DNA from: Gemmobacter serpentinus
Lineage (GTDB): Bacteria > Pseudomonadota > Alphaproteobacteria > Rhodobacterales > Rhodobacteraceae
Direction: 5' to 3'
DNA length: 61,885 bases
Assembly (NCBI RefSeq): GCF_008973825.1
Contig: NZ_WCHR01000041.1
Span: 1-61,885 of the forward strand
The translations under genes were made by a program, and so were the position numbers. Below the pieces are notes generated by a model. The model ran no database searches and had not been told where the DNA came from. It was given only the letters and a program-made list of their open reading frames with translations. The first letter of the stretch is position 1. Each line of letters starts with the position of its first letter. Positions 1 to 61,885 of the stretch are shown here, piece after piece.

Positions 1-57
1 GCCGTGGTCTACTTCAACAGAATCGAAACCGACCGGCAGGCACAGGCTGTAGCTTAA
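1..57 (+). CDS. C-terminal tail of an ORF entering from the left edge
   Basis: Frame 1 is open from the first base to a TAA at 55-57 and encodes 18 residues ending RIETDRQAQAVA. I do not recognise the family. Because decayed insertion sequences lie just to the right, a transposase end is possible, but nothing in these few residues proves it. It may also be a chance open frame. Confidence 0.25.
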   Translation, partial: AVVYFNRIETDRQAQAVA

Positions 58-331
58 ATATCCCCGAAAACTGTCCAAGGAACGCGGAGTAGCTTACTTT
101 TGTCACAAGTTAGGCGTTGCTCTTTCGGAGGGCGACTGTCGGCCCGGGTTGGGGGCAGGGTATCATCGACGAAATATCTGTTGTGCTGAGGGAATGTCCG
201 AAAAACTGAGCGTTCCGCGTTATTCCCGCGAAATCGCCCCTGTTCCGCCCATCGATGCGGGAGCAGATGTGGGATTGAAATCCCGCCCTGTGGAAAAATT
301 CTGGCAAAAACAATAAGTTGATGGCTAGATT

Positions 332-421
332 TGGCGGAAGCGGTGGGATTCGAACCCACGGTGGAGTTTCCCCCACGCTGGTTTTCAAGACCAGAGCCTT
401 AAACCACTCGGCCACACTTCC
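332..421 (-). tRNA. tRNA-Ser (anticodon UGA)
   Basis: Read on the minus strand, the 7-bp acceptor stem GGAAGTG pairs with CGCTTCC (one G-T pair), followed by discriminator G and an encoded CCA at 334-332. The anticodon stem-loop is CTGGT-CTTGAAA-ACCAG, giving anticodon TGA, which reads UCA serine codons. A long variable arm (class II tRNA) and the T-loop GGTTCGAATCC are present. The 90-nt length including CCA fits serine tRNAs. UGA-anticodon tRNA-Ser is usually single-copy and essential, which matters because the same DNA carries a plasmid-type origin. Confidence 0.95.
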
Positions 422-518
422 CGCATTGTCGACCTACAGATCTGCGGGCCAAGGCGCAAGAGGCTGTGCTTTGCCCCCCGATGCTCATCCTGTATCGACC
501 CAGCGGAATCTGCACAGG

Positions 519-956
519 TTAAGCCGCTAATGCGAATGCCTCAGCGGGGGTTTTCATGTCCAGCGCCTGATGCGGGCGGCGGTGGTTGTAGAAGCTGATC
601 CAGTCGCCGATAGCGCGTGTCGCGTGTTGGATTCTATCGAAGCCTTGGCGATGGATGCATTGCTCCTTCAGCGTCCGGATCACACACTCGACCATGCCAT
701 TCTGCTGTGGGCAGTGTGGGGTGATGAACTCCTGCTTCAGCCCTTAGCTGCGAGCCAGTGCCGTGAACTTGCGGCTGGTGAAGACCGGGCCGTTGTCCGA
801 CCTCAGCAGGAACGCGTTGTTGACGCGGCCGAGGGTTCCGAACCGGCTGATCAGGGCATGCTCCAGCGCACTGGCTGCAGTCGTGGCCTTTCCCGATCGT
901 GACAGATGCCAACCCAACAATTCGCGGGTGATGCCGTCGTCCATGGTCACACTCAT
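519..956 (-). pseudogene. IS3-family transposase (orfB, DDE integrase core) remnant with in-frame stop
   Basis: The minus-strand frame encodes the C-terminal half of an IS3-type OrfB. It shows TRELLGWHLS, then LRSDNGPVF with the second catalytic Asp, then QEFITPHCPQQNGMVE with the catalytic Glu, and ends with YNHRRPHQAL and a terminal stop at 519-521. A TAA at 744-746 interrupts the frame just before GLKQEF; relatives usually have Tyr there, so one base change in TAC or TAT would explain it. The N-terminal part, including the first catalytic Asp region and OrfA, is missing upstream of about 960. No intact terminal repeats were found. The element is dead, and its relic sits beside purF. Confidence 0.85.
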
Positions 957-1146
957 CGCTACGTTCTCCCTTGTAGCATGAGCAGGTTTTCACTGGGTCA
1001 ATACACGCCTTCAAAGGTATCACCCCAAGCGGCATAGCCCGCCACGTCAGCCTCGCCGCGGATTGTGACGCTTGCCATAGCCGGGTCGTGAGTGGCACCG
1101 AACAAGGTGCCTGCCGCGATTGCTCTGCCCCTGGTGGCCCCGGCCC

Positions 1147-2664
1147 TCAGCCCTCGTTGTGCAGTTCCAGGTTTTCGGCCTCGTTCTGGCGGCGGATCGC
1201 CTTGGCGTCATCCTTGCGCAGCATTTCCATGTAATCGAGATAGGCCTGATCGACGCCATCGGTCTTGTAGATGCCGTCAAAGACCGAGCAGTCGAATTGG
1301 GTGATCGCCGGGTTGTCGCTGCGCACCGCCTGGATCAGATCATCCAGGTCCTGGAAGATCAACGCATCGGCCCCGATCTCGACGCGGATCTGTTCCACAT
1401 CGCGACCATGCGCGATCAGCTCATTGGCGCTTGGCATATCGATGCCATAGACATTGGGAAAGCGGACCTCGGGCGCGGCCGAGGCCAGATAGACCTTCTT
1501 GGCACCCGCATCGCGGGCCATCTCGACGATCTGCTGCGAGGTGGTGCCGCGCACGATGGAATCATCGACCAGCAGCACATTCTTGCCGGCAAATTCGATG
1601 CGGTTCGCGTTCAGCTTGCGCCGGACGGACGCCTTGCGCACGGTCTGGCCCGGCATGATGAAGGTCCGGCCGACATAGCGGTTCTTCACGAAACCCTGAC
1701 GATAGGGTTTGCCGATGATCTGCGCGATTTCCAGCGCCACATCGCAGGAGGTTTCCGGGATCGGGATGACCGCGTCGATCTCCAGATGCTGCCAGGCCTC
1801 GGCGATACGCTTGCCCAGCTTCTGGCCCATGCGCATCCGGGCACTGTAGACCGAAACCCCGTCCAGCCGGGAATCGGGGCGGGCAAAATAGACGAATTCG
1901 AAGATACAGGGCGAAAGCTGCGGTGCCTCGGCGCATTGCCGGGTGAACAGCGCGCCCTCGGTGGTGGCATAGATCGCCTCGCCCGGGGCGACATCGCGCA
2001 GGAAGTCAAAGCCCAGCGTATCCAGCGCCACGCTTTCGGACGCCACCATATATTCCACCCGGCCATCCTCCAGCACGCGCTGGCCGATCACCAGCGGTCG
2101 GATGCCATGGGGGTCGCGGAAGGCAAACAGCCCATGGTCGATGATCATGCCGACACAGGCATAGGCGCCGCTGATGGTGCGATGGGTGGCCTCGACCGCC
2201 GCAAAGATATCATCGGGGGTCAGCGGATATTGCGGGGCGCGGTCCAGCTCGCTGGCAAAGACATTCAGCAGCACCTCCGAATCCGAGGTGGTGTTCACAT
2301 GGCGGCGTCCGCGCTCAAACAGGCCTTTGCGCAGCGCCTGCACATTGGTCAGATTGCCGTTATGCGCCAGGGTGATGCCGAAGGGCGAATTGACATAAAA
2401 GGGCTGCGCCTCGGAGGCGCTGGAGCTGCCCGCGGTGGGGTAGCGCGTGTGGCCGATGCCGATATTGCCCTGCAGGCGCTGCATATGCCGGGTGTCAAAC
2501 ACATCGCGCACCAGCCCATTGGCCTTGCGCAGACGGAAATGGTTCATCGGGTCGATGGTGACGATGCCGGCGGCGTCCTGGCCGCGATGCTGCAACACCG
2601 TCAAGGCATCATAGATCGACTGGTTGACGGGGCTTGCGCCAACGATACCGACGATACCACACAT
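1147..2664 (-). CDS. purF: Amidophosphoribosyltransferase (glutamine PRPP amidotransferase)
   Basis: PurF catalyses the first committed step of purine synthesis, making 5-phosphoribosylamine from PRPP and glutamine in the cytoplasm. The 505-residue protein begins MCGIVGIVG, so Cys2 becomes the N-terminal nucleophile of the class II glutaminase domain after Met removal. [10 protein letters not shown] follows. The C-terminal phosphoribosyltransferase half carries the PRPP loop [15 protein letters not shown] longer frame runs upstream to 2778, but the start at 2664 is fixed by the required Cys2 and by an AAGGA ribosome-binding site 6 bases upstream. cvpA, often found just upstream of purF, is absent; instead there is an IS66 remnant upstream and an IS3 remnant downstream. 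Length and motifs look intact. Confidence 0.97.
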
Positions 2665-2913
2665 GATGTTTTCCTTTATCCGCGTTAAGGCCGTGCAAGG
2701 ACCCACGATGCCCCGGCGCGCGCGCATCTGCTCTGGCCAGGGGGATTCGGGCTTTGCGCGCGCAAGGCCCCATCGCATCAGGGTCAGATCGGCATCCGGA
2801 ATCGCGCCAGAGCGGTATCATGCAAATGCGCCGAGGGTAAGCACCGCAAGCGGAACAATCCGCGCCCGCAAACCCGGCGCGGTTCACAAAACACGAGTAG
2901 CCTTGGCCTCGAG

Positions 2914-3046
2914 AGCCCCCTAGCCTATCTCAAGGCGACCCTCGAAGCCCTCGCCGACGGTCATCCGCAAATCCGTCTCGACGAACTCCTGCCGTGGAGC
3001 TTCAGTCCGTCAAGCTGAATAAGTGTGGTCCGCTGGAACCGCTTAC
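2914..3046 (+). mobile_element. Right end of an IS66-family element (TnpC C-terminus plus terminal inverted repeat)
   Basis: The plus-strand frame up to the TGA at 3016-3018 encodes the characteristic IS66 TnpC tail: SPLAYLKATLEAL, then GHPQIRLDELLPW, then SFSPSS. Beyond the stop, the sequence on the minus strand reads GTAAGCGGTTCCAGCGG, the kind of outer end (GTAAGCG) typical of IS66 terminal inverted repeats, with its outer base at 3046. Everything to the left (tnpA, tnpB and most of tnpC) is missing before purF, so this is a truncated remnant rather than an active element. Confidence 0.8.
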
Positions 3047-3204
3047 ATTGATACAGTCATGATGCAAGGCACACCGCACCGATGATTTCAGGCGGTGTGC
3101 TGTTTCGTCAGGGCATACGCGCTGCGGTCGGGGATCTGGCAGAGGCCGCAAGGTATCCTAGCTGCCAGCGGCTCCCTCGATCCAGGTGTGATCGAAGGGC
3201 GACA

Positions 3205-4293
3205 TCACGGATTGATGCACCTCTCTCTCAACCATCGATCAAGAGCATTAATGTCAACTGTGAAATCTGAATGGCTTAAAAGATGTGGATCAGATGCAGG
3301 GCCAAAAATAAATGAAAACTCCTGACCAACTATATTTGCCAAGTCCCAAAAGAAAAACTCCGGCGCAGAATCTGGATTAAAAGAAAGCACCTTGCAGCTC
3401 GACGGCGCGAAGAGAATGTTCGTCATTGCGGCACCCGAAACCCCAATGACAACTTGAGCCGATGAAAAAATTTGGGCTTGCTGCTCTATGGGAAAAGCTT
3501 CCGGGGAAACAATCTCAAATCCAAACTCTGCAAGTTTCGACAGAACATCGGCCTCGTTCAACAGCCTGCGGCGCATGCTGTTGTCCCGCGAAACATATAG
3601 TCTCCTGTGTCCACCTGTCTCCACATGAGACAAGGCCTCCCTTCGGAATTCGCTCACCCCCAGCGGGTCATGCGTATGGCTGTGAATGGAATTCACAGTC
3701 ATGAAGGCCACATCGCTCAGCAAAGTATGTTCATTCTCTGCCCAAATGATCCGGTCCTTGTCTATCCCCATCCATTCCAGCGTCGTCTGACGCAGGTTCC
3801 GCATGCTCAAAGGGCGGCTCGGAACGATGACTTTCCACTGTTCCAGTGGGAAAGCGCGCCTGAAATGTGGAATTCGTGTGCAAATTTCCACCAACCAGTG
3901 TCCAAAATTGGAATCTCCATGTTTACGTAACAAAACCGCGAAATCTTCCACGACCTGCACCGCAGGCTCTGTAATTTCAATGGGCTTGCCATTCGGGAGG
4001 GTATCTGCAATCTGGATACCGGATTCCGTCACAAGAAATCCATTTCCAACCATACTGGCATTCCTGGCGCGGTAGATTTCGCCCTTTGGCAGGGTAGCGA
4101 CATCCCGCCCCAAGGTTTTCTCAAGCAGTGAGCGCCATTTTCCCGGCGGAACATCCTCAAGATTGCAAAATGCAGGAGGAAAGCTCTGGTAGGAATCCGG
4201 CGATTCAGTATCTGAAATATACTCAATATCCCCCACCAGATCCTTGGCGGATTTTATATTATCCATGGATGTATCGTTCATAGCGTCACACAT
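3205..4293 (-). CDS. Glycosyltransferase family 61 protein (DUF563-type)
   Basis: This 362-residue protein has the features of GT61 or DUF563 glycosyltransferases found in capsule loci. They are NFGHWLVE near residue 130, RRLYVSRDNSMRRRLLNE with a following EADV segment, and a C-terminal GVSGAAMTNILFAP. Such enzymes transfer sugars from nucleotide donors; the acceptor here cannot be told. The start at 4293 is preceded by AGTGGA. The gene follows the giant glycosyltransferase on the same strand after 64 bp and probably shares its transcript. Its base composition is visibly more AT-rich than the rfb and cys genes, which points to a separate, later origin. It has no membrane segment and is probably cytoplasmic or membrane-peripheral. 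Confidence 0.85.
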   Translation of the reverse strand: MCDAMNDTSMDNIKSAKDLVGDIEYISDTESPDSYQSFPPAFCNLEDVPPGKWRSLLEKTLGRDVATLPKGEIYRARNASMVGNGFLVTESGIQIADTLPNGKPIEITEPAVQVVEDFAVLLRKHGDSNFGHWLVEICTRIPHFRRAFPLEQWKVIVPSRPLSMRNLRQTTLEWMGIDKDRIIWAENEHTLLSDVAFMTVNSIHSHTHDPLGVSEFRREALSHVETGGHRRLYVSRDNSMRRRLLNEADVLSKLAEFGFEIVSPEAFPIEQQAQIFSSAQVVIGVSGAAMTNILFAPSSCKVLSFNPDSAPEFFFWDLANIVGQEFSFIFGPASDPHLLSHSDFTVDINALDRWLRERCINP

Positions 4294-4357
4294 TCATTCC
4301 ACTTAAAACCAGCTACATGACTATTAAAGCTGATTTTTATTTCCAATCCGTCTTCAG

Positions 4358-7300
4358 TTAGTTAATGTCCGCCCGCATCGCGACCAGCATCGCGTCAAAG
4401 GCAGGCAGGGTTTCTGCCAGCATCCCCGTCTCGCGCAGCCGCTGGCGGCAGGCCTCATCGACCGTATCCTTGCGGGGGGATGCCTTCAGCGCATTGCTCA
4501 GGGCACGGTCCCAGGCTTTTTCGGTATTCTCGACCAGCGTCACATGCGGATCATCCGCCACCACCGCCGCGCGATAAACCGGCACATCCGAGGCAAGGAC
4601 CGGCAGCCCCATTCCGGCATAATGCAGCAGTTTCAGCGGTGTGCTCGTGGCGTTGAACGGCGTGTCGAGCAGCGGGGCCAGACCGAAGTCGAACCGGGGC
4701 GCCTGTTGCAGCAGCCAGGGCACGAGCTGCCCGTAATCCCGCGCCTCCGGCGGAACCTCGACCAGTTCCAGCCAGTCTTCGCGGCCCTCGAGAATCTCCG
4801 GAGCGGCCGGCACGCCGATCAGCGTGCATTGCAGCCGCTCCGCCCTTGCATGGACCGCATCCAGCACCGGCAGGATCATCGCCAGATCCTCGTCCTGCTG
4901 ACCAGTCCCGATATAGACCGCCCGCACGCCCTTTTCGTCATTGCGCCGTGTGGCGGGCAGCCGGGTCCAGAGTCGGTCGCTGAGCCGGCTCGGCACAACT
5001 TCGACCTGGCCTGCAAAGGGCAGCATGGCCTCGCGCAGGGCCTCGGTCGAGGTGGTCACGCGCCGGGCCTCCGCCAGCAAGGCGCGCAGGGCAGGCGCAT
5101 AATCGGCATAGATGCCGGTGGGGTCCTTGTCTTCGGGGAGGTTCAACAGATCCTCATCGATATCCAGGACGTAAGGCACGGCCTTCTCACGCATGGCCTC
5201 CAGCGCCGGTTCCACCAGCGGGCGCGGCAAGGCCGTGCGCTGCACGATCGCGGCATCGACCATGCCCAGCCGCACGGCCGGGACAAAGGCCTCGGGCGTC
5301 ATGCGGATGAAGGTGACATCCCGGTTGATGCTGTTGCGGCACCGTTCCCAGACCCGTACCGCCGTCGCGGCATTGGCCCGGCGCAGCGTGGGCTCGGCCG
5401 GGCACACGACGGCGACACGCGCGCGGGTGCCGCTGCCCGGAACACGCGCGACATCGCGCAGCAGGTCCCGATAGATCGCCAGATAGCTGGCCGCCATCAT
5501 GCGCGTGCCATTGGCCGCGCCATAGCCGGATTGCCACTCGGACAAGGCCATGACTTTTGCCGCCTGCTCGCGCGGGTCGCACAGCTTGCGCAGCAGCTGC
5601 TCGTAAAGCGCCGGGATATCGCTGTGATCCATCACCCAGCCCGCGCCGCTGTTGCGCACCCGGGTTGCCACATTGGGCATGTCGAACACGACCACCGGCA
5701 GGCCCACGGACCAAAGCTCGGTCAAGGTATGGCAATAGGTCTCGTCCCAGATCGAGAAGATCGCGCCCGCATGCACATTCAGTGCCGCGACACGGCTTGC
5801 GAACTCGTCGCGCTTGTATTGGCCATGCAACACAAGGCGGGGATGTCCGCGATGGCGGCGCAAGTCGATATTGCCCAGCACATGAAATTCAAGCCGGCCA
5901 GCGCGATCATGCTCCAGAAGGTCGAAGACAACATGCAACCCCTTCGCCTCGTTGATATTCCCGGGCAGCAGGATCCGGAGCGGCTCGTCATAGCGCAGAT
6001 ATGGTGTCCGAAGCCGCGAGAACTCGGCAAAGTCGCGGCCATGCGGAATCACGATGAACCGTTCCGCCGGCAGGTTTGGCAGATGGCGCAGGATCAGCTC
6101 GCGCGCACTGTCCGAGGTGGTGATGAAGGCATCGCATTGCAGCAGCGCCTCTTCATTGCGCTTGCGCCAGAATTCCAGCCAGGGGCCGGTCGGATCAGGC
6201 TGCGTCCCGCGCGGCCAGAGGCTTTCCCGCTTCTCGCGGCCCTCCGGGCCAAAGCTGTCGCCCAAGAACACACCGTCATCGTCGATCATCTTGATCGTCG
6301 GCGACAGCATGTAGAAATCGTGGAACGAGAACACCGTCCGCATATGCAGCCGCCTGGCGATGGCCGGCAGGCGCAGGCTGTGCCAGGCAAGGTGGCGGAT
6401 ATGGATCAGATCAAAATCATAGGCGATCAGCCAGCCCTGAACCACGCGCTCATATTCGAAAGAGTGGTGGGTCAGCGGATCAACCGGCTCTTCCAGCGTG
6501 TGCTGTGCCACAACGGCAATGCTGTCGCCATCCAGACGGCACAGTTCCAGCATCCGGCTGTCACAGCGCAGGGTCCAGCCCTCGATATCGCCATCAAAGG
6601 CGCGCATCAGGTCGGCATTGGTTTGCGGCGTGCCCCCGGTCTGGGTGGCAATGACGAACAGCACCCGCGTGGCCGGTGCCTTGCCCGACATCAGATCATG
6701 CGAGGCGCGATACCCCGCCATCCGTGCCAGCGCGATCGTCGGGCTGTTGCCGAACACCGAGATCGCCTTCTGGTAATCCGGATAGCGCGCATCGATGATC
6801 GCCCGCCCCGCCGTGATCAGTTCGGCCTTGGAATCTCCGAAGCTTTTCGAACGGTCATGGAAAACATAGGTCCGGTCATCGATCACATGCTGCCAGCCCG
6901 CCCGGCCCGCCCGCATGCAGAAATCGTTCTCCTCCCCGTAACCTTTCGGGAAGGCAACGTGATCCAGCTGGCCGATCTCGGCGATACAGGCGCGCCGCAC
7001 ATACATGCAAAAGCCATTGCCGGTCGGCACGCGGGGATAAAGGCCAAGGCTGGCCCGGCGGAAGGCACGGGCAAAGGTCACCTCGTCCACGCCCGGAGGC
7101 AGCGGGTTTTCATTGCCCGCCTGCGGCGCCGAAAACGCCCCGGCCCGATCGGACATCGCCGTGGCGGTGGCGATCCTCTGGTCGCTATAGGCCGCGGTCC
7201 AGAGGCCCTCGATCCATTTCGGCGTCACCCGGGCATCCGAGTTCAGCATGATCACATCGGCCGCCCCGGTTTCCTTGATGCCGCGATTGATCGTGCCCGA

Positions 7301-9586
7301 GAAGCCAAGGTTTTTGGTATTCTTCAGGGCGCGCATCGAAGGATGGGCTTTGGTCGCGGCCTTGAGGATCCCCGCAATCCGCGGATCAGGGGAACAGTCA
7401 TCAATAAAGAGGATATCAACCTCGGGCGGCGTGAACATGGCCAGGCGCTCGATGCAGATCTCCAGATCCTCGGCCGCATTGTAAACCGGCACAACCACCG
7501 CAATTTTTGCGCCCGCAGCCAGCTCGCTTGCGACAGGAATCCGGACAACCGGCTCTTCGCCCGTGACCGAGGCCACCGCCGTCTTGCCATCCGGGGTGCG
7601 CAGGGTGACCTCATGCTCTCCTGCCCCCAGGGCCGCCAGTGGCAGCTCGGTCTGGATCCCCCCGAAGCCACTGGACTTCCCCAGCCGGGCGAGGTCATCG
7701 CGCGACCGGTCATTCATCACGGTGCGCAGCAGGATGCCATTGATCAGCACCTCGACCGGGAAGATCCCTGCGGGCTTGTCAGTATTGATCGCCCACCCCC
7801 GCAGCACACCGTTGCGAATGGTTTCCAGTTTTACCTGGCAGTTCATCGGCTCGGGCGGCTCCACCACCGCGACGGCCTCGACAATCGGGAGGGATACCAC
7901 TTGGGGCGGCTCCGGCATATGCCAGTATTTGAGGATCGCCCTGCCTGTCCGCGCATTGCGCAGCTCCACAGGCACCTTTTCTCCATCTTCCGGCGCAAAG
8001 TTCAGCGGCACGGTGAATCCATAGGCCCCGGTTCCGTATTCTGCCCGGCGCAAGTCTGCACGCAGCTCGCTGGCGCTGATGTCCTTGGCGACCAGCACGC
8101 CATTGACCGCGACATCAATCCGCAGCGGGGTATCGTCCTCGACTGTTTTGATCCAGCCGCTGAGCACACCATTCTCGCAGCGGTCGATGGTGCCGATATA
8201 GCCCGAGGCCAACCCCTCGCGCAGTTCCGTCTCAGGCAGGGCAAAGGATTGTGCCAGCAGCAGTTGCCCCCCCGGATAGTGCCGAAGTTCCACCGCCAGT
8301 TCCCGCATTTCGCTGGATTGCGCCACCATCTGCAGATCGAAAGGCACCACGAAAGCATAGCGCCCATGCCCGATGCCCGCGCTTTCCAGATCCTCGCGCA
8401 GCATCCCGGCAGGCGCGTTGCCCGCCACCAGCACACCATTGACAACAACATCGATCTGCAATGGGGTGTCGTCATCGACGGCTTTAATCCAGCCGCTGAA
8501 CACGCCGTTCTCGCAACGGTCGATATTGCCGATATAGCCCATGACAGGGCCCTCCTGCAGCTCCGGCACCGCAACCGACTGCGCGAGCAGCAGCTGCCCC
8601 CCCGGATGACGCAGGATCTCCACCGCCAAATCCTGTTGCTCTCCCGATTGCACCGCCAGAGACCGGTCGAACGGGATCACAAAAGCATAGCAGCCATGCC
8701 CGATCCCGGCCGCCTGCAAGTCATCGCGCAGCCGCCCGGCCGAGGCATTGCCCGCAACCAGCACGCCGTTGACGACCACATCGATCTGCAACGGGGCATC
8801 CTCGTCAACAGCCTTGATCCAGCCGCTGAAGGCGCTGTTCTCGCAGCGGTCGATATTGCCGATATAGCCCGGGGCCAGCCCGTCCCGGCGTTCCGGCACC
8901 ACAAAGGATTGCGACAGTAGCAGCTGCCCCTCCGGATGGTGGCGGATCTCCACCGCCAGTTCCCGGGTCTCGGCGGATTTCATCACCAGGGCCGCATCGA
9001 AGGGCACCACGAACGCATAGCATCCATGCCCGATCCCTGCGGATTTCAGGTCTTCGCGCAGCATTCCGGCCGAGGCATTGCCCGCCACCAGCACACCATT
9101 GACGACCACATCGATCTGCAGCGGGGCATCGTCATCGACCGCCTTGATCCAGCCGCTGAACACACCATTCGTGCAGCGATCGATGTGGCCGACATATCCG
9201 GAACTCGGCCCCTCCTGCGGCTCCGGTGCCTCCACCGCAAAGGATTGCGACAGCAGCACCTGCCCCCCCGGATGGTGCAGGATCTCGACCGCCAGCTCCC
9301 GCGGCCGCTCGGGCTGCGCCACCAGGGACAGATCGAAAGGAACCACGAAGGCATGGCGCTCCTGCTCGGATGCGCCGGCCGCCTGCGGGCCATCGCGCAG
9401 CATCCCGACCGCGGCATTGCCCGCCACCAGCACGCCATTGACAACAACATCGATGCGCAGCGGGGCGTCGTCATCGACCGCCTTGATCCAGCCCCGGATC
9501 TCGCCAGCTTTGACCTGATCGACATGGCCACTGAATGCCACGCCTTGCGCGGGCACAGATTTCGAGAGTGAGCTTTTGGGGGTCAT
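4358..9586 (-). CDS. Giant multidomain glycosyltransferase (six N-terminal repeats, GT2, then two GT4-like domains)
   Basis: This 1742-residue protein combines several activities. Residues 20-680 hold six copies of a roughly 110-residue unit. The first five are similar and contain GWIKAVDDD and VVNGVLVAGN; the sixth is diverged (GWAINTDKP). Residues about 694-950 are a GT-A fold GT2 domain with AVVVPVYNAAEDL, LFIDDCSPD, LKNTKNLGFSGTINRG and LNSDARV. Residues about 990-1370 resemble a GT4 GT-B domain (FSFHDFYMLSPTI, LLPGNINEAKGLHVVFDLL, VGLPVVVFDMPN). Residues about 1375-1742 form a second GT4-like domain ending near FNATSTPLKLLHYAGMGLPV. No signal peptide or membrane segment is seen. It probably builds several linkages of one polysaccharide, with the repeats as an accessory or binding region. 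It lies downstream of the dTDP-rhamnose genes on the same strand, so rhamnose is a plausible donor, though this is inference. Confidence 0.85.
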   Translation of the reverse strand: MTPKSSLSKSVPAQGVAFSGHVDQVKAGEIRGWIKAVDDDAPLRIDVVVNGVLVAGNAAVGMLRDGPQAAGASEQERHAFVVPFDLSLVAQPERPRELAVEILHHPGGQVLLSQSFAVEAPEPQEGPSSGYVGHIDRCTNGVFSGWIKAVDDDAPLQIDVVVNGVLVAGNASAGMLREDLKSAGIGHGCYAFVVPFDAALVMKSAETRELAVEIRHHPEGQLLLSQSFVVPERRDGLAPGYIGNIDRCENSAFSGWIKAVDEDAPLQIDVVVNGVLVAGNASAGRLRDDLQAAGIGHGCYAFVIPFDRSLAVQSGEQQDLAVEILRHPGGQLLLAQSVAVPELQEGPVMGYIGNIDRCENGVFSGWIKAVDDDTPLQIDVVVNGVLVAGNAPAGMLREDLESAGIGHGRYAFVVPFDLQMVAQSSEMRELAVELRHYPGGQLLLAQSFALPETELREGLASGYIGTIDRCENGVLSGWIKTVEDDTPLRIDVAVNGVLVAKDISASELRADLRRAEYGTGAYGFTVPLNFAPEDGEKVPVELRNARTGRAILKYWHMPEPPQVVSLPIVEAVAVVEPPEPMNCQVKLETIRNGVLRGWAINTDKPAGIFPVEVLINGILLRTVMNDRSRDDLARLGKSSGFGGIQTELPLAALGAGEHEVTLRTPDGKTAVASVTGEEPVVRIPVASELAAGAKIAVVVPVYNAAEDLEICIERLAMFTPPEVDILFIDDCSPDPRIAGILKAATKAHPSMRALKNTKNLGFSGTINRGIKETGAADVIMLNSDARVTPKWIEGLWTAAYSDQRIATATAMSDRAGAFSAPQAGNENPLPPGVDEVTFARAFRRASLGLYPRVPTGNGFCMYVRRACIAEIGQLDHVAFPKGYGEENDFCMRAGRAGWQHVIDDRTYVFHDRSKSFGDSKAELITAGRAIIDARYPDYQKAISVFGNSPTIALARMAGYRASHDLMSGKAPATRVLFVIATQTGGTPQTNADLMRAFDGDIEGWTLRCDSRMLELCRLDGDSIAVVAQHTLEEPVDPLTHHSFEYERVVQGWLIAYDFDLIHIRHLAWHSLRLPAIARRLHMRTVFSFHDFYMLSPTIKMIDDDGVFLGDSFGPEGREKRESLWPRGTQPDPTGPWLEFWRKRNEEALLQCDAFITTSDSARELILRHLPNLPAERFIVIPHGRDFAEFSRLRTPYLRYDEPLRILLPGNINEAKGLHVVFDLLEHDRAGRLEFHVLGNIDLRRHRGHPRLVLHGQYKRDEFASRVAALNVHAGAIFSIWDETYCHTLTELWSVGLPVVVFDMPNVATRVRNSGAGWVMDHSDIPALYEQLLRKLCDPREQAAKVMALSEWQSGYGAANGTRMMAASYLAIYRDLLRDVARVPGSGTRARVAVVCPAEPTLRRANAATAVRVWERCRNSINRDVTFIRMTPEAFVPAVRLGMVDAAIVQRTALPRPLVEPALEAMREKAVPYVLDIDEDLLNLPEDKDPTGIYADYAPALRALLAEARRVTTSTEALREAMLPFAGQVEVVPSRLSDRLWTRLPATRRNDEKGVRAVYIGTGQQDEDLAMILPVLDAVHARAERLQCTLIGVPAAPEILEGREDWLELVEVPPEARDYGQLVPWLLQQAPRFDFGLAPLLDTPFNATSTPLKLLHYAGMGLPVLASDVPVYRAAVVADDPHVTLVENTEKAWDRALSNALKASPRKDTVDEACRQRLRETGMLAETLPAFDAMLVAMRADIN
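7547..9529 (-). repeat. Six coding tandem repeats of about 330 bp inside the giant glycosyltransferase
   Basis: Units at about 9529-9200, 9199-8870, 8869-8540, 8539-8204, 8203-7847 and 7843-7547. Units 2 to 4 are almost exactly 110 residues and share long identical stretches such as GWIKAV, PLQIDVVVNGVLVAGN and SAGIGHG. Units 1 and 5 are less alike, and unit 6 keeps only the GW...P...V.V..NG skeleton. The similarity also holds at the DNA level, so unequal crossing-over could change the copy number in frame. Confidence 0.9.
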
Positions 9587-9938
9587 GGGACGTACGCCAA
9601 TTTATCTTGCAAGATGATCGCTTTAGCAGCAGGTCACCTGCCGCACGAAGAGGCCGGGAGCTCCAGCCGGAAACCCCCTGAAATCGAACAATGATACGAG
9701 CTACGATCTACCATGTGCCATTTTGCGGCACGCAGCAGGGAATGGATTGAACCTGTAAAACCGGCGGAAGAACGCGAACGTTACCTCGGGAAGCAAAAAG
9801 ACATCCCGCCAGCGACAACCAAGATCACCACATAACCCCCCTGTATGCCGGGCCCGGGGCGCATTGCCGCCCCGCAAGCCCCGGCCAGGGGCTACTTTTG
9901 TCCGAACCGGCCAGAAACCGGGCTCCCAGAAACCGGGC
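9587..9938. other. Intergenic region between rfbA and the giant glycosyltransferase
   Basis: About 350 bp without a convincing gene. It holds the presumed promoter of the minus-strand glycosyltransferase and GC-rich inverted segments around 9848-9892 that could fold in the 3' end of the rfb transcript. I see no clear terminator with a T-tract. Confidence 0.5.
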
Positions 9939-9940
9939 TC
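9911..9940. repeat. Perfect 15-bp tandem duplication at the rfbA 3' end
   Basis: CCAGAAACCGGGCTC occurs twice back to back (9911-9925 and 9926-9940). The right copy runs into the rfbA stop codon at 9939-9941. It looks like a simple slippage duplication, and no function is evident. Confidence 0.85.
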
Positions 9941-10820
9941 AATGCGTGCCCTCTTGCGCCAGCCGTGCCAGATAGGCGCCGTACTCGCTTTTGCCAAAGC
10001 GTTTGGCGTGAACCGCCAGCTGGTCACGGTCGATCCAGCCGGCATGGAAGGCAATCTCTTCGGGGCAACCCGATTGCATGCCCTGCCGCAGCGACAGGGT
10101 GCGCACGAAGTTCCCGGCATCCAGCAGCGAGCCATGGGTGCCAGTATCGAGCCAGGCGAAACCACGGCCCATGGTCTCCACCGACAGGGCGCCCTCGTGC
10201 AGATAGGTCTCCAGCAGGTCGGTGACCTCCAGCTCGCCCCGTGGCGAGGGCTGCACCTGCTTGGCGCGTTCGGTGGCGGTGCCGTCCAGGAAATAGAGGC
10301 CGGTGACGGCATAGTTCGACGGCGGCTCGGGCGGTTTCTCGATGATGCGGGTGGCTTTGCCCTCGGTATCGAAGGCGACCACGCCATAGCGCTCCGGGTC
10401 TGACACATGATAGCCAAAGACCGTGCCGCCGGTCGGGCGGGCATCGGCTGCGCGCAGCATCTCGGGCAGGCCATGGCCGAAGAAGATATTGTCGCCCAGC
10501 ACCATAGCAGAAGGCGCGCCCGCCAGGAAATCCTCGGCCAGCAGATAGGCCTGGGCCAGCCCATCGGGCGAGGGCTGCACGATCCAGGTGAAGCTGAGGC
10601 CCCATTGGCTGCCATCGCCCAAGAGGCGCTGGAACTGCGCCTGGTCGTCGGGCGTGGTGATGATCGCGATCTCGCGGATCCCGGTCAGCATCAGGACCGA
10701 GAGCGGATAATAGATCATCGGCTTGTCATAGATCGGCATCAGCTGCTTCGAGACGCCGATGGTGATCGGGTAAAGCCGTGTGCCGGATCCGCCGGCCAGA
10801 ATGATCCCCTTGCGCTGCAT
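9939..10820 (-). CDS. rfbA: Glucose-1-phosphate thymidylyltransferase
   Basis: RfbA makes dTDP-glucose from dTTP and glucose 1-phosphate, the first step to dTDP-L-rhamnose. The 293-residue protein opens with the nucleotidyltransferase signature KGIILAGGSGTRLYP and continues with SKQLMPIYDKPMIYYPLS, both diagnostic for RmlA. VQPSPDGLAQAY and VLGDNIFFGHGL follow. I chose ATG 10820 over an in-frame GTG at 10829 because AAGGG lies 8 bases upstream and because related proteins begin at this Met. It is the last gene of the compact rfbC-rfbB-rfbD-rfbA operon; the rfbD stop is only 1 bp before its ATG. Confidence 0.95.
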   Translation of the reverse strand: MQRKGIILAGGSGTRLYPITIGVSKQLMPIYDKPMIYYPLSVLMLTGIREIAIITTPDDQAQFQRLLGDGSQWGLSFTWIVQPSPDGLAQAYLLAEDFLAGAPSAMVLGDNIFFGHGLPEMLRAADARPTGGTVFGYHVSDPERYGVVAFDTEGKATRIIEKPPEPPSNYAVTGLYFLDGTATERAKQVQPSPRGELEVTDLLETYLHEGALSVETMGRGFAWLDTGTHGSLLDAGNFVRTLSLRQGMQSGCPEEIAFHAGWIDRDQLAVHAKRFGKSEYGAYLARLAQEGTH

Positions 10821-10821
10821 C

Positions 10822-11670
10822 TCAGCCACCCTTCAATTCGGTGATGATGGTGGCCAGAGCGGCCTGCCAGTCCGGTTGATTAATGCCGAATTCCGCCGCC
10901 AGTGCGGAGCAATCAAGGCGGGAATTCAGCGGGCGCTGCGCCGGGGTCGGATAGGCGGCGGTCGGGATGTCCTCGACCACGGTGGCAAGCCCCGCCTGCG
11001 CAAAGATCGCCCGGGCAAAGCCTGCCCAGCTGGTGTCAGGGCTGCCCGCGAAATGATGGATGCCACCCTTGGCGCCATCCCGCAGCGCGCCCGCGATCTG
11101 CAGGCAGGCCGCCGCAATCGCAGGCGCCGGGGTCGGGCCACCGATCTGGTCGGCCACCACGCGCAGGGCAGGGCGGTCCGCCCCAAGTCGCAGCATGGTT
11201 TTCACGAAATTCGCGCCATGCGCCGAGAACACCCAGGAGGTGCGCAAGATCACATGCGGGCCGCCTGCGGCCTGCACCGCCCGCTCGCCCGCCAGCTTGG
11301 TGCGGCCATAGGCACCCAGGGGCGCGGTCGGGTCTTCGGGGCGAAAGCGCCCGGTCCCCGCGCCGTCAAAGACATAATCGGTGGAGATATGCACCAGGGC
11401 CACATCCAGCGCGGCGCAGGCCTGCGCCATGGCGCCGGGGGCATCGCCGTTCACCACCAGAGCTGCCGCCTCTTCGCTTTCTGCCTTGTCCACGGCAGTC
11501 CAGGCGGCGGCATTGATCACCGCATCCGGGCGATGGGCGTGGATTGCAACCGCGCAAGCCGCCGGATCCATGAGATCGGCCTCATCGCGACCGAGATAGA
11601 TCGCCTCGGGGGCCAGGCGCTGCAAATCGCGCGCAACCTGGCCGGTTTTTCCGAATACCAGCAGCTTCAT
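10822..11670 (-). CDS. rfbD: dTDP-4-dehydrorhamnose reductase
   Basis: RfbD reduces dTDP-4-keto-L-rhamnose to dTDP-L-rhamnose with NAD(P)H, the last step of the pathway. The 282-residue protein starts [16 protein letters not shown], the Rossmann GxxGxxA motif of the RmlD family. [11 protein letters not shown] and YGRTKLAGE follow, the latter holding the catalytic Tyr and Lys. An open frame extends upstream to 11724, but ATG 11670 overlaps the rfbB stop as ATGA, a typical translational coupling arrangement, so it is the chosen start. Confidence 0.95.
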
Positions 11671-12716
11671 GCCTTGGTGCCCAGCCGTTGGCCGACGCCC
11701 TGACGGGCCTGCAAGGGGGCCCACCAGGCCTCATTGGCCAGATACCAGGCGACGGTGCGCTCCAGCCCTTCCTCGACGGTGACCGAGGGTTTCCAGCCAA
11801 GCTCGGCGCGGATCCGGCCCGGGTCGATGGCATAGCGCGCATCATGGCCCGGACGGTCGGTCACGAAGGTGATCTGATCCGCGTAGGAACCGGCAGGTTT
11901 CGGGGCCAGCCGATCCAGGATGGCGCATAGCGTCTGCACCAGTTCCAGATTGGTGCGCTCATTCTCGCCGCCGATATTGTAGCTGCGCCCGACCGTGCCC
12001 TTTTCCAGCACCAAGAGCAGCGCATCGGCGTGATCTTCCACGAACAGCCAGTCCCGAATGTTCGAGCCATCGCCATAGATCGGCAGCGGCTTCCCGGCCA
12101 GCGCGTTCAGGATCACCACCGGGATCAGCTTTTCCGGGAAGTGGAAGGGGCCGTAATTGTTGGAGCAATTGGTCAGCACCACCGGCAGGCCATAGGTCTC
12201 GTGCCAGGCCCGCACCAGATGGTCCGATGCGGCTTTGGAGGCCGAATAGGGGCTGCGCGGATCATAGGGCGTATCTTCGGTGAACTTCACCGACTTGTCG
12301 GCGGGCAGCGAGCCGAACACCTCGTCGGTCGAGATGTGATGGAAGCGGAAGCCCTCGGGGCGGCCCTTGCTTTGCCAATAGGCGCGGGCGGCCTCCAGCA
12401 TGTTATAGGTGCCGGTCACATTGGTTTCGATGAAGGCACCCGGCCCGTCGATCGAGCGGTCGACATGGGATTCAGCCGCCAGATGCATGACCAGGTCGGG
12501 CTGATGCGCCGCAAACACCCGGTCCAGGCCCGCGCGGTCGCGAATATCGGCCTGTTCAAAGGCATAAAGCGGGCTGTCGGCCACGCCCGCCACATTGTCC
12601 AGACAGGCCGCATAGGTCAGCGCATCGAGGTTCACCACCTGATGGCCACGCGAAACCGCCTGACGCACCACGGCCGAGCCGATGAAACCGGCGCCGCCGG
12701 TCACCAGGATTTTCAT
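11667..12716 (-). CDS. rfbB: dTDP-glucose 4,6-dehydratase
   Basis: RfbB converts dTDP-glucose to dTDP-4-keto-6-deoxyglucose with bound NAD+. The 349-residue protein begins [17 protein letters not shown], the extended-SDR dinucleotide motif. It has [24 protein letters not shown] with the active-site Asp and Glu, and [15 protein letters not shown] with the catalytic Tyr and Lys. The start at 12716 overlaps the rfbC stop (12713-12715) as ATGA, and its own stop overlaps the rfbD start. An upstream in-frame extension to 12812 is ignored because it would run through rfbC coding sequence. Confidence 0.96.
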
Positions 12717-13279
12717 GCTGCACCCTCCCAGGTGAAGGGGCTGTCGAAATCGGCCAGAAGCGGTGCCTTCGCATCCTTGTCGGAAATGCCCGAAGCCTCG
12801 GAGATACCCCAATCCACCGCGATATCGGGGTCATTCCAGCGAAGACCGCCATCGCATTCGGGCGCGTAGTAATCCGAGCATTTATAGACGATCTCGGTAT
12901 CAGGTTCGCGGGTCACGAAGCCATGGCCAAAGCCCGCCGGGATATAAAGCTGCAAACCGTTTTCGGCCGACAGCTCCACCCCGGCCCATTTGCCATAGGT
13001 CGGGCTGCCGCGCCGCAGATCCACCGCGACATCGAAAAGACGCCCGCGCCCGCAACGCACCAGCTTGGCCTGGGCATGGGGGGGCGACTGGAAGTGCAAG
13101 CCGCGCACCGTGCCGGGCTTCACCGACAGCGAATGATTGTCCTGCACGAAATCGGTGGTGATGCCGGCATCGGCCAGAATACGGCGCGACCAGGTTTCGG
13201 CGAAGAAACCCCGATCATCGCCGAAGCGACGTGGCGTAATCAGGAAAAGTCCTGAAATTTCAAGTTTTTCTATCTTCAA
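12713..13279 (-). CDS. rfbC: dTDP-4-dehydrorhamnose 3,5-epimerase
   Basis: RfbC is a cupin epimerase that inverts C3 and C5 of dTDP-4-keto-6-deoxyglucose. The 188-residue protein has [36 protein letters not shown] with the catalytic His, and PAGFGHGFV, in the usual RmlC order and at the usual length. The start is a TTG at 13279 with GGAG 7 bases upstream, giving KIEKLEISG; no ATG lies near the N-terminus. It is the first gene of the minus-strand dTDP-rhamnose operon, so the promoter should lie in 13280-13440. Confidence 0.94.
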
Positions 13280-13444
13280 GATGCCGCTCCGTCATCTGCC
13301 AGATTTTCGTATCAAGAAATATTCATCAAATCCATGACAGCTGACGACAGCGCCTGCAAATTCCGGCCCGCTCATGGATTTGCACTAAAAATATTACATA
13401 AGATTGATTATCAGGCAGATTTGGAATCTGCTCATCCCCGCCTC

Positions 13445-14944
13445 TTACAGGTCAAAATCCCTCACCTGCAAGCTGGAAATATTGGGGATCGCCACCGAAA
13501 ATTCGGCGCGCCGGTCGCCATCGATATCCCCGCTCAGCACGCCATTGGCAAAGCGCAACTCGCCCGCCTTGCCGGAAAACCCGGCCGTCTTGATGAATTT
13601 GAACGCCTGATCGCCCGCGCGTTGTGTATTGGCATCAATCGCCGTCAGATCGATGATGTCACCATCCTCGCGCGCGAAATCGACGATACGATCGCGCTTG
13701 CCGCGGACCGGCGTGTCCAGAACCGACAGGAACACGAAACGGTCCGCCCCCGGCCCTCCCAACAACTGATCGGCCCCGCGATCCCCGATCAGCGTATCGT
13801 TCCCCGACCCGCCATAGAGCGTGTCACGGTCATTGCCGCCATAGAGCCGGTCCTGCCCGGCGCCACCATAAAGACGGTCATTGCCCGCGTCGCCCATCAG
13901 AACATCATCCTGCACACCGCCAAACAGCCGCTCGGCCCCCTTGCCGCCATAGAGACTGTCTTGCCCGCTTTGCCCTTCCAGAAGGCTGGCCCCGCTGCCG
14001 CCGAACAGCACATCATGGCCCGCGCCCCCGGTCAGCGTATCGCGCCCCGATCCGGCCGAGAGCGTATCATCCCCCTGTCCGCCGAGCAGCCGGTCATTCC
14101 CCGCCCCGCCATAGAGCCGGTCATTGCCCAGATTGCCATAAAGCCGGTCATTGCCCTCATTGCCGAACAGGCTGTCATCGCCCATATCGCCTTGCAATGT
14201 GTCGCGCCCCAGACCGCCCCACAGGGTATCGGCCTCGTCACCACTCATGCCGCCATAGATCTTGTCATTGCCCCGGCCGCCATAGATGAGATCGGCGCCA
14301 AAATCGCCGTAAGCCGTGTTGTTCCCGCTCCAGAGCGAGATCGTGTCATTGCCGAAACCGCCATAGACCTCGTCATTGCCGTTCAGGGCTGAGATATTGT
14401 CATCGCCGCTCAGCCCGAAGATCGCGTCATCGCCATCGGTGCCCTGCAGGTTGGGGTCACTGAAAGGCGAGCCGGTGATACGGTTCAGATCGCCATCGCC
14501 CGGATCTGGATCGCCCGGATCGACCGGAGGCGTCACCGGCGGATCGGGATCGACGGGCGGCGGGGTGACCGGCCCCACCGTGATGCGCTGCGCGAAACTG
14601 GACGCATCGCTCAGGCTGAAGCCGTTGTTATTGGCAGCCCCCGTATACATCGCAGCGACCAGCGTGATATAATATTGCCCATTGGGCAGCGTATATTGAT
14701 CCGAGAAGCGGATATCGTAGAAGGCTTGCCCCGATGACAGCCGCCCCCCATTGGAGGTCGGGACATAATCGGCGATGCGATAGCCGCTGATCGAGCCGCC
14801 GCTATAGGGCGTGGTCGTGGCCCATAGCTCCAGCCGGACCGTGCCGGAAATGCCAGAGCCGGTATAGGTGACGCGGGCCACCTCAACCGTGGCCACCCCG
14901 CCCTGCAGGCGGTAAGTGGAGGTTCCGCTGATCGAAAGGCTCAT
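13445..14944 (-). CDS. RTX calcium-binding protein with serralysin-type C-terminal domain
   Basis: This 499-residue protein is a probable type I secretion substrate. Residues 1-125 form a beta-rich N-terminal domain. Residues about 126-152 are a Pro/Asp linker. Residues about 165-395 hold about twenty glycine-aspartate nonapeptides of the GGxGxDxLx type ([21 protein letters not shown]). Residues 400-499 match the end of M10/serralysin C-terminal domains (DRIVDFAREDGDIIDLTAID, then GDIDGDRRAEF). Calcium would fold the repeats outside the cell. There is no Sec signal peptide, as expected for type I export. The start at 14944 begins MSLSISGTS; an in-frame extension to 14995 lacks family support. 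The nearest PrtD/HlyD pair in the window is 42 kb away. Confidence 0.88.
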   Translation of the reverse strand: MSLSISGTSTYRLQGGVATVEVARVTYTGSGISGTVRLELWATTTPYSGGSISGYRIADYVPTSNGGRLSSGQAFYDIRFSDQYTLPNGQYYITLVAAMYTGAANNNGFSLSDASSFAQRITVGPVTPPPVDPDPPVTPPVDPGDPDPGDGDLNRITGSPFSDPNLQGTDGDDAIFGLSGDDNISALNGNDEVYGGFGNDTISLWSGNNTAYGDFGADLIYGGRGNDKIYGGMSGDEADTLWGGLGRDTLQGDMGDDSLFGNEGNDRLYGNLGNDRLYGGAGNDRLLGGQGDDTLSAGSGRDTLTGGAGHDVLFGGSGASLLEGQSGQDSLYGGKGAERLFGGVQDDVLMGDAGNDRLYGGAGQDRLYGGNDRDTLYGGSGNDTLIGDRGADQLLGGPGADRFVFLSVLDTPVRGKRDRIVDFAREDGDIIDLTAIDANTQRAGDQAFKFIKTAGFSGKAGELRFANGVLSGDIDGDRRAEFSVAIPNISSLQVRDFDL

Positions 14945-15381
14945 GATCCGGGCTCCTGCACGAAGGATGATGGGACAAACATATTGCGGTCGCAACGGGC
15001 GTTCTGGAATGGAGAAAGCCTAGGGCAATCCTGTCTGCCCTGGCAAGCCGCAGCGGCCATTCGCCTGCGGGAAACGGGAAATCATCCCGTATCGCAGGCT
15101 GTTTGCCCCGATCATATGCCCCGATCCTGTGCCCGATCGCCCGCAGGATGCGCGGCCCGCCACCCGGTTTTCTGCGCCCCAGAAAAGAACCCGGTTCCAT
15201 GGATCGCCGCCCGGACGGGACAGTGTTTCGGCGCAACCCGGCCGCTGCCCCGGGCCAAAGGCCCAAAACGCAGCGGATGAGAGGCATTTTCCACGCAAAT
15301 GAGAGCAAATCCTTGCTGTTCCCCTTGGAGCAAGGCGAAAAATTTGCGACATGCGGCCAACATGTTTCAAAGGGTTTCCAC
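14945..15381. other. Divergent intergenic region between the RTX gene and cysD
   Basis: About 437 bp with no convincing gene. It should hold the promoters of the minus-strand RTX gene and of the plus-strand cysD-cysNC operon. AAAGGG at about 15369-15374 is a usable ribosome-binding site for cysD. No regulator binding site could be assigned by eye. Confidence 0.5.
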
Positions 15382-16317
15382 ATGACGACGAGCACGGTCG
15401 ATACCCAGGGGGTCAGCCAAGCCACACTGACCCATCTGCAGCGGCTGGAGGCCGAGAGCATCCACATCATGCGCGAAGTGGTGGCCAATGCCGAAAACCC
15501 GGTCATGCTCTATTCGGTGGGCAAGGATTCGGCGGTGATGCTGCATCTGGCGAAGAAGGCCTTCTATCCGGCCCCGCCGCCCTTCCCGCTGCTTCATGTC
15601 GACACGACCTGGAAGTTCAAGGCGATGTATGCGCTGCGCGACAAGGCGGCCAAGGATGCGGGCATGGATCTGCTGGTCCATCACAACCCCGAAGCGGTGG
15701 AAAAGGGCATCAACCCCTTCGACCACGGGTCCTTGCATACCGATATGTGGAAGACCGAAGGTCTGAAACAGGCGCTGAGCAAATATGATTTCGACGTGGC
15801 CTTTGGCGGCGCGCGGCGCGACGAGGAAAAATCCCGCGCCAAGGAACGGGTCTTCTCCTTCCGCTCGGCCAATCATCGCTGGGATCCGAAGAACCAGCGG
15901 CCGGAACTCTGGAAGCTTTACAATACCCGCAAGGCCAAGGGCGAAAGCATCCGGGTCTTCCCGATCTCCAACTGGACCGAGCTGGACATCTGGCAATATA
16001 TCCATCTTGAGGGCATCGAGATCGTGCCGCTTTACTTCAGCGAAAAGCGCCCGACGGTGATCCGCAACGGGCTGATGCTGATGGTCGATGATGAACGTTT
16101 CCCGCTGGAAGCCGGCGAGACCCCGGTCATGCGTTCGATCCGCTTCCGGACGCTCGGTTGCTACCCGTTGACCGGCGCGGTGGAGAGCGAGGCCCGCACC
16201 CTGCCGGAAGTCATTCAGGAAATGCTGCTGACCACCACCTCGGAACGGCAGGGCCGCGCCATCGACCATGATCAGTCGGCCTCGATGGAGAAGAAGAAGC
16301 AGGAGGGGTATTTCTGA
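15382..16317 (+). CDS. cysD: Sulfate adenylyltransferase subunit 2 (PP-loop subunit)
   Basis: CysD, together with the GTPase CysN, adenylates sulfate with ATP to form APS. The 311-residue protein carries the PP-loop SVGKDS at residues 45-50, [41 protein letters not shown] and a C-terminal [10 protein letters not shown]; all are standard for CysD. The ATG at 15382 gives the usual N-terminus ([18 protein letters not shown]); the frame is open further upstream but the homology begins here. The stop shares one base with the cysNC start (TGATG). The product may feed cysteine synthesis and also the two sulfotransferases downstream in this window. Confidence 0.97.
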
Positions 16318-18233
16318 TGACCGAGATGCCGCAAGACCCGATCTACGTCACCGATGCGCTGATCGCCGAGGATATCGACGCCTATCTGGTGAAGCACCAG
16401 CACAAGACCATGCTGCGCTTCATCACCTGCGGCTCGGTCGATGATGGCAAATCCACCCTGATCGGGCGGCTGCTTTACGACACCAAGATGATCTTCGAGG
16501 ATCAGCTGGCAAGTCTGGAGCGCGACAGCAAGGCGGTCGGCACCCAGGGCGGCGATATCGATTTCGCCCTTCTGGTCGATGGCCTGGCGGCCGAACGCGA
16601 ACAGGGCATCACCATCGATGTGGCCTATCGCTTTTTTGCCACCGACAAGCGCAAGTTCATCGTGGCCGATACCCCCGGCCATGAGCAATATACCCGCAAC
16701 ATGGTCACCGGCGCCTCGACCGCCGATCTGGCGGTGATCCTGATCGATGCCCGTCAGGGCGTGCTGACCCAGACGCGGCGGCATTCCTATCTGGTGAACC
16801 TTCTGGGCATCCGCAATGTGGTGCTGGCGATCAACAAGATGGATCTGGTCGGCTATAGCCAGGAACGCTTCTACGAGATCGTGAAGGAATATTCGCATTT
16901 CGCCCAGCAGATCGGCATGAAGACCTTCCTGCCAATCCCGATCTCGGGGCTGAAGGGCGAGAATATCGCGAGCAAAAGCGCCGCCATGCCCTGGTATCAG
17001 GGGCCGACATTGCTTCAGCATCTCGAAGAGGCGCCGGTCAATGACGCCCGGATGCAGGACCATGATTTCCGCATGGCCGTGCAATGGGTGAACCGCCCCA
17101 ATCTCGATTTCCGCGGCTTTGCCGGCCAGATCGGTGCCGGGACCATCAGCCCCGGTGACGCGATCCGCGTGCTGCCCTCGGGGAAAACCACCACGGTCAA
17201 ATCCATCGTGACCTTTGACGGCGATCTGGACCGCGCGATTGCCGGGCAATCGATCACCCTGACCTTTGCCGACGAGATCGACTGCTCGCGCGGCGATGTC
17301 ATCGTGAAGGCCGATGCGCCTTGCGAAGTGGCCGACCAGTTCGAGGCGACGCTCGTGTGGATGGACGAGGCGGCGATGCTGCCCGGGCGCCCCTATCTGT
17401 TGAAGATCGGGACCCAGACCGTGACCGCCACGGTGACCGAGCCGAAATACGAGGTGAACGTCAACACGCTGGAGCACAAGGCCTCCAAGACGCTGGCGCT
17501 GAATGCGATCGGCGTGGTGAATATCTCGACCGACCGCGCGATCCCGTTCGAGGCCTATGCGCAGAACCCCGATCTGGGCGGCTTCATCCTGATCGACCGC
17601 ATGAGCAATGCGACCGTGGCCGCAGGCATGATCCATTTCGCGCTGCGCCGCAGCCAGAACATCCACTGGCAGGCGGTGGATATCGACCGCGACGCCCATG
17701 CCAGCCTGAAGACCCAGAAACCCGCCGTGGTCTGGTTCACCGGCCTGTCGGGCTCGGGCAAATCGACCATCGCCAATATCGTCGAGAAGAAGCTGCACGC
17801 CCTTGGCAAGCACACCTTCCTTCTGGATGGCGACAATGTGCGCCACGGCTTGAACCGCGATCTGGGCTTCACCGATGCCGACCGGGTGGAAAACATCCGC
17901 CGCGTCGGCGAAGTGGCCCGGCTGATGACCGATGCGGGCCTGATCGTGCTGACCGCCTTCATCTCGCCCTTCCGGGCCGAGCGGCAGATGGTGCGTGATC
18001 TGATGGCCTCGGGCGAGTTCATCGAGGTTTTCGTGAACACGCCGCTGGAAGTGGCCGAAGAACGCGATGTGAAGGGCCTGTACAAGAAGGCCCGCTCTGG
18101 CCAGCTGAAGAACTTCACTGGCATCGACAGCCCCTATGAGGCGCCGCAAGCCCCCGAGATCACGGTGAACACCGTCGATCTGACCGCGGAAGAGGCGGCC
18201 GAACGGATCGTGGCGGCGCTGCTGGCGCGCTGA
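16317..18233 (+). CDS. cysNC: Bifunctional sulfate adenylyltransferase subunit 1 / APS kinase (CysNC fusion)
   Basis: This 638-residue fusion makes PAPS in two steps. The N-terminal translation-factor-like GTPase has GSVDDGKST at residues 39-47, [12 protein letters not shown] and NKMD. The C-terminal APS kinase has the P-loop GLSGSGKST at residues 476-484, [10 protein letters not shown] and SPFRAER. NodQ-type CysNC fusions are common in alphaproteobacteria, where PAPS serves both sulfate assimilation and sulfation of surface polysaccharides or Nod factors. It is coupled to cysD by a TGATG overlap and ends before a strong hairpin. No cysH or sulfite reductase gene lies beside it, so the neighbourhood itself favours neither use. 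Confidence 0.96.
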
Positions 18234-18250
18234 TCCGGGGATCACTCCAA

Positions 18251-18287
18251 ATGCAAAAGGCCGGGCGCTCTGCCCGGCCTTTTGCAT
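18251..18287. terminator. Bidirectional hairpin terminator between cysNC and ilvD
   Basis: A perfect 16-bp stem beginning ATGCAAAAGGCCGGGC, with a 5-base loop (GCTCT) and a right arm ending TTTTGCAT. The A-run on the left arm gives a T-run for transcripts from either side, and the flanking genes converge here. Confidence 0.9.
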
Positions 18288-18337
18288 TCCCGTCTCTGGC
18301 CCGCCCGACGGGGCAGGCCGAAGGCCTTGCCCAGACC

Positions 18338-20176
18338 TTACTCCGGCAGAACGCGGATCGCGCCCTTGTCAGCCGAGGAGGCAAACTGCGCATAGACCTT
18401 CAGCGCGGTGGAGATCTGGCGCTTGCGCGGCTGCGCCGGTTTCCAGCCCTTGGCGTCCTGCTCAATGCGGCGCTGCGCCAGTTCCGCCTCCGGCACCGCC
18501 AGATGGATCGTGCGGTTCGGGATGTCGATCTCGATCACGTCGCCATCCTGCACCAGACCGATCAGACCGCCCGCCGCCGCCTCGGGCGAGGCATGGCCGA
18601 TGGAGAGGCCCGAGGTGCCGCCCGAGAAGCGGCCATCGGTGATCAGCGCGCAGGCTTTGCCCAGACCCTTCGATTTCAGATAGGAGGTCGGATACAGCAT
18701 CTCCTGCATCCCGGGGCCGCCTTTCGGCCCCTCATAGCGGATCACCACCACATTGCCGGCCTCGACCCCACCATTCAGGATGCCGTAAACGGCGGCGTCC
18801 TGGCTTTCGAAGACCTTGGCGGTGCCGGTGAATTTCAGGATCGATTCATCGACGCCCGCAGTTTTCACGATGCAGCCATCGAGGGCAATATTGCCGGTCA
18901 GCACCGCCAGCCCGCCATCCTTGGAGAACGGCGTCTTGGCCGAGCGGATCACGCCCTTTTCGCGGTCGGTATCGAGATCGGGCCAGAGCGAGGACTGGCT
19001 GAAGGCCACCTGCGTCGGCACCCCGCCGGGGGCGGCCAGAAACAGCTGCCGCGCATCGGGGTTGTTCGATTTCGCGATATCCCATTGGTCGATCGCGGCC
19101 CCGATCGAGGGCGCATGGACAGTCGGGCAATTGCGGTCGATCAGACCGGCGCGGTCCAGCTCGCCCAGAATCGCCATGATGCCACCGGCGCGATGGACAT
19201 CCTCCATATGCACATTGGCAGTATTGGGCGCGACTTTGCACAGGCAGGGCACCTTGCGCGACAACCGGTCGATATCCTCCATGGTGAAATCGACGCCGCC
19301 TTCCTGCGCGATGGCCAGCAGGTGCAGCACGGTATTGGTGGAACCGCCCATGGCGATATCCAGCGCCATCGCATTCTCATAGGCCGATTTGCCCGCGATC
19401 ACCCGCGGCAGCACGGTGTCGTCATCCTGCTCATACCAGCGCCGGGCCAAATCGACCACGCGGCGCCCGGCCTCAAGGAACAGGCCCTTGCGGAAGGCGT
19501 GCGTCGCCAGAGTCGAGCCATTGCCCGGCAGCGACAGACCCAGGGCTTCGGACAGGCAGTTCATCGAATTGGCGGTGAACATCCCCGAGCAGGAGCCGCA
19601 GGTCGGGCAGGCGGCCTGTTCGATGGCCGACAGATCCGCATCCGAGATCGCGTCATTGGCCGCCGCCACCATGGCATCGACCAGATCGAGCTTGACCACG
19701 CGGCCGTCGCCCAGCGTGGCCTTGCCCGCCTCCATCGGTCCGCCCGAGACGAAGATCGCGGGGATGTTCAGCCGCATCGCCGCCATCAACATGCCGGGGG
19801 TGATCTTGTCGCAATTGGAGATGCAGACCATCGCATCGGCGCAATGGGCATTCACCATATATTCCACGCTGTCGGCGATCAGCTCGCGCGAGGGCAGCGA
19901 ATACAGCATCCCGTCATGGCCCATGGCGATGCCGTCATCCACCGCGATGGTGTTGAATTCCTTGGCGATGCCGCCCGCCGCCTCGACCTCGCGCGCCACC
20001 ATCTGGCCAAGATCTTTCAGATGGACATGCCCCGGCACGAATTGGGTGAAGCTGTTGACGATGGCGATGATCGGCTTGCCGAAATCGCTGTCTTTCACCC
20101 CGGTCGCACGCCAGAGGCCACGGGCCCCCGCCATATTGCGGCCATGGGTGGTGGTGCGGGAACGATATGCGGGCAT
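18338..20176 (-). CDS. ilvD: Dihydroxy-acid dehydratase
   Basis: IlvD dehydrates 2,3-dihydroxy acids to 2-keto acids in valine, leucine and isoleucine synthesis. The 612-residue protein matches the long IlvD form. Cluster-ligand motifs are [12 protein letters not shown] (Cys118, Cys122) and [17 protein letters not shown] (Cys190, Cys193, Cys196). [11 protein letters not shown] and a C-terminal [15 protein letters not shown] segment are also seen. The start at 20176 gives [10 protein letters not shown], the usual N-terminus. It stands alone as a minus-strand unit converging on cysNC. Branched-chain amino acid synthesis normally has a single ilvD, so its presence beside a plasmid-type origin is informative. 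Confidence 0.97.
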
Positions 20177-20346
20177 GATCTTGGCTTTCCGGCTGGCTCA
20201 ACGGGAGATGACTGCGCCTTCGGGCGGCAAAAATCAACCGCCCGCCCGCATTTTCAGGCAGGAAATGAACGCGGGCGGCGGCCCGGCTCTGGCGATTTTG
20301 CGGGCTTGCTGCCATCTTCGCCGCCACAAGCGGGGAGAGAAGACGG

Positions 20347-21711
20347 ATGGCACCCAAATTCGGCACGAGCGGGCTGCGCGGTCTGGTCACGGAACTGACG
20401 CCCGATCTGGTGGCGGATCATATCCGCGCCTTTGTGGCGGCCTGCCCGATGGGCAGCGGGCTTTGGGTCGGGCGCGACCTGCGCGCCTCCTCGCCGGATC
20501 TGGCCGGGGTGGTGATCGGGGCCGCGCAGGGCATGGGTCTTGCCGTCACCGATTGCGGCGCGGTGCCGACGCCCGCATTGGCGCTGGCGGCGATGCAGGC
20601 GGGGGCGGCTGCGGTGATGGTGACCGGCAGCCATATCCCCGCCGATCGCAACGGGCTGAAGTTCTACACACCCACCGGCGAGATCACCAAGGCGCATGAG
20701 GCGGCGATCTTGGCCCATCTCGGCACCGCGCCGCGCGGGTCGGGGCCTGCGCCTGTGCTGGCCGGATCCGTCGGTGCCAACTGGGTTACACGCTATGTCA
20801 CGGGTTTTGGCGCACAGGCGCTGTCCGGCCTGCGTATCGGCATCTGGGCGCATAGCGCGGTGTCGCGCGATCTGCTGGCGGAGGCGATGGCGGCGCTTGG
20901 CGCCGAATGCGTCTCTATCGGCCGGTTAGAGACATTTTTGCCGGTCGATACCGAGGCCGTCAGCGCGACTGCCCGCGCAGATCTGGCCGCCTGGGCGCCG
21001 GGGTTCGATGCGATCATCTCCACCGATGGCGATGGCGACCGCCCGCTTTTGACCGATGGCACAGGCGCGGTGATCCCGGGCGATATTCTGGGCCAGATCA
21101 CGGCGGCCAGCCTCGGGGCCGCAATCGTCGTGACCCCGGTCAGTTCCAATAGCGGCGCGGAAGCGTCAGGGGCTTTCGTGCAGGTGATCCGCACGAAAAT
21201 CGGTTCGCCCTTCGTCATCGCCGCGATGGAGGAAGCAGGGGGCCCTGTGGTCGGCTATGAGGCCAATGGCGGCTTCCTGCTGGGCTTTGATGCCACCGGC
21301 CCGGCAGGCCCCCTGCCCGCGCTGATGACCCGCGACAGCCTGCTGCCGCTGGTCACCGTGCTGGCCGAAGCGCGCAAGGCCGGCGGCCTGCCCGCGCTGT
21401 TGGCCGCCCAGCCCCCGCGTTTCACCGCGACCGACCGGCTGGAGGAAACCCCACCCGAGGTCACCGCCCCCTTCCTGGCCCAGATGATCGACAATCCCGA
21501 CACGATGCTTTCTGCGCTGTCAGAGACGGAAATCACCCGCGACCTGACAGATGGGCTGCGCATCAGCCTCGCCTCTGGCCGGGTGCTGCATCTGCGCCCC
21601 TCCGGCAATGCGCCGGAGTTCCGGCTCTATACCGAGGCCGAAAGCCCGGAGGCCGCCACAGCCCTGCTCGCGCAGCTGCGCAGCTTTGTCGCGCAGGCGC
21701 TGCGCGCATGA
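20347..21711 (+). CDS. manB: Phosphomannomutase / phosphoglucomutase family enzyme
   Basis: The enzyme interconverts hexose 6- and 1-phosphates; in this context, mannose 1-phosphate for GDP-mannose is most likely. The 454-residue alpha-D-phosphohexomutase carries TSGLRG at residues 7-12, the phosphoserine loop TGSHIP at 93-98, the metal loop DGDGDRP at 227-233, the sugar-binding GYEANGG, and the phosphate-binding RPSGNAPEFR near the C-terminus. All four catalytic motifs are intact. A GGGAGAG ribosome-binding site precedes the ATG at 20347, and the stop overlaps the next glycosyltransferase start as ATGA. manC lies about 11 kb further on in the same window. Phosphoglucomutase activity cannot be excluded. 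Confidence 0.9.
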   Translation: MAPKFGTSGLRGLVTELTPDLVADHIRAFVAACPMGSGLWVGRDLRASSPDLAGVVIGAAQGMGLAVTDCGAVPTPALALAAMQAGAAAVMVTGSHIPADRNGLKFYTPTGEITKAHEAAILAHLGTAPRGSGPAPVLAGSVGANWVTRYVTGFGAQALSGLRIGIWAHSAVSRDLLAEAMAALGAECVSIGRLETFLPVDTEAVSATARADLAAWAPGFDAIISTDGDGDRPLLTDGTGAVIPGDILGQITAASLGAAIVVTPVSSNSGAEASGAFVQVIRTKIGSPFVIAAMEEAGGPVVGYEANGGFLLGFDATGPAGPLPALMTRDSLLPLVTVLAEARKAGGLPALLAAQPPRFTATDRLEETPPEVTAPFLAQMIDNPDTMLSALSETEITRDLTDGLRISLASGRVLHLRPSGNAPEFRLYTEAESPEAATALLAQLRSFVAQALRA

Positions 21712-22580
21712 CAGCGCCTGACACCGCACCCTTGGTCTCTGTCGTGATCCCGGTTTTCAATGCGGGCGAAACATTGGCTGCGACGGTCGCATCCGTGCAG
21801 GCGCAGAGCCTGATGGATTGGGAGGCGCTGCTGGTCGATGACGGATCGCGCGATGACAGTGCCGCAATCATGGCCCGCCTTGCCGCATCAGACCCGCGGA
21901 TCCGCTGCCTTTCGACCGAAGGCCAGCAAGGTGCAGGCCCGGCCCGCAATGCCGGGATTGCCGCCGCGCGCGGACGCTTCATCGCCTTTCTGGATGCCGA
22001 TGACCAATGGCACCCCGAGAAGCTGAAACTGCAACTGGCCGCCATGGCCGAGACCGGCATCCCGTTTTCCTGCACCGCCTATCTGCGGGTCAATGCCGCC
22101 AAGGACAACCGCCGGGTGGTGGGCGTGCCCGCCCGCGCCCGCCGCGCCGATCTGTTGAAGACCAATACCGTCGCCTGTTCGACCGCGATCTATGACCGGG
22201 CGCATTTCGGCCCGCGCGCCATGCCGGATCTGCGCCGGCGGCAGGATTTCGCGCTTTGGCTCGATCTATTGCGCGACACGCCGGTGGTGCTGGGCCTGCC
22301 GCTGGTGCTGATGACCTATCGCGAGGATGCCGGTTCGCTTTCGGCGCCCAAGGGACGCGCCGCCGCCGATACCTGGCGCATGTATCGCCAGATCCCCGGC
22401 CTCGGCCTGCCGCAAGCCGCCTGGTATTTCGGCCATTACGCGCTGCGGGGGCTGTTGCGCCACCGCCTGCCCGGTCTGGCCCGGCGGCTTGGCTGGCTGC
22501 AGGGTGCTGGCCTGCCCGCCGCCGCAGAGGCACCAAACCTCGCGACAAACCCCGCGCCGGGTGCCTCTTCCGGGCGCTAA
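21708..22580 (+). CDS. Family 2 glycosyltransferase
   Basis: A 290-residue GT-A glycosyltransferase. SVVIPVFNAGETLAATVASV and LLVDDGSRDDS form the nucleotide-binding part, GPARNAGIAAARGRFIAFLD precedes the metal-binding D-A-D, and RRRQDFALWLDLL is in the acceptor region. It is coupled to manB by an ATGA overlap, so a mannose or related donor is plausible but unproven. No membrane anchor is predicted; the C-terminus is rich in Leu and Arg and may bind the membrane peripherally. Confidence 0.88.
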   Translation: MTAPDTAPLVSVVIPVFNAGETLAATVASVQAQSLMDWEALLVDDGSRDDSAAIMARLAASDPRIRCLSTEGQQGAGPARNAGIAAARGRFIAFLDADDQWHPEKLKLQLAAMAETGIPFSCTAYLRVNAAKDNRRVVGVPARARRADLLKTNTVACSTAIYDRAHFGPRAMPDLRRRQDFALWLDLLRDTPVVLGLPLVLMTYREDAGSLSAPKGRAAADTWRMYRQIPGLGLPQAAWYFGHYALRGLLRHRLPGLARRLGWLQGAGLPAAAEAPNLATNPAPGASSGR

Positions 22581-22708
22581 ATCAGGCCGTTCTGGCGATA
22601 AATCGCCACCAAGGGGCCCGTACGGTTTGCCTCTCCCCCCGATCCCGCCTAGTCTGCCCTCTGTCGGTAATGGTGCGCCCTTTCATATCAATGAGGACAC
22701 ATGACCGG

Positions 22709-23746
22709 ATGACCCTGTTTTTGCATATCGGTATGCAAAAGACCGGAACCACCTCTCTCCAGATCTCCATGGCGATGGCCCGCCCGGCTCTGGCCAAGGC
22801 CGGACTGCTTTATCCCAGCGGCACGCTTGGCCTCGATCTGGAGCCGACCAATGCCCATCACTATCTGGCCCATGCCATGATGGGGCATCGCTTTGACCAT
22901 ACGCCGCAGGCCGATCTGGATCTGGTGGAGGCGCATTGTGCGCATCTCACCGCCGCCGCGGCGGGCTTTGCGGGCGATACCATTCTGAGCAGCGAAGACC
23001 TGTCCCGTCTGCCCGCGGCCGCCATCCCGCGCCTGCGGGCGTTGCTGCCTGCCGAAACCAAGGTCGTGGTCTATCTGCGCAGGCAGGATTACTGGGTCGA
23101 TTCCCTTTATGGCCAATCGCTGAAATTCGGCCCCGGCCAAGGGCTTGAGGCCTTCCTGGCGCAGATCGCCCCCCGGCTGGATTATGCGGCATTGCTGGCG
23201 GCCTGGTCTGACAGTTTCGGTGCCGAGAATATCGTGGTGCGCGCCTATGAACGCCGGGCCCGGCGCGACCTCTGGGCCGATTTCTGCGTGGCCACCCGCC
23301 AGCCGCAAGCGCGCAAGGCGCTGTCGCGGCCACGGCGCGACAATGTCAGCCTGACCCGCCATCAGATTGCGCTGCTGGATGCCGCCCCCGATGCGGATCT
23401 CCGCAGGGGCCTGCGGCGCCTGCTGGAGCGGCACAACCAGCGCCGGGGCAACCAGCCCGATCTGCTGCGCCATCTGCCGGCGGCGCGCGCGGCAGACATC
23501 CTCGCCGGACAGGCGGAAAACAACCGGGCCGTGGCGCAACGCTTTCTGGCGCGCGATGCGCTTTTTGCCGATCAGGCCCCCCCATGCGAAGACATGGCCC
23601 CGCCCGAGGATCTGACCCCGATCCGCGCCTTGTTGGCCGGGACACCCGCCGGGGCCATGGCGGATGCCGAAACCGGCAAGGCCCTGCTGGATGCGATCCG
23701 CGCGGCGCTGCACCGGCAAGAGGCCGCCGGCGGCGACAGCGCCTGA
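22709..23746 (+). CDS. Sulfotransferase-like protein (PAPS-dependent type)
   Basis: This 345-residue protein has the two signatures of P-loop sulfotransferases. LHIGMQKTGTTSLQ near the N-terminus is the 5'-phosphosulfate loop, and VVVYLRRQDYWVDSLYGQSL near residue 120 is the 3'-phosphate-binding segment. ILSSEDLS lies between them. Sequence beyond residue 220 is Ala/Arg-rich and not recognised. I chose ATG 22709 over 22691 because a GAGGA lies upstream and the beta-strand leading to the P-loop begins at once. The donor PAPS can be made by cysD-cysNC, 4.5 kb upstream on the same strand. The substrate is unknown, but the gene sits among polysaccharide genes. Confidence 0.78.
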   Translation: MTLFLHIGMQKTGTTSLQISMAMARPALAKAGLLYPSGTLGLDLEPTNAHHYLAHAMMGHRFDHTPQADLDLVEAHCAHLTAAAAGFAGDTILSSEDLSRLPAAAIPRLRALLPAETKVVVYLRRQDYWVDSLYGQSLKFGPGQGLEAFLAQIAPRLDYAALLAAWSDSFGAENIVVRAYERRARRDLWADFCVATRQPQARKALSRPRRDNVSLTRHQIALLDAAPDADLRRGLRRLLERHNQRRGNQPDLLRHLPAARAADILAGQAENNRAVAQRFLARDALFADQAPPCEDMAPPEDLTPIRALLAGTPAGAMADAETGKALLDAIRAALHRQEAAGGDSA

Positions 23747-24140
23747 CATCCGCCCCGAAGCGGCGCGCGCCCAAAGAAAATCCACCCCTTCCCTCCCCTG
23801 TCGGGCAAAGAAATCTTCTCTCTTTCCCGGCGGAAAAGGCGGCTTTTGCGCAGACTGCGGCAGCCCTCAGATTCCCGCTTGTCGAAACCCGAAATTGCGA
23901 GGATATCGGACATTGGTCGGCGCAGGATCGGGTCGCGAAATATCATGTTTGCAAAGTGTCTGTTTCAAGTCTTTCCGCCTGCGATCCGGGGGCCGCATCC
24001 CGCAGGGACAGACGGCACCGGCATTAGCCATGCAGGGCCGATCGGATGCGCCGCCGATGCCCGGATGCCATCCCTTATCTGGCCCTGATGCGCCGCTTTT
24101 TGCGATACGCCCCAGCCCTCGATATTTCACAAGGACCCAA
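23747..24140. other. Intergenic region before the pyruvyltransferase
   Basis: About 394 bp with no gene I can support. It presumably contains the promoter of the pyruvyltransferase; AAGGA at 24131-24135 serves as its ribosome-binding site. Confidence 0.45.
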
Positions 24141-25274
24141 ATGCATTACCTGATTGGCGGAAGCGGCATTCCCAATTATGGCGACGAGCTGATGGCGCGT
24201 GGCTGGCTGCGCTATCTGGCGCAGCATCATCCCGAAGACCGGGTGGTCATCGATACCACCCTGCCGACGGTTTCGACGCTGCTGCTGCAGCCCGCGCATT
24301 GGAAAGCCTCACATGTTGCCATCGTGCGCGAGGTGGGTTTTCCCAAAAGCAGCCCGGATTTCTGGAAGAATTTCGCGCGCGGCCTGGCCTTCTTTGATCA
24401 GGGCGGATTTGCCGCCTTCCCGCAATTGAACCTTGCCGAAGGTTTTCTGGCGCAAGCGAACCGCTTCCACCTGTTTGGTGGCGGCTATATTTCCAGCAAA
24501 TGGCCCAATACCGGCTTCCTGCTGGGCTTTGCCGGGGCGCTCAAGGCCCGGTTCGGCACCCGGCTGCATGGCACCGGGCTGGGCCTGCTGCCGATCGACC
24601 CGCCGCCTGCGGCGCTGCAACAGGCCTTCCGCACTGTGCTGAATGGCTTCACCTCTCTGGAGCTGCGCGACCCCGCCGCCGAAGGCTTCATCCGCGACCA
24701 CAGCGCGGGCGACAATGTCGTGCCAGACGGGCTGGACGACTGTTTCATGGAACCCCCGCCGCCGCTGCATGACCAACCCCCGACGCTGCACATTTCCTGT
24801 TTCATGAAAGACAGCGGCCTGGCCCCCCTGCTGCGGCGGCTGGACCGCCGGCGCGAAAGGATCAGCAAACGGTTCGAGAAGATCAAATTCTGGGTCTGCG
24901 CGCCGCATCGCGATCAGGATGCGTTCGAGGCGATCCGCGATCTGTTCCCGCAGACCGAAGCCGCCCATGTCGGCGACCTGCTGGCCGATCCCGGCTTCAG
25001 CAAGGATGATGTCATGATCACCAGCCGCTTCCATCCGCATATGATTGCGGCCCGGGCGGGGATCCGAGGCTATTACATCCAGATCTCTGGCGATTACTAC
25101 GCCGCCAAACATCAGTCGGTTGTGGCGCTTGGCTCGCGCTTCCTGCCCTTTGCCGATTTCGAAACCCGGAATTTCGATCTGGAGCCCTGCACCGCCATGG
25201 CCAAGGCGGATGCGGAGCGCGTCACCCGCAAGCAAAAGCGGGCCACCGCGATCTATGGTGGCAACCTGACCTGA
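24141..25274 (+). CDS. Polysaccharide pyruvyl transferase family protein
   Basis: A 377-residue protein of the CsaB/ExoV/WcaK type, which transfers pyruvate from phosphoenolpyruvate to a sugar as a ketal. GSGIPNYGDELMARGW at the N-terminus, FHLFGGGYISSKWPNTGF and ITSRFHPHMIAARAG near residue 290 fit the family. The ATG at 24141 has AAGGA 5 bases upstream; the frame is open for 470 bases before it but without family motifs. Pyruvyl ketals add negative charge to exopolysaccharides. The gene is followed by a hairpin terminator, so it may be transcribed on its own. Which sugar is modified cannot be told. Confidence 0.82.
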   Translation: MHYLIGGSGIPNYGDELMARGWLRYLAQHHPEDRVVIDTTLPTVSTLLLQPAHWKASHVAIVREVGFPKSSPDFWKNFARGLAFFDQGGFAAFPQLNLAEGFLAQANRFHLFGGGYISSKWPNTGFLLGFAGALKARFGTRLHGTGLGLLPIDPPPAALQQAFRTVLNGFTSLELRDPAAEGFIRDHSAGDNVVPDGLDDCFMEPPPPLHDQPPTLHISCFMKDSGLAPLLRRLDRRRERISKRFEKIKFWVCAPHRDQDAFEAIRDLFPQTEAAHVGDLLADPGFSKDDVMITSRFHPHMIAARAGIRGYYIQISGDYYAAKHQSVVALGSRFLPFADFETRNFDLEPCTAMAKADAERVTRKQKRATAIYGGNLT

Positions 25275-25304
25275 CCCCGGCACCAGGGCCGGAAGGATGA
25301 GACA

Positions 25305-25335
25305 GGTCTCCAGGCGGGCGCTCCGCCTGGAGACC
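25305..25335 (+). terminator. Hairpin terminator after the pyruvyltransferase
   Basis: A perfect 13-bp stem, GGTCTCCAGGCGG paired with its complement, with loop GCGCT, followed by CCTCTTCC. The stem is strong but the T-tract is poor. Confidence 0.7.
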
Positions 25336-25821
25336 CCTCTTCCCGGTTTCAGGCGCAAGCGGGATCCTTATCAAGACAGGGGTTCCGCAGACCCAGGGCA
25401 CCCCCCGATCAGGGAGCGTGGAGACACGGCACGCCGCCCTGATGTCCAGCACATCCTGGAAAGTGACCAAACCGCTGCGGGCGGCGAAACGCATCTTCAC
25501 GCGGCGCTGATCGCCGGAGACCTTGAAGAACATGCCCCCTGTTTCACGGGCGCAAAGCAGGACAGGATCGGGGCTTTGATCAGCCCTGAGAGCATATCTT
25601 TCCCCCGAAGGCGCAGGCGGGCCGCCAGGGGCCCCTATGCCCATGTCATGGACATGCCCAAAGCCACAGCGGCTTGACGCAAAACGACCAATCCCGCATA
25701 GGGGGCAGAGCCGCCTCAGGCCCGCCCCTTGAACGGTGGGAGCCGGGTTCGCCCTGCGAGGCTTCGACAGGGGCTGGCCGATATCGATGCGGCCGGACGA
25801 GACAAGGAAGATACGCAAGGC
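25336..25821. other. Intergenic region before the second sulfotransferase
   Basis: About 486 bp. Short frames run through it on both strands, but none has a recognisable domain, a ribosome-binding site or conserved-looking composition. I treat it as non-coding upstream sequence, possibly a decayed gene. Confidence 0.4.
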
Positions 25822-26505
25822 ATGCCTCTCTATCGCCACGCAGACCGGATGCTTCTGCTCATCCATATCCCGAAGACCGGTGGCTCTACGGTGGAAGAGG
25901 TCCTGCATCGGCGCGGGGCGCAGCAGGCGCTGAAAAGCAGGCCGCGCAAGGAATTTTCCGTCGTCACCCCGCAGCATATGCATTGGGACCTGCTGCTCAC
26001 ATGGGTGCCGCCCAGCTTTTACGACCAGAGCGTCAGCATCGTGCGCAACCCCTATGCGCGCCTGGCCAGCGAATATCGCTGGCGCAGCGATCTGCACAAG
26101 GCAAATCTCAAAAAGGCCCGTGCCGCGGCAGATCAGCCTGTGGAGGCCGAGGCCCCGCCCGCCGAAATGCCGGATTTCGACACCTGGCTGCGGCACCAGT
26201 TCAAGGCCTATCCGAAACGGCCGATGATCCTGGACAACCATATCCGGCCGCAGGTCGACTTCATCGGCCCCGATACGCAGATCTTCCGGCTTGAGGATGG
26301 GCTGGATGCGGCAATCAACCATTGCCTCACACAGCTGAACATGCCGCTGCGCAATCTGAAGGTCCATCAGTCGCGCAAATCCGCGTCTCAGCCGATCGCG
26401 ACCACCGCAGCGCGGATGGCGCAAATCGCGGAATTCTACAAAGCCGATTTCGAGGCCTTCGGCTATTCGGTTGACGAGATCCCCGCCGATCTGTTCACGC
26501 TGTAA
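25822..26505 (+). CDS. Sulfotransferase family 2-like protein
   Basis: A 227-residue protein with the short family-2 sulfotransferase layout: LIHIPKTGGSTVEEVL (5'-phosphosulfate loop) near residues 13-28 and SIVRNPYARLASEYRW near residue 72 (3'-phosphate binding). Such enzymes move sulfate from PAPS to carbohydrates; some family members act on other substrates. I chose ATG 25822; an in-frame TTG at 25729 would add 31 residues without family similarity. AAGG lies close to the start. It is the second PAPS-type protein in this block and is followed after 38 bp by a GT2 gene, so the two may be co-transcribed. Confidence 0.8.
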   Translation: MPLYRHADRMLLLIHIPKTGGSTVEEVLHRRGAQQALKSRPRKEFSVVTPQHMHWDLLLTWVPPSFYDQSVSIVRNPYARLASEYRWRSDLHKANLKKARAAADQPVEAEAPPAEMPDFDTWLRHQFKAYPKRPMILDNHIRPQVDFIGPDTQIFRLEDGLDAAINHCLTQLNMPLRNLKVHQSRKSASQPIATTAARMAQIAEFYKADFEAFGYSVDEIPADLFTL

Positions 26506-26543
26506 CCGGAACGCGGCATCGCGGCCGCTGGAAGATCTGCCAT

Positions 26544-27428
26544 ATGTCCCGCCTTCCCGCCCTCAGCGTCATCATTCCCGTCTATCACGGCTGGGATGAT
26601 CTGGCCGGGTTGCTTGCGGCCCTGGCCGCGCAGACCTTTCAGGATTTCGAGGTCCTGATCGCCGATAACGAGCGAGAGCCCTACCCGGAGGCCGCCTTGC
26701 AGGCGCTTATCCCGCCGGGGTTGCAGGGCCGCGTCACCCATATCCATTGCCCGCGCCCCGGCTCCTATGCTGCCCGCAATGCGGCGGCGGCAAAGGCGCG
26801 CGGGGCGCGGCTGGTCTTCACCGATGCCGATTGCCGGCCCCTGCCCGGCTGGCTGGCGGCGCTGGCCGCCGCCGGGGCCCGTATGCCTGCGGCCCTGCTG
26901 GCCGGACCGATCCGCATGATCACCGGCCCCGATCCCGGCATCTGGGAGATTTATGACGCGCTGCGCGGCATTCCGCAGGCGCGCTATGTCGCGCATGGCT
27001 ATGCCACCACCGCCAATCTGAGCGTGGAACGGGCCATGTTCGAGACGCTTTCGGGCTTTGATCCGCGCCGCCTGTCGGGGGGCGATGCCGAGTTCTGCCG
27101 CCGCGCCCGGCGGGCGGGTGCCGCGCTGCATCTGGTTCCAGATGCAATCACCCAGCATCCCGCGCGCAGCAGCCGCGCCGAATGCGTGACCAAGGTGCGC
27201 CGCATCAAGGGCGGGCAGCTGACATCAGGATCGCCGCGCCAGCGGCTGATCTGGGCGATCCGCAGCCTGACCCCCCCCCTTCGCGAGATGCTGGCCTATC
27301 TGCGCAGCACCGATTTCCCGATCCGCTGGCGCCTGATCGCCTGCGCTGCCCGGCTGCGGCTGTGGTTCTCCGAGCTGGCCGAGATGGGGCGTATCCTGAT
27401 CCTGCGCCACCCGCCGGAGCGGCGTTAG
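26544..27428 (+). CDS. Family 2 glycosyltransferase
   Basis: A 294-residue GT2 enzyme. It shows LSVIIPVYHGWDDLAGLLAA, FEVLIADNE, GSYAARNAAAAKARGARLVF, then TDADC as the metal-binding motif, GYATTANLSVERAMFETL and GGDAEFCRR. It ends with a Leu/Arg-rich C-terminal tail. The gene lies 38 bp after the second sulfotransferase, on the same strand, and converges on a GT4 gene. Donor and acceptor are unknown. Confidence 0.88.
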   Translation: MSRLPALSVIIPVYHGWDDLAGLLAALAAQTFQDFEVLIADNEREPYPEAALQALIPPGLQGRVTHIHCPRPGSYAARNAAAAKARGARLVFTDADCRPLPGWLAALAAAGARMPAALLAGPIRMITGPDPGIWEIYDALRGIPQARYVAHGYATTANLSVERAMFETLSGFDPRRLSGGDAEFCRRARRAGAALHLVPDAITQHPARSSRAECVTKVRRIKGGQLTSGSPRQRLIWAIRSLTPPLREMLAYLRSTDFPIRWRLIACAARLRLWFSELAEMGRILILRHPPERR

Positions 27429-27531
27429 GCGCGCATAGGTTAGGCCTGCGGCATTCGCAGCGCCGAGGTCCGGTGCCTGACCTCGCGCGCAAAAGCGTCT
27501 CTATTCCAGCCCAAACTTCCCTTGGCGCGGC

Positions 27532-28779
27532 TCAGCCCGCCAGGCCGCCGCGCGGGACATCGGCGTCAAACAGCATCTCTTCCCACAGATCGATCACCGC
27601 ATCGGGGGCGTATGCGGCCATGCTCGCAGGCCCCGCCGCGCCCATTTGCCGGATGCGGGTCGGGTCACGCATCAGCCCGGCCAGGGCCGCGCTATATTGC
27701 GCCAGCCGGTCGCCATCAGCGGCCACCAGAATGCCGGTCTCGCCATCCTTCACCAGACGGTTGAGGCCTGAGCAATCCTCGAACCCCACCACCGGCAGGC
27801 CGGAGGCCAGCGCCTCGGTCACCGCAAGCGGGAAACCCTCGAACTCTGCCGGATGGGCGAGGATCGAGGCCTCCAGATAGCATTCCGCCACATTGGTCTG
27901 ATGGCCCATCAGATGGGCATTGGTCAGGCCGTATTGCGCGATCCGCGCCGCCAGATCGGCCTTCAGCGGGCCCTCGCCATAGATGCGCAGATCCCAGTCG
28001 GGGAAATCCGGCGCGATCTTGGCCCAGGCCTCGATCAGCAGATCGTGGCGCTTCACCGTGGCGAGGCGCCCGACCGCCATCACCGTCTTGCGCCGCGGGC
28101 TGGCCGCCAGCACTTCGGGCGCGATCTGCGGCACCGCATTGGGCAGGACCAGCGCCCGCGCTTGCAGGGCCGCGCTGTAGAAATCGCGATATTCCGGCAA
28201 AAGCACTGCGATCCGGTCCATCTTGCCCATCAGGCGCAAGCGGCGGCGGCGGTCCAGACGGCTGGGGTCCCAGCGGACGGGATTGTGGAAATCCTGCACC
28301 GGCGCGTTATGGGTGGAGGTGACGCGACGCATCTTGTGACCCGGCTCTGCCAAGGCCAGCGCGGTGGTCGCGGGCGGCATGAAGGCGATGGTCACATCAG
28401 GTTCGGTCGCGCGGATATAGGCCTGCAAGCGGCGCCAGAAGCCGCCATTGCGCGAGACCCAGGTCAGCAGGTCAAAGGGCGGCAGATCCGGCATCACCTT
28501 GTGCCACAGGTCGCGAGCGCGACCGACGATCCGCCGCAGCCCACGCCGGGGCGGGCGCAGATTGACCGCGATCACCCCCGGGGCCAGCGGATAGAAGGGC
28601 GTGCCATGGCGAAATTCGTGGCTTGCGATCTCCACCATATGGCCGCGCGCGGCCAAGGCATTGGCCGTCTCGATCAGCACGCGCTCGGCGCCGCCACTGC
28701 GGGCAGTCAGCTTTTCGATGACGAACAGGATCTTGCGGGGCGGGCGGGTGCCCGCGCGGGTCTGGCTCCGGGCGTTCAT
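27532..28779 (-). CDS. Family 4 glycosyltransferase
   Basis: A 415-residue GT-B fold enzyme. The N-terminal domain has KILFVIEKLTARSGGAERVL, then STHNAPVQDFHNP. The C-terminal GT4 domain has VMAVGRLATVKRHDLLIEAW, YGEGPLKADL, and the donor-binding EFEGFPLAVTEALASGLPVV. All key positions of the retaining GT4 family, including the E-x7-E region, are present. It starts as ATGA overlapping the stop of the preceding hypothetical gene, so it is the third gene of a coupled minus-strand set (GT2, hypothetical, GT4). Confidence 0.9.
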   Translation of the reverse strand: MNARSQTRAGTRPPRKILFVIEKLTARSGGAERVLIETANALAARGHMVEIASHEFRHGTPFYPLAPGVIAVNLRPPRRGLRRIVGRARDLWHKVMPDLPPFDLLTWVSRNGGFWRRLQAYIRATEPDVTIAFMPPATTALALAEPGHKMRRVTSTHNAPVQDFHNPVRWDPSRLDRRRRLRLMGKMDRIAVLLPEYRDFYSAALQARALVLPNAVPQIAPEVLAASPRRKTVMAVGRLATVKRHDLLIEAWAKIAPDFPDWDLRIYGEGPLKADLAARIAQYGLTNAHLMGHQTNVAECYLEASILAHPAEFEGFPLAVTEALASGLPVVGFEDCSGLNRLVKDGETGILVAADGDRLAQYSAALAGLMRDPTRIRQMGAAGPASMAAYAPDAVIDLWEEMLFDADVPRGGLAG

Positions 28780-29528
28780 CTGGTCGCGACGCTTTCAAAG
28801 GGGGCGAGGCTCCCGGTCAGGGCGCGCAGCCAGGCCCCGGCAAGCTGGTCCAGCGCCGCAGCATGGCCGGTATCCGGCACCAGCCCGGCGGCGGCCAGCT
28901 GCGCCAGCTGACGCGCGGCATGGGCGCGCAAGGGTGCAGGCGAGGCCAGCTGCAATCCCATGCCACCCGCCTGCGCGGCCATGCGCGCCGTCAGATCATT
29001 GACCAGGGCGGCGGCGCGCAGATGCCGCGCCAGATCGCTGTCCGGGGCGGGCTGCAAGATCCCGCGCGGCACAGCGGTGAACCCTTGCGCGACCAGCGCC
29101 GCCGCCAGATCGGCCGCGGCCTTTGTCTCAGGTGCCCCCGGCACCTGCAAATGCCAGATCTGCAGCGCGACATCCGTCCCTGCCCGGCGGAACGCGGCCT
29201 GCAGCGCCGCCAGCACCTCGGCCCAGGACAGGAATGTGTCATTGCCCGCCATCAGGCTTGCAGCCTCTAGCGAGGGCAGCAGCAGCGCGGGCTGGCTACG
29301 CCCGCCATGATCGCGCAGCAGCACCTCGGCCATGACGGAAAGACGGGTATCCCCTTCCGCGCGCAGCCGCAGATCCTCATGCCCCAGCAAGGCCGGGGCC
29401 GGGATCATCCAGGCGCTGGCCGCCAGTTGCAGACCGGCTTCGCCCGGCAGCGCCGCCAGATCGCTGGCCGCCGTCAGCGGCAGGCCCGCGCCATCGCGGC
29501 CCATGATCAGATGCAGGATGCGGGTCAT
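28776..29528 (-). CDS. Hypothetical protein coupled to glycosyltransferases on both sides
   Basis: I do not recognise this 250-residue protein. It starts MTRILHLIMGRDGAGLPLT and is very rich in Ala and Leu. It has no clear transmembrane segment, no P-loop, no DxD motif and no signal peptide. Its ATG overlaps the stop of the upstream GT2 gene (ATGA), and its stop overlaps the start of the downstream GT4 gene (ATGA). Such tight coupling at both ends suggests a co-translated partner of the two transferases, perhaps an accessory or modifying protein. A longer frame to 29804 is rejected because it would overlap the GT2 gene deeply. Confidence 0.75.
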   Translation of the reverse strand: MTRILHLIMGRDGAGLPLTAASDLAALPGEAGLQLAASAWMIPAPALLGHEDLRLRAEGDTRLSVMAEVLLRDHGGRSQPALLLPSLEAASLMAGNDTFLSWAEVLAALQAAFRRAGTDVALQIWHLQVPGAPETKAAADLAAALVAQGFTAVPRGILQPAPDSDLARHLRAAALVNDLTARMAAQAGGMGLQLASPAPLRAHAARQLAQLAAAGLVPDTGHAAALDQLAGAWLRALTGSLAPFESVATR

Positions 29529-30451
29529 GCGCGGCTCGCCTTTCCGGTCAGCACGGATTTGAACACCCGCAATGTATGGCGCGGCGAGCCGAAAGCCGCC
29601 TGCGCCAGATAATTCGCGGCCAGCAGCCGGTTGCCGTTGCTTTTCGCGAACCGCGCGGCAAGGCGATTGGCCTTGTAATGCAGCTTGGAACGCAGCGCCG
29701 GCGGCTGGGTCTGGATCACCGGCTGCATCTTGGCCAGGATCAGCTTGTGGCAGGCATGGACCTCGCGCGCATTGCGCCCGATATCGGATTTGAAATAGCG
29801 GCACAGCGGCCGGTTATCCTCGGGCACCACCAGCTTGCCGCCCCCGCGCACGAAATGCAGGAAGTAATCCAGATCCTGTAGGCGCGGCAGACGCTCGTCA
29901 AAGCGCCCGGCGATGCGGAAGGCGCGCGCGGTGCCGAGCAGCGTCCAGAGATAGGCGCGCAGATTGCCGCCATCGAGCAGTTCCAGCACCTGATCGCCCT
30001 GCACCTGCTGTTGCAATGTGCGGGCCGAGGTGCTGCCGACCTGTTGCCAGTCATAGGCGCCGGTCACCCAGATCCGGTCGATATCGACACCCGCCATGCG
30101 CAGCCGGCTCAGGTGATTGAACTGCACCTCGAGCTTCTCGGGGTACCAGATATCGCCGGCATCGAGCCAGGTGACGTGATCCGCCTCCACCGCATCCAGC
30201 AGGCGGTTGCGGGTCTTCGGGCGGCCCAGGTTTTGCGCATTGACCAGAAACAGCATGTCGATGCCGCTGGTCCGGGCAAATTCCTGCGCCACCTCCTCGG
30301 CCTCGATCCGGTCGGGCTCGGGCGATCCGTCATCGACGATGATGACCCGCATCCTGCCGCCCCAGGTCTGGGCCGCGATCGAGGAGAGGGACAGCTTCAA
30401 CCCTGCAGGGTCCCGGTAATGGGGCAGCAGAACGTCAAGGGCTGGCGTCAC
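29525..30451 (-). CDS. Family 2 glycosyltransferase
   Basis: A 308-residue GT2 enzyme: LDVLLPHYRDPAGLKLSLSS, VIIVDDGSPEPDRIE, NLGRPKTRNRLLD, TWLDAGDIW at the metal-binding position, and RLQDLDYFLHFV in the acceptor region. The start is GTG at 30451 with AAGGA 9 bases upstream. It is the first gene of a coupled minus-strand set and overlaps the next gene by ATGA. The motif LDAGD differs slightly from the usual DADD, which is common in the family. Confidence 0.87.
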   Translation of the reverse strand: MTPALDVLLPHYRDPAGLKLSLSSIAAQTWGGRMRVIIVDDGSPEPDRIEAEEVAQEFARTSGIDMLFLVNAQNLGRPKTRNRLLDAVEADHVTWLDAGDIWYPEKLEVQFNHLSRLRMAGVDIDRIWVTGAYDWQQVGSTSARTLQQQVQGDQVLELLDGGNLRAYLWTLLGTARAFRIAGRFDERLPRLQDLDYFLHFVRGGGKLVVPEDNRPLCRYFKSDIGRNAREVHACHKLILAKMQPVIQTQPPALRSKLHYKANRLAARFAKSNGNRLLAANYLAQAAFGSPRHTLRVFKSVLTGKASRA

Positions 30452-30524
30452 GGAGAAAATTCCTTTTGGCGGTCAGTATAGGGGGGCTGCCGGAGGAGAC
30501 AAGGTTGCAGGCCGTCCCATGCCA

Positions 30525-31703
30525 TCAGTCCTGCGGAAAAGCGAGACGCAGATAGCGATCTGCCGCAAGATGCGCCGAAAAGCGCGCAGCTTCGGCAATC
30601 TGCCGAGGCGGATCGGCAGGCATGTCCAGCGCCTGCGCCATGGCCCGCGCCAAAGCCGCCGGATCACCGGGCAGCACCAGATGGCCAAGGCGGCCCCCTG
30701 CCAGAATCTCGTCGGGGCCTGATGGGCAATCGGTGGAGACGATGCGCAGGCCTGCCCCCAATGCCTCGACCAGCACCATGGGCAGCCCCTCCCAAAGCGA
30801 GGACAGCACGAAAAGATCGGCCCGCGACAGAAAGGCCAAGGGGGCGGCCACATGGCCGGGCAGCGCCACGTCAACATCCAGCCGCAGGCCGAGATCGCCG
30901 CAAAGCCGGGTCAGGGCCTCACGCGCCGGTCCCTCGCCCAGCAGGATCAGCCGCGCCCCCGGTCGGGTCTGACGCAAATTGGCAAAGGCGCGCAGCAGGG
31001 TCGGGAAATCCTTCTGCACCGCCAGCCGCCCCATGGCGACCAGCACCGGGGCCGGATCTGCGGGCCACGGCTGCGCGCCCGCGGGCCAGGGCGCGCGATC
31101 CGCCAGCCAAGGGTGTGGGCAGGGTTGCAGGGCCTGCGCCGCCCGCGCCGGGCTCCAGGCCGGGTTCAGGATGACATCGATCTGCGGCGCCTGCGCGCCC
31201 CCCGCCGCCCCCCGCAGATCCGCCGCCACCCCCTCAGACACCGCGACGCGGGCATCGGGGGCCGCGATGAAACGCAGCACCAGCCGGTCCATCAGGCGTT
31301 GCATCCGGCTGGCGCGGGAAATCTCGGCGCTGCGATGGGTGTGGAAGCTCCAGATCAGCCGGGCACGCGACCGGGCGATGCGATGCGCGGCCAGCATCAA
31401 AAGGTTGACGTAATTGCGCGCCGAGATGATGGCATCGGGCTGTTCGCGGCGCAGATAGCTCACCGCCCGGCCCAGACCATGGCGGGCGCGCCGGCCCAGA
31501 TCGACCACCCGCACGCCTTCCGGCACATCGCGCGCCACCCCGTCAGGGGCGGCAATCAGCAGATCCACCGCGATGCCGCGCGCGACCAGTTCTTCGGCCA
31601 GATTGAGCATGACCACACCGATGCCGCCGCCCCCGATCGAGCCGGGGCAGAGACAGATCCGGCGCTTGCTCGGGCGCAGGCGGGCGTCACGGTCTTGCGG
31701 CAT
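30525..31703 (-). CDS. Family 4 glycosyltransferase
   Basis: A 392-residue GT4 enzyme: ICLCPGSIGGGGIGVVMLNL at the N-terminus, SFHTHRSAE, VAMGRLAVQKDFPTLLRAF, LGEGPAREAL, and the donor-site SLWEGLPMVLVEALGAGLRI. AGGATGA precedes the ATG at 31703. It lies between ugd and the GT2-hypothetical-GT4 set, all on the minus strand. A Pro/Trp-rich insertion near residues 195-220 is unusual but does not break the frame. Confidence 0.9.
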   Translation of the reverse strand: MPQDRDARLRPSKRRICLCPGSIGGGGIGVVMLNLAEELVARGIAVDLLIAAPDGVARDVPEGVRVVDLGRRARHGLGRAVSYLRREQPDAIISARNYVNLLMLAAHRIARSRARLIWSFHTHRSAEISRASRMQRLMDRLVLRFIAAPDARVAVSEGVAADLRGAAGGAQAPQIDVILNPAWSPARAAQALQPCPHPWLADRAPWPAGAQPWPADPAPVLVAMGRLAVQKDFPTLLRAFANLRQTRPGARLILLGEGPAREALTRLCGDLGLRLDVDVALPGHVAAPLAFLSRADLFVLSSLWEGLPMVLVEALGAGLRIVSTDCPSGPDEILAGGRLGHLVLPGDPAALARAMAQALDMPADPPRQIAEAARFSAHLAADRYLRLAFPQD

Positions 31704-31752
31704 TCATCCTCCTGCCCGGCGGGACATGCATCCCGGGGTGATCGCCGCCCGG

Positions 31753-32928
31753 TCAGTCCGACCCGAACAGATCGCGGCTGAACAGCTTGACCGCGACATC
31801 GGCCAGTTCGGGGGCTGCGCGATTAGCGATGATGATATCGCATTCGGCCTTGAACGCCTCCAGATCGCGCATCACCTGTGATCCGAAGAACAGATCCTCG
31901 GCCAAGGCGGGTTCATAGACCACGACCTCGACGCCCTTGGCCTTGATCCGCTTCATCACGCCCTGGATGGAGCTTTGCCGGAAATTGTCCGACCCGGCCT
32001 TCATCACCAGCCGGTAAACCCCGACCCGACGCGGGCGCGCAGCCAGGATCTGGTCGGCAATGAAATCCTTGCGGGTGCGATTGGCCTCGACGATGGCCTG
32101 GATCAGATTTTGCGGCACGCTGGCATAATTGGCCAAGAGCTGCTTGGAATCCTTGGGCAGACAATAGCCGCCATAGCCGAAAGACGGGTTGTTGTAATGC
32201 TGGCCGATGCGCGGATCGAGCCCGACCCCTTCGATGATCTGGCGCGATTGCAGCCCATGCGCCATGGCATAGCTGTCCAGCTCGTTGAAGAAGGCGACCC
32301 GCATCGCGAGATAGGTATTGGCAAACAGCTTGATCGCCTCGGCTTCGGAACTGTCGGTGAAGAGCACCGGCACATCCTGGCTGACCGCGCCCTCGCGCAG
32401 CAGGGCAGCAAAGCGTTCGGCGCGGGGCGAGCGTTCGCCCACGATGATGCGGGACGGGTGCAGGTTGTCCTGCAGCGCCCGGCCCTCGCGCAGAAATTCC
32501 GGGCTGAAGATCACCGCCTCATGGCCAAGGCGCGCGCGCACATCGGCGGTAAAGCCCACCGGCACGGTGGATTTGACGATGATCACCGCCTTGGGGTTGA
32601 TGTCACGCACCTGCGCGATCACCGCCTCGACACTGGATGTGTCGAAATAATTGGTTTGCGGATCATAATTGGTGGGCGTCGCCACGATGACATATTCGGC
32701 CGCAGCATAGGCCTCTTGCGGATCGGTGGTCGCCTGCAGATGCAGCGGGCGGGTCGCCAGAAAATCCGAGATCTCGGCATCGATGATCGGGCTTTCCTTG
32801 GCATTGACCAAGGCCACCCGGCGCGGATCGACATCCAGCGCCCGGACATCATTGTGCTGGGCCAGCAGCACGGCATTGGACAATCCGACATAGCCCAGTC
32901 CGGCCACGGCAATCTGCGTTCGAGACAT
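31753..32928 (-). CDS. ugd: UDP-glucose 6-dehydrogenase (short, E. coli-type)
   Basis: Ugd oxidises UDP-glucose twice to UDP-glucuronate with NAD+. The 391-residue protein has the Rossmann motif [10 protein letters not shown] at residues 10-19, [29 protein letters not shown], and [15 protein letters not shown] with the catalytic Cys256. Length and motifs match the short class. The start at 32928 gives [15 protein letters not shown]; the longer frame to 33102 lacks homology. UDP-glucuronate is a common building block of acidic capsules. It is divergently arranged from manC across about 240 bp that should hold both promoters. Confidence 0.94.
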
Positions 32929-33170
32929 TGGTAAAGGCCCTGCCCTGCTGTTCTCTGTCGCCCCGTGCTTAGGCAGTCGCGCCAGACCTGTCCAGCCGTT
33001 CCGCACACGCCTGGAGCGAGTGTCGAAACTTTGCCAAAATATGGACAGGTTTGCTGTCAATCCTGCGCGGATCTTGTGCCGGGCTGTTCCGATCCGCTGC
33101 AAGTCCCGATATCAAAAACCATGTCTGAAACACCGTATCATTTGCGACCAAGACAAAGGATCCGCCCCGA

Positions 33171-34628
33171 ATGACCCTGCAGCAGATCACCCCGGTTCTT
33201 CTGTGTGGCGGCTCCGGCACCCGGCTCTGGCCGCTGTCGCGCAAAAGCTATCCCAAGCAATTCGCACTGGAGATCGACGGGCAGTCGCTGTTTCAGGCCT
33301 CGGCGCTGCGGCTGTCGGGGGTGGCGTCGGGCCTTGCCTTTGCCCGGCCGCTGGTGGTGACGGGCAGCGATTTCCGTTTCGTGGTGACAGAACAGCTGGC
33401 GGCGATCGGCATCGACCCCGGCCCGATCCTGATCGAGCCTGCGGCACGCAACACCGCCCCTGCGGTGCTGGCCGCCGCCCTGCATCTGGCGGCACAGGAC
33501 GCGCGGGCGGTGATGCTGGTCGCGCCCTCCGACCATGCGATCCCTGACGCAGACGCCTTCCGCGCCGCAGTGGCGCGCGGCCTGCCCGCGCTGCGCGCGG
33601 GGCGTATGGTGACCTTTGGCATCACCCCCGACCGGGCCGAGACCGGCTATGGCTGGCTGGAACTGGCGGGGGCTGTTCCCGCTGATGAAGGCCCGGTGGC
33701 GCTGTCGCGCTTTGTCGAAAAGCCCGATGCCGCGCGGGCGGAACAGATGCTGGCGGCGGGCCATTTCCTGTGGAATGCCGGGATCTTCCTGATGCGCGCC
33801 GCCGATCTGATCGCGGCCTACCACGCCTATCAGCCCGCCATGGTCGCGCAGGTCGAGGCGGCGCTGGCCGCAGCCACCACCGATTTCGGTTTTCTGCGGC
33901 TGGCCCCCGAGCCATGGTCCGAGATCGAGGATATTTCCATCGACTATGCGGTGATGGAGAAATCGCCCGATCTGTCGGTCGTGCCCTTTGCCGGCGGCTG
34001 GTCGGATCTGGGCGGCTGGGATGCGGTCTGGCGCGAGGGCGGGCCCGATCAGGCCGGCAATGTGACCTCTGACCACGCCACCGCCATCGATTGCCGCAAC
34101 ACCCTGCTGCGCTCCGAGAACCCGGCGGTGGAGCTGGTGGGGATCGGCCTTGAGGGGCTGATCGCGGTGGCAATGCCGGATGCGGTGCTGGTCGCGCGCG
34201 CCGACCGGGCGCAGGATGTGAAGCTGGCGGTGGCTGCCTTGAAGATCAGGGGCGCGCGCCAGGCCGAGACCTTGCCACGCGATTTCCGGCCCTGGGGGTG
34301 GTATGAAAGTCTGGTGATCGGCGACCGTTTCCAGGTGAAGCGGATCCATGTCCATCCGGGGGCCGCCCTGTCGCTGCAATCGCATTTCCACCGCTCCGAG
34401 CACTGGATCGTGGTCGAGGGCACCGCGCGGGTCACGGTCGATGACAGCGTGACCCTCGTGACCGAGAACCAGTCGGTCTATATCCCGCTGGGTGCCCATC
34501 ACCGGATGGAGAACCCCGGCAAGCTGCCCATGGTGCTGATCGAGGTGCAGACCGGCAGCTATTTCGGCGAGGATGACATCATCCGCTATGAGGATGCCTA
34601 TGCGCGGGGCCAGGGCGCGAAAGGGTAG
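33171..34628 (+). CDS. manC: Mannose-1-phosphate guanylyltransferase / mannose-6-phosphate isomerase
   Basis: The 485-residue type II enzyme makes GDP-mannose and often also isomerises fructose 6-phosphate. The N-terminal nucleotidyltransferase has GGSGTRLWP at residues 13-21, followed by SRKSYPKQF. FVEKP is near residue 183 and WNAGIFLM near 200. The C-terminal cupin isomerase domain has RPWGWYE, VHPGAALSLQSHFHRSEHW and a metal-site GTARVTV. An AAAGGA precedes the ATG at 33171. Together with manB it supplies GDP-mannose. No separate manA is visible, so the C-terminal domain may supply that step. Confidence 0.94.
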   Translation: MTLQQITPVLLCGGSGTRLWPLSRKSYPKQFALEIDGQSLFQASALRLSGVASGLAFARPLVVTGSDFRFVVTEQLAAIGIDPGPILIEPAARNTAPAVLAAALHLAAQDARAVMLVAPSDHAIPDADAFRAAVARGLPALRAGRMVTFGITPDRAETGYGWLELAGAVPADEGPVALSRFVEKPDAARAEQMLAAGHFLWNAGIFLMRAADLIAAYHAYQPAMVAQVEAALAAATTDFGFLRLAPEPWSEIEDISIDYAVMEKSPDLSVVPFAGGWSDLGGWDAVWREGGPDQAGNVTSDHATAIDCRNTLLRSENPAVELVGIGLEGLIAVAMPDAVLVARADRAQDVKLAVAALKIRGARQAETLPRDFRPWGWYESLVIGDRFQVKRIHVHPGAALSLQSHFHRSEHWIVVEGTARVTVDDSVTLVTENQSVYIPLGAHHRMENPGKLPMVLIEVQTGSYFGEDDIIRYEDAYARGQGAKG

Positions 34629-34649
34629 GCCTTACCGTCCCGGGAACGA

Positions 34650-35387
34650 TTACTGAGAGGGCACCGCCAGACGGAATGTCTCGTAAGGGTCGTCAGGCGG
34701 CGAAAGCGCCCTTAAGCCCTCCAGAGCTTTCAAGATATTCCCCAAGGGGAGCGACTGCAGTGTTTCTCGTGGGTGGTCCCACCACCGGGATGCAAGCAGA
34801 TCCTGCACCTGCGCGGCTTCAAAGCGATACCTGAGCACGCGGCCCGGAAGGCCCACGACGATTGCATAGGGCGGGACATCCGTTGTGACCACTGCATTTG
34901 CGCCGATAATGGCCCCGTGGCCGATCGAAACGCCGGGCATGATGATCGCGCCATCCCCGATCCAAACGTCGCATCCAATACAGGTGGCAGACGCTTTCCC
35001 TGATGCGGACACACCGATCAGGGCCATCTCAGCCGCCGTGTAATTCCGCTCGGGCGGGCCGCCCGACAGGCTGGGATTTGTCGATAATCCTGAGATCCAG
35101 TGTCGCCCCGCACCAATGGTCACGCGGCGACCTATGCTGCTATAGCGGCCGATAAAACAACGTCCCCGGATATATCCCCCATCATTCATATAACTGTAGG
35201 CACCGACAAAACTGTCTTTTCCAGGGGCCAGAAAAGAGCTGTCTATACTTGCGCCACGCTCAAACAGGACATCTTGCAGGCCCTTGATGCCCCGGACATC
35301 AATCGCAGCAAGGTCCTGTCGTGTGAGGATGCGCTCGGCCGTCAAGCTACCGGACTGAAAGCGACTATATTTATCCTCAATTCTCAT
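34650..35387 (-). CDS. Hexapeptide-repeat O-acetyltransferase (CatB/Xat-like)
   Basis: A 245-residue left-handed beta-helix acyltransferase. Hexapeptide turns are seen in [39 protein letters not shown] and [20 protein letters not shown], then [20 protein letters not shown] and PGRVLRYRF at the end. [10 protein letters not shown] contains the likely catalytic His. The expected activity is acetyl transfer from acetyl-CoA to a sugar hydroxyl. Lower GC than manC or ugd marks it as the first member of a five-kilobase minus-strand cassette. Confidence 0.85.
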
Positions 35388-35421
35388 ATGAAATTACACC
35401 GGCTGCCGAAGATTTACATTT

Positions 35422-36099
35422 TCAGATTCTCTGGACATAGGACATGACCTCACTCCGCATCATGCTATACTGATTCGGCCCATATTTCTTTTGGGGCAAT
35501 ACATAGCTCATCTGCGTACAAAGCTCTGCCAGAAGCGTTGGTGCCCAGACTGGCCATTCGCGTGGCATGATATGAAAGACAGCCATGCGCCCCACTATGG
35601 CGTTTGGCTGGGCCAGGGCCTCGACGACTTTATAGCTTTGCCGATTTTCGTAATCATCGAACAGTATGGTCACTGGCTTGCGTGTATTAAGACAGGTTGC
35701 CACAAAACAGGCGGCCCTCAGGCGCCCGTCAACCAGAACCAGATCGGGTTGCCGAAAGAAGGGTTGTGCCCAAATTGCCAAAGGGTAGCGATAGAACCCA
35801 GCCCACCCGCGATCATCAAGCGGCCGCCCCCAGGCACCGGTCGGCCCAATATCAGCGTGATACATGATCGGAAGTGACGGCAGTTCCGCTTCATCAAATT
35901 TTCGCTGCAATGCAGTGAACCAGGCACGGTCACTTTCAACGCTGAAAATGAGTTTGCCTGGTTTTTGGGCCGCAAGCACCGTTGAGCCACCAGATCCATA
36001 TTCCAGGATCACCTTGGCCTCGGCATAGTGTTTCTGCAAGACTTCCGCCTCGGCTTCAGCGAATGTCAGTGGGGGCCAGCGATCAATCATATCAGACAT
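35422..36099 (-). CDS. Methyltransferase-like protein of unknown substrate
   Basis: A 225-residue protein whose N-terminal half resembles a class I SAM-dependent fold. VILEYGSGGSTVLAAQ is a glycine-rich loop 1, FSVESDRAWF is the acidic end of strand 2, and PDLVLVDGRLRAACF lies at strand 4. The C-terminal part (ILFDDYENRQSYKVVEAL) is not recognised. Methylation of a sugar or a glycan-associated role is possible; the acceptor cannot be predicted. It belongs to the lower-GC cassette and lies 34 bp before the acetyltransferase gene on the same strand. Confidence 0.65.
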   Translation of the reverse strand: MSDMIDRWPPLTFAEAEAEVLQKHYAEAKVILEYGSGGSTVLAAQKPGKLIFSVESDRAWFTALQRKFDEAELPSLPIMYHADIGPTGAWGRPLDDRGWAGFYRYPLAIWAQPFFRQPDLVLVDGRLRAACFVATCLNTRKPVTILFDDYENRQSYKVVEALAQPNAIVGRMAVFHIMPREWPVWAPTLLAELCTQMSYVLPQKKYGPNQYSMMRSEVMSYVQRI

Positions 36100-36243
36100 A
36101 GCGTTCTTCGACTTCTCACAACCAAAGCGATAAGGCAGGCATTTCCCAAGTTGGCGAACATATTTCGAGTGCCACGGCTTCTTTCCCGATGACGAAGGCC
36201 ACGCAAGGGGCGCTGCAGCCGGTGCAAGGTCAATATCCGCTGA

Positions 36244-38721
36244 TTACAGAGAGATTTGCTCAAAGTGAGGGGTGTCCAAGTATTGGCCTTCCAGAGTCGC
36301 GATCCGGCCACGTGCCAGCTTCCGCGTGATATGCTGCGTCAGCCTGACCAGATCACTGTCGTCAGTCCAATGACCGAGTTCATCCTGAAGCATGTCTACC
36401 GCAAGATCGTAACGGCTCCGACGGAAGGCAAGAACACGCTTGTTTCCATCCCTTGCGATCATAACAACATCAAGCGCCGGACGGGCCATGAGCTGCCGGG
36501 ACAGATCTGCCAAGGCACCTGGTGCAAGGACTTCTCCGAAGGTCAACGGAATAACGAACGCGTTGCGGGTGCAGATTTCCCGGATCGCCAGATCTCGCCC
36601 ATAGGCAGCTCCCGTCCGAGTTGTGACCCCCAGCAGCCGCCCCTCCGGCAAGATGGACATGGCGGCCAGTTTGGCGAAACTTCCATCAGAGGAGCCATCA
36701 TCCACCATCGTGACAGCGAAGGTGAAAGGCCCGAATTTTTGTTCTGCCACCGCGCGAAGCGTCTTGTCCATAACCTTGCGGCTGTCATGCCCGCTCAGAA
36801 CCAGATGGAAGTGCGGGCAGTCCTCCGTACTCCCCATATATTCATAGGGGGATCCATGTAGCGCGATATGGCGCGTCATAGCGGGCAATTGCGGAAGTGC
36901 TGCCGCTGTCGCCTCTCGCAATTCAACCTCGGCTGCCATCAGAACATCGGCCGGGAAGCTTTTGATCATGTGCGCTTCGGCTGCCCGACGGACGCCACCC
37001 CGCGCCAGCACAGGCTTCACGCTGCGATGATATATTTCGAAATATCCCTCAGGACGCTCAGACGCTTCTTGCCACAGGCTGACCTCATACTTGGCGAACT
37101 CATTGACCCATGCCCGGCGCCTCGGAACAGAATACATGGGGATACCCTTGCGCATACTGAGGGCCGCAAACCAGAGATCACAGACCCCCTTGGTGCTGAA
37201 ATCCGCCAGAGTCGGCTTGATGGTGGAACTGTGCCAAGCAGTTGTGCCGGTCCCCAGCATATCGACAAACCTGCCACGTGAGCGGTGCAAGAAATGGAAG
37301 ACCGTCCGCTGGCTGAGTTTTGTGAACTCGTCATACGGAAAGATCACACCATGGCTGCCCACAATGCAGGACCGACCGAGCAACTCGATCTGATGGATCA
37401 GGCGCGATGTGTAATCCGGCGGATAGAGCAGGTCATCATCAAAGGTGAATACATAGCTGGAATCGTCCTGCGGCAAATCATAGAATTTGCCATTGTCGCG
37501 AAGATCTCCGACAGCGTCTTGGCTGCGGATGGCGCGAATTTTGGGGTGGCGGGCAAAATCCGGGACTTCATCATAATCGTTCAAGTATAGGATGAGAAGG
37601 TCGAGTTGCGGCAGAATCGACGCGATCGTCGCCTTCAGACTGTCAATTCTCAGCGGAAAACTCGCCATCGCGCCGACCCGGCGCTGCCCCAGAGAAGGCG
37701 ATGCATTCTGTGAGGGATCACCCAGCTCAAAGGGGCGCTCCAGCTGCGGAAACTCGACCAATGGCAAGCCTCCGCTCATCATATTCGCGGCGGCCGTCTG
37801 CACCCAGGTGTTCAAATTGTCGGAATATCGCTTGCGATCATCCGACAGTGAAGGCCGGAGCACACCATTCTGACTGGCATATGCGGTGCTGCCAGTTGCC
37901 GTCGTCAGCGAGGTTTCAAGCGTGCGCAGGAAGTAAACTTCATCCGGAATGCGCAGCACAGCCGCCTTGCCGAAAAGGGTTTCGATCCGCACCCGGAATT
38001 CGGTATCGCCCCCGAAGCGAACCGTATCGTAATAGCCGATCTCGTCGATCAAAGAGCGCTTCCACAACAAGGTGTTCTCGGCATAACGAAGGTCTCCGAG
38101 CGGCGTACTCATATCTTCCGACCAGCGCCGTGTCCGGGCGAGACAGGCTTTCTTTTCGGGATGGGCCTTGAGGGCATTCAGTTGCCGCAGGATCCTGTCC
38201 GGTGTGATGATGTCATCGCTGTCGACAATGGTGACATAGGTACCTCGTGCCCGGGTGACCCCGATATTACGCGCATAGTAACAGCCGAAATTGCGCAACA
38301 GCGAAATCACCCGAACATTCGGGTGATCCGCCGCAATCGCCCGCGCGACACTGACGGAATGGTCGGTGGACCCGTCATCAACGACGATCAATTCAACGTT
38401 GACGGAGCTTTGTGACAAGACGGAATGGATGGATCGCGCGATCCATTCGGCATTGTTGTAACTCGGCATGATGATCGACACGAGGTCATCATGATCCTGA
38501 CGGCCACTGCCCTGCAACGGACCCTGCGCATAAGCCCGGTCAAGTTCTGCCGGGCTCATCTCGGTGCCAGTAACACCCATCTCCTCCGTATGGACGGGGC
38601 TGCGCCCCAAGATCCGCCAATACCGCTCATAATGATCCCGAGGCTCAAGTCCAGATTGTGCAACATCTGGGTAGGCACTTAAATAATACTTGGCATCAAA
38701 GGAAATATTGTCACGACTCAT
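36244..38721 (-). CDS. Multidomain GT2-type glycosyltransferase (825 residues)
   Basis: Residues about 8-45 carry a motif seen at the N-termini of some surface-glycan enzymes: FDAKYYLSAYPDVAQSGLEP followed by HYERYWRILGRSP. Residues about 78-300 are a classical GT2 domain (VSIIMPSYNNAEWIARSIHS, IVVDDGSTDHS, YYARNIGVTRARGTYVTIVD, then SDD). Residues about 340-560 form a second GT-A-like region (RVGAMASFPLRIDSLKATI, VFTFDDDLLYPPDY). Residues about 635-825 form a third, shorter GT2-like region (HFHLVLSGHDSRKVMDKTLR, TMVDDGSSDGSFAKLAAM). The whole may act as a multi-step transferase. It is the largest gene of the lower-GC cassette; the gene upstream of it ends 9 bp before its ATG, so the two are probably co-transcribed. 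Confidence 0.82.
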   Translation of the reverse strand: MSRDNISFDAKYYLSAYPDVAQSGLEPRDHYERYWRILGRSPVHTEEMGVTGTEMSPAELDRAYAQGPLQGSGRQDHDDLVSIIMPSYNNAEWIARSIHSVLSQSSVNVELIVVDDGSTDHSVSVARAIAADHPNVRVISLLRNFGCYYARNIGVTRARGTYVTIVDSDDIITPDRILRQLNALKAHPEKKACLARTRRWSEDMSTPLGDLRYAENTLLWKRSLIDEIGYYDTVRFGGDTEFRVRIETLFGKAAVLRIPDEVYFLRTLETSLTTATGSTAYASQNGVLRPSLSDDRKRYSDNLNTWVQTAAANMMSGGLPLVEFPQLERPFELGDPSQNASPSLGQRRVGAMASFPLRIDSLKATIASILPQLDLLILYLNDYDEVPDFARHPKIRAIRSQDAVGDLRDNGKFYDLPQDDSSYVFTFDDDLLYPPDYTSRLIHQIELLGRSCIVGSHGVIFPYDEFTKLSQRTVFHFLHRSRGRFVDMLGTGTTAWHSSTIKPTLADFSTKGVCDLWFAALSMRKGIPMYSVPRRRAWVNEFAKYEVSLWQEASERPEGYFEIYHRSVKPVLARGGVRRAAEAHMIKSFPADVLMAAEVELREATAAALPQLPAMTRHIALHGSPYEYMGSTEDCPHFHLVLSGHDSRKVMDKTLRAVAEQKFGPFTFAVTMVDDGSSDGSFAKLAAMSILPEGRLLGVTTRTGAAYGRDLAIREICTRNAFVIPLTFGEVLAPGALADLSRQLMARPALDVVMIARDGNKRVLAFRRSRYDLAVDMLQDELGHWTDDSDLVRLTQHITRKLARGRIATLEGQYLDTPHFEQISL

Positions 38722-38730
38722 GATCGGTAC

Positions 38731-39960
38731 CTAGGATATCTTGGGTTGACGACGATGACTTTTTCGAAACTTCGAAACGATGCTACGGAGAGGAGAAGTA
38801 ATCTTCCACGAAGTGCTGGACAGCAGGGCAGCCTTCTCGAGTGAGATAGTCTTGATCTTGGTTTGTTGGTCCTCCAACTTCTTCCGTTGATCCTCCAACC
38901 GCTGCCTCTGCTTTTCCAGGAGTTTGGTCAGGGCCGCGGTTTCTCGGAAATGCACCTCGCGGTTTTTGCGTAGGGCGAGGCTCAGCGCATCGCATTGCGC
39001 CAGCGCCTTTTCCTTCTTCTGGCGCTCGGCCTGCACACTGACAGTCTCACCTTGCAGATGCCTGAGTTTATCAATCTCAATTTTTGCGTCGAAATACAGG
39101 GCCTGATATTGACCAAGCTTGCGCCCACGCAAGTCGATGGCAGCAGAAAGGTCCGCCATTTCGGTTTCGAACTGCGCGATACGGCGCTGTGCCTCGGCGA
39201 AAGCTTGCTGCGTCTCGGCCAGCAGCCCCATCATTGCATCCTGCCTGCGCTCTGCTGCAAGCCCATTTCCCAAGCGCGTAAACATCGCTTGGATATCCTG
39301 TCGCACATGTAGCTTGTCCTCACTGAGGGCATAAGCAAGAAGGGCTGGCTTCCCGCACAGAATCGAAAACCCTGCCCCCATATCTACATTGATGCAATCG
39401 GCCCGCAGCAAGTGTTGCCGCAGATGCTGTATCCCATCGGTCTGCGCAGCCTGCGACAAGCCATACACGACGAGGCAACCGTCAGCCGAGAGCCGTGAAG
39501 ATAGATTTTCTACCAGCGCGTCAGGCCATGTATCTGCATTTTGCAGATCGACGAGAAGCAAATCCTGAGGATCGGTACCTGGCCAGACCGCATCAGGTGC
39601 TCCCTGTATGGTGTGAAGTTTCAGGATCCCTGGATAAAACTGCGCAGCATACCTGGCGATGGCATCCGGGATCTTGTCTTGTGGACCTCCCGCGATATGA
39701 ATACCGGCACATGTTCCGTCAATCTGCAGCCGTTCGATCATCTGGCAAATGGCGAAACAGGCGGTGCCATCGCCAAGGCCAAGAACCGTCGTACGCGCAG
39801 GCTTCAGGACTGCCGATAACCAGAACAGGAGCGGCGCAAAGCGCAACGCGTCGCCCTCACCCGAAAAATGCGGGATCCAAAAGGCTGGAGAATGTAGCGG
39901 GAAATCCTGGCTTGCTGTAGGCAGGCTAAATGACGCCGTAGCGGATTGAATATCCTGCAT
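38731..39960 (-). CDS. Methyltransferase-like protein with long C-terminal coiled coil
   Basis: A 409-residue protein. Its N-terminal half is Rossmann-like (TTVLGLGDGTACFAICQMI, DLLLVDLQNADTWPDAL). Residues about 245-385 are a strongly charged Gln/Lys/Glu/Leu-rich coiled coil (LEKQRQRLEDQRKKLEDQQT). It ends with SSTSWKITSPLRSI, a tail motif often found at the ends of glycan-locus methyltransferases and glycosyltransferases. I chose ATG 39960 because AGGA lies 7 bases upstream; ATG 40023 and ATG 40095 are in-frame alternatives and would add 21 or 45 residues. The coiled coil may measure chain length or hold partner enzymes, as in other O-antigen terminators, but that is inference. Confidence 0.62.
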   Translation of the reverse strand: MQDIQSATASFSLPTASQDFPLHSPAFWIPHFSGEGDALRFAPLLFWLSAVLKPARTTVLGLGDGTACFAICQMIERLQIDGTCAGIHIAGGPQDKIPDAIARYAAQFYPGILKLHTIQGAPDAVWPGTDPQDLLLVDLQNADTWPDALVENLSSRLSADGCLVVYGLSQAAQTDGIQHLRQHLLRADCINVDMGAGFSILCGKPALLAYALSEDKLHVRQDIQAMFTRLGNGLAAERRQDAMMGLLAETQQAFAEAQRRIAQFETEMADLSAAIDLRGRKLGQYQALYFDAKIEIDKLRHLQGETVSVQAERQKKEKALAQCDALSLALRKNREVHFRETAALTKLLEKQRQRLEDQRKKLEDQQTKIKTISLEKAALLSSTSWKITSPLRSIVSKFRKSHRRQPKIS

Positions 39961-40229
39961 TGGAAGATCCTGATTGTCGTCTGGCACTAGCATGTGAACC
40001 TCAGCAGGGCCAATAACATGGTTGTCCTGACCACACCATAGAGCAAGGTCGAGCCGGGCGGGTGAAACTTTTGAAAGACTTGGCAGGGTGGCCATTTCTG
40101 AGGTTCCAGCTCTGGCGACAGAGGGTTGAGCGGCCCCTCCTTCCAGCAGCCAGCGGCCCTGTCCGTCAGGCAACCCATATCAAGAAGCCGACAACTTCCG
40201 CATGACAGGCCTGACGCGCTCTTCGCCCC

Positions 40230-40889
40230 TCACGTCGCCCCCATCAGATCCTGATGCAGCTTGATCGCGTCTTCCAGATCTTCGAAGTAATGCAGCTGGC
40301 CGCGTTCCAGCACGAGACCCGCATCGCAGAACTCGCGCACCGTGCGGGTATCATGGCTGACCATGATGGCGCTGGAGGATTTCATCCGCTCGGAGAACAC
40401 CGCCCGGCTCTTGCGGCGGAAACTGGCATCCCCCACCGCCGTCACCTCATCGACCAGATAGGTATCAAAGCGGATGCCCATGGCCGCCCCGAAGGTCAGA
40501 CGCGAACGCATCCCCGAGGAATAGCTGCGCACCGGCATGTGGAAATGCTCGCCCAGCTCCGAGAAATCGCGCACAAACTCGATCAGCTGGCTGGTCTCCA
40601 CGCCGTAGACCCGCGCGATGAAGCGGATGTTCTGCGCCCCGGTCAGATCACGATGGACCGCGCCGCCCAGGCCCACCGGCCAGCTGATCGTGCCTTCCGA
40701 GACGATCCGGCCGCTGCTCGGGCGCATGGTGCCCGCGACCATCTGCAAGAGCGTGGACTTGCCCGCCCCGTTGCGCCCCAAAAGCGCCAGCGAGCGGCCT
40801 TCGGGCAGGGTCAGGCTCAGATCGTCAATGACCACCTTGCGCCGCCCGCCAAGCGCAAAGCTCTTGCTCAGATGCTCGAACCGGATCAT
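40230..40889 (-). CDS. kpsT: Capsular polysaccharide ABC transporter ATP-binding protein (KpsT-like)
   Basis: A 219-residue ATPase driving polysaccharide export. It has Walker A GRNGAGKST at residues 38-46, ISWPVGLGGAVHRDLTGAQN typical of KpsT, signature SYSSGMRSRLTFG, and Walker B YLVDEVTAVGD with SHD following. Family length is about 220, so it is full-length. It lacks the C-terminal polymer-binding domain of Wzt-type O-antigen ATPases, which supports a capsule-type exporter. It follows kpsE by 23 bp on the minus strand; kpsM, its membrane partner, lies divergently 1.4 kb away. Confidence 0.92.
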   Translation of the reverse strand: MIRFEHLSKSFALGGRRKVVIDDLSLTLPEGRSLALLGRNGAGKSTLLQMVAGTMRPSSGRIVSEGTISWPVGLGGAVHRDLTGAQNIRFIARVYGVETSQLIEFVRDFSELGEHFHMPVRSYSSGMRSRLTFGAAMGIRFDTYLVDEVTAVGDASFRRKSRAVFSERMKSSSAIMVSHDTRTVREFCDAGLVLERGQLHYFEDLEDAIKLHQDLMGAT

Positions 40890-40912
40890 GCGCGTGCTGC
40901 CCCCAACCTGCC

Positions 40913-42163
40913 CTAGCGACGGTCACGGATGCTGTAGAAGACCAGCGTGCCGATCGCCCAGATCAGCAGCAGGAAGATCGAGACCAGCCCGGTCAGCACC
41001 AGGCGCTGCGGAAACTCCGCCGTCTGCGGCAAGGTCGGGCGGATATAGGGTGCCAGATACAGCGACTGGCGCGAGGCATTGGCGCGGGCCAGATCGACCG
41101 CCGCAAGCGCCGTGCGATAGCTTTCTTCGGCGAATTGCAGATCGACGGTCAGGCGTTCGAATTCGGCGATCAGATCGGGGTAATTCTCATCCACGCCCCC
41201 CGCGCCTTCGGCACTGGCGAAGGTCTGGCGCTCGGCTGCGATCCGGTCCCGGATCACCTGGATACGGCGCGCGGCCTGATTGCGGCGCGGATCGTTTTCC
41301 TGGGTCGAACCCAGAATAAGGTCATTTTCGATCAGGGCCTCGGCCAGCTGCTGCTGCAGGTTGTTCAGCACGCCCATCCGGCCCTGGATATCCGCCGCCG
41401 GATCGACGATGCGGGTGCGGGTGCGGAACAGGCTGAGCGCCTCACGCGCATCCTTCAGCCGGGCCAGTGCCTGATCGAGATCGGCATTGGCATAGCGCAT
41501 CACGTCTTCGCGGGCCTGGTTGTTCAGGTCGTTGATCATGCGCTGGCTTTCGGCCACGATCTCGCCGGCGATGCGCTGCGCATCCTCGGGGGTGAAGGCC
41601 AGCACGCGCAGCGCGATCAGGCGGGTGCTTTGATCGTAGGAGATGCGGACCATGCGGCCCCAGTAATCATGCAACTCCTCGATGCGGGCATCGGGCCAGA
41701 GCGTGAAAACCGGATCGCCCGGCCAATGCGTGGAATAGATCGCCCCCAGCCCCACGCGCTCGTCAATGGCCGAGACGATCTCCTGGCTCTGGATGAACTC
41801 ATAAAGGATATCGGATTCCGACATGCCGCCGCCGCCGGCAAGCTGGGCCAGACCGCCCACAAGCCCGGTGGAGGCATTGTCCTCGCGCCGCACGGTGAAG
41901 GCCACGGTCGAGGCATACTGATCCTGTGCCACGCCCCAGAGATAGGTCGCGGTGACAAGGATCGGCAGCAGGACCAGGATCGCAAAAGACCAGACCACGC
42001 CCATATGGCGTCGGCGGAAGCGCGCCGGTTCGGCCATCGGCAGGACCTGGATCACCGGCGGCGGGCCGCTTTTGCCACGTTTGGAGGCGGGTTTGCGCGG
42101 AGCCGGGGCCGCGGGCGCATCGCTTGCAGCCGGGGGAACTACAATATTATCTTTTTCTGTCAA
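40913..42163 (-). CDS. kpsE: Capsule polysaccharide export inner-membrane protein (KpsE-like, PCP)
   Basis: A polysaccharide co-polymerase-type protein linking the ABC exporter to the outer-membrane channel. An N-terminal Pro/Lys-rich cytoplasmic stretch is followed by a transmembrane helix at about residues 54-77 (VVWSFAILVLLPILVTATYL), a long periplasmic coiled-coil domain, and a C-terminal helix at about 388-412 (LVSIFLLLIWAIGTLVFYSI). DLDQALARLKDAREALSLFR is in the coiled-coil part. No ATG lies near the true N-terminus, so I chose TTG 42163 (TEKDNIVVPP), with GGGG upstream. The frame runs on upstream to 42313, but that part would overlap the divergent kpsM. Confidence 0.9.
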   Translation of the reverse strand: MTEKDNIVVPPAASDAPAAPAPRKPASKRGKSGPPPVIQVLPMAEPARFRRRHMGVVWSFAILVLLPILVTATYLWGVAQDQYASTVAFTVRREDNASTGLVGGLAQLAGGGGMSESDILYEFIQSQEIVSAIDERVGLGAIYSTHWPGDPVFTLWPDARIEELHDYWGRMVRISYDQSTRLIALRVLAFTPEDAQRIAGEIVAESQRMINDLNNQAREDVMRYANADLDQALARLKDAREALSLFRTRTRIVDPAADIQGRMGVLNNLQQQLAEALIENDLILGSTQENDPRRNQAARRIQVIRDRIAAERQTFASAEGAGGVDENYPDLIAEFERLTVDLQFAEESYRTALAAVDLARANASRQSLYLAPYIRPTLPQTAEFPQRLVLTGLVSIFLLLIWAIGTLVFYSIRDRR

Positions 42164-42250
42164 AGACTTGCCCCGAGGATCGACCGCGTTTGAACTTCTT
42201 GCGACTGTTCTACATAATACCCCCTTGAAACGCCAGTGCGCGATAGAGCG

Positions 42251-43114
42251 ATGCAGACCCAGAGCATACCCCCCCTTCCCGATCTGCCCGCAGCAGGCCC
42301 GATGCCCGCGCAACGGCCCAAGCCTGCGCTGCGCCGGGTGAAAACGCGGGAATTTCCGACCTTCCGCACCATCATGGCGCTGATGCTGCGCGAGATGTCC
42401 TCGCGCTATGGGCGCTCGCCCGGGGGCTATGTCTGGGCCGTGCTGGAGCCGGTGGGCACCATCCTGATTCTGGCCATCGCCTTTTCCTTCATGCTGCGCG
42501 CGCCGCCTTTGGGAACCAGCTTCATCCTGTTCTATGCGACGGGCTTTCTGCCCTTCTCGCTTTACAGCACCGTCGCCAAGACCGCGATGAACGCGATCGA
42601 CTATTCCCGCCCGCTGCTGATGTATCCGGCGGTCACCTGGGTCGATGCCATGGCTGCGCGGTTCCTGCTGAATGCGCTGACCGGGATCTCGGTGGCGACC
42701 ATCGTCTTCACCGGCATCGCCTTCCTGCCCAATGTGCGGCTGTCACTGGATCTGCCGCCGATCCTGATGGCGCATCTGATGGCGCTGGTCTTCGCGCTTG
42801 GCCTGGGGGCGCTGAACTGTGCGATCAGCGGCCTTTTCCCGATCTGGGACATGGTCTGGAATATCCTGACCCGGCCGCTGATGCTGTTGTCGGGGGTGCT
42901 TTATACCTTTGAATCGCTGCCCGCCTTTGCCCGTGCGATCCTGTGGTATAATCCGCTGATCCATGTCGTGGGCGAGATGCGCGCGGGCTTCTATCCGATG
43001 TATAATTCCAGCTATGTCAGCCCGGCCTATGTGCTGTTGCTGGGCCTGGGCCTGATGGCCTTTGGCTGCACGCTGCTGGTGCGTTACCACCGCGACATCC
43101 TGAATGATGCCTGA
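42251..43114 (+). CDS. kpsM: Capsular polysaccharide ABC transporter permease (KpsM-like)
   Basis: A 287-residue ABC-2 type permease. After a Pro-rich N-terminus comes REMSSRYGRSPGGYVWAVLE, the amphipathic segment typical of KpsM/Wzm. Six hydrophobic segments follow (for example PVGTILILAIAFSFML, LMALVFALGLGALNCAISGL, AYVLLLGLGLMAFGCTLLVR). WYNPLIHVVGEMRAGFYP near residue 243 is also characteristic. I chose ATG 42251; a GTG at 42236 in the same frame is the alternative. It diverges from kpsE-kpsT, with only about 87 bp for both promoters, and ends before a hairpin shared with galE. Confidence 0.92.
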   Translation: MQTQSIPPLPDLPAAGPMPAQRPKPALRRVKTREFPTFRTIMALMLREMSSRYGRSPGGYVWAVLEPVGTILILAIAFSFMLRAPPLGTSFILFYATGFLPFSLYSTVAKTAMNAIDYSRPLLMYPAVTWVDAMAARFLLNALTGISVATIVFTGIAFLPNVRLSLDLPPILMAHLMALVFALGLGALNCAISGLFPIWDMVWNILTRPLMLLSGVLYTFESLPAFARAILWYNPLIHVVGEMRAGFYPMYNSSYVSPAYVLLLGLGLMAFGCTLLVRYHRDILNDA

Positions 43115-43127
43115 TGATCAAGGAGGG

Positions 43128-43152
43128 TGGCGGGGCAGCCTCTGCCCCGCCA
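43128..43152. terminator. Hairpin terminator between convergent kpsM and galE
   Basis: An 11-bp perfect stem (TGGCGGGGCAG and its complement) with loop CCT, located 14 bp after the kpsM stop and 10 bp before the galE stop. No strong T-run, so strength is uncertain. Confidence 0.65.
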
Positions 43153-43161
43153 TCTGACCGC

Positions 43162-44154
43162 TTACTTGCTGTAACCCGGCCCTTGCGTCCAGGCCCAGGC
43201 GTCACGGATCATCTGGGGCAAGGTGGAATGTCTGGGCTGCCAGCCCAGCTCCTCCACCGCGCGGGCCGAGCCCGAGACCAGCGCCGTCGCATCGCCGGCC
43301 CGCCGCGCGCCCTCGATGATCGGGACCTCGCGATTGGTCACCGCGCGGCTTGCGTCAATCACCTCGCGCACCGAGAAGCCCGATCCGGTGCCCAGATTGA
43401 ACACCCGGTTGCCCTTGCCCTCCAGCAACCAGTTCAGCCCCAGAACATGGGCCTGCACCAGATCCATCACATGGACATAATCGCGCACACAGGTGCCGTC
43501 ACGCGTGGCATAATCCGAGCCAAACACCGTCAGCGCCGGGCGCTTGCCTGCCACCGCCTCCAGCATCAGGGGGATCAGATGGGTCTCGGGCGTGTGCTGT
43601 TCGCCGATCTCGCCATCGGGATCGCAACCCGCCACGTTGAAATAGCGGAAGATCACATGGTTCAATCCATGGCTCGCGCCGAAATTGGCCAGCATATCCT
43701 CGATGGCGCGTTTGCTGGCCCCATAGGAATTGATCGGCAGCTGCACCGAGTTTTCATCCAGCAGCACCCCGTCCTGATCGCCATAGGTCGCGCAGGTCGA
43801 GGAGAAGACAAAGTTCTTGCAGCCCGCCGCCAGCGCGCCTTCGATCAGGTTCAGCGCGCCCATGACATTGACCCGCCAGTATTTGCCCGGGTCGGTCATG
43901 CTTTCGCCGACAAGGCTGAGGGCCGCGAAATGCAGCACCGCGGCCGGCTTGTATTGCGCGAAGGCCGCGTCCACATCGGCGCGGTTCATCAGATCGCCCT
44001 TGAAGAAGGGGCCGAACTTCACCGCTTCTTCCCAGCCGGTATTGAGATTGTCGAAGGCGACCGGGGTAAAACCTGCCTGTGCCAGCACCTTGCAGGCATG
44101 GGCCCCGATATAGCCCGCGCCCCCGGTCACCAGAACCGTCTTGCCATCCGTCAT
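43162..44154 (-). CDS. galE: UDP-glucose 4-epimerase
   Basis: GalE interconverts UDP-glucose and UDP-galactose. The 330-residue protein has TVLVTGGAGYIGAHACKVL, SSTCATYGDQDG with the catalytic Ser/Thr, INSYGASKRAIEDML with Tyr and Lys, and RYFNVAGCDPDGEIGEQH typical of GalE. DYVHVMDLVQAHVLGL and FNLGTGSGFSVREV follow. Length and motifs are intact. It provides UDP-galactose (or UDP-GalNAc in some relatives) for the nearby polysaccharide enzymes and sits between the kps genes and the partition genes. Confidence 0.95.
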   Translation of the reverse strand: MTDGKTVLVTGGAGYIGAHACKVLAQAGFTPVAFDNLNTGWEEAVKFGPFFKGDLMNRADVDAAFAQYKPAAVLHFAALSLVGESMTDPGKYWRVNVMGALNLIEGALAAGCKNFVFSSTCATYGDQDGVLLDENSVQLPINSYGASKRAIEDMLANFGASHGLNHVIFRYFNVAGCDPDGEIGEQHTPETHLIPLMLEAVAGKRPALTVFGSDYATRDGTCVRDYVHVMDLVQAHVLGLNWLLEGKGNRVFNLGTGSGFSVREVIDASRAVTNREVPIIEGARRAGDATALVSGSARAVEELGWQPRHSTLPQMIRDAWAWTQGPGYSK

Positions 44155-44199
44155 TGCGACACCCGCATCTGAAATTTACGCCGCCATATGGCGCGAGGC

Positions 44200-44229
44200 G
44201 GGCAGGTCGCGCAAGCGCCCTGCCCTTTT
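44200..44229 (+). terminator. Possible hairpin between galE and parB
   Basis: GGGCAGG (44200-44206) pairs with CCTGCCC (44219-44225), with GCGC-AA-GCGC inside the loop and TTTT after it on the plus strand. parB and galE are transcribed leftwards, so the T-run faces the wrong way for them. It may still separate the transcripts. Confidence 0.35.
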
Positions 44230-44249
44230 GCTTCAGCCAGCCGCCCGGA

Positions 44250-45254
44250 TCAGCCCTGCGCTTTCAGCCAGTCGATCAGCCTTGCGGCCAATCCGTCATC
44301 CAGACGCGGCCCTTCCAGGATCAGCCGCCCCGAGGGATGGCGGATCACCTTGAGGCCGGAAATCGGCTCTAGCGGCGGTATAGTGCCGGTTTCTGACGAT
44401 CTGCGCGGGGACAGCACCTGCTGGATGCGGGCCTGCTCGTCGCTGGCATCCGCCGGGCGGTCCTGCAAGGCCGGGATCAGCCGGGACACCAGATCCGGAT
44501 CGGCCTCCAGGCCTTGCGCGAGTTGCAGCCCCAGCCGCTCGCCGATGGATTCGGGGAAATGCAGCACACCATCCAGCGCCCGCACCACCGTGAGGAACGA
44601 CCCGATCTTGGAGCGTTTGGCCCGGCTGGCCGAAGCAAAAAGCGCGCGAAGGGCGGCCCGGTCATCGGGATAGACCCCGGCCTCGACCGCCTTGGCGGCG
44701 ATGCGCGCGCGCTCATAGAACGAAAGACCCACGCGGATCTCGTTTTCCTCGACCATGGCGATATAGGCGTCTGACGCCTGATCGGGTTTGCGCAAAAGCG
44801 CCAGCACAGTGCCGAAAGCCGCATCTTCCTGCGCCAGTTGCCGCAGCGCGGTCAGCCGCCGCCAGCCGGAAATCAGCCCGTAGCGATCGGGGCCGGTCAG
44901 GGCGACCTCGATCGGGGTCTGCTGGCCACGGGCGCGCAAGGATTCGACCAGGGCGGTCATCTCTTCGGGGTCGGTGGCGATGCGGTCGCGCACCAGATAG
45001 CCCGCCTCGATCTGTTCCAACGGCAAAGCCAGCACCAGCCGCCCGCTTTCGCGGGCCTGACGCAGACTTGCCGCCATCTCCTCCATCGCGGCGGTCGCGG
45101 CCGCAGCCCCGGCCATATCGGCGATGGGCGGGCGCGCCAGCGGGGCCGGGGCCACAGGTGCCATGGGGGCTAGAGAGGAGACGGCGGAGGCCTCGATCAT
45201 ATCCTCGGGCTCGGCCATGGTCCCAAAGGGGGTCAGACGTCTGCGCTTGGCCAT
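44250..45254 (-). CDS. parB: ParB family partition protein
   Basis: A 334-residue ParB/Spo0J-type protein that would bind centromere sites and spread along DNA. An Ala/Pro-rich N-terminal stretch of about 70 residues is followed by the ParB/Srx-like domain (LPLEQIEAGYLVRDRI, GQQTPIEVA, YGLISGWRRLTALRQL). A helix-turn-helix region comes after MVEENEIRVGLSFYERA. The motif GWRRLTA replaces the more common G-E-R-R form, and the protein resembles plasmid RepB/ParB variants more than chromosomal ParB. It lies 84 bp downstream of parA; a 16-bp palindrome in that gap is a candidate binding site. Confidence 0.9.
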   Translation of the reverse strand: MAKRRRLTPFGTMAEPEDMIEASAVSSLAPMAPVAPAPLARPPIADMAGAAAATAAMEEMAASLRQARESGRLVLALPLEQIEAGYLVRDRIATDPEEMTALVESLRARGQQTPIEVALTGPDRYGLISGWRRLTALRQLAQEDAAFGTVLALLRKPDQASDAYIAMVEENEIRVGLSFYERARIAAKAVEAGVYPDDRAALRALFASASRAKRSKIGSFLTVVRALDGVLHFPESIGERLGLQLAQGLEADPDLVSRLIPALQDRPADASDEQARIQQVLSPRRSSETGTIPPLEPISGLKVIRHPSGRLILEGPRLDDGLAARLIDWLKAQG

Positions 45255-45316
45255 GTCAGATCCCCTTTCCGAAATCAGTCTCTACCCGGGCAGACAGAGA
45301 CGTATTCGCCCTGCCC

Positions 45317-45332
45317 GTTTCGCGCGCGAAAC
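45317..45332. promoter_or_regulatory. Candidate parS site (palindrome) between parA and parB
   Basis: GTTTCGCGCGCGAAAC is a perfect 16-bp palindrome, 6 bp after the parA stop. The same 16 bases occur again at 49352-49367, and I noticed no other copy in the window. The GTT...AAC half-sites and length resemble centromere sites of alphaproteobacterial ParB proteins. Confidence 0.6.
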
Positions 45333-45338
45333 AATCGT

Positions 45339-46733
45339 TCATTGCGCCGCCTCCGCCACCCGATCCAGCTCATCGCGGCGCCAGCTGCCAAGGATCAGCG
45401 CCTTCACGGCGGCCCATGTCTCGTCGAATGTCTCGCGGCCCCGGGCATAGGTCTCGCGGTTGAAATCGCGGTAATCGGCCTCATAGATGCCGCGCACCTG
45501 CTCGCCCGCCTGTCCGATCAGCGCGGTGAAATCCTGCCGATGCGGCGAGAGCGTCTGGCCCAGCCAGCCCTGCATCAGCGCCGCAAGCTCGGCCTGCTGG
45601 CTGCTGTCGAACCGGGTGATGAGAGTGCGCACCGCATCCCACTCAAAGTTCAACTCGGGCCGACCGAGTGCCCGCGCCGCCATATTCTCCCCCTCCTCGA
45701 TGGAGCGGAAGGTGGAATGCAGCATGTCGAAGAAGCGCCCGGTGGAATCGAACTCCAGAAACGAGGCCCCCATCGGCACCAGCAGAATATCGGCAGCGGC
45801 CAGCCCGTTGATCGTCAGATAGCCAAGCGCGGGCGGGGTATCGAGGAAGATCACATCATATTGGTCGAGCAAGCCATCGGCGGCCAGGCTTTCGGTCAGT
45901 GCATCCCATAGCTTCCAGCCGCGCGATTGCATCCGCCAGACCGGGATCTGGAACTCGGCCCAGTAAAGGTTCAGCTGCGCGCCGATCAGATCGATATTGG
46001 GCCAATGGGTCTTCTGAACCAGATCCTGCGCCTTGACCGTCAGCGCCTCGGTCAGTGTCTCATCGAGCGGGATCGGCGCATCGCCCCGGTCCAGCCGGCG
46101 CTGGTTGTCGATACGCAGATGGCTGGCGTAATGCCGTGCGAGCAGCGGGAAGACCGTCTGCCACTCATCCTCGACCCTTCCCCCGAAGATCGAGGTCATC
46201 GAGCCCTGACTGTCCAGATCGATCACCAGCACGCGGTAGCCATCCAGCGCCGCCGACATCGCCAGATGCGCACAGGTCGAGGTCTTGCCGACCCCGCCCT
46301 TGAAGTTGGCGACCGCCAGCATCTTGGCCGGCAGATCCTTGGGGCGGTAGGGCGTATAGGGTTTGGCCTTGGAGCCCTCGACTGCAAAGAAGGCGCGCAG
46401 GCGCAGCACCTCGTCCAAGGTGAACCATTTGGCGCCGCCCTCGGTCTCCGACAGGCCTTGTGGCAGATCGGGGTTCTGCTTCAGCACGCGCCGGAAATGG
46501 GCCTGCGCCACCGGGATCAGATAGCGCGTGATCTCCCAAGTGGAGAACAGCCGCAGCTTGCGCCCGCCGCTGGCATCAAGACCGCGCCCTGCCAGATCAT
46601 TGCGTCCGGTCTCGCAGGCGCGCGCAATCCGGCCAAAGCCTTCGGTCGTGGTGGGGGTGCCAAGCGCGGTCAGCGCCGCATCGGGATCAATGCCGAAATA
46701 GGGCGGAAGGGGGGCTGCTGCCTCGGGCTTCAT
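45339..46733 (-). CDS. parA: ParA family partition ATPase
   Basis: A 464-residue Walker-type ATPase that segregates the replicon. Residues about 60-115 look like a DNA-binding region (STWEITRYLIPVAQAHFRRV, KWFTLDEVLRLRAFF), so it may repress its own promoter. The deviant Walker A KGGVGKTST is at residues 145-153, VLVIDLDSQGSMTS follows, and VIFLDTPPALGYLTING is the A' region. Length is typical of large plasmid-type ParA with an N-terminal regulatory domain (type Ia). It is transcribed with parB and diverges from rep; the origin lies between. Confidence 0.93.
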   Translation of the reverse strand: MKPEAAAPLPPYFGIDPDAALTALGTPTTTEGFGRIARACETGRNDLAGRGLDASGGRKLRLFSTWEITRYLIPVAQAHFRRVLKQNPDLPQGLSETEGGAKWFTLDEVLRLRAFFAVEGSKAKPYTPYRPKDLPAKMLAVANFKGGVGKTSTCAHLAMSAALDGYRVLVIDLDSQGSMTSIFGGRVEDEWQTVFPLLARHYASHLRIDNQRRLDRGDAPIPLDETLTEALTVKAQDLVQKTHWPNIDLIGAQLNLYWAEFQIPVWRMQSRGWKLWDALTESLAADGLLDQYDVIFLDTPPALGYLTINGLAAADILLVPMGASFLEFDSTGRFFDMLHSTFRSIEEGENMAARALGRPELNFEWDAVRTLITRFDSSQQAELAALMQGWLGQTLSPHRQDFTALIGQAGEQVRGIYEADYRDFNRETYARGRETFDETWAAVKALILGSWRRDELDRVAEAAQ

Positions 46734-47010
46734 TTCTGCCTCATGTGCCGTGTTTTCTGCAGTATACCGAAAAACGCATCACATGGAAGCAAAGACATGA
46801 CATGACAGGATTTTCTCTGCTGATTCTATGACTTGCGGGCTTTGGGCAGGGTGTGCCGTGTGCCTTTTCGGGGCTATCGCCGGGTGCGGTGAAGACCCAT
46901 GTGCGATTTTTTCCTGTTATAGCGATGTTATCTTATATGTTACGGGTCAGCATAGGTTTTTGCAAATAGCTGATCTTGAAAGAAAAAAATTGATCTGAGG
47001 CGCATCGGGT

Positions 47011-47076
47011 GACTCTGATCCGACACTTCTCCGACTCTGATCCGCCGAAAGGGCGACTCTGATCCCCCAATCGCGA
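47011..47076 (+). repeat. Three 22-bp iterons
   Basis: GACTCTGATCC starts at 47011, 47033 and 47055, a spacing of exactly 22 bp (two helical turns). Flanks of each copy are less conserved. These are likely binding sites for the Rep initiator encoded just downstream. Confidence 0.85.
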
Positions 47077-47090
47077 TACTGGACGGCGCA

Positions 47091-47099
47091 TGTGGATAA
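47091..47099 (-). promoter_or_regulatory. DnaA box
   Basis: TGTGGATAA on the plus strand is the exact complement of the consensus TTATCCACA. Its position between the iterons and rep supports an origin function and host DnaA dependence. Confidence 0.8.
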
Positions 47100-47159
47100 C
47101 TTTAGGGTGAGTGTCACTGAAACCCCGAACCGAAATCGGGGACAAATCACGAGGCGCAG

Positions 47160-48224
47160 ATGGCAGGGCAGGCAGTTGCGGGGGCATTCCCTGCGCGACG
47201 ACGATCCAATTTTGGGCCCGGTTCTGGGGCGGATATTCCGGCACCGGTCATTGGCGATCTGTTCATCTGCGATGTGCTGGAGGCCAGTCCGAAGGACGAT
47301 CTCGGCACGATGGAACACCCGATCTTTTCGCTGTCCACCAAGCCCGATCGCCGGATCCTGAGCTATGAGCATAATGGCGCCAAGGTCGAGGTTGTCCCTT
47401 CGGTGAAGGGGCGCGCGACGATCCATGACAAGGATATCCTGATCTATTGCATCAGCCAGTTGATGGCGGGCCTGAATGCCGGGCGCGAGGTCAGCCGGAC
47501 GCTGCAACTGAAGGCGCATGACTTGCTGCTCGCGACGCAGCGCGATACCGGCGGTGACAGCTATCTGCGGCTGCGCGAGGCCTTTGAGCGGCTGGCGGGC
47601 ACCCGTATCACCACCAATATCGTGACCGGCGGCATCGAGGCCACCAGCGGTTTCGGCCTGATCGAAAGCTGGGAGATCCTGCGCAAGACCCGCGGCGGGC
47701 GGATGATCTCGGTCATGGTGACCCTGTCGGAATGGGTGTTCCGTGCGGTGCTGGCACGCTCGGTCCTGACGCTGAGCCGGGATTATTTCGGGTTGCGCAA
47801 ACCGCTGGAGCGGCGGGTCTATGAGCTGGCGCGCAAGCATTGCGGCCGCCAGCCGGACTGGCGCATCTCTGTCCCGGTCCTGCACAAGAAGGCGGGGTCT
47901 TCCGCGCCGGTGCGGGTGTTTCGCGCCGCGATCCGCAAGATGATCGAAGAGGCGCAGCTGCCCGATTACCGGATGGAGGAAGAGCCGGGCGATGTGATCC
48001 GCTTTGCCCGGATCGGCGTCATCGAGGAAGAGACAGCACCCGACGCGGGCCTGCCTTCGCATTTCGACCCCGATGTGCTGGAGGCCGCGCGCGCCCTTGC
48101 CCCGGGGATGGATGTCTATGCATTGGAGGCCGAATGGCGGGCCTTCTGGGTATCCTCCGGCCGCCCGCGCCTCAGCGCCCCGGATCGTGCTTTCCTGGGC
48201 TGGGTGAAGGCGCGCAAGGGCTAA
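47160..48224 (+). CDS. rep: Replication initiator protein A (RPA family)
   Basis: A 354-residue plasmid replication initiator. MEHPIFSLSTKPDRRILSYE, KGRATIHDKDILIYCISQLM, YFGLRKPLERRVYELARKHC and the following Trp-containing segment are typical of RPA-type initiators in Rhodobacteraceae. A GAGG lies 5 bases before the ATG at 47160. It would bind the iterons upstream to open the origin. It is divergent from parA-parB and shares the intergenic origin. There is no repC and the gene order is not repABC, so this is the solitary-replicase type. Confidence 0.9.
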   Translation: MAGQAVAGAFPARRRSNFGPGSGADIPAPVIGDLFICDVLEASPKDDLGTMEHPIFSLSTKPDRRILSYEHNGAKVEVVPSVKGRATIHDKDILIYCISQLMAGLNAGREVSRTLQLKAHDLLLATQRDTGGDSYLRLREAFERLAGTRITTNIVTGGIEATSGFGLIESWEILRKTRGGRMISVMVTLSEWVFRAVLARSVLTLSRDYFGLRKPLERRVYELARKHCGRQPDWRISVPVLHKKAGSSAPVRVFRAAIRKMIEEAQLPDYRMEEEPGDVIRFARIGVIEEETAPDAGLPSHFDPDVLEAARALAPGMDVYALEAEWRAFWVSSGRPRLSAPDRAFLGWVKARKG

Positions 48225-48331
48225 GGCCCGGGGGTTAACGAGGCCCCCCTGCCCCGCGCGCAGGCGTCAGGCTTTGTCAGGGCGGGGCGCGCAAGGATCG
48301 GCGCGATCTTTGCCGCAAAGGACCGCGCCCC

Positions 48332-49342
48332 ATGCCCGATACCTCGCCCAATCTCTCCCTGCCCTATCTGCTGCCTGCCCAGGCGCAGAAGCACGTCACC
48401 CATAACGAGGCGCTGGAGCGGCTGGATGCGCTGGCACAGCTGGTGGTCGAAGGCTTTGGCGCGACCACGCCCCCCGCCGATCCGGGCGTCGGGCAGATCT
48501 GGGCGGTGGGGGGCGGTGCGGGAGGCAGCTGGTCGGGCCAGGGCGGCAAGCTTGCGCTGCGGGTGGCGGGGGATTGGCTGTTCCTCGCCCCGCGTGAAGG
48601 CTGGCGCGCCTGGGGGCGGGCCGAGGCCGAATTGCGGATCTGGCGGGGCAGTTCCTGGCAGCGTCTGCCCCATGACCAGCTGGACGGGATCGGCATCGCC
48701 ACCACCTCGGATGCGACCAACCGGCTGTCCGTGGTCTCGCATGCCACGCTGTTCAGCCATGCGGGCGCGGGCCATCAGATGAAGATCAACAAGGCGGGTG
48801 CGGCGCAGACCGCATCGCTGATGTTTCAGAGCAACTGGGATGGCCGGGCCGAGATGGGCCTGACCGGCAATGATGATTTCAGCGTGAAGGTCAGCGCCGA
48901 TGGCAGCACCTGGGTCGAGGGGCTGCGCATCAATCGCAGCACCGGGGCTGCGGCCTTTCTGGCCGGGCTGACGCTGGCCGGATCGCCGGTCTTTGCGCGA
49001 TCGAACATCCTGGGCACTGTGGCACAAAGTGCGGGCCTGCCGACAGGGGCGGTGATCCAGCGCGGATCCGGGGCCAATGGCGAGTTTGTCCGCTTTGCCG
49101 ATGGCACGCTGATCTGCGCCCATGTGTTGACCGCCTCTGCCTCGGCTGCGGTCGGCTGGACCTATCCTTCCGTCTTTGCCGCTGTGCCTGCGGTCAGCGG
49201 CACCGCGCAGGCCACGGTTCTCGCCTGTGTCATGCTGGACGCGGCCCCGACCGCCACGGCCGCCAGCCTGTCGGTGCGCGACAAGGCAGATGCGCGCCGC
49301 GCCGATGTGATGCGGCTGATGGCGGTGGGACGCTGGTTCTGA
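48332..49342 (+). CDS. DUF2793 domain-containing protein
   Basis: A 336-residue protein opening with NLSLPYLLPAQAQKHVTHNE and ALERLDALAQLVVEGFG, the hallmark of the DUF2793 family, which is found in Rhodobacteraceae next to phage-tail-like and surface genes. The C-terminal half (residues about 130-336) looks like a tail-fibre or virion-type beta domain with repeated Gly/Ala/Ser. The function is unknown. It lies just after the rep gene and is convergent with a methyltransferase gene; a 28-bp palindrome sits between them. Confidence 0.8.
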   Translation: MPDTSPNLSLPYLLPAQAQKHVTHNEALERLDALAQLVVEGFGATTPPADPGVGQIWAVGGGAGGSWSGQGGKLALRVAGDWLFLAPREGWRAWGRAEAELRIWRGSSWQRLPHDQLDGIGIATTSDATNRLSVVSHATLFSHAGAGHQMKINKAGAAQTASLMFQSNWDGRAEMGLTGNDDFSVKVSADGSTWVEGLRINRSTGAAAFLAGLTLAGSPVFARSNILGTVAQSAGLPTGAVIQRGSGANGEFVRFADGTLICAHVLTASASAAVGWTYPSVFAAVPAVSGTAQATVLACVMLDAAPTATAASLSVRDKADARRADVMRLMAVGRWF

Positions 49343-49345
49343 AGT

Positions 49346-49373
49346 GGGGATGTTTCGCGCGCGAAACATCCCC
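49346..49373. promoter_or_regulatory. 28-bp perfect palindrome containing a second parS-like core
   Basis: The core TGTTTCGCGCGCGAAACA (49351-49368) repeats the palindrome found between parA and parB, extended by GGGGA/TCCCC on the outside. It could be a second ParB-binding site or, because it lies between convergent genes, a hairpin terminator. The shared core favours the first. Confidence 0.55.
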
Positions 49374-49384
49374 GGCTCACAGGG

Positions 49385-50002
49385 TCAGGCGATGCTGAGC
49401 GCGCAGAGCATATCGACCTGGCGCTGACAGGCCGCAGGCTGCTGGGTGGCGATGGCGCAGAAATCATACGAGGTGCCGGGCTGGGTGCGCACCTCTTCAA
49501 AGCCCGCCTCCAACAGCCGCCCCGCCAGCGAACTTTGCGTGAAGCCGGTGTGATGGGCCATGAAAAGATTGCCCTCGCGGATCGAGGCGCGATGGCCGTA
49601 GATCACATCCAGCGCGCTGATCGGCCCCGAGGGCGAGGGGTAAAGCGGCTTTTCCAGATCATTCTCATCCAGGCTCCGCATGACCGCCATCAGATCCGGC
49701 ACCCGCAGCACCGCCGCACCATCAGGGCGCAGGATGCGCAGGATTTCCGACAGAACGGTGGTCAGATAGTGGTCGTGGAAATGTTCCAGCACATGCGAGC
49801 AATAGACGATGCTGGCGCTGTGATCGGCCACCACCGCCGAAAGATCGGTCAAATCGGCCAAAATCTCGGGCGCATTATTGGGATCAAGGTCGATGCGCAC
49901 CTCGCGCCAGCCGTCAAAGGCCGAGGCATCGGTCAGGCTCGACAGCAGGCTGCGCGGGCCGGAGCCGAGATTGTAAAGGGTCGGGATCGGTTGGTCGGTC
50001 AT
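49385..50002 (-). CDS. Class I SAM-dependent methyltransferase
   Basis: A 205-residue protein with a methyltransferase-11-like layout: LYNLGSGPRSLLSSL (loop 1), VRIDLDPNNAPEI (strand 2 acid), IVYCSHVLEHFHDHYL (the His-Val-Leu-Glu-His motif), and LRILRPDGAAVLRVPDL. The acceptor is not known; similar proteins in glycan loci methylate sugars or carry other small-molecule roles. The start at 50002 gives MTDQPIPTLYNLGSG. It is 41 bp downstream of a large GT2 gene on the same strand, so it may be the last gene of that set. Confidence 0.85.
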   Translation of the reverse strand: MTDQPIPTLYNLGSGPRSLLSSLTDASAFDGWREVRIDLDPNNAPEILADLTDLSAVVADHSASIVYCSHVLEHFHDHYLTTVLSEILRILRPDGAAVLRVPDLMAVMRSLDENDLEKPLYPSPSGPISALDVIYGHRASIREGNLFMAHHTGFTQSSLAGRLLEAGFEEVRTQPGTSYDFCAIATQQPAACQRQVDMLCALSIA

Positions 50003-50043
50003 TCTGGGATCTGCCACTGGGGATCTTGTCTGGTCTCTCGGGG

Positions 50044-52248
50044 TCACAGCCAGCCCGGAACCGGGCGGGGCGGTTGCCCCCCGGCCCGGCGCAGGCCGGG
50101 TGCATATGGATGATCGGCAGACAGCGCCCGATAGGGCAGACTGTCCAGCGCAAAAAGCGGGTGATATTGCGGGTCATTCAGCAGCGTGTCGCGCCAGATC
50201 TCGCGCAGGCAGGACAGCTCGCGCTGCATCCGCAGGCCCGCCGGGGTCGCGATCTCCTGGCCGCGGCTGACGGATTCATAATGCCGGATCGCCACATGCG
50301 GCGAGACCACCACGCGGTAGCCCGCGGCCCGCAGCCGCAGGCAGTAATCCACATCGTTGAAATTCACCGCGAAATGTTTCGCATCGAATCCGCCCATCTG
50401 CTGGAACAGCGCGCGCCGCGTCAGCAGGAAGGCCCCGGTCACCGCGCTGACCTCGGCGGCCACGCAAAGCAGTTCGCCATAGCCGGGGTCGCCCGCCATC
50501 CGGTCTTCAAAGGCATGGACCGCGCCCTGCCAGGGCCCAAGCACCACACCGCCATGCTGGATGATATCAGAGGCGCGCAGCATCAGCGGCCCGACGGCAC
50601 CGACATCAGGGCAGCCCAGCCGCCCGCACAGCTCCGCCAGCACGCGGGGCTGCGGGAAATCCACGTCATTGTTCATGAAACACAGCTGATCATGGCGGGC
50701 ATGTTCGGCAGCGGCGGTGTTGATGGCGGCGTAATTGAAGCCCTCGCCATATTCGAGGATGCGGGCCCCGCGATCTTCCAGCCGGTTCAGCACCTCCAGC
50801 GCCTCGGACTGGGTGCTGCCATTGTCGACGATGATGATATCGAGATCAAAGCCCGGATGGCTGTCGATCAAGCCGTTCACCGCCTTGTCGAGCAGCGCGC
50901 CCTGATCGCGGGTCGGCACGATCAGGCTGACCGCGTGATCCGTCACCGGACGTTGCAGATGCAAAGCGGGGAAGCTGGCGCGGGCCTGCGTCTTGTCGGT
51001 GATCGCCGTGCCTGCGGGCAGGCGGCCGGGGCGCAGCAAGGCAGCCCGCAGGGCTGTGGCGCGGGCACCCGCGCTGGCCTCCAGATCCCTGGCCGCGATC
51101 ATCCCGCCGGGATGGGGCAGGTGCCAGATACGCGCCGGGTCTATGCGGCCCCCGTCCGGCATGAGCCAGTCGAGCAGCAGCGCGATCAAGGACGGTGCAT
51201 CCGCATCCAACGCCGCTTCCGGCACGGCAAAGCACAGGCCGAGATGGCCCTGTTCCAGCAGCCGCTCGGCATCAAAGGCCGAAAACAGCAGCGGGAACAG
51301 GCTGCCATCGCCTTGCTGCACCGCCAGATCACAAAACACCGCCCGCGCCTCTGTCAGGCCGGGCAGGGCGCGGGTCATCTGTGCGGCTGCCGCTGCCCAG
51401 GGTGCCACCATATCGGCATGGCACAGCACCCAGCCGGTCTTGCCCAGCCGGCGCCACTGCCCATCCGGGCCGATGCGGCCGCCCGTGGGGGCCGTCAGCG
51501 GCGCGCGGTCGGGGTAAAGCCCGCCATAGCCTGACAGTGGCATACTATGGCCGAGCAGCCGGTCCAGCATCGCCTCGTGGCGGCGCGCCGCCGTTTCGGT
51601 CCGGCCGGCGCGCGCCTGCAGGCCTGCGCGCAGCCGGTTCGGCCAGGCGATGACATTCAGCGGGCTGCCCTCCAGCACGAGGCCGGTCGAGGTTTCAACA
51701 TGCAGGCGGTGGGTCTGGCCATCGGCCAGATCGGGATCGAGATAAAGGTCGAAGGCGACCGAACGCCCCTGCGGGCTTTGCGGATCGCCGATATGCTGCC
51801 AGCGCCAGATCCGGCTGCGCCCGACGATGCGCTCGCCCTCCAGGGCCAGGATCTCATAGGCGGGAAATTCGGTGACGCCATCTTCCAGCACGCCGCTCAG
51901 CGTCAGCCCATGGGCATGGCGCACGAAGGCCAGGCCGCGCGCCGTCGGGGCCGGATGGGCGCGCAGGCTGGCAAAGCCCTGATCGCAAAGGATATGCGGG
52001 TGGTTCAGCACCTGCAGGCGCAGCTGATCCCGATCATTCAGCGCCGCCTGGTTCAGCGTGAAGGCAAAGCCATGTCCTGCGGGCCAGCCGGGCTGCGCGG
52101 CCTCTGGCCGGTCGGCTATTTGCGTCTCGAGCAGCCGGTTATTGACGAAAAGCCCGACATGCCAGATGCGGTCGGGCTGATTGGCGGCCTGCACAAAACC
52201 TTGCAGCAGGCCGGGGGCGATGAAGCGCAGATCAGATTGCATCGGCAT
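50044..52248 (-). CDS. Large GT2-type glycosyltransferase with N-terminal repeat-like domains
   Basis: A 734-residue protein. Residues about 10-200 hold two copies of a domain resembling the repeats of the giant glycosyltransferase at 4358-9586 (LLQGFVQAANQPDRIWHVGL, then FVNNRLLE; second copy from LTLSGVLEDG). Residues about 435-690 are a GT2 domain: VSLIVPTRDQGALLDKAVNG, IIIVDNGSTQSEALEVL, FMNNDVDF at the metal site, and VNFNDVDYCLRLRAAGYRVV. The middle is not recognised. It resembles O-antigen and rhamnan synthases that join several domains. AAGGA lies 6 bases before the ATG at 52248. The start overlaps the end of the previous GT2 gene by 17 bases. Confidence 0.83.
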   Translation of the reverse strand: MPMQSDLRFIAPGLLQGFVQAANQPDRIWHVGLFVNNRLLETQIADRPEAAQPGWPAGHGFAFTLNQAALNDRDQLRLQVLNHPHILCDQGFASLRAHPAPTARGLAFVRHAHGLTLSGVLEDGVTEFPAYEILALEGERIVGRSRIWRWQHIGDPQSPQGRSVAFDLYLDPDLADGQTHRLHVETSTGLVLEGSPLNVIAWPNRLRAGLQARAGRTETAARRHEAMLDRLLGHSMPLSGYGGLYPDRAPLTAPTGGRIGPDGQWRRLGKTGWVLCHADMVAPWAAAAAQMTRALPGLTEARAVFCDLAVQQGDGSLFPLLFSAFDAERLLEQGHLGLCFAVPEAALDADAPSLIALLLDWLMPDGGRIDPARIWHLPHPGGMIAARDLEASAGARATALRAALLRPGRLPAGTAITDKTQARASFPALHLQRPVTDHAVSLIVPTRDQGALLDKAVNGLIDSHPGFDLDIIIVDNGSTQSEALEVLNRLEDRGARILEYGEGFNYAAINTAAAEHARHDQLCFMNNDVDFPQPRVLAELCGRLGCPDVGAVGPLMLRASDIIQHGGVVLGPWQGAVHAFEDRMAGDPGYGELLCVAAEVSAVTGAFLLTRRALFQQMGGFDAKHFAVNFNDVDYCLRLRAAGYRVVVSPHVAIRHYESVSRGQEIATPAGLRMQRELSCLREIWRDTLLNDPQYHPLFALDSLPYRALSADHPYAPGLRRAGGQPPRPVPGWL

Positions 52249-54112
52249 GGGCTGTCCTTTCGGCCTGGGGGGCCGCGATGCGCTGCCGGATCGCCCGGGC
52301 CAGCACCTTCAGCGCCTGGGGGGCCGGGGCGGCTGCACCGGCCGGGCAGGCCAGGGCAAAGAGCGCAGTCCCCCCGGACTCGGCCCCGATCAGCAATTGC
52401 CCGGCTGCCGCGTCAAAGCGCGCGATCAGCCCATGCGCGGGGCGCAGGCGCAGGCCCATGCTTTGCAACTGCGCCTGCGGCACCAGATGCAGGCTGTCGG
52501 CGGTGGCGGCCCATCTGTCCGGGATCTCTCCGATGCAGGGCAACAGCAGGGGCGCATCGTCGGGGCCCGGGGGCAGCACCAGCACGGCGTGGCCGATCCG
52601 GTCGAGGGCCTGCCGGGCGGGATCGGCCAGCGGCTCGGGGCGCCAATGCGGCTCTAACGCGGCCAGAATCCGTCCGCGCGGCCCGGCCAGCGGATCGAGC
52701 GCCGCGAAACGCGCATATTGCATCTGATAGCCGGGAAAGCGCTGCATCAGCCGTCGGCGGTTCTGGGCCACCAGCCGCTGTTTCTGCGCGCCATAGGTCA
52801 CCGACCCGACATGGGCGATGAAACAGTCGCAGGCCGCAACATGGCGCCAGCCGCGCAAACCGGCGCGCAGGCAGAAATCGACCTCTTCATAATAGCCGCT
52901 TTCATAAAGCCCCGACAGCGGCCCGATGGCGCGCAGGCAGGGATCCGAGATCAGCATGGCAAAGCCATTGCCATTGGGCAGATCGACGGCCAGGCCGGGC
53001 TGCAGGCGATGGGCCGCCTGTGCCAGCCTTGTGCTGATGATATCGGGAGGCATGGCAGCGGCCTGCCCGGGCCCCAGCAGGCAAAGGCTGCCGGCATTGT
53101 TCGACAAGGGCGTGACGGTGCCGACCTCCGGGTCGCGCAGATGCGCCAGCATCCGGGTCAGGGTATGGCGCGGCAACCAGGTGTCGGAGTTCAGCAGCAG
53201 GACAGGCCCGGTTCCGATATGGCGCAGGCCCAGATTGACGGCACCCGTGAAGCCAAGGCCCCCGGGGCTGCGGATCACCCGGATGCGGGGCGATTGCGCC
53301 ATTTTGCGCAGCAGGGCGCGGGTCTCGGGCCGTTCCGATCCGTCATCGACCAGGAGCAGCCTTGCGCCATGCAGATCCTGCAGGTTGACCATGACCGAGG
53401 CCAGACAGCGTTCCAGCACCGCACCGCCATCTTTCAGCGGCAGGATGATCCAGAGCCGGGCGGCCTTGGCGGGCATCTGGGACCCGCGGGGCGTGGTCGG
53501 AGCATCGGCGGCGTCGATATCAACGGCGCAGCTTTGGTCATTGAGCCGGACGCCCAGGCGGCGGGGGGCAGATCCGGCATCGGGGCGGGCCAGATGGTAA
53601 TCCAGCGCCGAGACTCCGCTTGCGGCATCGCGGCCCAAGGGCTGCGGCACATCCTGCGGGCCTGTGCCGGTGATCTGCAAAAGATCCCCCGGCCCTTGCA
53701 GCAGGGTCAGTCTTTCGGTCTCGGGCTGGGCTGTGCACAGCAGCAGCGGCAGCAGGGCCGGGTCCAGCGCGGAAAGCGCCAGATGGCGTTGCTGCATATC
53801 GGCAAAGGGGCTGGAGAGCAGGGCGGTGGCCATGGCATGGCGGGCGGCGGCGGGGCGCAAACCGGCACTGATACGGCAATAAAAGCCCATGGCCTGCGGA
53901 TCGGCAGGGTCGAGGGCAAGCGCCCGCTCCAGATCGCGCAGCGCATGGGAAATCTGGCCGAGCCGGAACAGCAGAAGGGCGCGTTGCATCAAGGCATCGG
54001 CCGCGGGCGCGGCACTTGCGCTCAGCGCGATCTGCAGGCGGAGCAGCTGATCGCAAAGGGAGGGATCGGCGCGGCGCGGGTCCTGACCTGCCGCATCGGA
54101 GATCTGGGGCAC
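52232..54112 (-). CDS. GT2-type glycosyltransferase with N-terminal TPR-like segment
   Basis: A 626-residue protein. Residues about 35-80 form TPR-like helices (LLFRLGQISHALRDLERALA, then LDPADPQA). Residues about 225-460 are a GT2 domain: WIILPLKDGGAVLERCLASV, LLLVDDGSERPETR, GLGFTGAVNLGLRHIGTGPV, then LLLNSDTWLP, and YYEEVDFCLRAGLRGWRHVA. The C-terminal third is not recognised. The start is GTG at 54112 with a weak ribosome-binding site, so the first residues are tentative. It is the first gene of a minus-strand pair with the next GT2 gene. The TPR-like part may bind a partner. Confidence 0.8.
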   Translation of the reverse strand: MPQISDAAGQDPRRADPSLCDQLLRLQIALSASAAPAADALMQRALLLFRLGQISHALRDLERALALDPADPQAMGFYCRISAGLRPAAARHAMATALLSSPFADMQQRHLALSALDPALLPLLLCTAQPETERLTLLQGPGDLLQITGTGPQDVPQPLGRDAASGVSALDYHLARPDAGSAPRRLGVRLNDQSCAVDIDAADAPTTPRGSQMPAKAARLWIILPLKDGGAVLERCLASVMVNLQDLHGARLLLVDDGSERPETRALLRKMAQSPRIRVIRSPGGLGFTGAVNLGLRHIGTGPVLLLNSDTWLPRHTLTRMLAHLRDPEVGTVTPLSNNAGSLCLLGPGQAAAMPPDIISTRLAQAAHRLQPGLAVDLPNGNGFAMLISDPCLRAIGPLSGLYESGYYEEVDFCLRAGLRGWRHVAACDCFIAHVGSVTYGAQKQRLVAQNRRRLMQRFPGYQMQYARFAALDPLAGPRGRILAALEPHWRPEPLADPARQALDRIGHAVLVLPPGPDDAPLLLPCIGEIPDRWAATADSLHLVPQAQLQSMGLRLRPAHGLIARFDAAAGQLLIGAESGGTALFALACPAGAAAPAPQALKVLARAIRQRIAAPQAERTAHADAI

Positions 54113-54149
54113 CTGATTGTTCCGGTAAAACGGTCTGTCCGGTCGGAAG

Positions 54150-54178
54150 ACAGCCGCCCGGGAATGGGCCGGGCGGCT
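54150..54178. terminator. Hairpin terminator after the second RTX gene
   Basis: An 11-bp stem (CAGCCGCCCGG and complement) with a 7-base loop, between the RTX gene at 54194-55006 and the GT2 gene. It has no T-run, so it may be a weak terminator or processing site. Confidence 0.55.
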
Positions 54179-54193
54179 GCGGAGACTGTGATC

Positions 54194-55006
54194 TTACAGC
54201 GTGTGGTCTTCGTCCTTGAAGTCCAGCTTCTCGACGCCGGTGATCGTGACGAAGGTGCCGTCGCCGAAGGTGATGACGGTCTTGGCCCCGGTGGTCTGGA
54301 TGCTGACATCGTCGAAATCGGCATCGATGCGCACGGTATCCACGCCTGCGCCGCCATAGATCGTGTCGCCTGCGCCGGCGATGAACAGATCCTTGCCTGC
54401 GCCGCCATAGAGCACGTCATTGCCCGCGCCACCATTGAGCGTGTCGCTGCCTTCGCCGCCATAGAGCCGGTCATTGCCGTCGCCGCCATAGAGCTTGTCG
54501 CTGCCGGTGCCGCCATGGAGCGTGTCATTGCCATGGCCGCCATAGAGCATGTCATTGCCCTTGCCGCCATTGAGCGTGTCATTGCCTGCGCCGCCATAAA
54601 GCGTGTCGCGGCCCTCGCCACCATGCATGACGTCCCGGCCATTGCCGCCCAGCAACTGGTCATTGCCCTTGCCGCCCAGCACGGTGTCATTGCCGTTGCC
54701 GGCCAGAACCTTGTCATTGGTCAGCTTGTTGCCGCCGGCAAAGACATTGCTGCCCTTGGTGCCGATCGTGGTCACGTCCGACGAACCCGGAACCTGCACG
54801 GTCACGGTGCCATCCGCGGCGCTGCGCACGATCAGATCGGCATCGGCCGGCACGGCATCGCCCGGTTGCAGGATGGCAACCTTGATGTCTTCGCCCTGGG
54901 TCGGCGCAATGCTGTCCAGAATGGCCTTGGCCCAGTTGCTTTTGAGGCCCAGATCCTCCAGGCCCTTCGTCACGGCACCGCCGCTGCTATACTCATCTAC
55001 CGCCAT
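54194..55006 (-). CDS. RTX-repeat calcium-binding protein
   Basis: A 270-residue probable type I secretion substrate. Residues 1-95 form a domain that starts [20 protein letters not shown] and holds no Sec signal. Residues about 98-225 are some fourteen glycine-rich nonapeptides ([24 protein letters not shown]). The C-terminus, residues 226-270, is a short hydrophobic/acidic secretion-signal-like end ([18 protein letters not shown]). Calcium should fold the repeats outside the cell. A PrtD/HlyD transporter pair lies 2 kb to the right, across two SapC-like genes, and is its most likely exporter. Confidence 0.87.
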
Positions 55007-55410
55007 AAGATTTCGTCCCTGAAAAGAGTTGGGTTCAGCATGTTCGGAGAGGGCACCCGAGAGGGTACCTGGTAACGCGTCTCACTCGAACGGAAGAACA
55101 CAAGGATGGTTTCGGCGTCGTCTATGCGCCGGATGGGGCGCGGGGAACGCAGATAACTCGAACGTGAAACAATGATATTGTGCAGCGATTAGTCGGTTTC
55201 GGTAACGCTTTCAAGAAAGCAAAAGGCCTGCGCTGCACGTTTTAGGGGAGGGCTGGTGGAAAGTTCACCCGTTTTTTAAGCAATTGCCACTTTAATGGGG
55301 GGATCTGAAATCTGTCGGATGATCCCGGTTCCGGTTCTGTTTGACGATGATTCCGCTACAATCAAGGGTCGATTCCGCGGGCGATTGGGAAAACTTCCCG
55401 GCGACTCGAA
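55007..55410. other. Intergenic region upstream of the RTX gene
   Basis: About 404 bp, more AT-rich than its surroundings, with no gene I can support. It holds the promoter of the minus-strand RTX gene. GCTTTC and GAAAGC (55206-55219) form a small inverted repeat that could be an operator, but no regulator can be named. Confidence 0.45.
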
Positions 55411-56205
55411 TCAGGATGGTGACAGGAATGCTGAAAAATCCAGCACATCATCTTGGATCAGGAAGGTCTGGTTGCGCAAGGCTTCATCGCGGCTGAGCAG
55501 GCTTTGCAACTGGCCCGAAAACGGCCCCGGACCTGCGGCCCCGTCGCGCCCGGTCTCGCGGCGATGCAGGCGCGAAAACTCCAGCACCGCCAGGAGCCGC
55601 AGCGCCAGGAAATAGAGCGGATCCGGCCTGCCATCCATCCGGGGGGGCGGGGCATCGGCGGCGGGCAGCCATTCCCGCGCCCCATTGCCATGGTCTTGCG
55701 GGGCCAGAAGGCCTTCGGCGATCAGGATCGCGGCGGCGGCGCTCAGCTGGCTGATGCCGAACCCTTGGGCCCGCAGCATCTGTGCCAGTTGCAGTTGCAA
55801 TTCGGGCGGGCGCGGAATGTCGGGCGGCCCGGCGCGGTCCAGGAGACGCATCACCCGGCCCTCCGGCGTGGTGATATAGGGCAGCAGCCGGGTGGCGGCG
55901 GGGCGATAGCTGCGTTGCAGGGTGCCGCCGGCATCAAAGGCCGGGCGGCGCAGGGTCTCGGGCCGGAAATCCACCATGACGCAGGGGCGGCCCATCTGGT
56001 CTGTGCCCGCCTGTTCGATGCCCGTCTCTTCGATCACAGTCAGCGGCAGATGCCGCGCCACCTGATACAGTTCGGGCAGGGTGGCCGGGCAGAAGCGCAG
56101 CCGATGCAGCCGGGCATCCATCGCACGGTCGGGCCAGGCTTCCAGCCGGGCATCGCTCAGCGGCTCTGCGCCGGAGACACCGTCCAGATCATCATACCAG
56201 GCCAT
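55411..56205 (-). CDS. SapC-like protein (first copy)
   Basis: A 264-residue protein of the SapC type, named after a surface-layer-associated gene. It shows LHRLRFCPATLPELYQVAR and PLTVIEE near residues 30-60, then PCVMVDFRPETLRRPAFDAG and YRPAATRLLPYITTPEG. The rest is helical and rich in Leu. Family members often sit beside type I secretion genes, where their job is not established; a role in the surface layer or in making transport competent is possible. The start at 56205 overlaps the stop of the next SapC-like gene (TGATG). No signal peptide is seen. Confidence 0.75.
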   Translation of the reverse strand: MAWYDDLDGVSGAEPLSDARLEAWPDRAMDARLHRLRFCPATLPELYQVARHLPLTVIEETGIEQAGTDQMGRPCVMVDFRPETLRRPAFDAGGTLQRSYRPAATRLLPYITTPEGRVMRLLDRAGPPDIPRPPELQLQLAQMLRAQGFGISQLSAAAAILIAEGLLAPQDHGNGAREWLPAADAPPPRMDGRPDPLYFLALRLLAVLEFSRLHRRETGRDGAAGPGPFSGQLQSLLSRDEALRNQTFLIQDDVLDFSAFLSPS

Positions 56206-56894
56206 CAGGCAGCGCCTTCCGTCAGGGCGATCAGTCGCGCCATCGTGTAAAGCGACAGCCTTTGCGCCGCAAGGAACTGTGCGACAAGGCGCCAATGCGC
56301 GGGATCGATCGCCCCGAAGATCAGGGAATCGTCGGGATGGGGCACCACCACCATGAAATCGGGCAGACCGAACCGCGCGCTCAGATCGCCGGGCAGGCGC
56401 ACGGGTTCCAGCAGGCCGTGGCGGAACACCGCCGCGGTCACGTCATGGCGCAGGGCGCGCTCGGCCTCCCAGGCCTCCAGCGCGCGCAGCTTCAGTTCGG
56501 CCCCGGGCAGCAATTCGCCGGTCTCGCTGATGATATAGGAACCGGCATCGCGTTCGCGCATCGGCGCGCCGCGTTCCAGCCCGATCTCGCCGCCTGCGGT
56601 GGGATCGCGGAAGCGGAAGGGAAAGGCCTGCACCAGAAGCGGCAGCGCGGTGCGGCTGACGCCATGCGCCTCGGGCAGCTCATGCTGCGGGTGCAAGCCC
56701 CGCAGCACCACCAGGTCTGGATCGCCATGGGCATCGCGCCGCCACAGCACCGGCCAGCGTTCGGCCAGCGCCAGCGTTTCCGACAGGCAGACCGGCACCA
56801 TGCGCGTATAAAGGGCGGGACGGTAGGCAAAGGGGTCATAAATCCGCAATGCCGCGCCGGTAGCTGCTTCCCAGCTTTCAAAAATGCTGTACAT
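56205..56894 (-). CDS. SapC-like protein (second copy)
   Basis: A 229-residue protein with SapC-like order: ALRIYDPFAYRPALYTRMVP, VCLSETLALAERWPVLWRR, then ALPLLVQAFPFRF, and a C-terminal HWRLVAQFLAAQRLSLYTMA. It precedes the first SapC-like gene and overlaps it by TGATG, so the pair is translationally coupled. The two proteins are diverged from each other. They are divergently transcribed from the PrtD-like gene, whose start is only 56 bp away, so one regulatory region probably controls both. Confidence 0.75.
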   Translation of the reverse strand: MYSIFESWEAATGAALRIYDPFAYRPALYTRMVPVCLSETLALAERWPVLWRRDAHGDPDLVVLRGLHPQHELPEAHGVSRTALPLLVQAFPFRFRDPTAGGEIGLERGAPMRERDAGSYIISETGELLPGAELKLRALEAWEAERALRHDVTAAVFRHGLLEPVRLPGDLSARFGLPDFMVVVPHPDDSLIFGAIDPAHWRLVAQFLAAQRLSLYTMARLIALTEGAA

Positions 56895-56950
56895 GCTTGT
56901 TTCCAGCCCCCAGTTGTGATCCCTGTCGCCGGGACAATCTAGGATCGCCC

Positions 56951-58654
56951 ATGAAGGTTTCTTCTGTAATCCAGAAAGCGCGCGGCAGCTATGTGCGGAT
57001 CTGGTTCCACAGCATCTTTATCACTTTGCTCGCGCTGATCCCCTTCATCTACATGATGCAGGTCACCCAGCGTGTCTATACCAGCCATAGCTGGGAAACC
57101 CTGGGCTTCATCACCTTGCTGGTGGGGTTCCTGCTGGTGGTCTGGGGGATACTGGAACATTACCGCTCCAGCGCGCTGTTTGCGCTTGGTCACCGGATCG
57201 ACCACGAATTGCGCGAAGGCGTGTTTGATGCGGTCCATCGCGGCGACAAGCCCGCGGCCTTCCGGGCCTATGGCGATATCGCGACACTCCGCCAGGGTCT
57301 GACCGGATCGCTGGCCGAGGCCTTGATGGATGCGACATTGTCGCCGATCTTCATCGTGGTGCTGTTCATCCTGCACCCGGTCTTTGGCCTGGTGGCGCTG
57401 GCCTATATTGCGGTTCTGGCGATCCTGAGCGCGCGGGCCCGGTCGATCTGGAAGGTGGTGCGGGCCGAGCAGCGCGAGCCCGAGGATCAGGCCTTTGCCT
57501 TTGGCATGGCGACGGCGGCCCGGCGCGAGACGGTGCGGGCGATGAATATCCTGCCCGGTGTGCGCCGCGAATGGGCAGGGCTGGAAGACAAGGCCTCGGG
57601 CATCGCGCTGGAGGGGCATGACCGGGCGGGTGCCCTCGACAGTGCGATCGCGGTGCTGCAACACGCCCAGATCGTCATCCTCGTCGGAACGGGTGCCGTG
57701 CTCTATCTGATGGAAGAAGTCTCGGCGAGTGCGGGCATGGCCGCCTTCATCGTGATGATGCGGGGCGTCGGGCCGGTGATCTCGGTGGCGCGCAACTGGT
57801 CCACCATCCATGAATTGCGCAGCGCGGCCGAGCGTCTGGATGTGGTTCTGGCCGATGTGCCGGCCGAGGCCACGACGCCCTTGCCCGATATGCAGGGCCA
57901 TATCGCCTGCGACAATCTCACGCTGCTGGGCAGTGACGGCAAGCCCGTGCTGACCGGCATCCGTTTCGAGGTGCCGCCGGGATCGGTGGTGGGGATCGTG
58001 GGGCCAAGCGGCGCGGGCAAATCCACGCTGCTGCGGCTGCTGGCGGGGGCAGGGCGGCCCTCTTCGGGCAGCGTGAAGATCGACGGTTTCCCGATCGATC
58101 TCTGGCCCGCCGCGCAGCGCGGCCCCGAGATCGGCTATTTGCCGCAGGCGGTGGATCTGCTGCCCGGCACGGTCTGGCAGAATGTCGCGCGCTTTGCCCC
58201 CTATGATCCGTCGCTGACCGGCCCGGTGACCGAGGCGCTGCGCATGGCGGGGGCGCTGGATATCGTGCAGGCGCGCGGGCGGGGCCTGGATTTCCGCATG
58301 ATGGATGGCGGCGCGCCGCTGTCGGGCGGGCAGCGCCAGCGCATCGGCCTGGCGCGGGCCTTTTTCCGCCAGCCGAAACTCGTGGTGCTGGACGAGCCCA
58401 ATTCGGCATTGGATGCCGAGGGGGAAAAGAACCTCGCCTATAGTCTGGCCGAGCTGAAACGCGCCGGATCGACCGTGTTCTTCAGCACCCACAAGGCCGG
58501 ACTGCTGGGGGTCTGCGACTATATTCTGGTCATCATGAACGGCTATATGCATTCCTTCAGCACCCGCGATGACATGCTGGGGCGGCTGAATGCGGCGGGC
58601 AATACGCTGCTCTCCGCCGGTGCGCCGCCATCTGCCCCGGAGGGCCAGGCATGA
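56951..58654 (+). CDS. prtD: Type I secretion system ABC transporter (PrtD-like)
   Basis: A 567-residue ABC transporter exporting RTX-type proteins. Residues 1-295 hold the membrane domain with hydrophobic segments at about 20-36, 52-68, 130-160 and 238-253. The ATPase follows: Walker A GPSGAGKST at 351-359, GYLPQAVDLLPGTVWQN, signature LSGGQRQRIGLARAFF starting at 457, and Walker B VVLDEPNSALD at 478-488. It lacks the N-terminal C39-like peptidase domain of other type I exporters, which matches PrtD-type export of RTX proteins. ATG 56951 fits this family better than the frame start at 56897. It overlaps the HlyD-like gene by ATGA. Confidence 0.92.
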   Translation: MKVSSVIQKARGSYVRIWFHSIFITLLALIPFIYMMQVTQRVYTSHSWETLGFITLLVGFLLVVWGILEHYRSSALFALGHRIDHELREGVFDAVHRGDKPAAFRAYGDIATLRQGLTGSLAEALMDATLSPIFIVVLFILHPVFGLVALAYIAVLAILSARARSIWKVVRAEQREPEDQAFAFGMATAARRETVRAMNILPGVRREWAGLEDKASGIALEGHDRAGALDSAIAVLQHAQIVILVGTGAVLYLMEEVSASAGMAAFIVMMRGVGPVISVARNWSTIHELRSAAERLDVVLADVPAEATTPLPDMQGHIACDNLTLLGSDGKPVLTGIRFEVPPGSVVGIVGPSGAGKSTLLRLLAGAGRPSSGSVKIDGFPIDLWPAAQRGPEIGYLPQAVDLLPGTVWQNVARFAPYDPSLTGPVTEALRMAGALDIVQARGRGLDFRMMDGGAPLSGGQRQRIGLARAFFRQPKLVVLDEPNSALDAEGEKNLAYSLAELKRAGSTVFFSTHKAGLLGVCDYILVIMNGYMHSFSTRDDMLGRLNAAGNTLLSAGAPPSAPEGQA

Positions 58655-60009
58655 CCCCGTTGCTGCCCGCACCTGATGCGGCATCCGCCGCCGATCCGGT
58701 CTCGCCCGCATTGGTCACCTGTGACCGCACCCTGCGCCATGCGCTGCGCGCCTCGTCGCTGACCATCCTGATCACTTTCGGTCTGGTCGGCGGCTGGCTG
58801 GCTGTCGCCCGGCTCGACAGTGCGGTCGTGGCCTCGGGGGTGGTGGAAAACGCCAATACCACCCGCCAGATCCAGCATCTGGAAGGCGGCATCGTGCGCG
58901 AGTTTTTCGTGCGCAACGGGGATCGGGTGAAGGCGGGCGATCTGCTCTTGCGGCTGGACCCGACGCAAAACGCGGCCACCGCCGATCTGTTTGCCGCGCA
59001 GATCCTGGGCAACCGCGCCCGGCAGGAACGGATGGAGGCCGAGATTGCGGCAGCCCCCGAACTGGTCTTCTCTGATCTGCTGAAGGCCCAGGCTCAGGCC
59101 GATCCGGTGCTGGCCCGCGCCATGGACAGCGAGGCGCGTCATTTCGATCTGCAGCGCAAGGAGTTGTTGCAGGCGCGCGATCTGTTGCAGACCAATATCG
59201 CCCAGTCCGAGGCCGAGATCCACGCCAATGAGGTGCGCCGCAGCATCGCCGTGCGCGAGGCCGAATTCGTGCGCAAGGATCTGGAGGCACAGCGCCAGCT
59301 GCGCGACAAGCAGCTGACCAGTCAGGCCCGGGTCAGCGAGCTGGAACAGGCGAGCCTTGCGCTTGAGGAAAAGGTCGCGCAATCGGATATCGATATCGCG
59401 CGCATCCGGCAGGCCATTCTGGGATTCCGGTTGCAGATCGCCCAGATCGAGCAGGAATATCGCCGCCGCGCCGCCGAACAGCTGGAAGAGGTCACCCGCG
59501 AGATCCGCGCGCTGGAGCGCGATGCGATCATCGCCAATGACTCGCTCAGCCGGGTGGAGATCCGCGCGCCCGTCGATGGCACGGTGCAGGAAAGCGTCCT
59601 TGGCACCATCGGCGCGGTGATCCGGGGCGGCGAGACCATCCTGAAGATCGCGCCCAGCGAGGATGAATATATCATCGCGGCCCGGGTCTCGCCCAATGAT
59701 ATTGACGGGATCATGCCGGGGTCCGAGGCGCTGATCACCTTCCCGGCCTTCCAGGCGCTGGATCTGTCACCGGCAGAGGGGGAGTTGCTGACGCTGTCGC
59801 GCGACCGTATCGTGGACCCCTATACGCGGGTCGATTATTACGAGGCGCGGATCCGCCTGGACGAGACCACCTTGCCCAAGGCGCAGGTGGAGCGGCTGGT
59901 GGCGGGGATGTCGGCCTCGGCGGTGCTGCCCACCGGCAAACGCACGGCGCTGAATTATCTGCTGGGGCCGTTGATGCAACGCCTGCAAAGCGCGATGCGG
60001 GAGGAGTGA
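58651..60009 (+). CDS. hlyD: Type I secretion membrane fusion protein (HlyD-like)
   Basis: A 452-residue periplasmic adaptor. A short cytoplasmic N-terminus is followed by a transmembrane helix at about residues 35-53 (SSLTILITFGLVGGWLAVA). The lipoyl/biotinyl half-motif ASGVVENANTTRQIQHLEGG is next. A long alpha-hairpin covers about 130-300 (ELEQASLALEEKVAQSDIDI, RRRAAEQLEEVTREIRALE), then RVEIRAPVDGTVQES and a C-terminal beta-domain ending near LNYLLGPLMQRLQSAMREE. It links the PrtD-like ABC transporter to a TolC-type outer-membrane channel, which is not encoded in this window. ATGA overlap with prtD. Confidence 0.92.
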   Translation: MTPLLPAPDAASAADPVSPALVTCDRTLRHALRASSLTILITFGLVGGWLAVARLDSAVVASGVVENANTTRQIQHLEGGIVREFFVRNGDRVKAGDLLLRLDPTQNAATADLFAAQILGNRARQERMEAEIAAAPELVFSDLLKAQAQADPVLARAMDSEARHFDLQRKELLQARDLLQTNIAQSEAEIHANEVRRSIAVREAEFVRKDLEAQRQLRDKQLTSQARVSELEQASLALEEKVAQSDIDIARIRQAILGFRLQIAQIEQEYRRRAAEQLEEVTREIRALERDAIIANDSLSRVEIRAPVDGTVQESVLGTIGAVIRGGETILKIAPSEDEYIIAARVSPNDIDGIMPGSEALITFPAFQALDLSPAEGELLTLSRDRIVDPYTRVDYYEARIRLDETTLPKAQVERLVAGMSASAVLPTGKRTALNYLLGPLMQRLQSAMREE

Positions 60010-60121
60010 GCCCGCCCGCAGGGTGATGAGTGATCTGGTGATGTCGGAAGGATTTTTGGACGGGGCAGGGGGGCGGTTTGCGCCCCGGATCCTGGATCCG
60101 CGATGATTACGGAAACAAGGC

Positions 60122-60871
60122 ATGTATGAGACGCTGAAGCTGAGCCCGGGGATCCTGACCCTGACCTGTGTCGCCCCGCCCGAGGGCGATCTGGATGCGA
60201 TGATCCGGCCCATCGTGCCGCCGGGCTCGCGCCATGCCATCACCTTGATGTTCGAGCCGGGCAATGTCTCGGGGGCGCTGACCCGCGCCGGCGCCTTCTG
60301 CGTCATCCGCTGCGGTCAGGCGGCGGTGCTGGGGCTGGAGATCCGGGCCGAACGCTCGGATGGGCCGCCGCGCGGCGGGATCGAGCTGAACTATCTGTCG
60401 CAGACCGGCAGCGATCCCGAACCGATCGCGGGACATGCCGATTATGTGCTGCATCTGGCCGGATATGGCGACCGCCCGGCGCGGTTCGGCACGCTGACGG
60501 GGGGCGATGCGGGCCAGGCGATTGCCGGGTTGATGATGCCGATCCGCGCCAGCACGCCGCGTATAATGTTGCAAGATCCGGTGACGGGGCAGGTGGCCAC
60601 CCCCGGCGAATATCTGGGCAGCCAGAGCGGCTTTCGGCCGCTCTCGGAACTGCGGGCCTGGATCGAGGCCCCTGACGGGCGCCAGCGCCTGGCGTTGCAG
60701 GCCGATTTTGCCGAAGCCGGCCGGGTCGAAAGCCGGGGCACCATGGTCAGCCTGCATGGGGCAGGCCCCGAGGACCGGCTGCTCAGGTTGAGCATGGCAT
60801 TGGAGGCGATGCCGCTGCTGCCCGAGGCGGAAAAGCGCCCCGAGCGGATCCGCATCTTCCGCAAATCCTGA
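60122..60871 (+). CDS. Hypothetical protein downstream of the type I secretion genes
   Basis: I do not recognise this 249-residue protein. It starts MYETLKLSPGILTLTCVAPP and alternates beta-like hydrophobic segments with Gly/Pro turns (ALTRAGAFCVIRC, ADYVLHLAGYG), which suggests a beta-sandwich domain of perhaps two lobes. No signal peptide, membrane helix or catalytic motif is visible. It lies 112 bp after hlyD on the same strand. Its TGA at 60869-60871 is immediately followed by the stop of the convergent gene. It may be a secreted or surface accessory of the secretion system. Confidence 0.7.
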   Translation: MYETLKLSPGILTLTCVAPPEGDLDAMIRPIVPPGSRHAITLMFEPGNVSGALTRAGAFCVIRCGQAAVLGLEIRAERSDGPPRGGIELNYLSQTGSDPEPIAGHADYVLHLAGYGDRPARFGTLTGGDAGQAIAGLMMPIRASTPRIMLQDPVTGQVATPGEYLGSQSGFRPLSELRAWIEAPDGRQRLALQADFAEAGRVESRGTMVSLHGAGPEDRLLRLSMALEAMPLLPEAEKRPERIRIFRKS

Positions 60872-61246
60872 TCAACCGGGCAGGCGCTGCAGGCCAAGAC
60901 CCGAAAGTGCCGTCTGCGGATCATCGCAGATAACGGCAACCAGCGCGGCGGGATCTGCCCGGCAGATTTCTGACTCATCGGGATATCCGATGCGGATCAG
61001 GCCTTGGGCGCAAGATGCGGCGGCCATATCCGCGCCCCATGGTGGAGGGATCAGGGGCGATGTTGCCGCGGTCGGGAAACTCCTGCTGACTTGCGCAGAG
61101 GCCACGGCATAGCGGTTACCTGCCGCATCCTGCCAGACCGGCGCGCCATAGGTCTGGGCGTCCTCCGGACCAAGACCAAGGCACGATGCCAGCTGGTTTG
61201 CATCCCAGATCAGCGCTTCGGGACAGGCGATAGTGGCGCGTATCAT
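60872..61246 (-). CDS. Small hypothetical protein, possibly tail-associated
   Basis: A 124-residue protein with no recognised motif. It begins MIRATIACPEALIWDANQLA and contains GAPVWQDAAGNRYAVAS, a composition common in short phage-tail-associated or minor structural proteins. The ATG at 61246 overlaps the stop of the large right-edge gene (ATGA), so the two are coupled and probably function together. It is convergent with the hypothetical gene to its left. Confidence 0.6.
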   Translation of the reverse strand: MIRATIACPEALIWDANQLASCLGLGPEDAQTYGAPVWQDAAGNRYAVASAQVSRSFPTAATSPLIPPPWGADMAAASCAQGLIRIGYPDESEICRADPAALVAVICDDPQTALSGLGLQRLPG

Positions 61247-61885
61247 GGCAGGATCACTCCGCATCTGGTGGCCATCCAGCGCTCGGTCAGCGCCAGTTCG
61301 GTGGGGGTGAGGCTGCGGTTGATGGCAAACAGCCCGTAAAGTTGCCCGGCGAAAGGAAAAGTCCCGCCGCCGCGCGCGCCGATATAGAGCGGATGGTTGC
61401 CGTAACTGCCGTTGCCCTGATCCGCAGTGCTGGTGGCGCGCTGCGCTCCATTGATGCGGAGCCGGGCGGTGTCACTGCCGATCTTGCCCTCCAGGGCCAC
61501 GATATGTGTCGTATCGACGGGCCAGCCCGAGGAGACCCCGGCCTCGGCCTGCGTGCTGCCCTTGGACCGCATCCGGTAACCGGAACTGTCGCCCATATTG
61601 AACAGGAAGAATGCGCCGGTATTGGCATCGCTATTGGCCGAAAGCTCAAGGATTGCGCGGTTGCCGGTATCCGACTGTTTGGCGACCCCCGCAATCACCG
61701 TCACCTCATCAGTGCCCCAGTCGATCGCAGCGGTCGACAGACAGTCGTCAATCCCGTCAAGGCTGAGATACCAAGCCTCCGGCACCCCGGCCTCGGTCAC
61801 ATCCAGATCGGTATCGACCCGCTGATAGGGCGTGGCGGTGTTGCCGGTTTCCATCTGGAACCCGCCCCGGAAATCCATGCCCCCG
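61243..61885 (-). CDS. Tail-fibre-like protein with LamG/concanavalin-type domain (5' end beyond window)
   Basis: The frame is open across the right edge, so this is the C-terminal part of a larger protein. Near the edge it reads GGFQMETGNTATPYQRV and then DLDVTEAG, a segment typical of proteins that attach to tails or phage-like structures. Residues further on match a LamG-like beta-sandwich: YLSLDGIDDCLSTAAIDWGT, VTVIAGVAKQSD, LYIGARGGGTFPFAGQLYGL and a terminal RSLTPTELALTERWMATR. An internal ATG at 61878 is not necessarily the start. The stop overlaps the small gene downstream. Confidence 0.7.
   Translation of the reverse strand, partial: GGMDFRGGFQMETGNTATPYQRVDTDLDVTEAGVPEAWYLSLDGIDDCLSTAAIDWGTDEVTVIAGVAKQSDTGNRAILELSANSDANTGAFFLFNMGDSSGYRMRSKGSTQAEAGVSSGWPVDTTHIVALEGKIGSDTARLRINGAQRATSTADQGNGSYGNHPLYIGARGGGTFPFAGQLYGLFAINRSLTPTELALTERWMATRCGVILP

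Follow-up and report, generated by a model that had tools for sequence, protein, structure and literature searches.

Chromids are reportedly defined, after Harrison et al. 2010, by plasmid-type replication and maintenance, by their state as a separate replicon and by core genes that are chromosomal in other species. In the Rhodobacterales, biofilm plasmids have mostly been treated as adaptation modules, and the operon rmlCBDA is their typical cargo. According to the available part of PMC9025767, Phaeobacter inhibens without its 65-kb replicon is used in the laboratory, where the replicon can thus be absent, and the same part gives as chromid criteria a parAB operon, a copy number below 2, a GC content within 2.5% of that of the chromosome, and chromosome-like codon usage and tetranucleotides. 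The plasmid pAMI6 of Paracoccus aminophilus (206,583 bp) is called a "secondary chromid" in the excerpted text of PMC3925955, which reports that it carries metabolic genes and that growth on minimal medium needs it. Plasmids with rRNA operons are known as well, as PMC10645730 and PMC3925955 (pAMI1 of P. aminophilus) describe.

The DNA analyzed here, called the window in the following, comprises 61,885 nucleotides of Gemmobacter serpentinus and makes up the whole of contig C38 in a draft assembly of 63 contigs, which groups with Gemmobacter and whose genome is rated 99.99% complete. The first-pass annotation had read it as a plasmid-type replicon with housekeeping genes and a likely chromid. 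The label that fits it best is that of a biofilm-type secondary chromid, and the probability that it represents much of an extrachromosomal replicon of the RepA-I type, working as a small secondary chromid, can be put at roughly three in four. The earlier proposal gains from the uniqueness of ilvD and cysNC, the intact replication module, the composition and the separate circular plasmid p5 of Gemmobacter fulvus, and loses its argument from purF.

Replication and partition module

An intact, conserved replication module is present, in which profile and motif searches recovered the iteron origin, DnaA box, RPA initiator and parAB that had been noticed before. The gene repA (47160–48224, plus strand) encodes an RPA-family initiator (PF10134, "Replication initiator protein A", E = 1.7e-94), which is 78.6% identical to that of G. 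fulvus p5 and 65–73% identical to those of the other plasmids listed. Its best matches are the RPA initiators of RepA-I biofilm plasmids, one of them annotated "RepA-I", and the assignment to the RepA-I type was made from these best matches rather than from a compatibility-group tree. Three plus-strand iterons, GACTCTGATCC, start at 47011, 47033 and 47055 (47011–47065) with a spacing of 22 bp; 0.04 occurrences are expected, and three were reached in none of 100 shuffles. The sole DnaA box of the window, TTATCCACA (47091–47099, minus strand), is weak evidence alone, since at least one box occurred in 9 of 100 shuffles; the iteron triplet and the box both lie upstream of repA in all seven of the closest loci (L006–L012).

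On the minus strand, parA (45339–46733; AAA_31/CbiA, PF13614) is 91–94% identical in seven relatives, and parB (44250–45254) was assigned from its placement, which is the same in an annotated relative, and from a weak match to PF02195, ParB_N (E = 1.4e-4; 22.3 bits, below the Pfam cut-off of 26.3). With parB recognized in this way, the window carries the parAB partitioning operon named in the available part of PMC9025767, as well as a plasmid-type replication and maintenance system as in the definition of Harrison. Orthologs of repA and parAB lie on a complete, separate circle in G. fulvus, namely p5.

Composition and GC skew

The composition and codon usage of the window match those of the large contigs and are unlike those of four other RPA contigs. 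Its GC content is.637 against.634 in nine pieces of large contigs, which were taken as the chromosomal reference, a difference within the 2.5% allowed for a chromid. The tetranucleotide correlation is.954–.969 for the window,.962–.988 for the nine pieces and.739–.841 for the four other RPA contigs, and the correlation of relative synonymous codon usage is.985,.948–.992 (five of the nine pieces tested) and.852–.900, respectively. By these correlations, the window is chromosome-like in both respects; the accessible text of PMC9025767 judged likeness by clustering instead. The GC skew has its minimum at 46,299, 0.7 kb from the iterons, its V shape was reached by none of 5000 block shuffles, and the 4-fold sites of genes in either orientation show a shift of about 0.08.

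Dihydroxy-acid dehydratase and sulfate activation

Three of the housekeeping genes pointed out by the first-pass annotation lie within the contig, at 15–20 kb, and these, like purF, score above their NCBIfam cut-offs. They are ilvD (18338–20176, minus strand; NF009103 and TIGR00110 equivalogs), which encodes a dihydroxy-acid dehydratase (DHAD) of the 612-aa type, cysD (15382–16317, plus strand; NF009214), for the small subunit of sulfate adenylyltransferase, and cysNC (16317–18233, plus strand; NF004035), for the large subunit and APS kinase. The expectation that such genes are single was borne out for ilvD, the window copy being the only DHAD found in the assembly; the remaining ilvD matches come from a single gene in two fragments, the longer of which fits edd best. 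It also held for cysNC, for which a search with cysNC as the only query of the pair found no second copy. Sat (PF01747) was not found in the genome either, and cysNC, with cysD, is the only sulfate-activating enzyme found in the assembly.

Among 11 genomes of the genus, Sat is present in one, that of G. fulvus, whose 3.38-Mb contig carries a PRK00911-type DHAD and Sat-CysC. A search of the whole of p5 gave no match to ilvD, cysD, cysNC or purF, and G. fulvus has the reverse arrangement, with different chromosomal enzymes for both steps and none on its RepA-I plasmid. Core functions of the window, those of ilvD and sulfate activation, are chromosomal in this other species, through non-orthologous enzymes.

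The two unique genes recur on contigs of relatives, and in three of these repA and ilvD share a contig. The reading of the window as an ordinary accessory biofilm plasmid, whose housekeeping genes are redundant or whose left end is an assembly artifact, is at odds with this recurrence, with the interior position of ilvD and cysD/cysNC, and with the uniqueness of ilvD and cysNC in a genome of such completeness. Some points agree with it, including the redundancy of purF, the position of the tRNA gene (see below) the existence of related 65–70-kb RepA-I plasmids in Phaeobacter, and the laboratory use of P. inhibens without its 65-kb replicon; on balance, it is held to be very unlikely.

Several observations were counted against the chromid reading. 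In three relatives (G002, G006, G008), ilvD is on a contig other than that of repA. The IlvD of G. serpentinus is 92% identical to that of Paracoccus aminovorans and 90–91% identical to those of congeners and, being as close to the former as to the latter, its gene may have moved horizontally. One genome rated 100% complete (G001) gave no match to RepA-I repA, to ilvD of the 612 or 577 type, or to Sat. A conserved ilvD-cysDNC cassette that the window would share with large plasmids of Paracoccus and Rhodobacter was also considered and rejected, as ilvD has neighbors other than cysDNC in all three records inspected. Correlations of divergence between repA, parA, ilvD, cysNC and galE on one side and tmk, dacA and holB on the other range from −0.47 to 0.85, with only five taxa and 10 pairs.

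purF, tRNA-Ser(UGA) and the contig edges

The purF copy of the window (1147–2664, minus strand; TIGR01134) is of gammaproteobacterial type, 79.6% identical to a Serratia plasmid copy and 77% to E. coli records. It is not single: a second purF, 42% identical, lies at C31:65112 of the same assembly, and purF was dropped as a sign of indispensability on both grounds.

Reading of UCA codons needs tRNA-Ser(UGA). Its gene (332–421, minus strand) is present, as first noticed, and is the only copy found in the assembly; the replicon to which it belongs is uncertain, since it sits in an IS-flanked island of about 390 bp at the very end of the contig, and it was set aside as proof of a chromid for this reason. 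The outermost bases (1–98) are the end of a repeated element, probably of the IS3 family: bases 1–96 match the terminal bases of contig C44 (361175–361270, minus strand, of 361,270 bp) at 100% identity, the repeat also occurs near contig starts in one relative (G008), and in L210, likewise from a relative, it coincides with the end of an open reading frame judged by eye to encode an IS3-type transposase. On the other side of the island lies an IS3-type transposase remnant (490–1098, minus strand; PF00665 within 744–956, 29.1 bits, below the cut-off of 32.6). Matches in relatives cover 490–939 and 929–1005 and are several hundred bases apart there, which indicates that the middle is missing from this copy.

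Of 10 other genomes of the genus, 6 have a match to the tRNA (86–98%) on contigs other than that of repA; all five of these tRNAs that were fetched have the anticodon UGA, and four relatives share a dacA-tmk-holB flank. The corresponding locus of G. serpentinus, on C52, lacks the tRNA and bears an IS3-type remnant, read by eye. This displacement fits an IS-mediated integration of the RepA-I replicon into the main chromosome in the vicinity of tRNA-Ser(UGA), as does the presence of some RepA relatives in long contigs (L014, 2.09 Mb; G025:C1, 0.66 Mb). Simple IS recombination between the two contigs was rejected, however, because their IS remnants have no BLAST match to each other, and the GC-skew V at the plasmid origin, the conserved iterons and the separate p5 suggest long autonomous replication, which makes integration improbable.

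Both ends of the window are repeats common to other contig ends, and no exact terminal overlap of 15–500 bp exists through which the contig could be closed into a circle, which leaves the separate or circular status in this strain unproven. The draft assembly, the repeat ends, the missing circularization and the placement of the left-end tRNA elsewhere in relatives were likewise counted against the chromid reading. The contigs with repA end at a 16S-leader-like edge in five of six draft relatives, and in five to six of these the replicon probably includes an rRNA operon, although such edges would suit a piece of chromosome flanked by two operons as well, as integration would have it. The window has no rRNA operon, and the replicon may extend beyond the contig. 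The chromosome of G. fulvus retains two more 5S-fMet loci.

Polysaccharide cargo

The remaining cargo includes the dTDP-rhamnose operon rmlC-rmlB-rmlD-rmlA (9939–13279, minus strand; Pfam matches), which is also found on p5 and on the repA contigs of G005, G006, G008, G009 and G010. A polysaccharide ABC exporter (40230–43114) consists of an ATPase, a middle protein (40913–42313, no Pfam match) and an ABC2 permease (PF00005, PF01061), and the trio recurs on the repA contigs of relatives. With rmlCBDA and polysaccharide export, the window has the cargo of a RepA-I biofilm replicon. Other genes are galE (43162–44154, minus strand; TIGR01179, above cut-off), a phosphomannomutase/phosphoglucomutase (20347–21711, plus strand; PF02878 and related domains), a type I secretion ABC transporter with an HlyD adaptor (56897–60009, plus strand; PF00005, PF00664, PF13437) and a sulfotransferase (25729–26505, plus strand; PF03567), which possibly uses PAPS for a polysaccharide.

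Proposed maintenance of the replicon

In the mechanism that we infer for a secondary chromid, RepA would bind the iterons and start low-copy replication together with DnaA, and ParAB would segregate the replicon. The 612-type ilvD and CysD/CysNC may have replaced a 577-type ilvD and Sat-CysC of the chromosome, which would then have been lost; after such a loss, cells could not do without the replicon on media that lack Ile/Val/Leu and reduced sulfur. Judging from the sole ilvD and cysNC, it would be needed for growth on minimal medium and to that extent indispensable. PAPS from CysNC may also feed the plasmid-borne sulfotransferase and lead to a sulfated exopolysaccharide. It is doubtful that the replicon, probably below 150 kb, amounts to the second chromosome of the species, with the only tRNA-Ser(UGA), DHAD and sulfate-activation route and an rRNA operon like that of its relatives; if it did, translation and two biosynthetic routes would depend on a former biofilm plasmid.

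Comparison with known systems

The closest relative, p5 of G. fulvus con5 (NZ_CP076366, 141,504 bp, circular), shares the orthologous repA, parAB, rmlCBDA, ABC export and galE with the window. Unlike it, p5 has a complete rRNA operon and none of the four housekeeping genes, its host having non-orthologous DHAD and sulfate activation on the chromosome. In carrying such an operon, p5, and probably the replicons of the draft relatives, resemble the known plasmids with rRNA operons, from which the window itself differs. The RepA-I "biofilm" plasmids and chromids of Phaeobacter and relatives (65–70 kb) have RPA initiators 65–70% identical to that of the window, and the order parB-parA-repA is the same in the one record inspected. 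Within at most 10 kb on each side of repA in 80 fetched loci, rmlA–D are found in 33–34, whereas ilvD and cysNC are found in one each, which sets the window apart.

With pAMI6, the window shares metabolic genes on a plasmid, and cysN is found on a record of that length (206,583 bp); in the excerpted text of PMC3925955, the proposed key gene of pAMI6 is a different one, amtB. The RepABC-8 chromids of Sulfitobacter, as described in the available part of PMC9025767, are likewise ameliorated low-copy replicons common to related species, with another replication system. Against this background, one biofilm replicon seems to have been locked into its host when non-orthologous enzymes encoded on it assumed two steps of central metabolism, both of which have stayed chromosomal in a congener. 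Gemmobacter may thus offer a natural series, in which these functions are chromosomal or transferred or the replicon is missing, and in which the passage from plasmid to chromid could be tested.

A probable biofilm-type secondary chromid

The window (61,885 bp) is exactly contig C38. The draft genome to which it belongs comprises 63 contigs and 4,262,748 bp, with a completeness rating of 99.99% and a contamination of 0.58%; its nearest relatives in the named genome collection are Gemmobacter species. The co-occurrence of a replication module and housekeeping genes reported in the first-pass annotation was borne out. The proposal drawn from it, a chromid marked by tRNA-Ser(UGA), purF, ilvD, cysD and cysNC, points in the right direction. 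It is favoured by ilvD and cysD/cysNC and by the contrast with G. fulvus, is not helped by purF, and does not yet gain support from the tRNA. The replicon is best labelled a biofilm-type (RepA-I) secondary chromid, a description of which was not found in the open-licence papers searched.

Replication module, origin and composition

The genes repA (PF10134), parA and parB, the last recognized by a weak Pfam match, are all intact reading frames. Upstream of repA lie three iterons (GACTCTGATCC), spaced 22 bp, a number reached in 0 of 100 shuffles, and one DnaA box, of which at least one occurs by chance in 9 of 100. Among the 13 loci compared out of 80 repA loci, three iterons and a DnaA box are found in all seven of the closest (L006-L012), while the six more distant ones (L013-L016, L021, L026) have the iteron pattern 0-2 times and the box in three cases; G. 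fulvus, also compared, has two pattern-matching iterons and a DnaA box. The cumulative GC skew reaches its minimum at 46,299, within parA and 0.7 kb off the iterons, with a V shape matched by 0 of 5000 block shuffles. At the four-fold sites of 45 hand-chosen genes, taken as descriptive counts, the + strand skew is 0.000 for + genes and -0.036 for - genes left of the minimum, and 0.082 and 0.044, respectively, right of it. As the shift of about 0.08 is found in both gene orientations, the change is not merely one of gene orientation, and we infer a plasmid origin long in use.

Nine pieces from large contigs presumed to be chromosomal served as the reference for composition; together they make up 176 kb, or some 4% of the genome. 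Their GC content averages 0.634, and that of the window is 0.637. By tetranucleotides, the window correlates at 0.954-0.969, the reference pieces at 0.962-0.988 and five additional pieces of the same genome at 0.934-0.979; RSCU correlations are 0.985 for the window and 0.948-0.992 for five of the nine reference pieces. Four further RPA-type initiator matches were found in this genome, on contigs C54, C27, C33 and C13, which would bring its RPA-family replicons or relics to as many as five. These four contigs have tetranucleotide correlations of 0.739-0.841 and RSCU correlations of 0.852-0.900 (C27 and C33 pooled).

Sole copies of ilvD and cysNC

The housekeeping claim held for ilvD and cysNC, which are the sole copies found in the genome. 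The window ilvD scores above the cut-off of its NCBIfam equivalog, and a second one was not found in the genome, where the other matches are two pieces of one gene with 32-34% identity, the larger scoring highest as edd. A second cysNC was likewise not found, the remaining matches being short and at most 34% identical, nor was a Sat-type ATP sulfurylase (PF01747); the search control was positive in 5 of 14 genomes, and within the genus Sat is present in 1 of 11, G. fulvus.

RepA-I repA (81-88%) is present in seven of the ten other genus genomes (G002, G003, G005, G006, G008, G009, G010), and 612-type ilvD (90-91%) in six, namely all of these except G003, G. fulvus. This ilvD shares the repA contig in three (G005, G009, G010) and is on a different draft contig in three; on the ilvD contigs, which the count covers, cysNC accompanies it in five of six and is absent from the 5.8-kb contig of G002. 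In the seven-contig genome of G. fulvus, the 3.38-Mb contig instead encodes both a PRK00911-type dihydroxy-acid dehydratase (DHAD) and a Sat-CysC that is bifunctional, and ilvD, cysD, cysNC and purF have no match on the RepA-I plasmid p5 of this species, searched whole as four stretches. G001, G004 and G007 (rated 100%, 87% and 82% complete) are without RepA-I repA, 612-type ilvD and Sat. G001, with one RPA match of 43% and no match to 577-type ilvD either, may be a cured or auxotrophic strain, or its plasmids may be missing from the assembly. Among the matches listed for 26 family genomes of other genera, the alternative DHAD type is seen in 19 (36-41% identity over the first piece; NCBIfam check on the G. 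fulvus gene only), the 612-type in six (74-77%), and a C-terminal piece alone in G018. We infer that the replicon-borne ilvD replaced a chromosomal one. In the distant roseobacter Alloyangia pacifica, too, cysD/cysN are near repA, some 6 kb away, on the RepA-I-like plasmid plas4.

purF, tRNA-Ser(UGA) and the contig ends

As evidence for a chromid, purF fell away: a second full-length purF on C31 is 42% identical to the window copy and above the purF cut-off. The window purF (1147-2664), of gammaproteobacterial type, adjoins an IS3-type remnant; it is taken for an acquired extra copy because of its 76-80% identity to enterobacterial purF among the plasmid records listed and its GC3 of 0.80.

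The tRNA-Ser(UGA) has one match for 110 bases in its own genome. Six of ten genus-mates have matches of 86-98%, all situated on other contigs (G005:C34, G006:C25, G010:C12, G001:C2, G009:C21, G008:C225), four of them >400 kb and G009:C21 27 kb; the remaining four genomes have weaker matches (71-79%) among the candidates scored. The flank dacA-tmk-holB, named by eye from translations, is common to G005, G006, G009 and G010, not G001. The corresponding locus of G. serpentinus (C52:127623-131479) lacks the tRNA, in whose place C52:131479-134229 carries, by eye, an IS3-type remnant; a tRNA-Asn-like sequence, also by eye, and small, possibly phage-like ORFs were observed there too. The tRNA-Ser(UGA) on C38 is flanked by a repeat end also present on C44 (1-98) and by an IS3-type remnant with an internal deletion (490-1098). 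Given this absence and these flanks, it was relocated or captured, or marks an integration junction. The window closes with 99 bp that are matched at 99% by the end of C58.

An rRNA operon on p5 and probably on related RepA-I replicons

The p5 plasmid carries a complete 16S-Ile-Ala-23S-5S-fMet operon (L189:17121-21505 and L190:1-907), and the G. fulvus chromosome has two more full 5S-fMet matches; nine rRNA genes are given for this strain, con5, in PMC8709402. An edge like the p5 16S leader occurs on the repA contigs of G005, G006, G008, G009 and G010 (E 1e-53 to 6e-6); the G002 repA contig stops in sequence that directly follows the leader on p5 (E 7e-37). A tRNA-fMet lies at one edge of G005:C8, G010:C7 and G008:C155; a 5S-fMet match was not found in G009. 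Judged by these edges, the six draft relatives probably also have the operon on this replicon, although a chromosomal stretch between two rRNA operons would also fit them. In the window rRNA was not found, and neither end matches the leader. Plasmids of Rhodobacterales were already known to carry such operons: there are many among the records listed, and pAMI1 is an example in PMC3925955.

Exopolysaccharide cargo and known biofilm replicons

By Pfam, the cargo comprises rmlCBDA, many glycosyltransferases, ManC, UDP-glucose/GDP-mannose dehydrogenase, a pyruvyltransferase, a sulfotransferase, an ABC exporter, RTX proteins and type I secretion. The sulfotransferase (25729-26505) and the PAPS-making genes (15382-18233) are on one contig, which suggests a sulfated exopolysaccharide. 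A low-GC patch (35000-40500; 0.556-0.564), perhaps acquired recently, encodes a large glycosyltransferase and a protein that has no Pfam match.

This cargo is similar to that of the rhamnose 'biofilm' replicons of Rhodobacterales, and rml genes are close to repA in 33-34 of the 80 repA loci compared. The term 'biofilm chromid' is used in PMC9025767 for a replicon absent from a P. inhibens strain. A 68.5-kb plasmid of P. inhibens has the parB-parA-repA order in common with the window.
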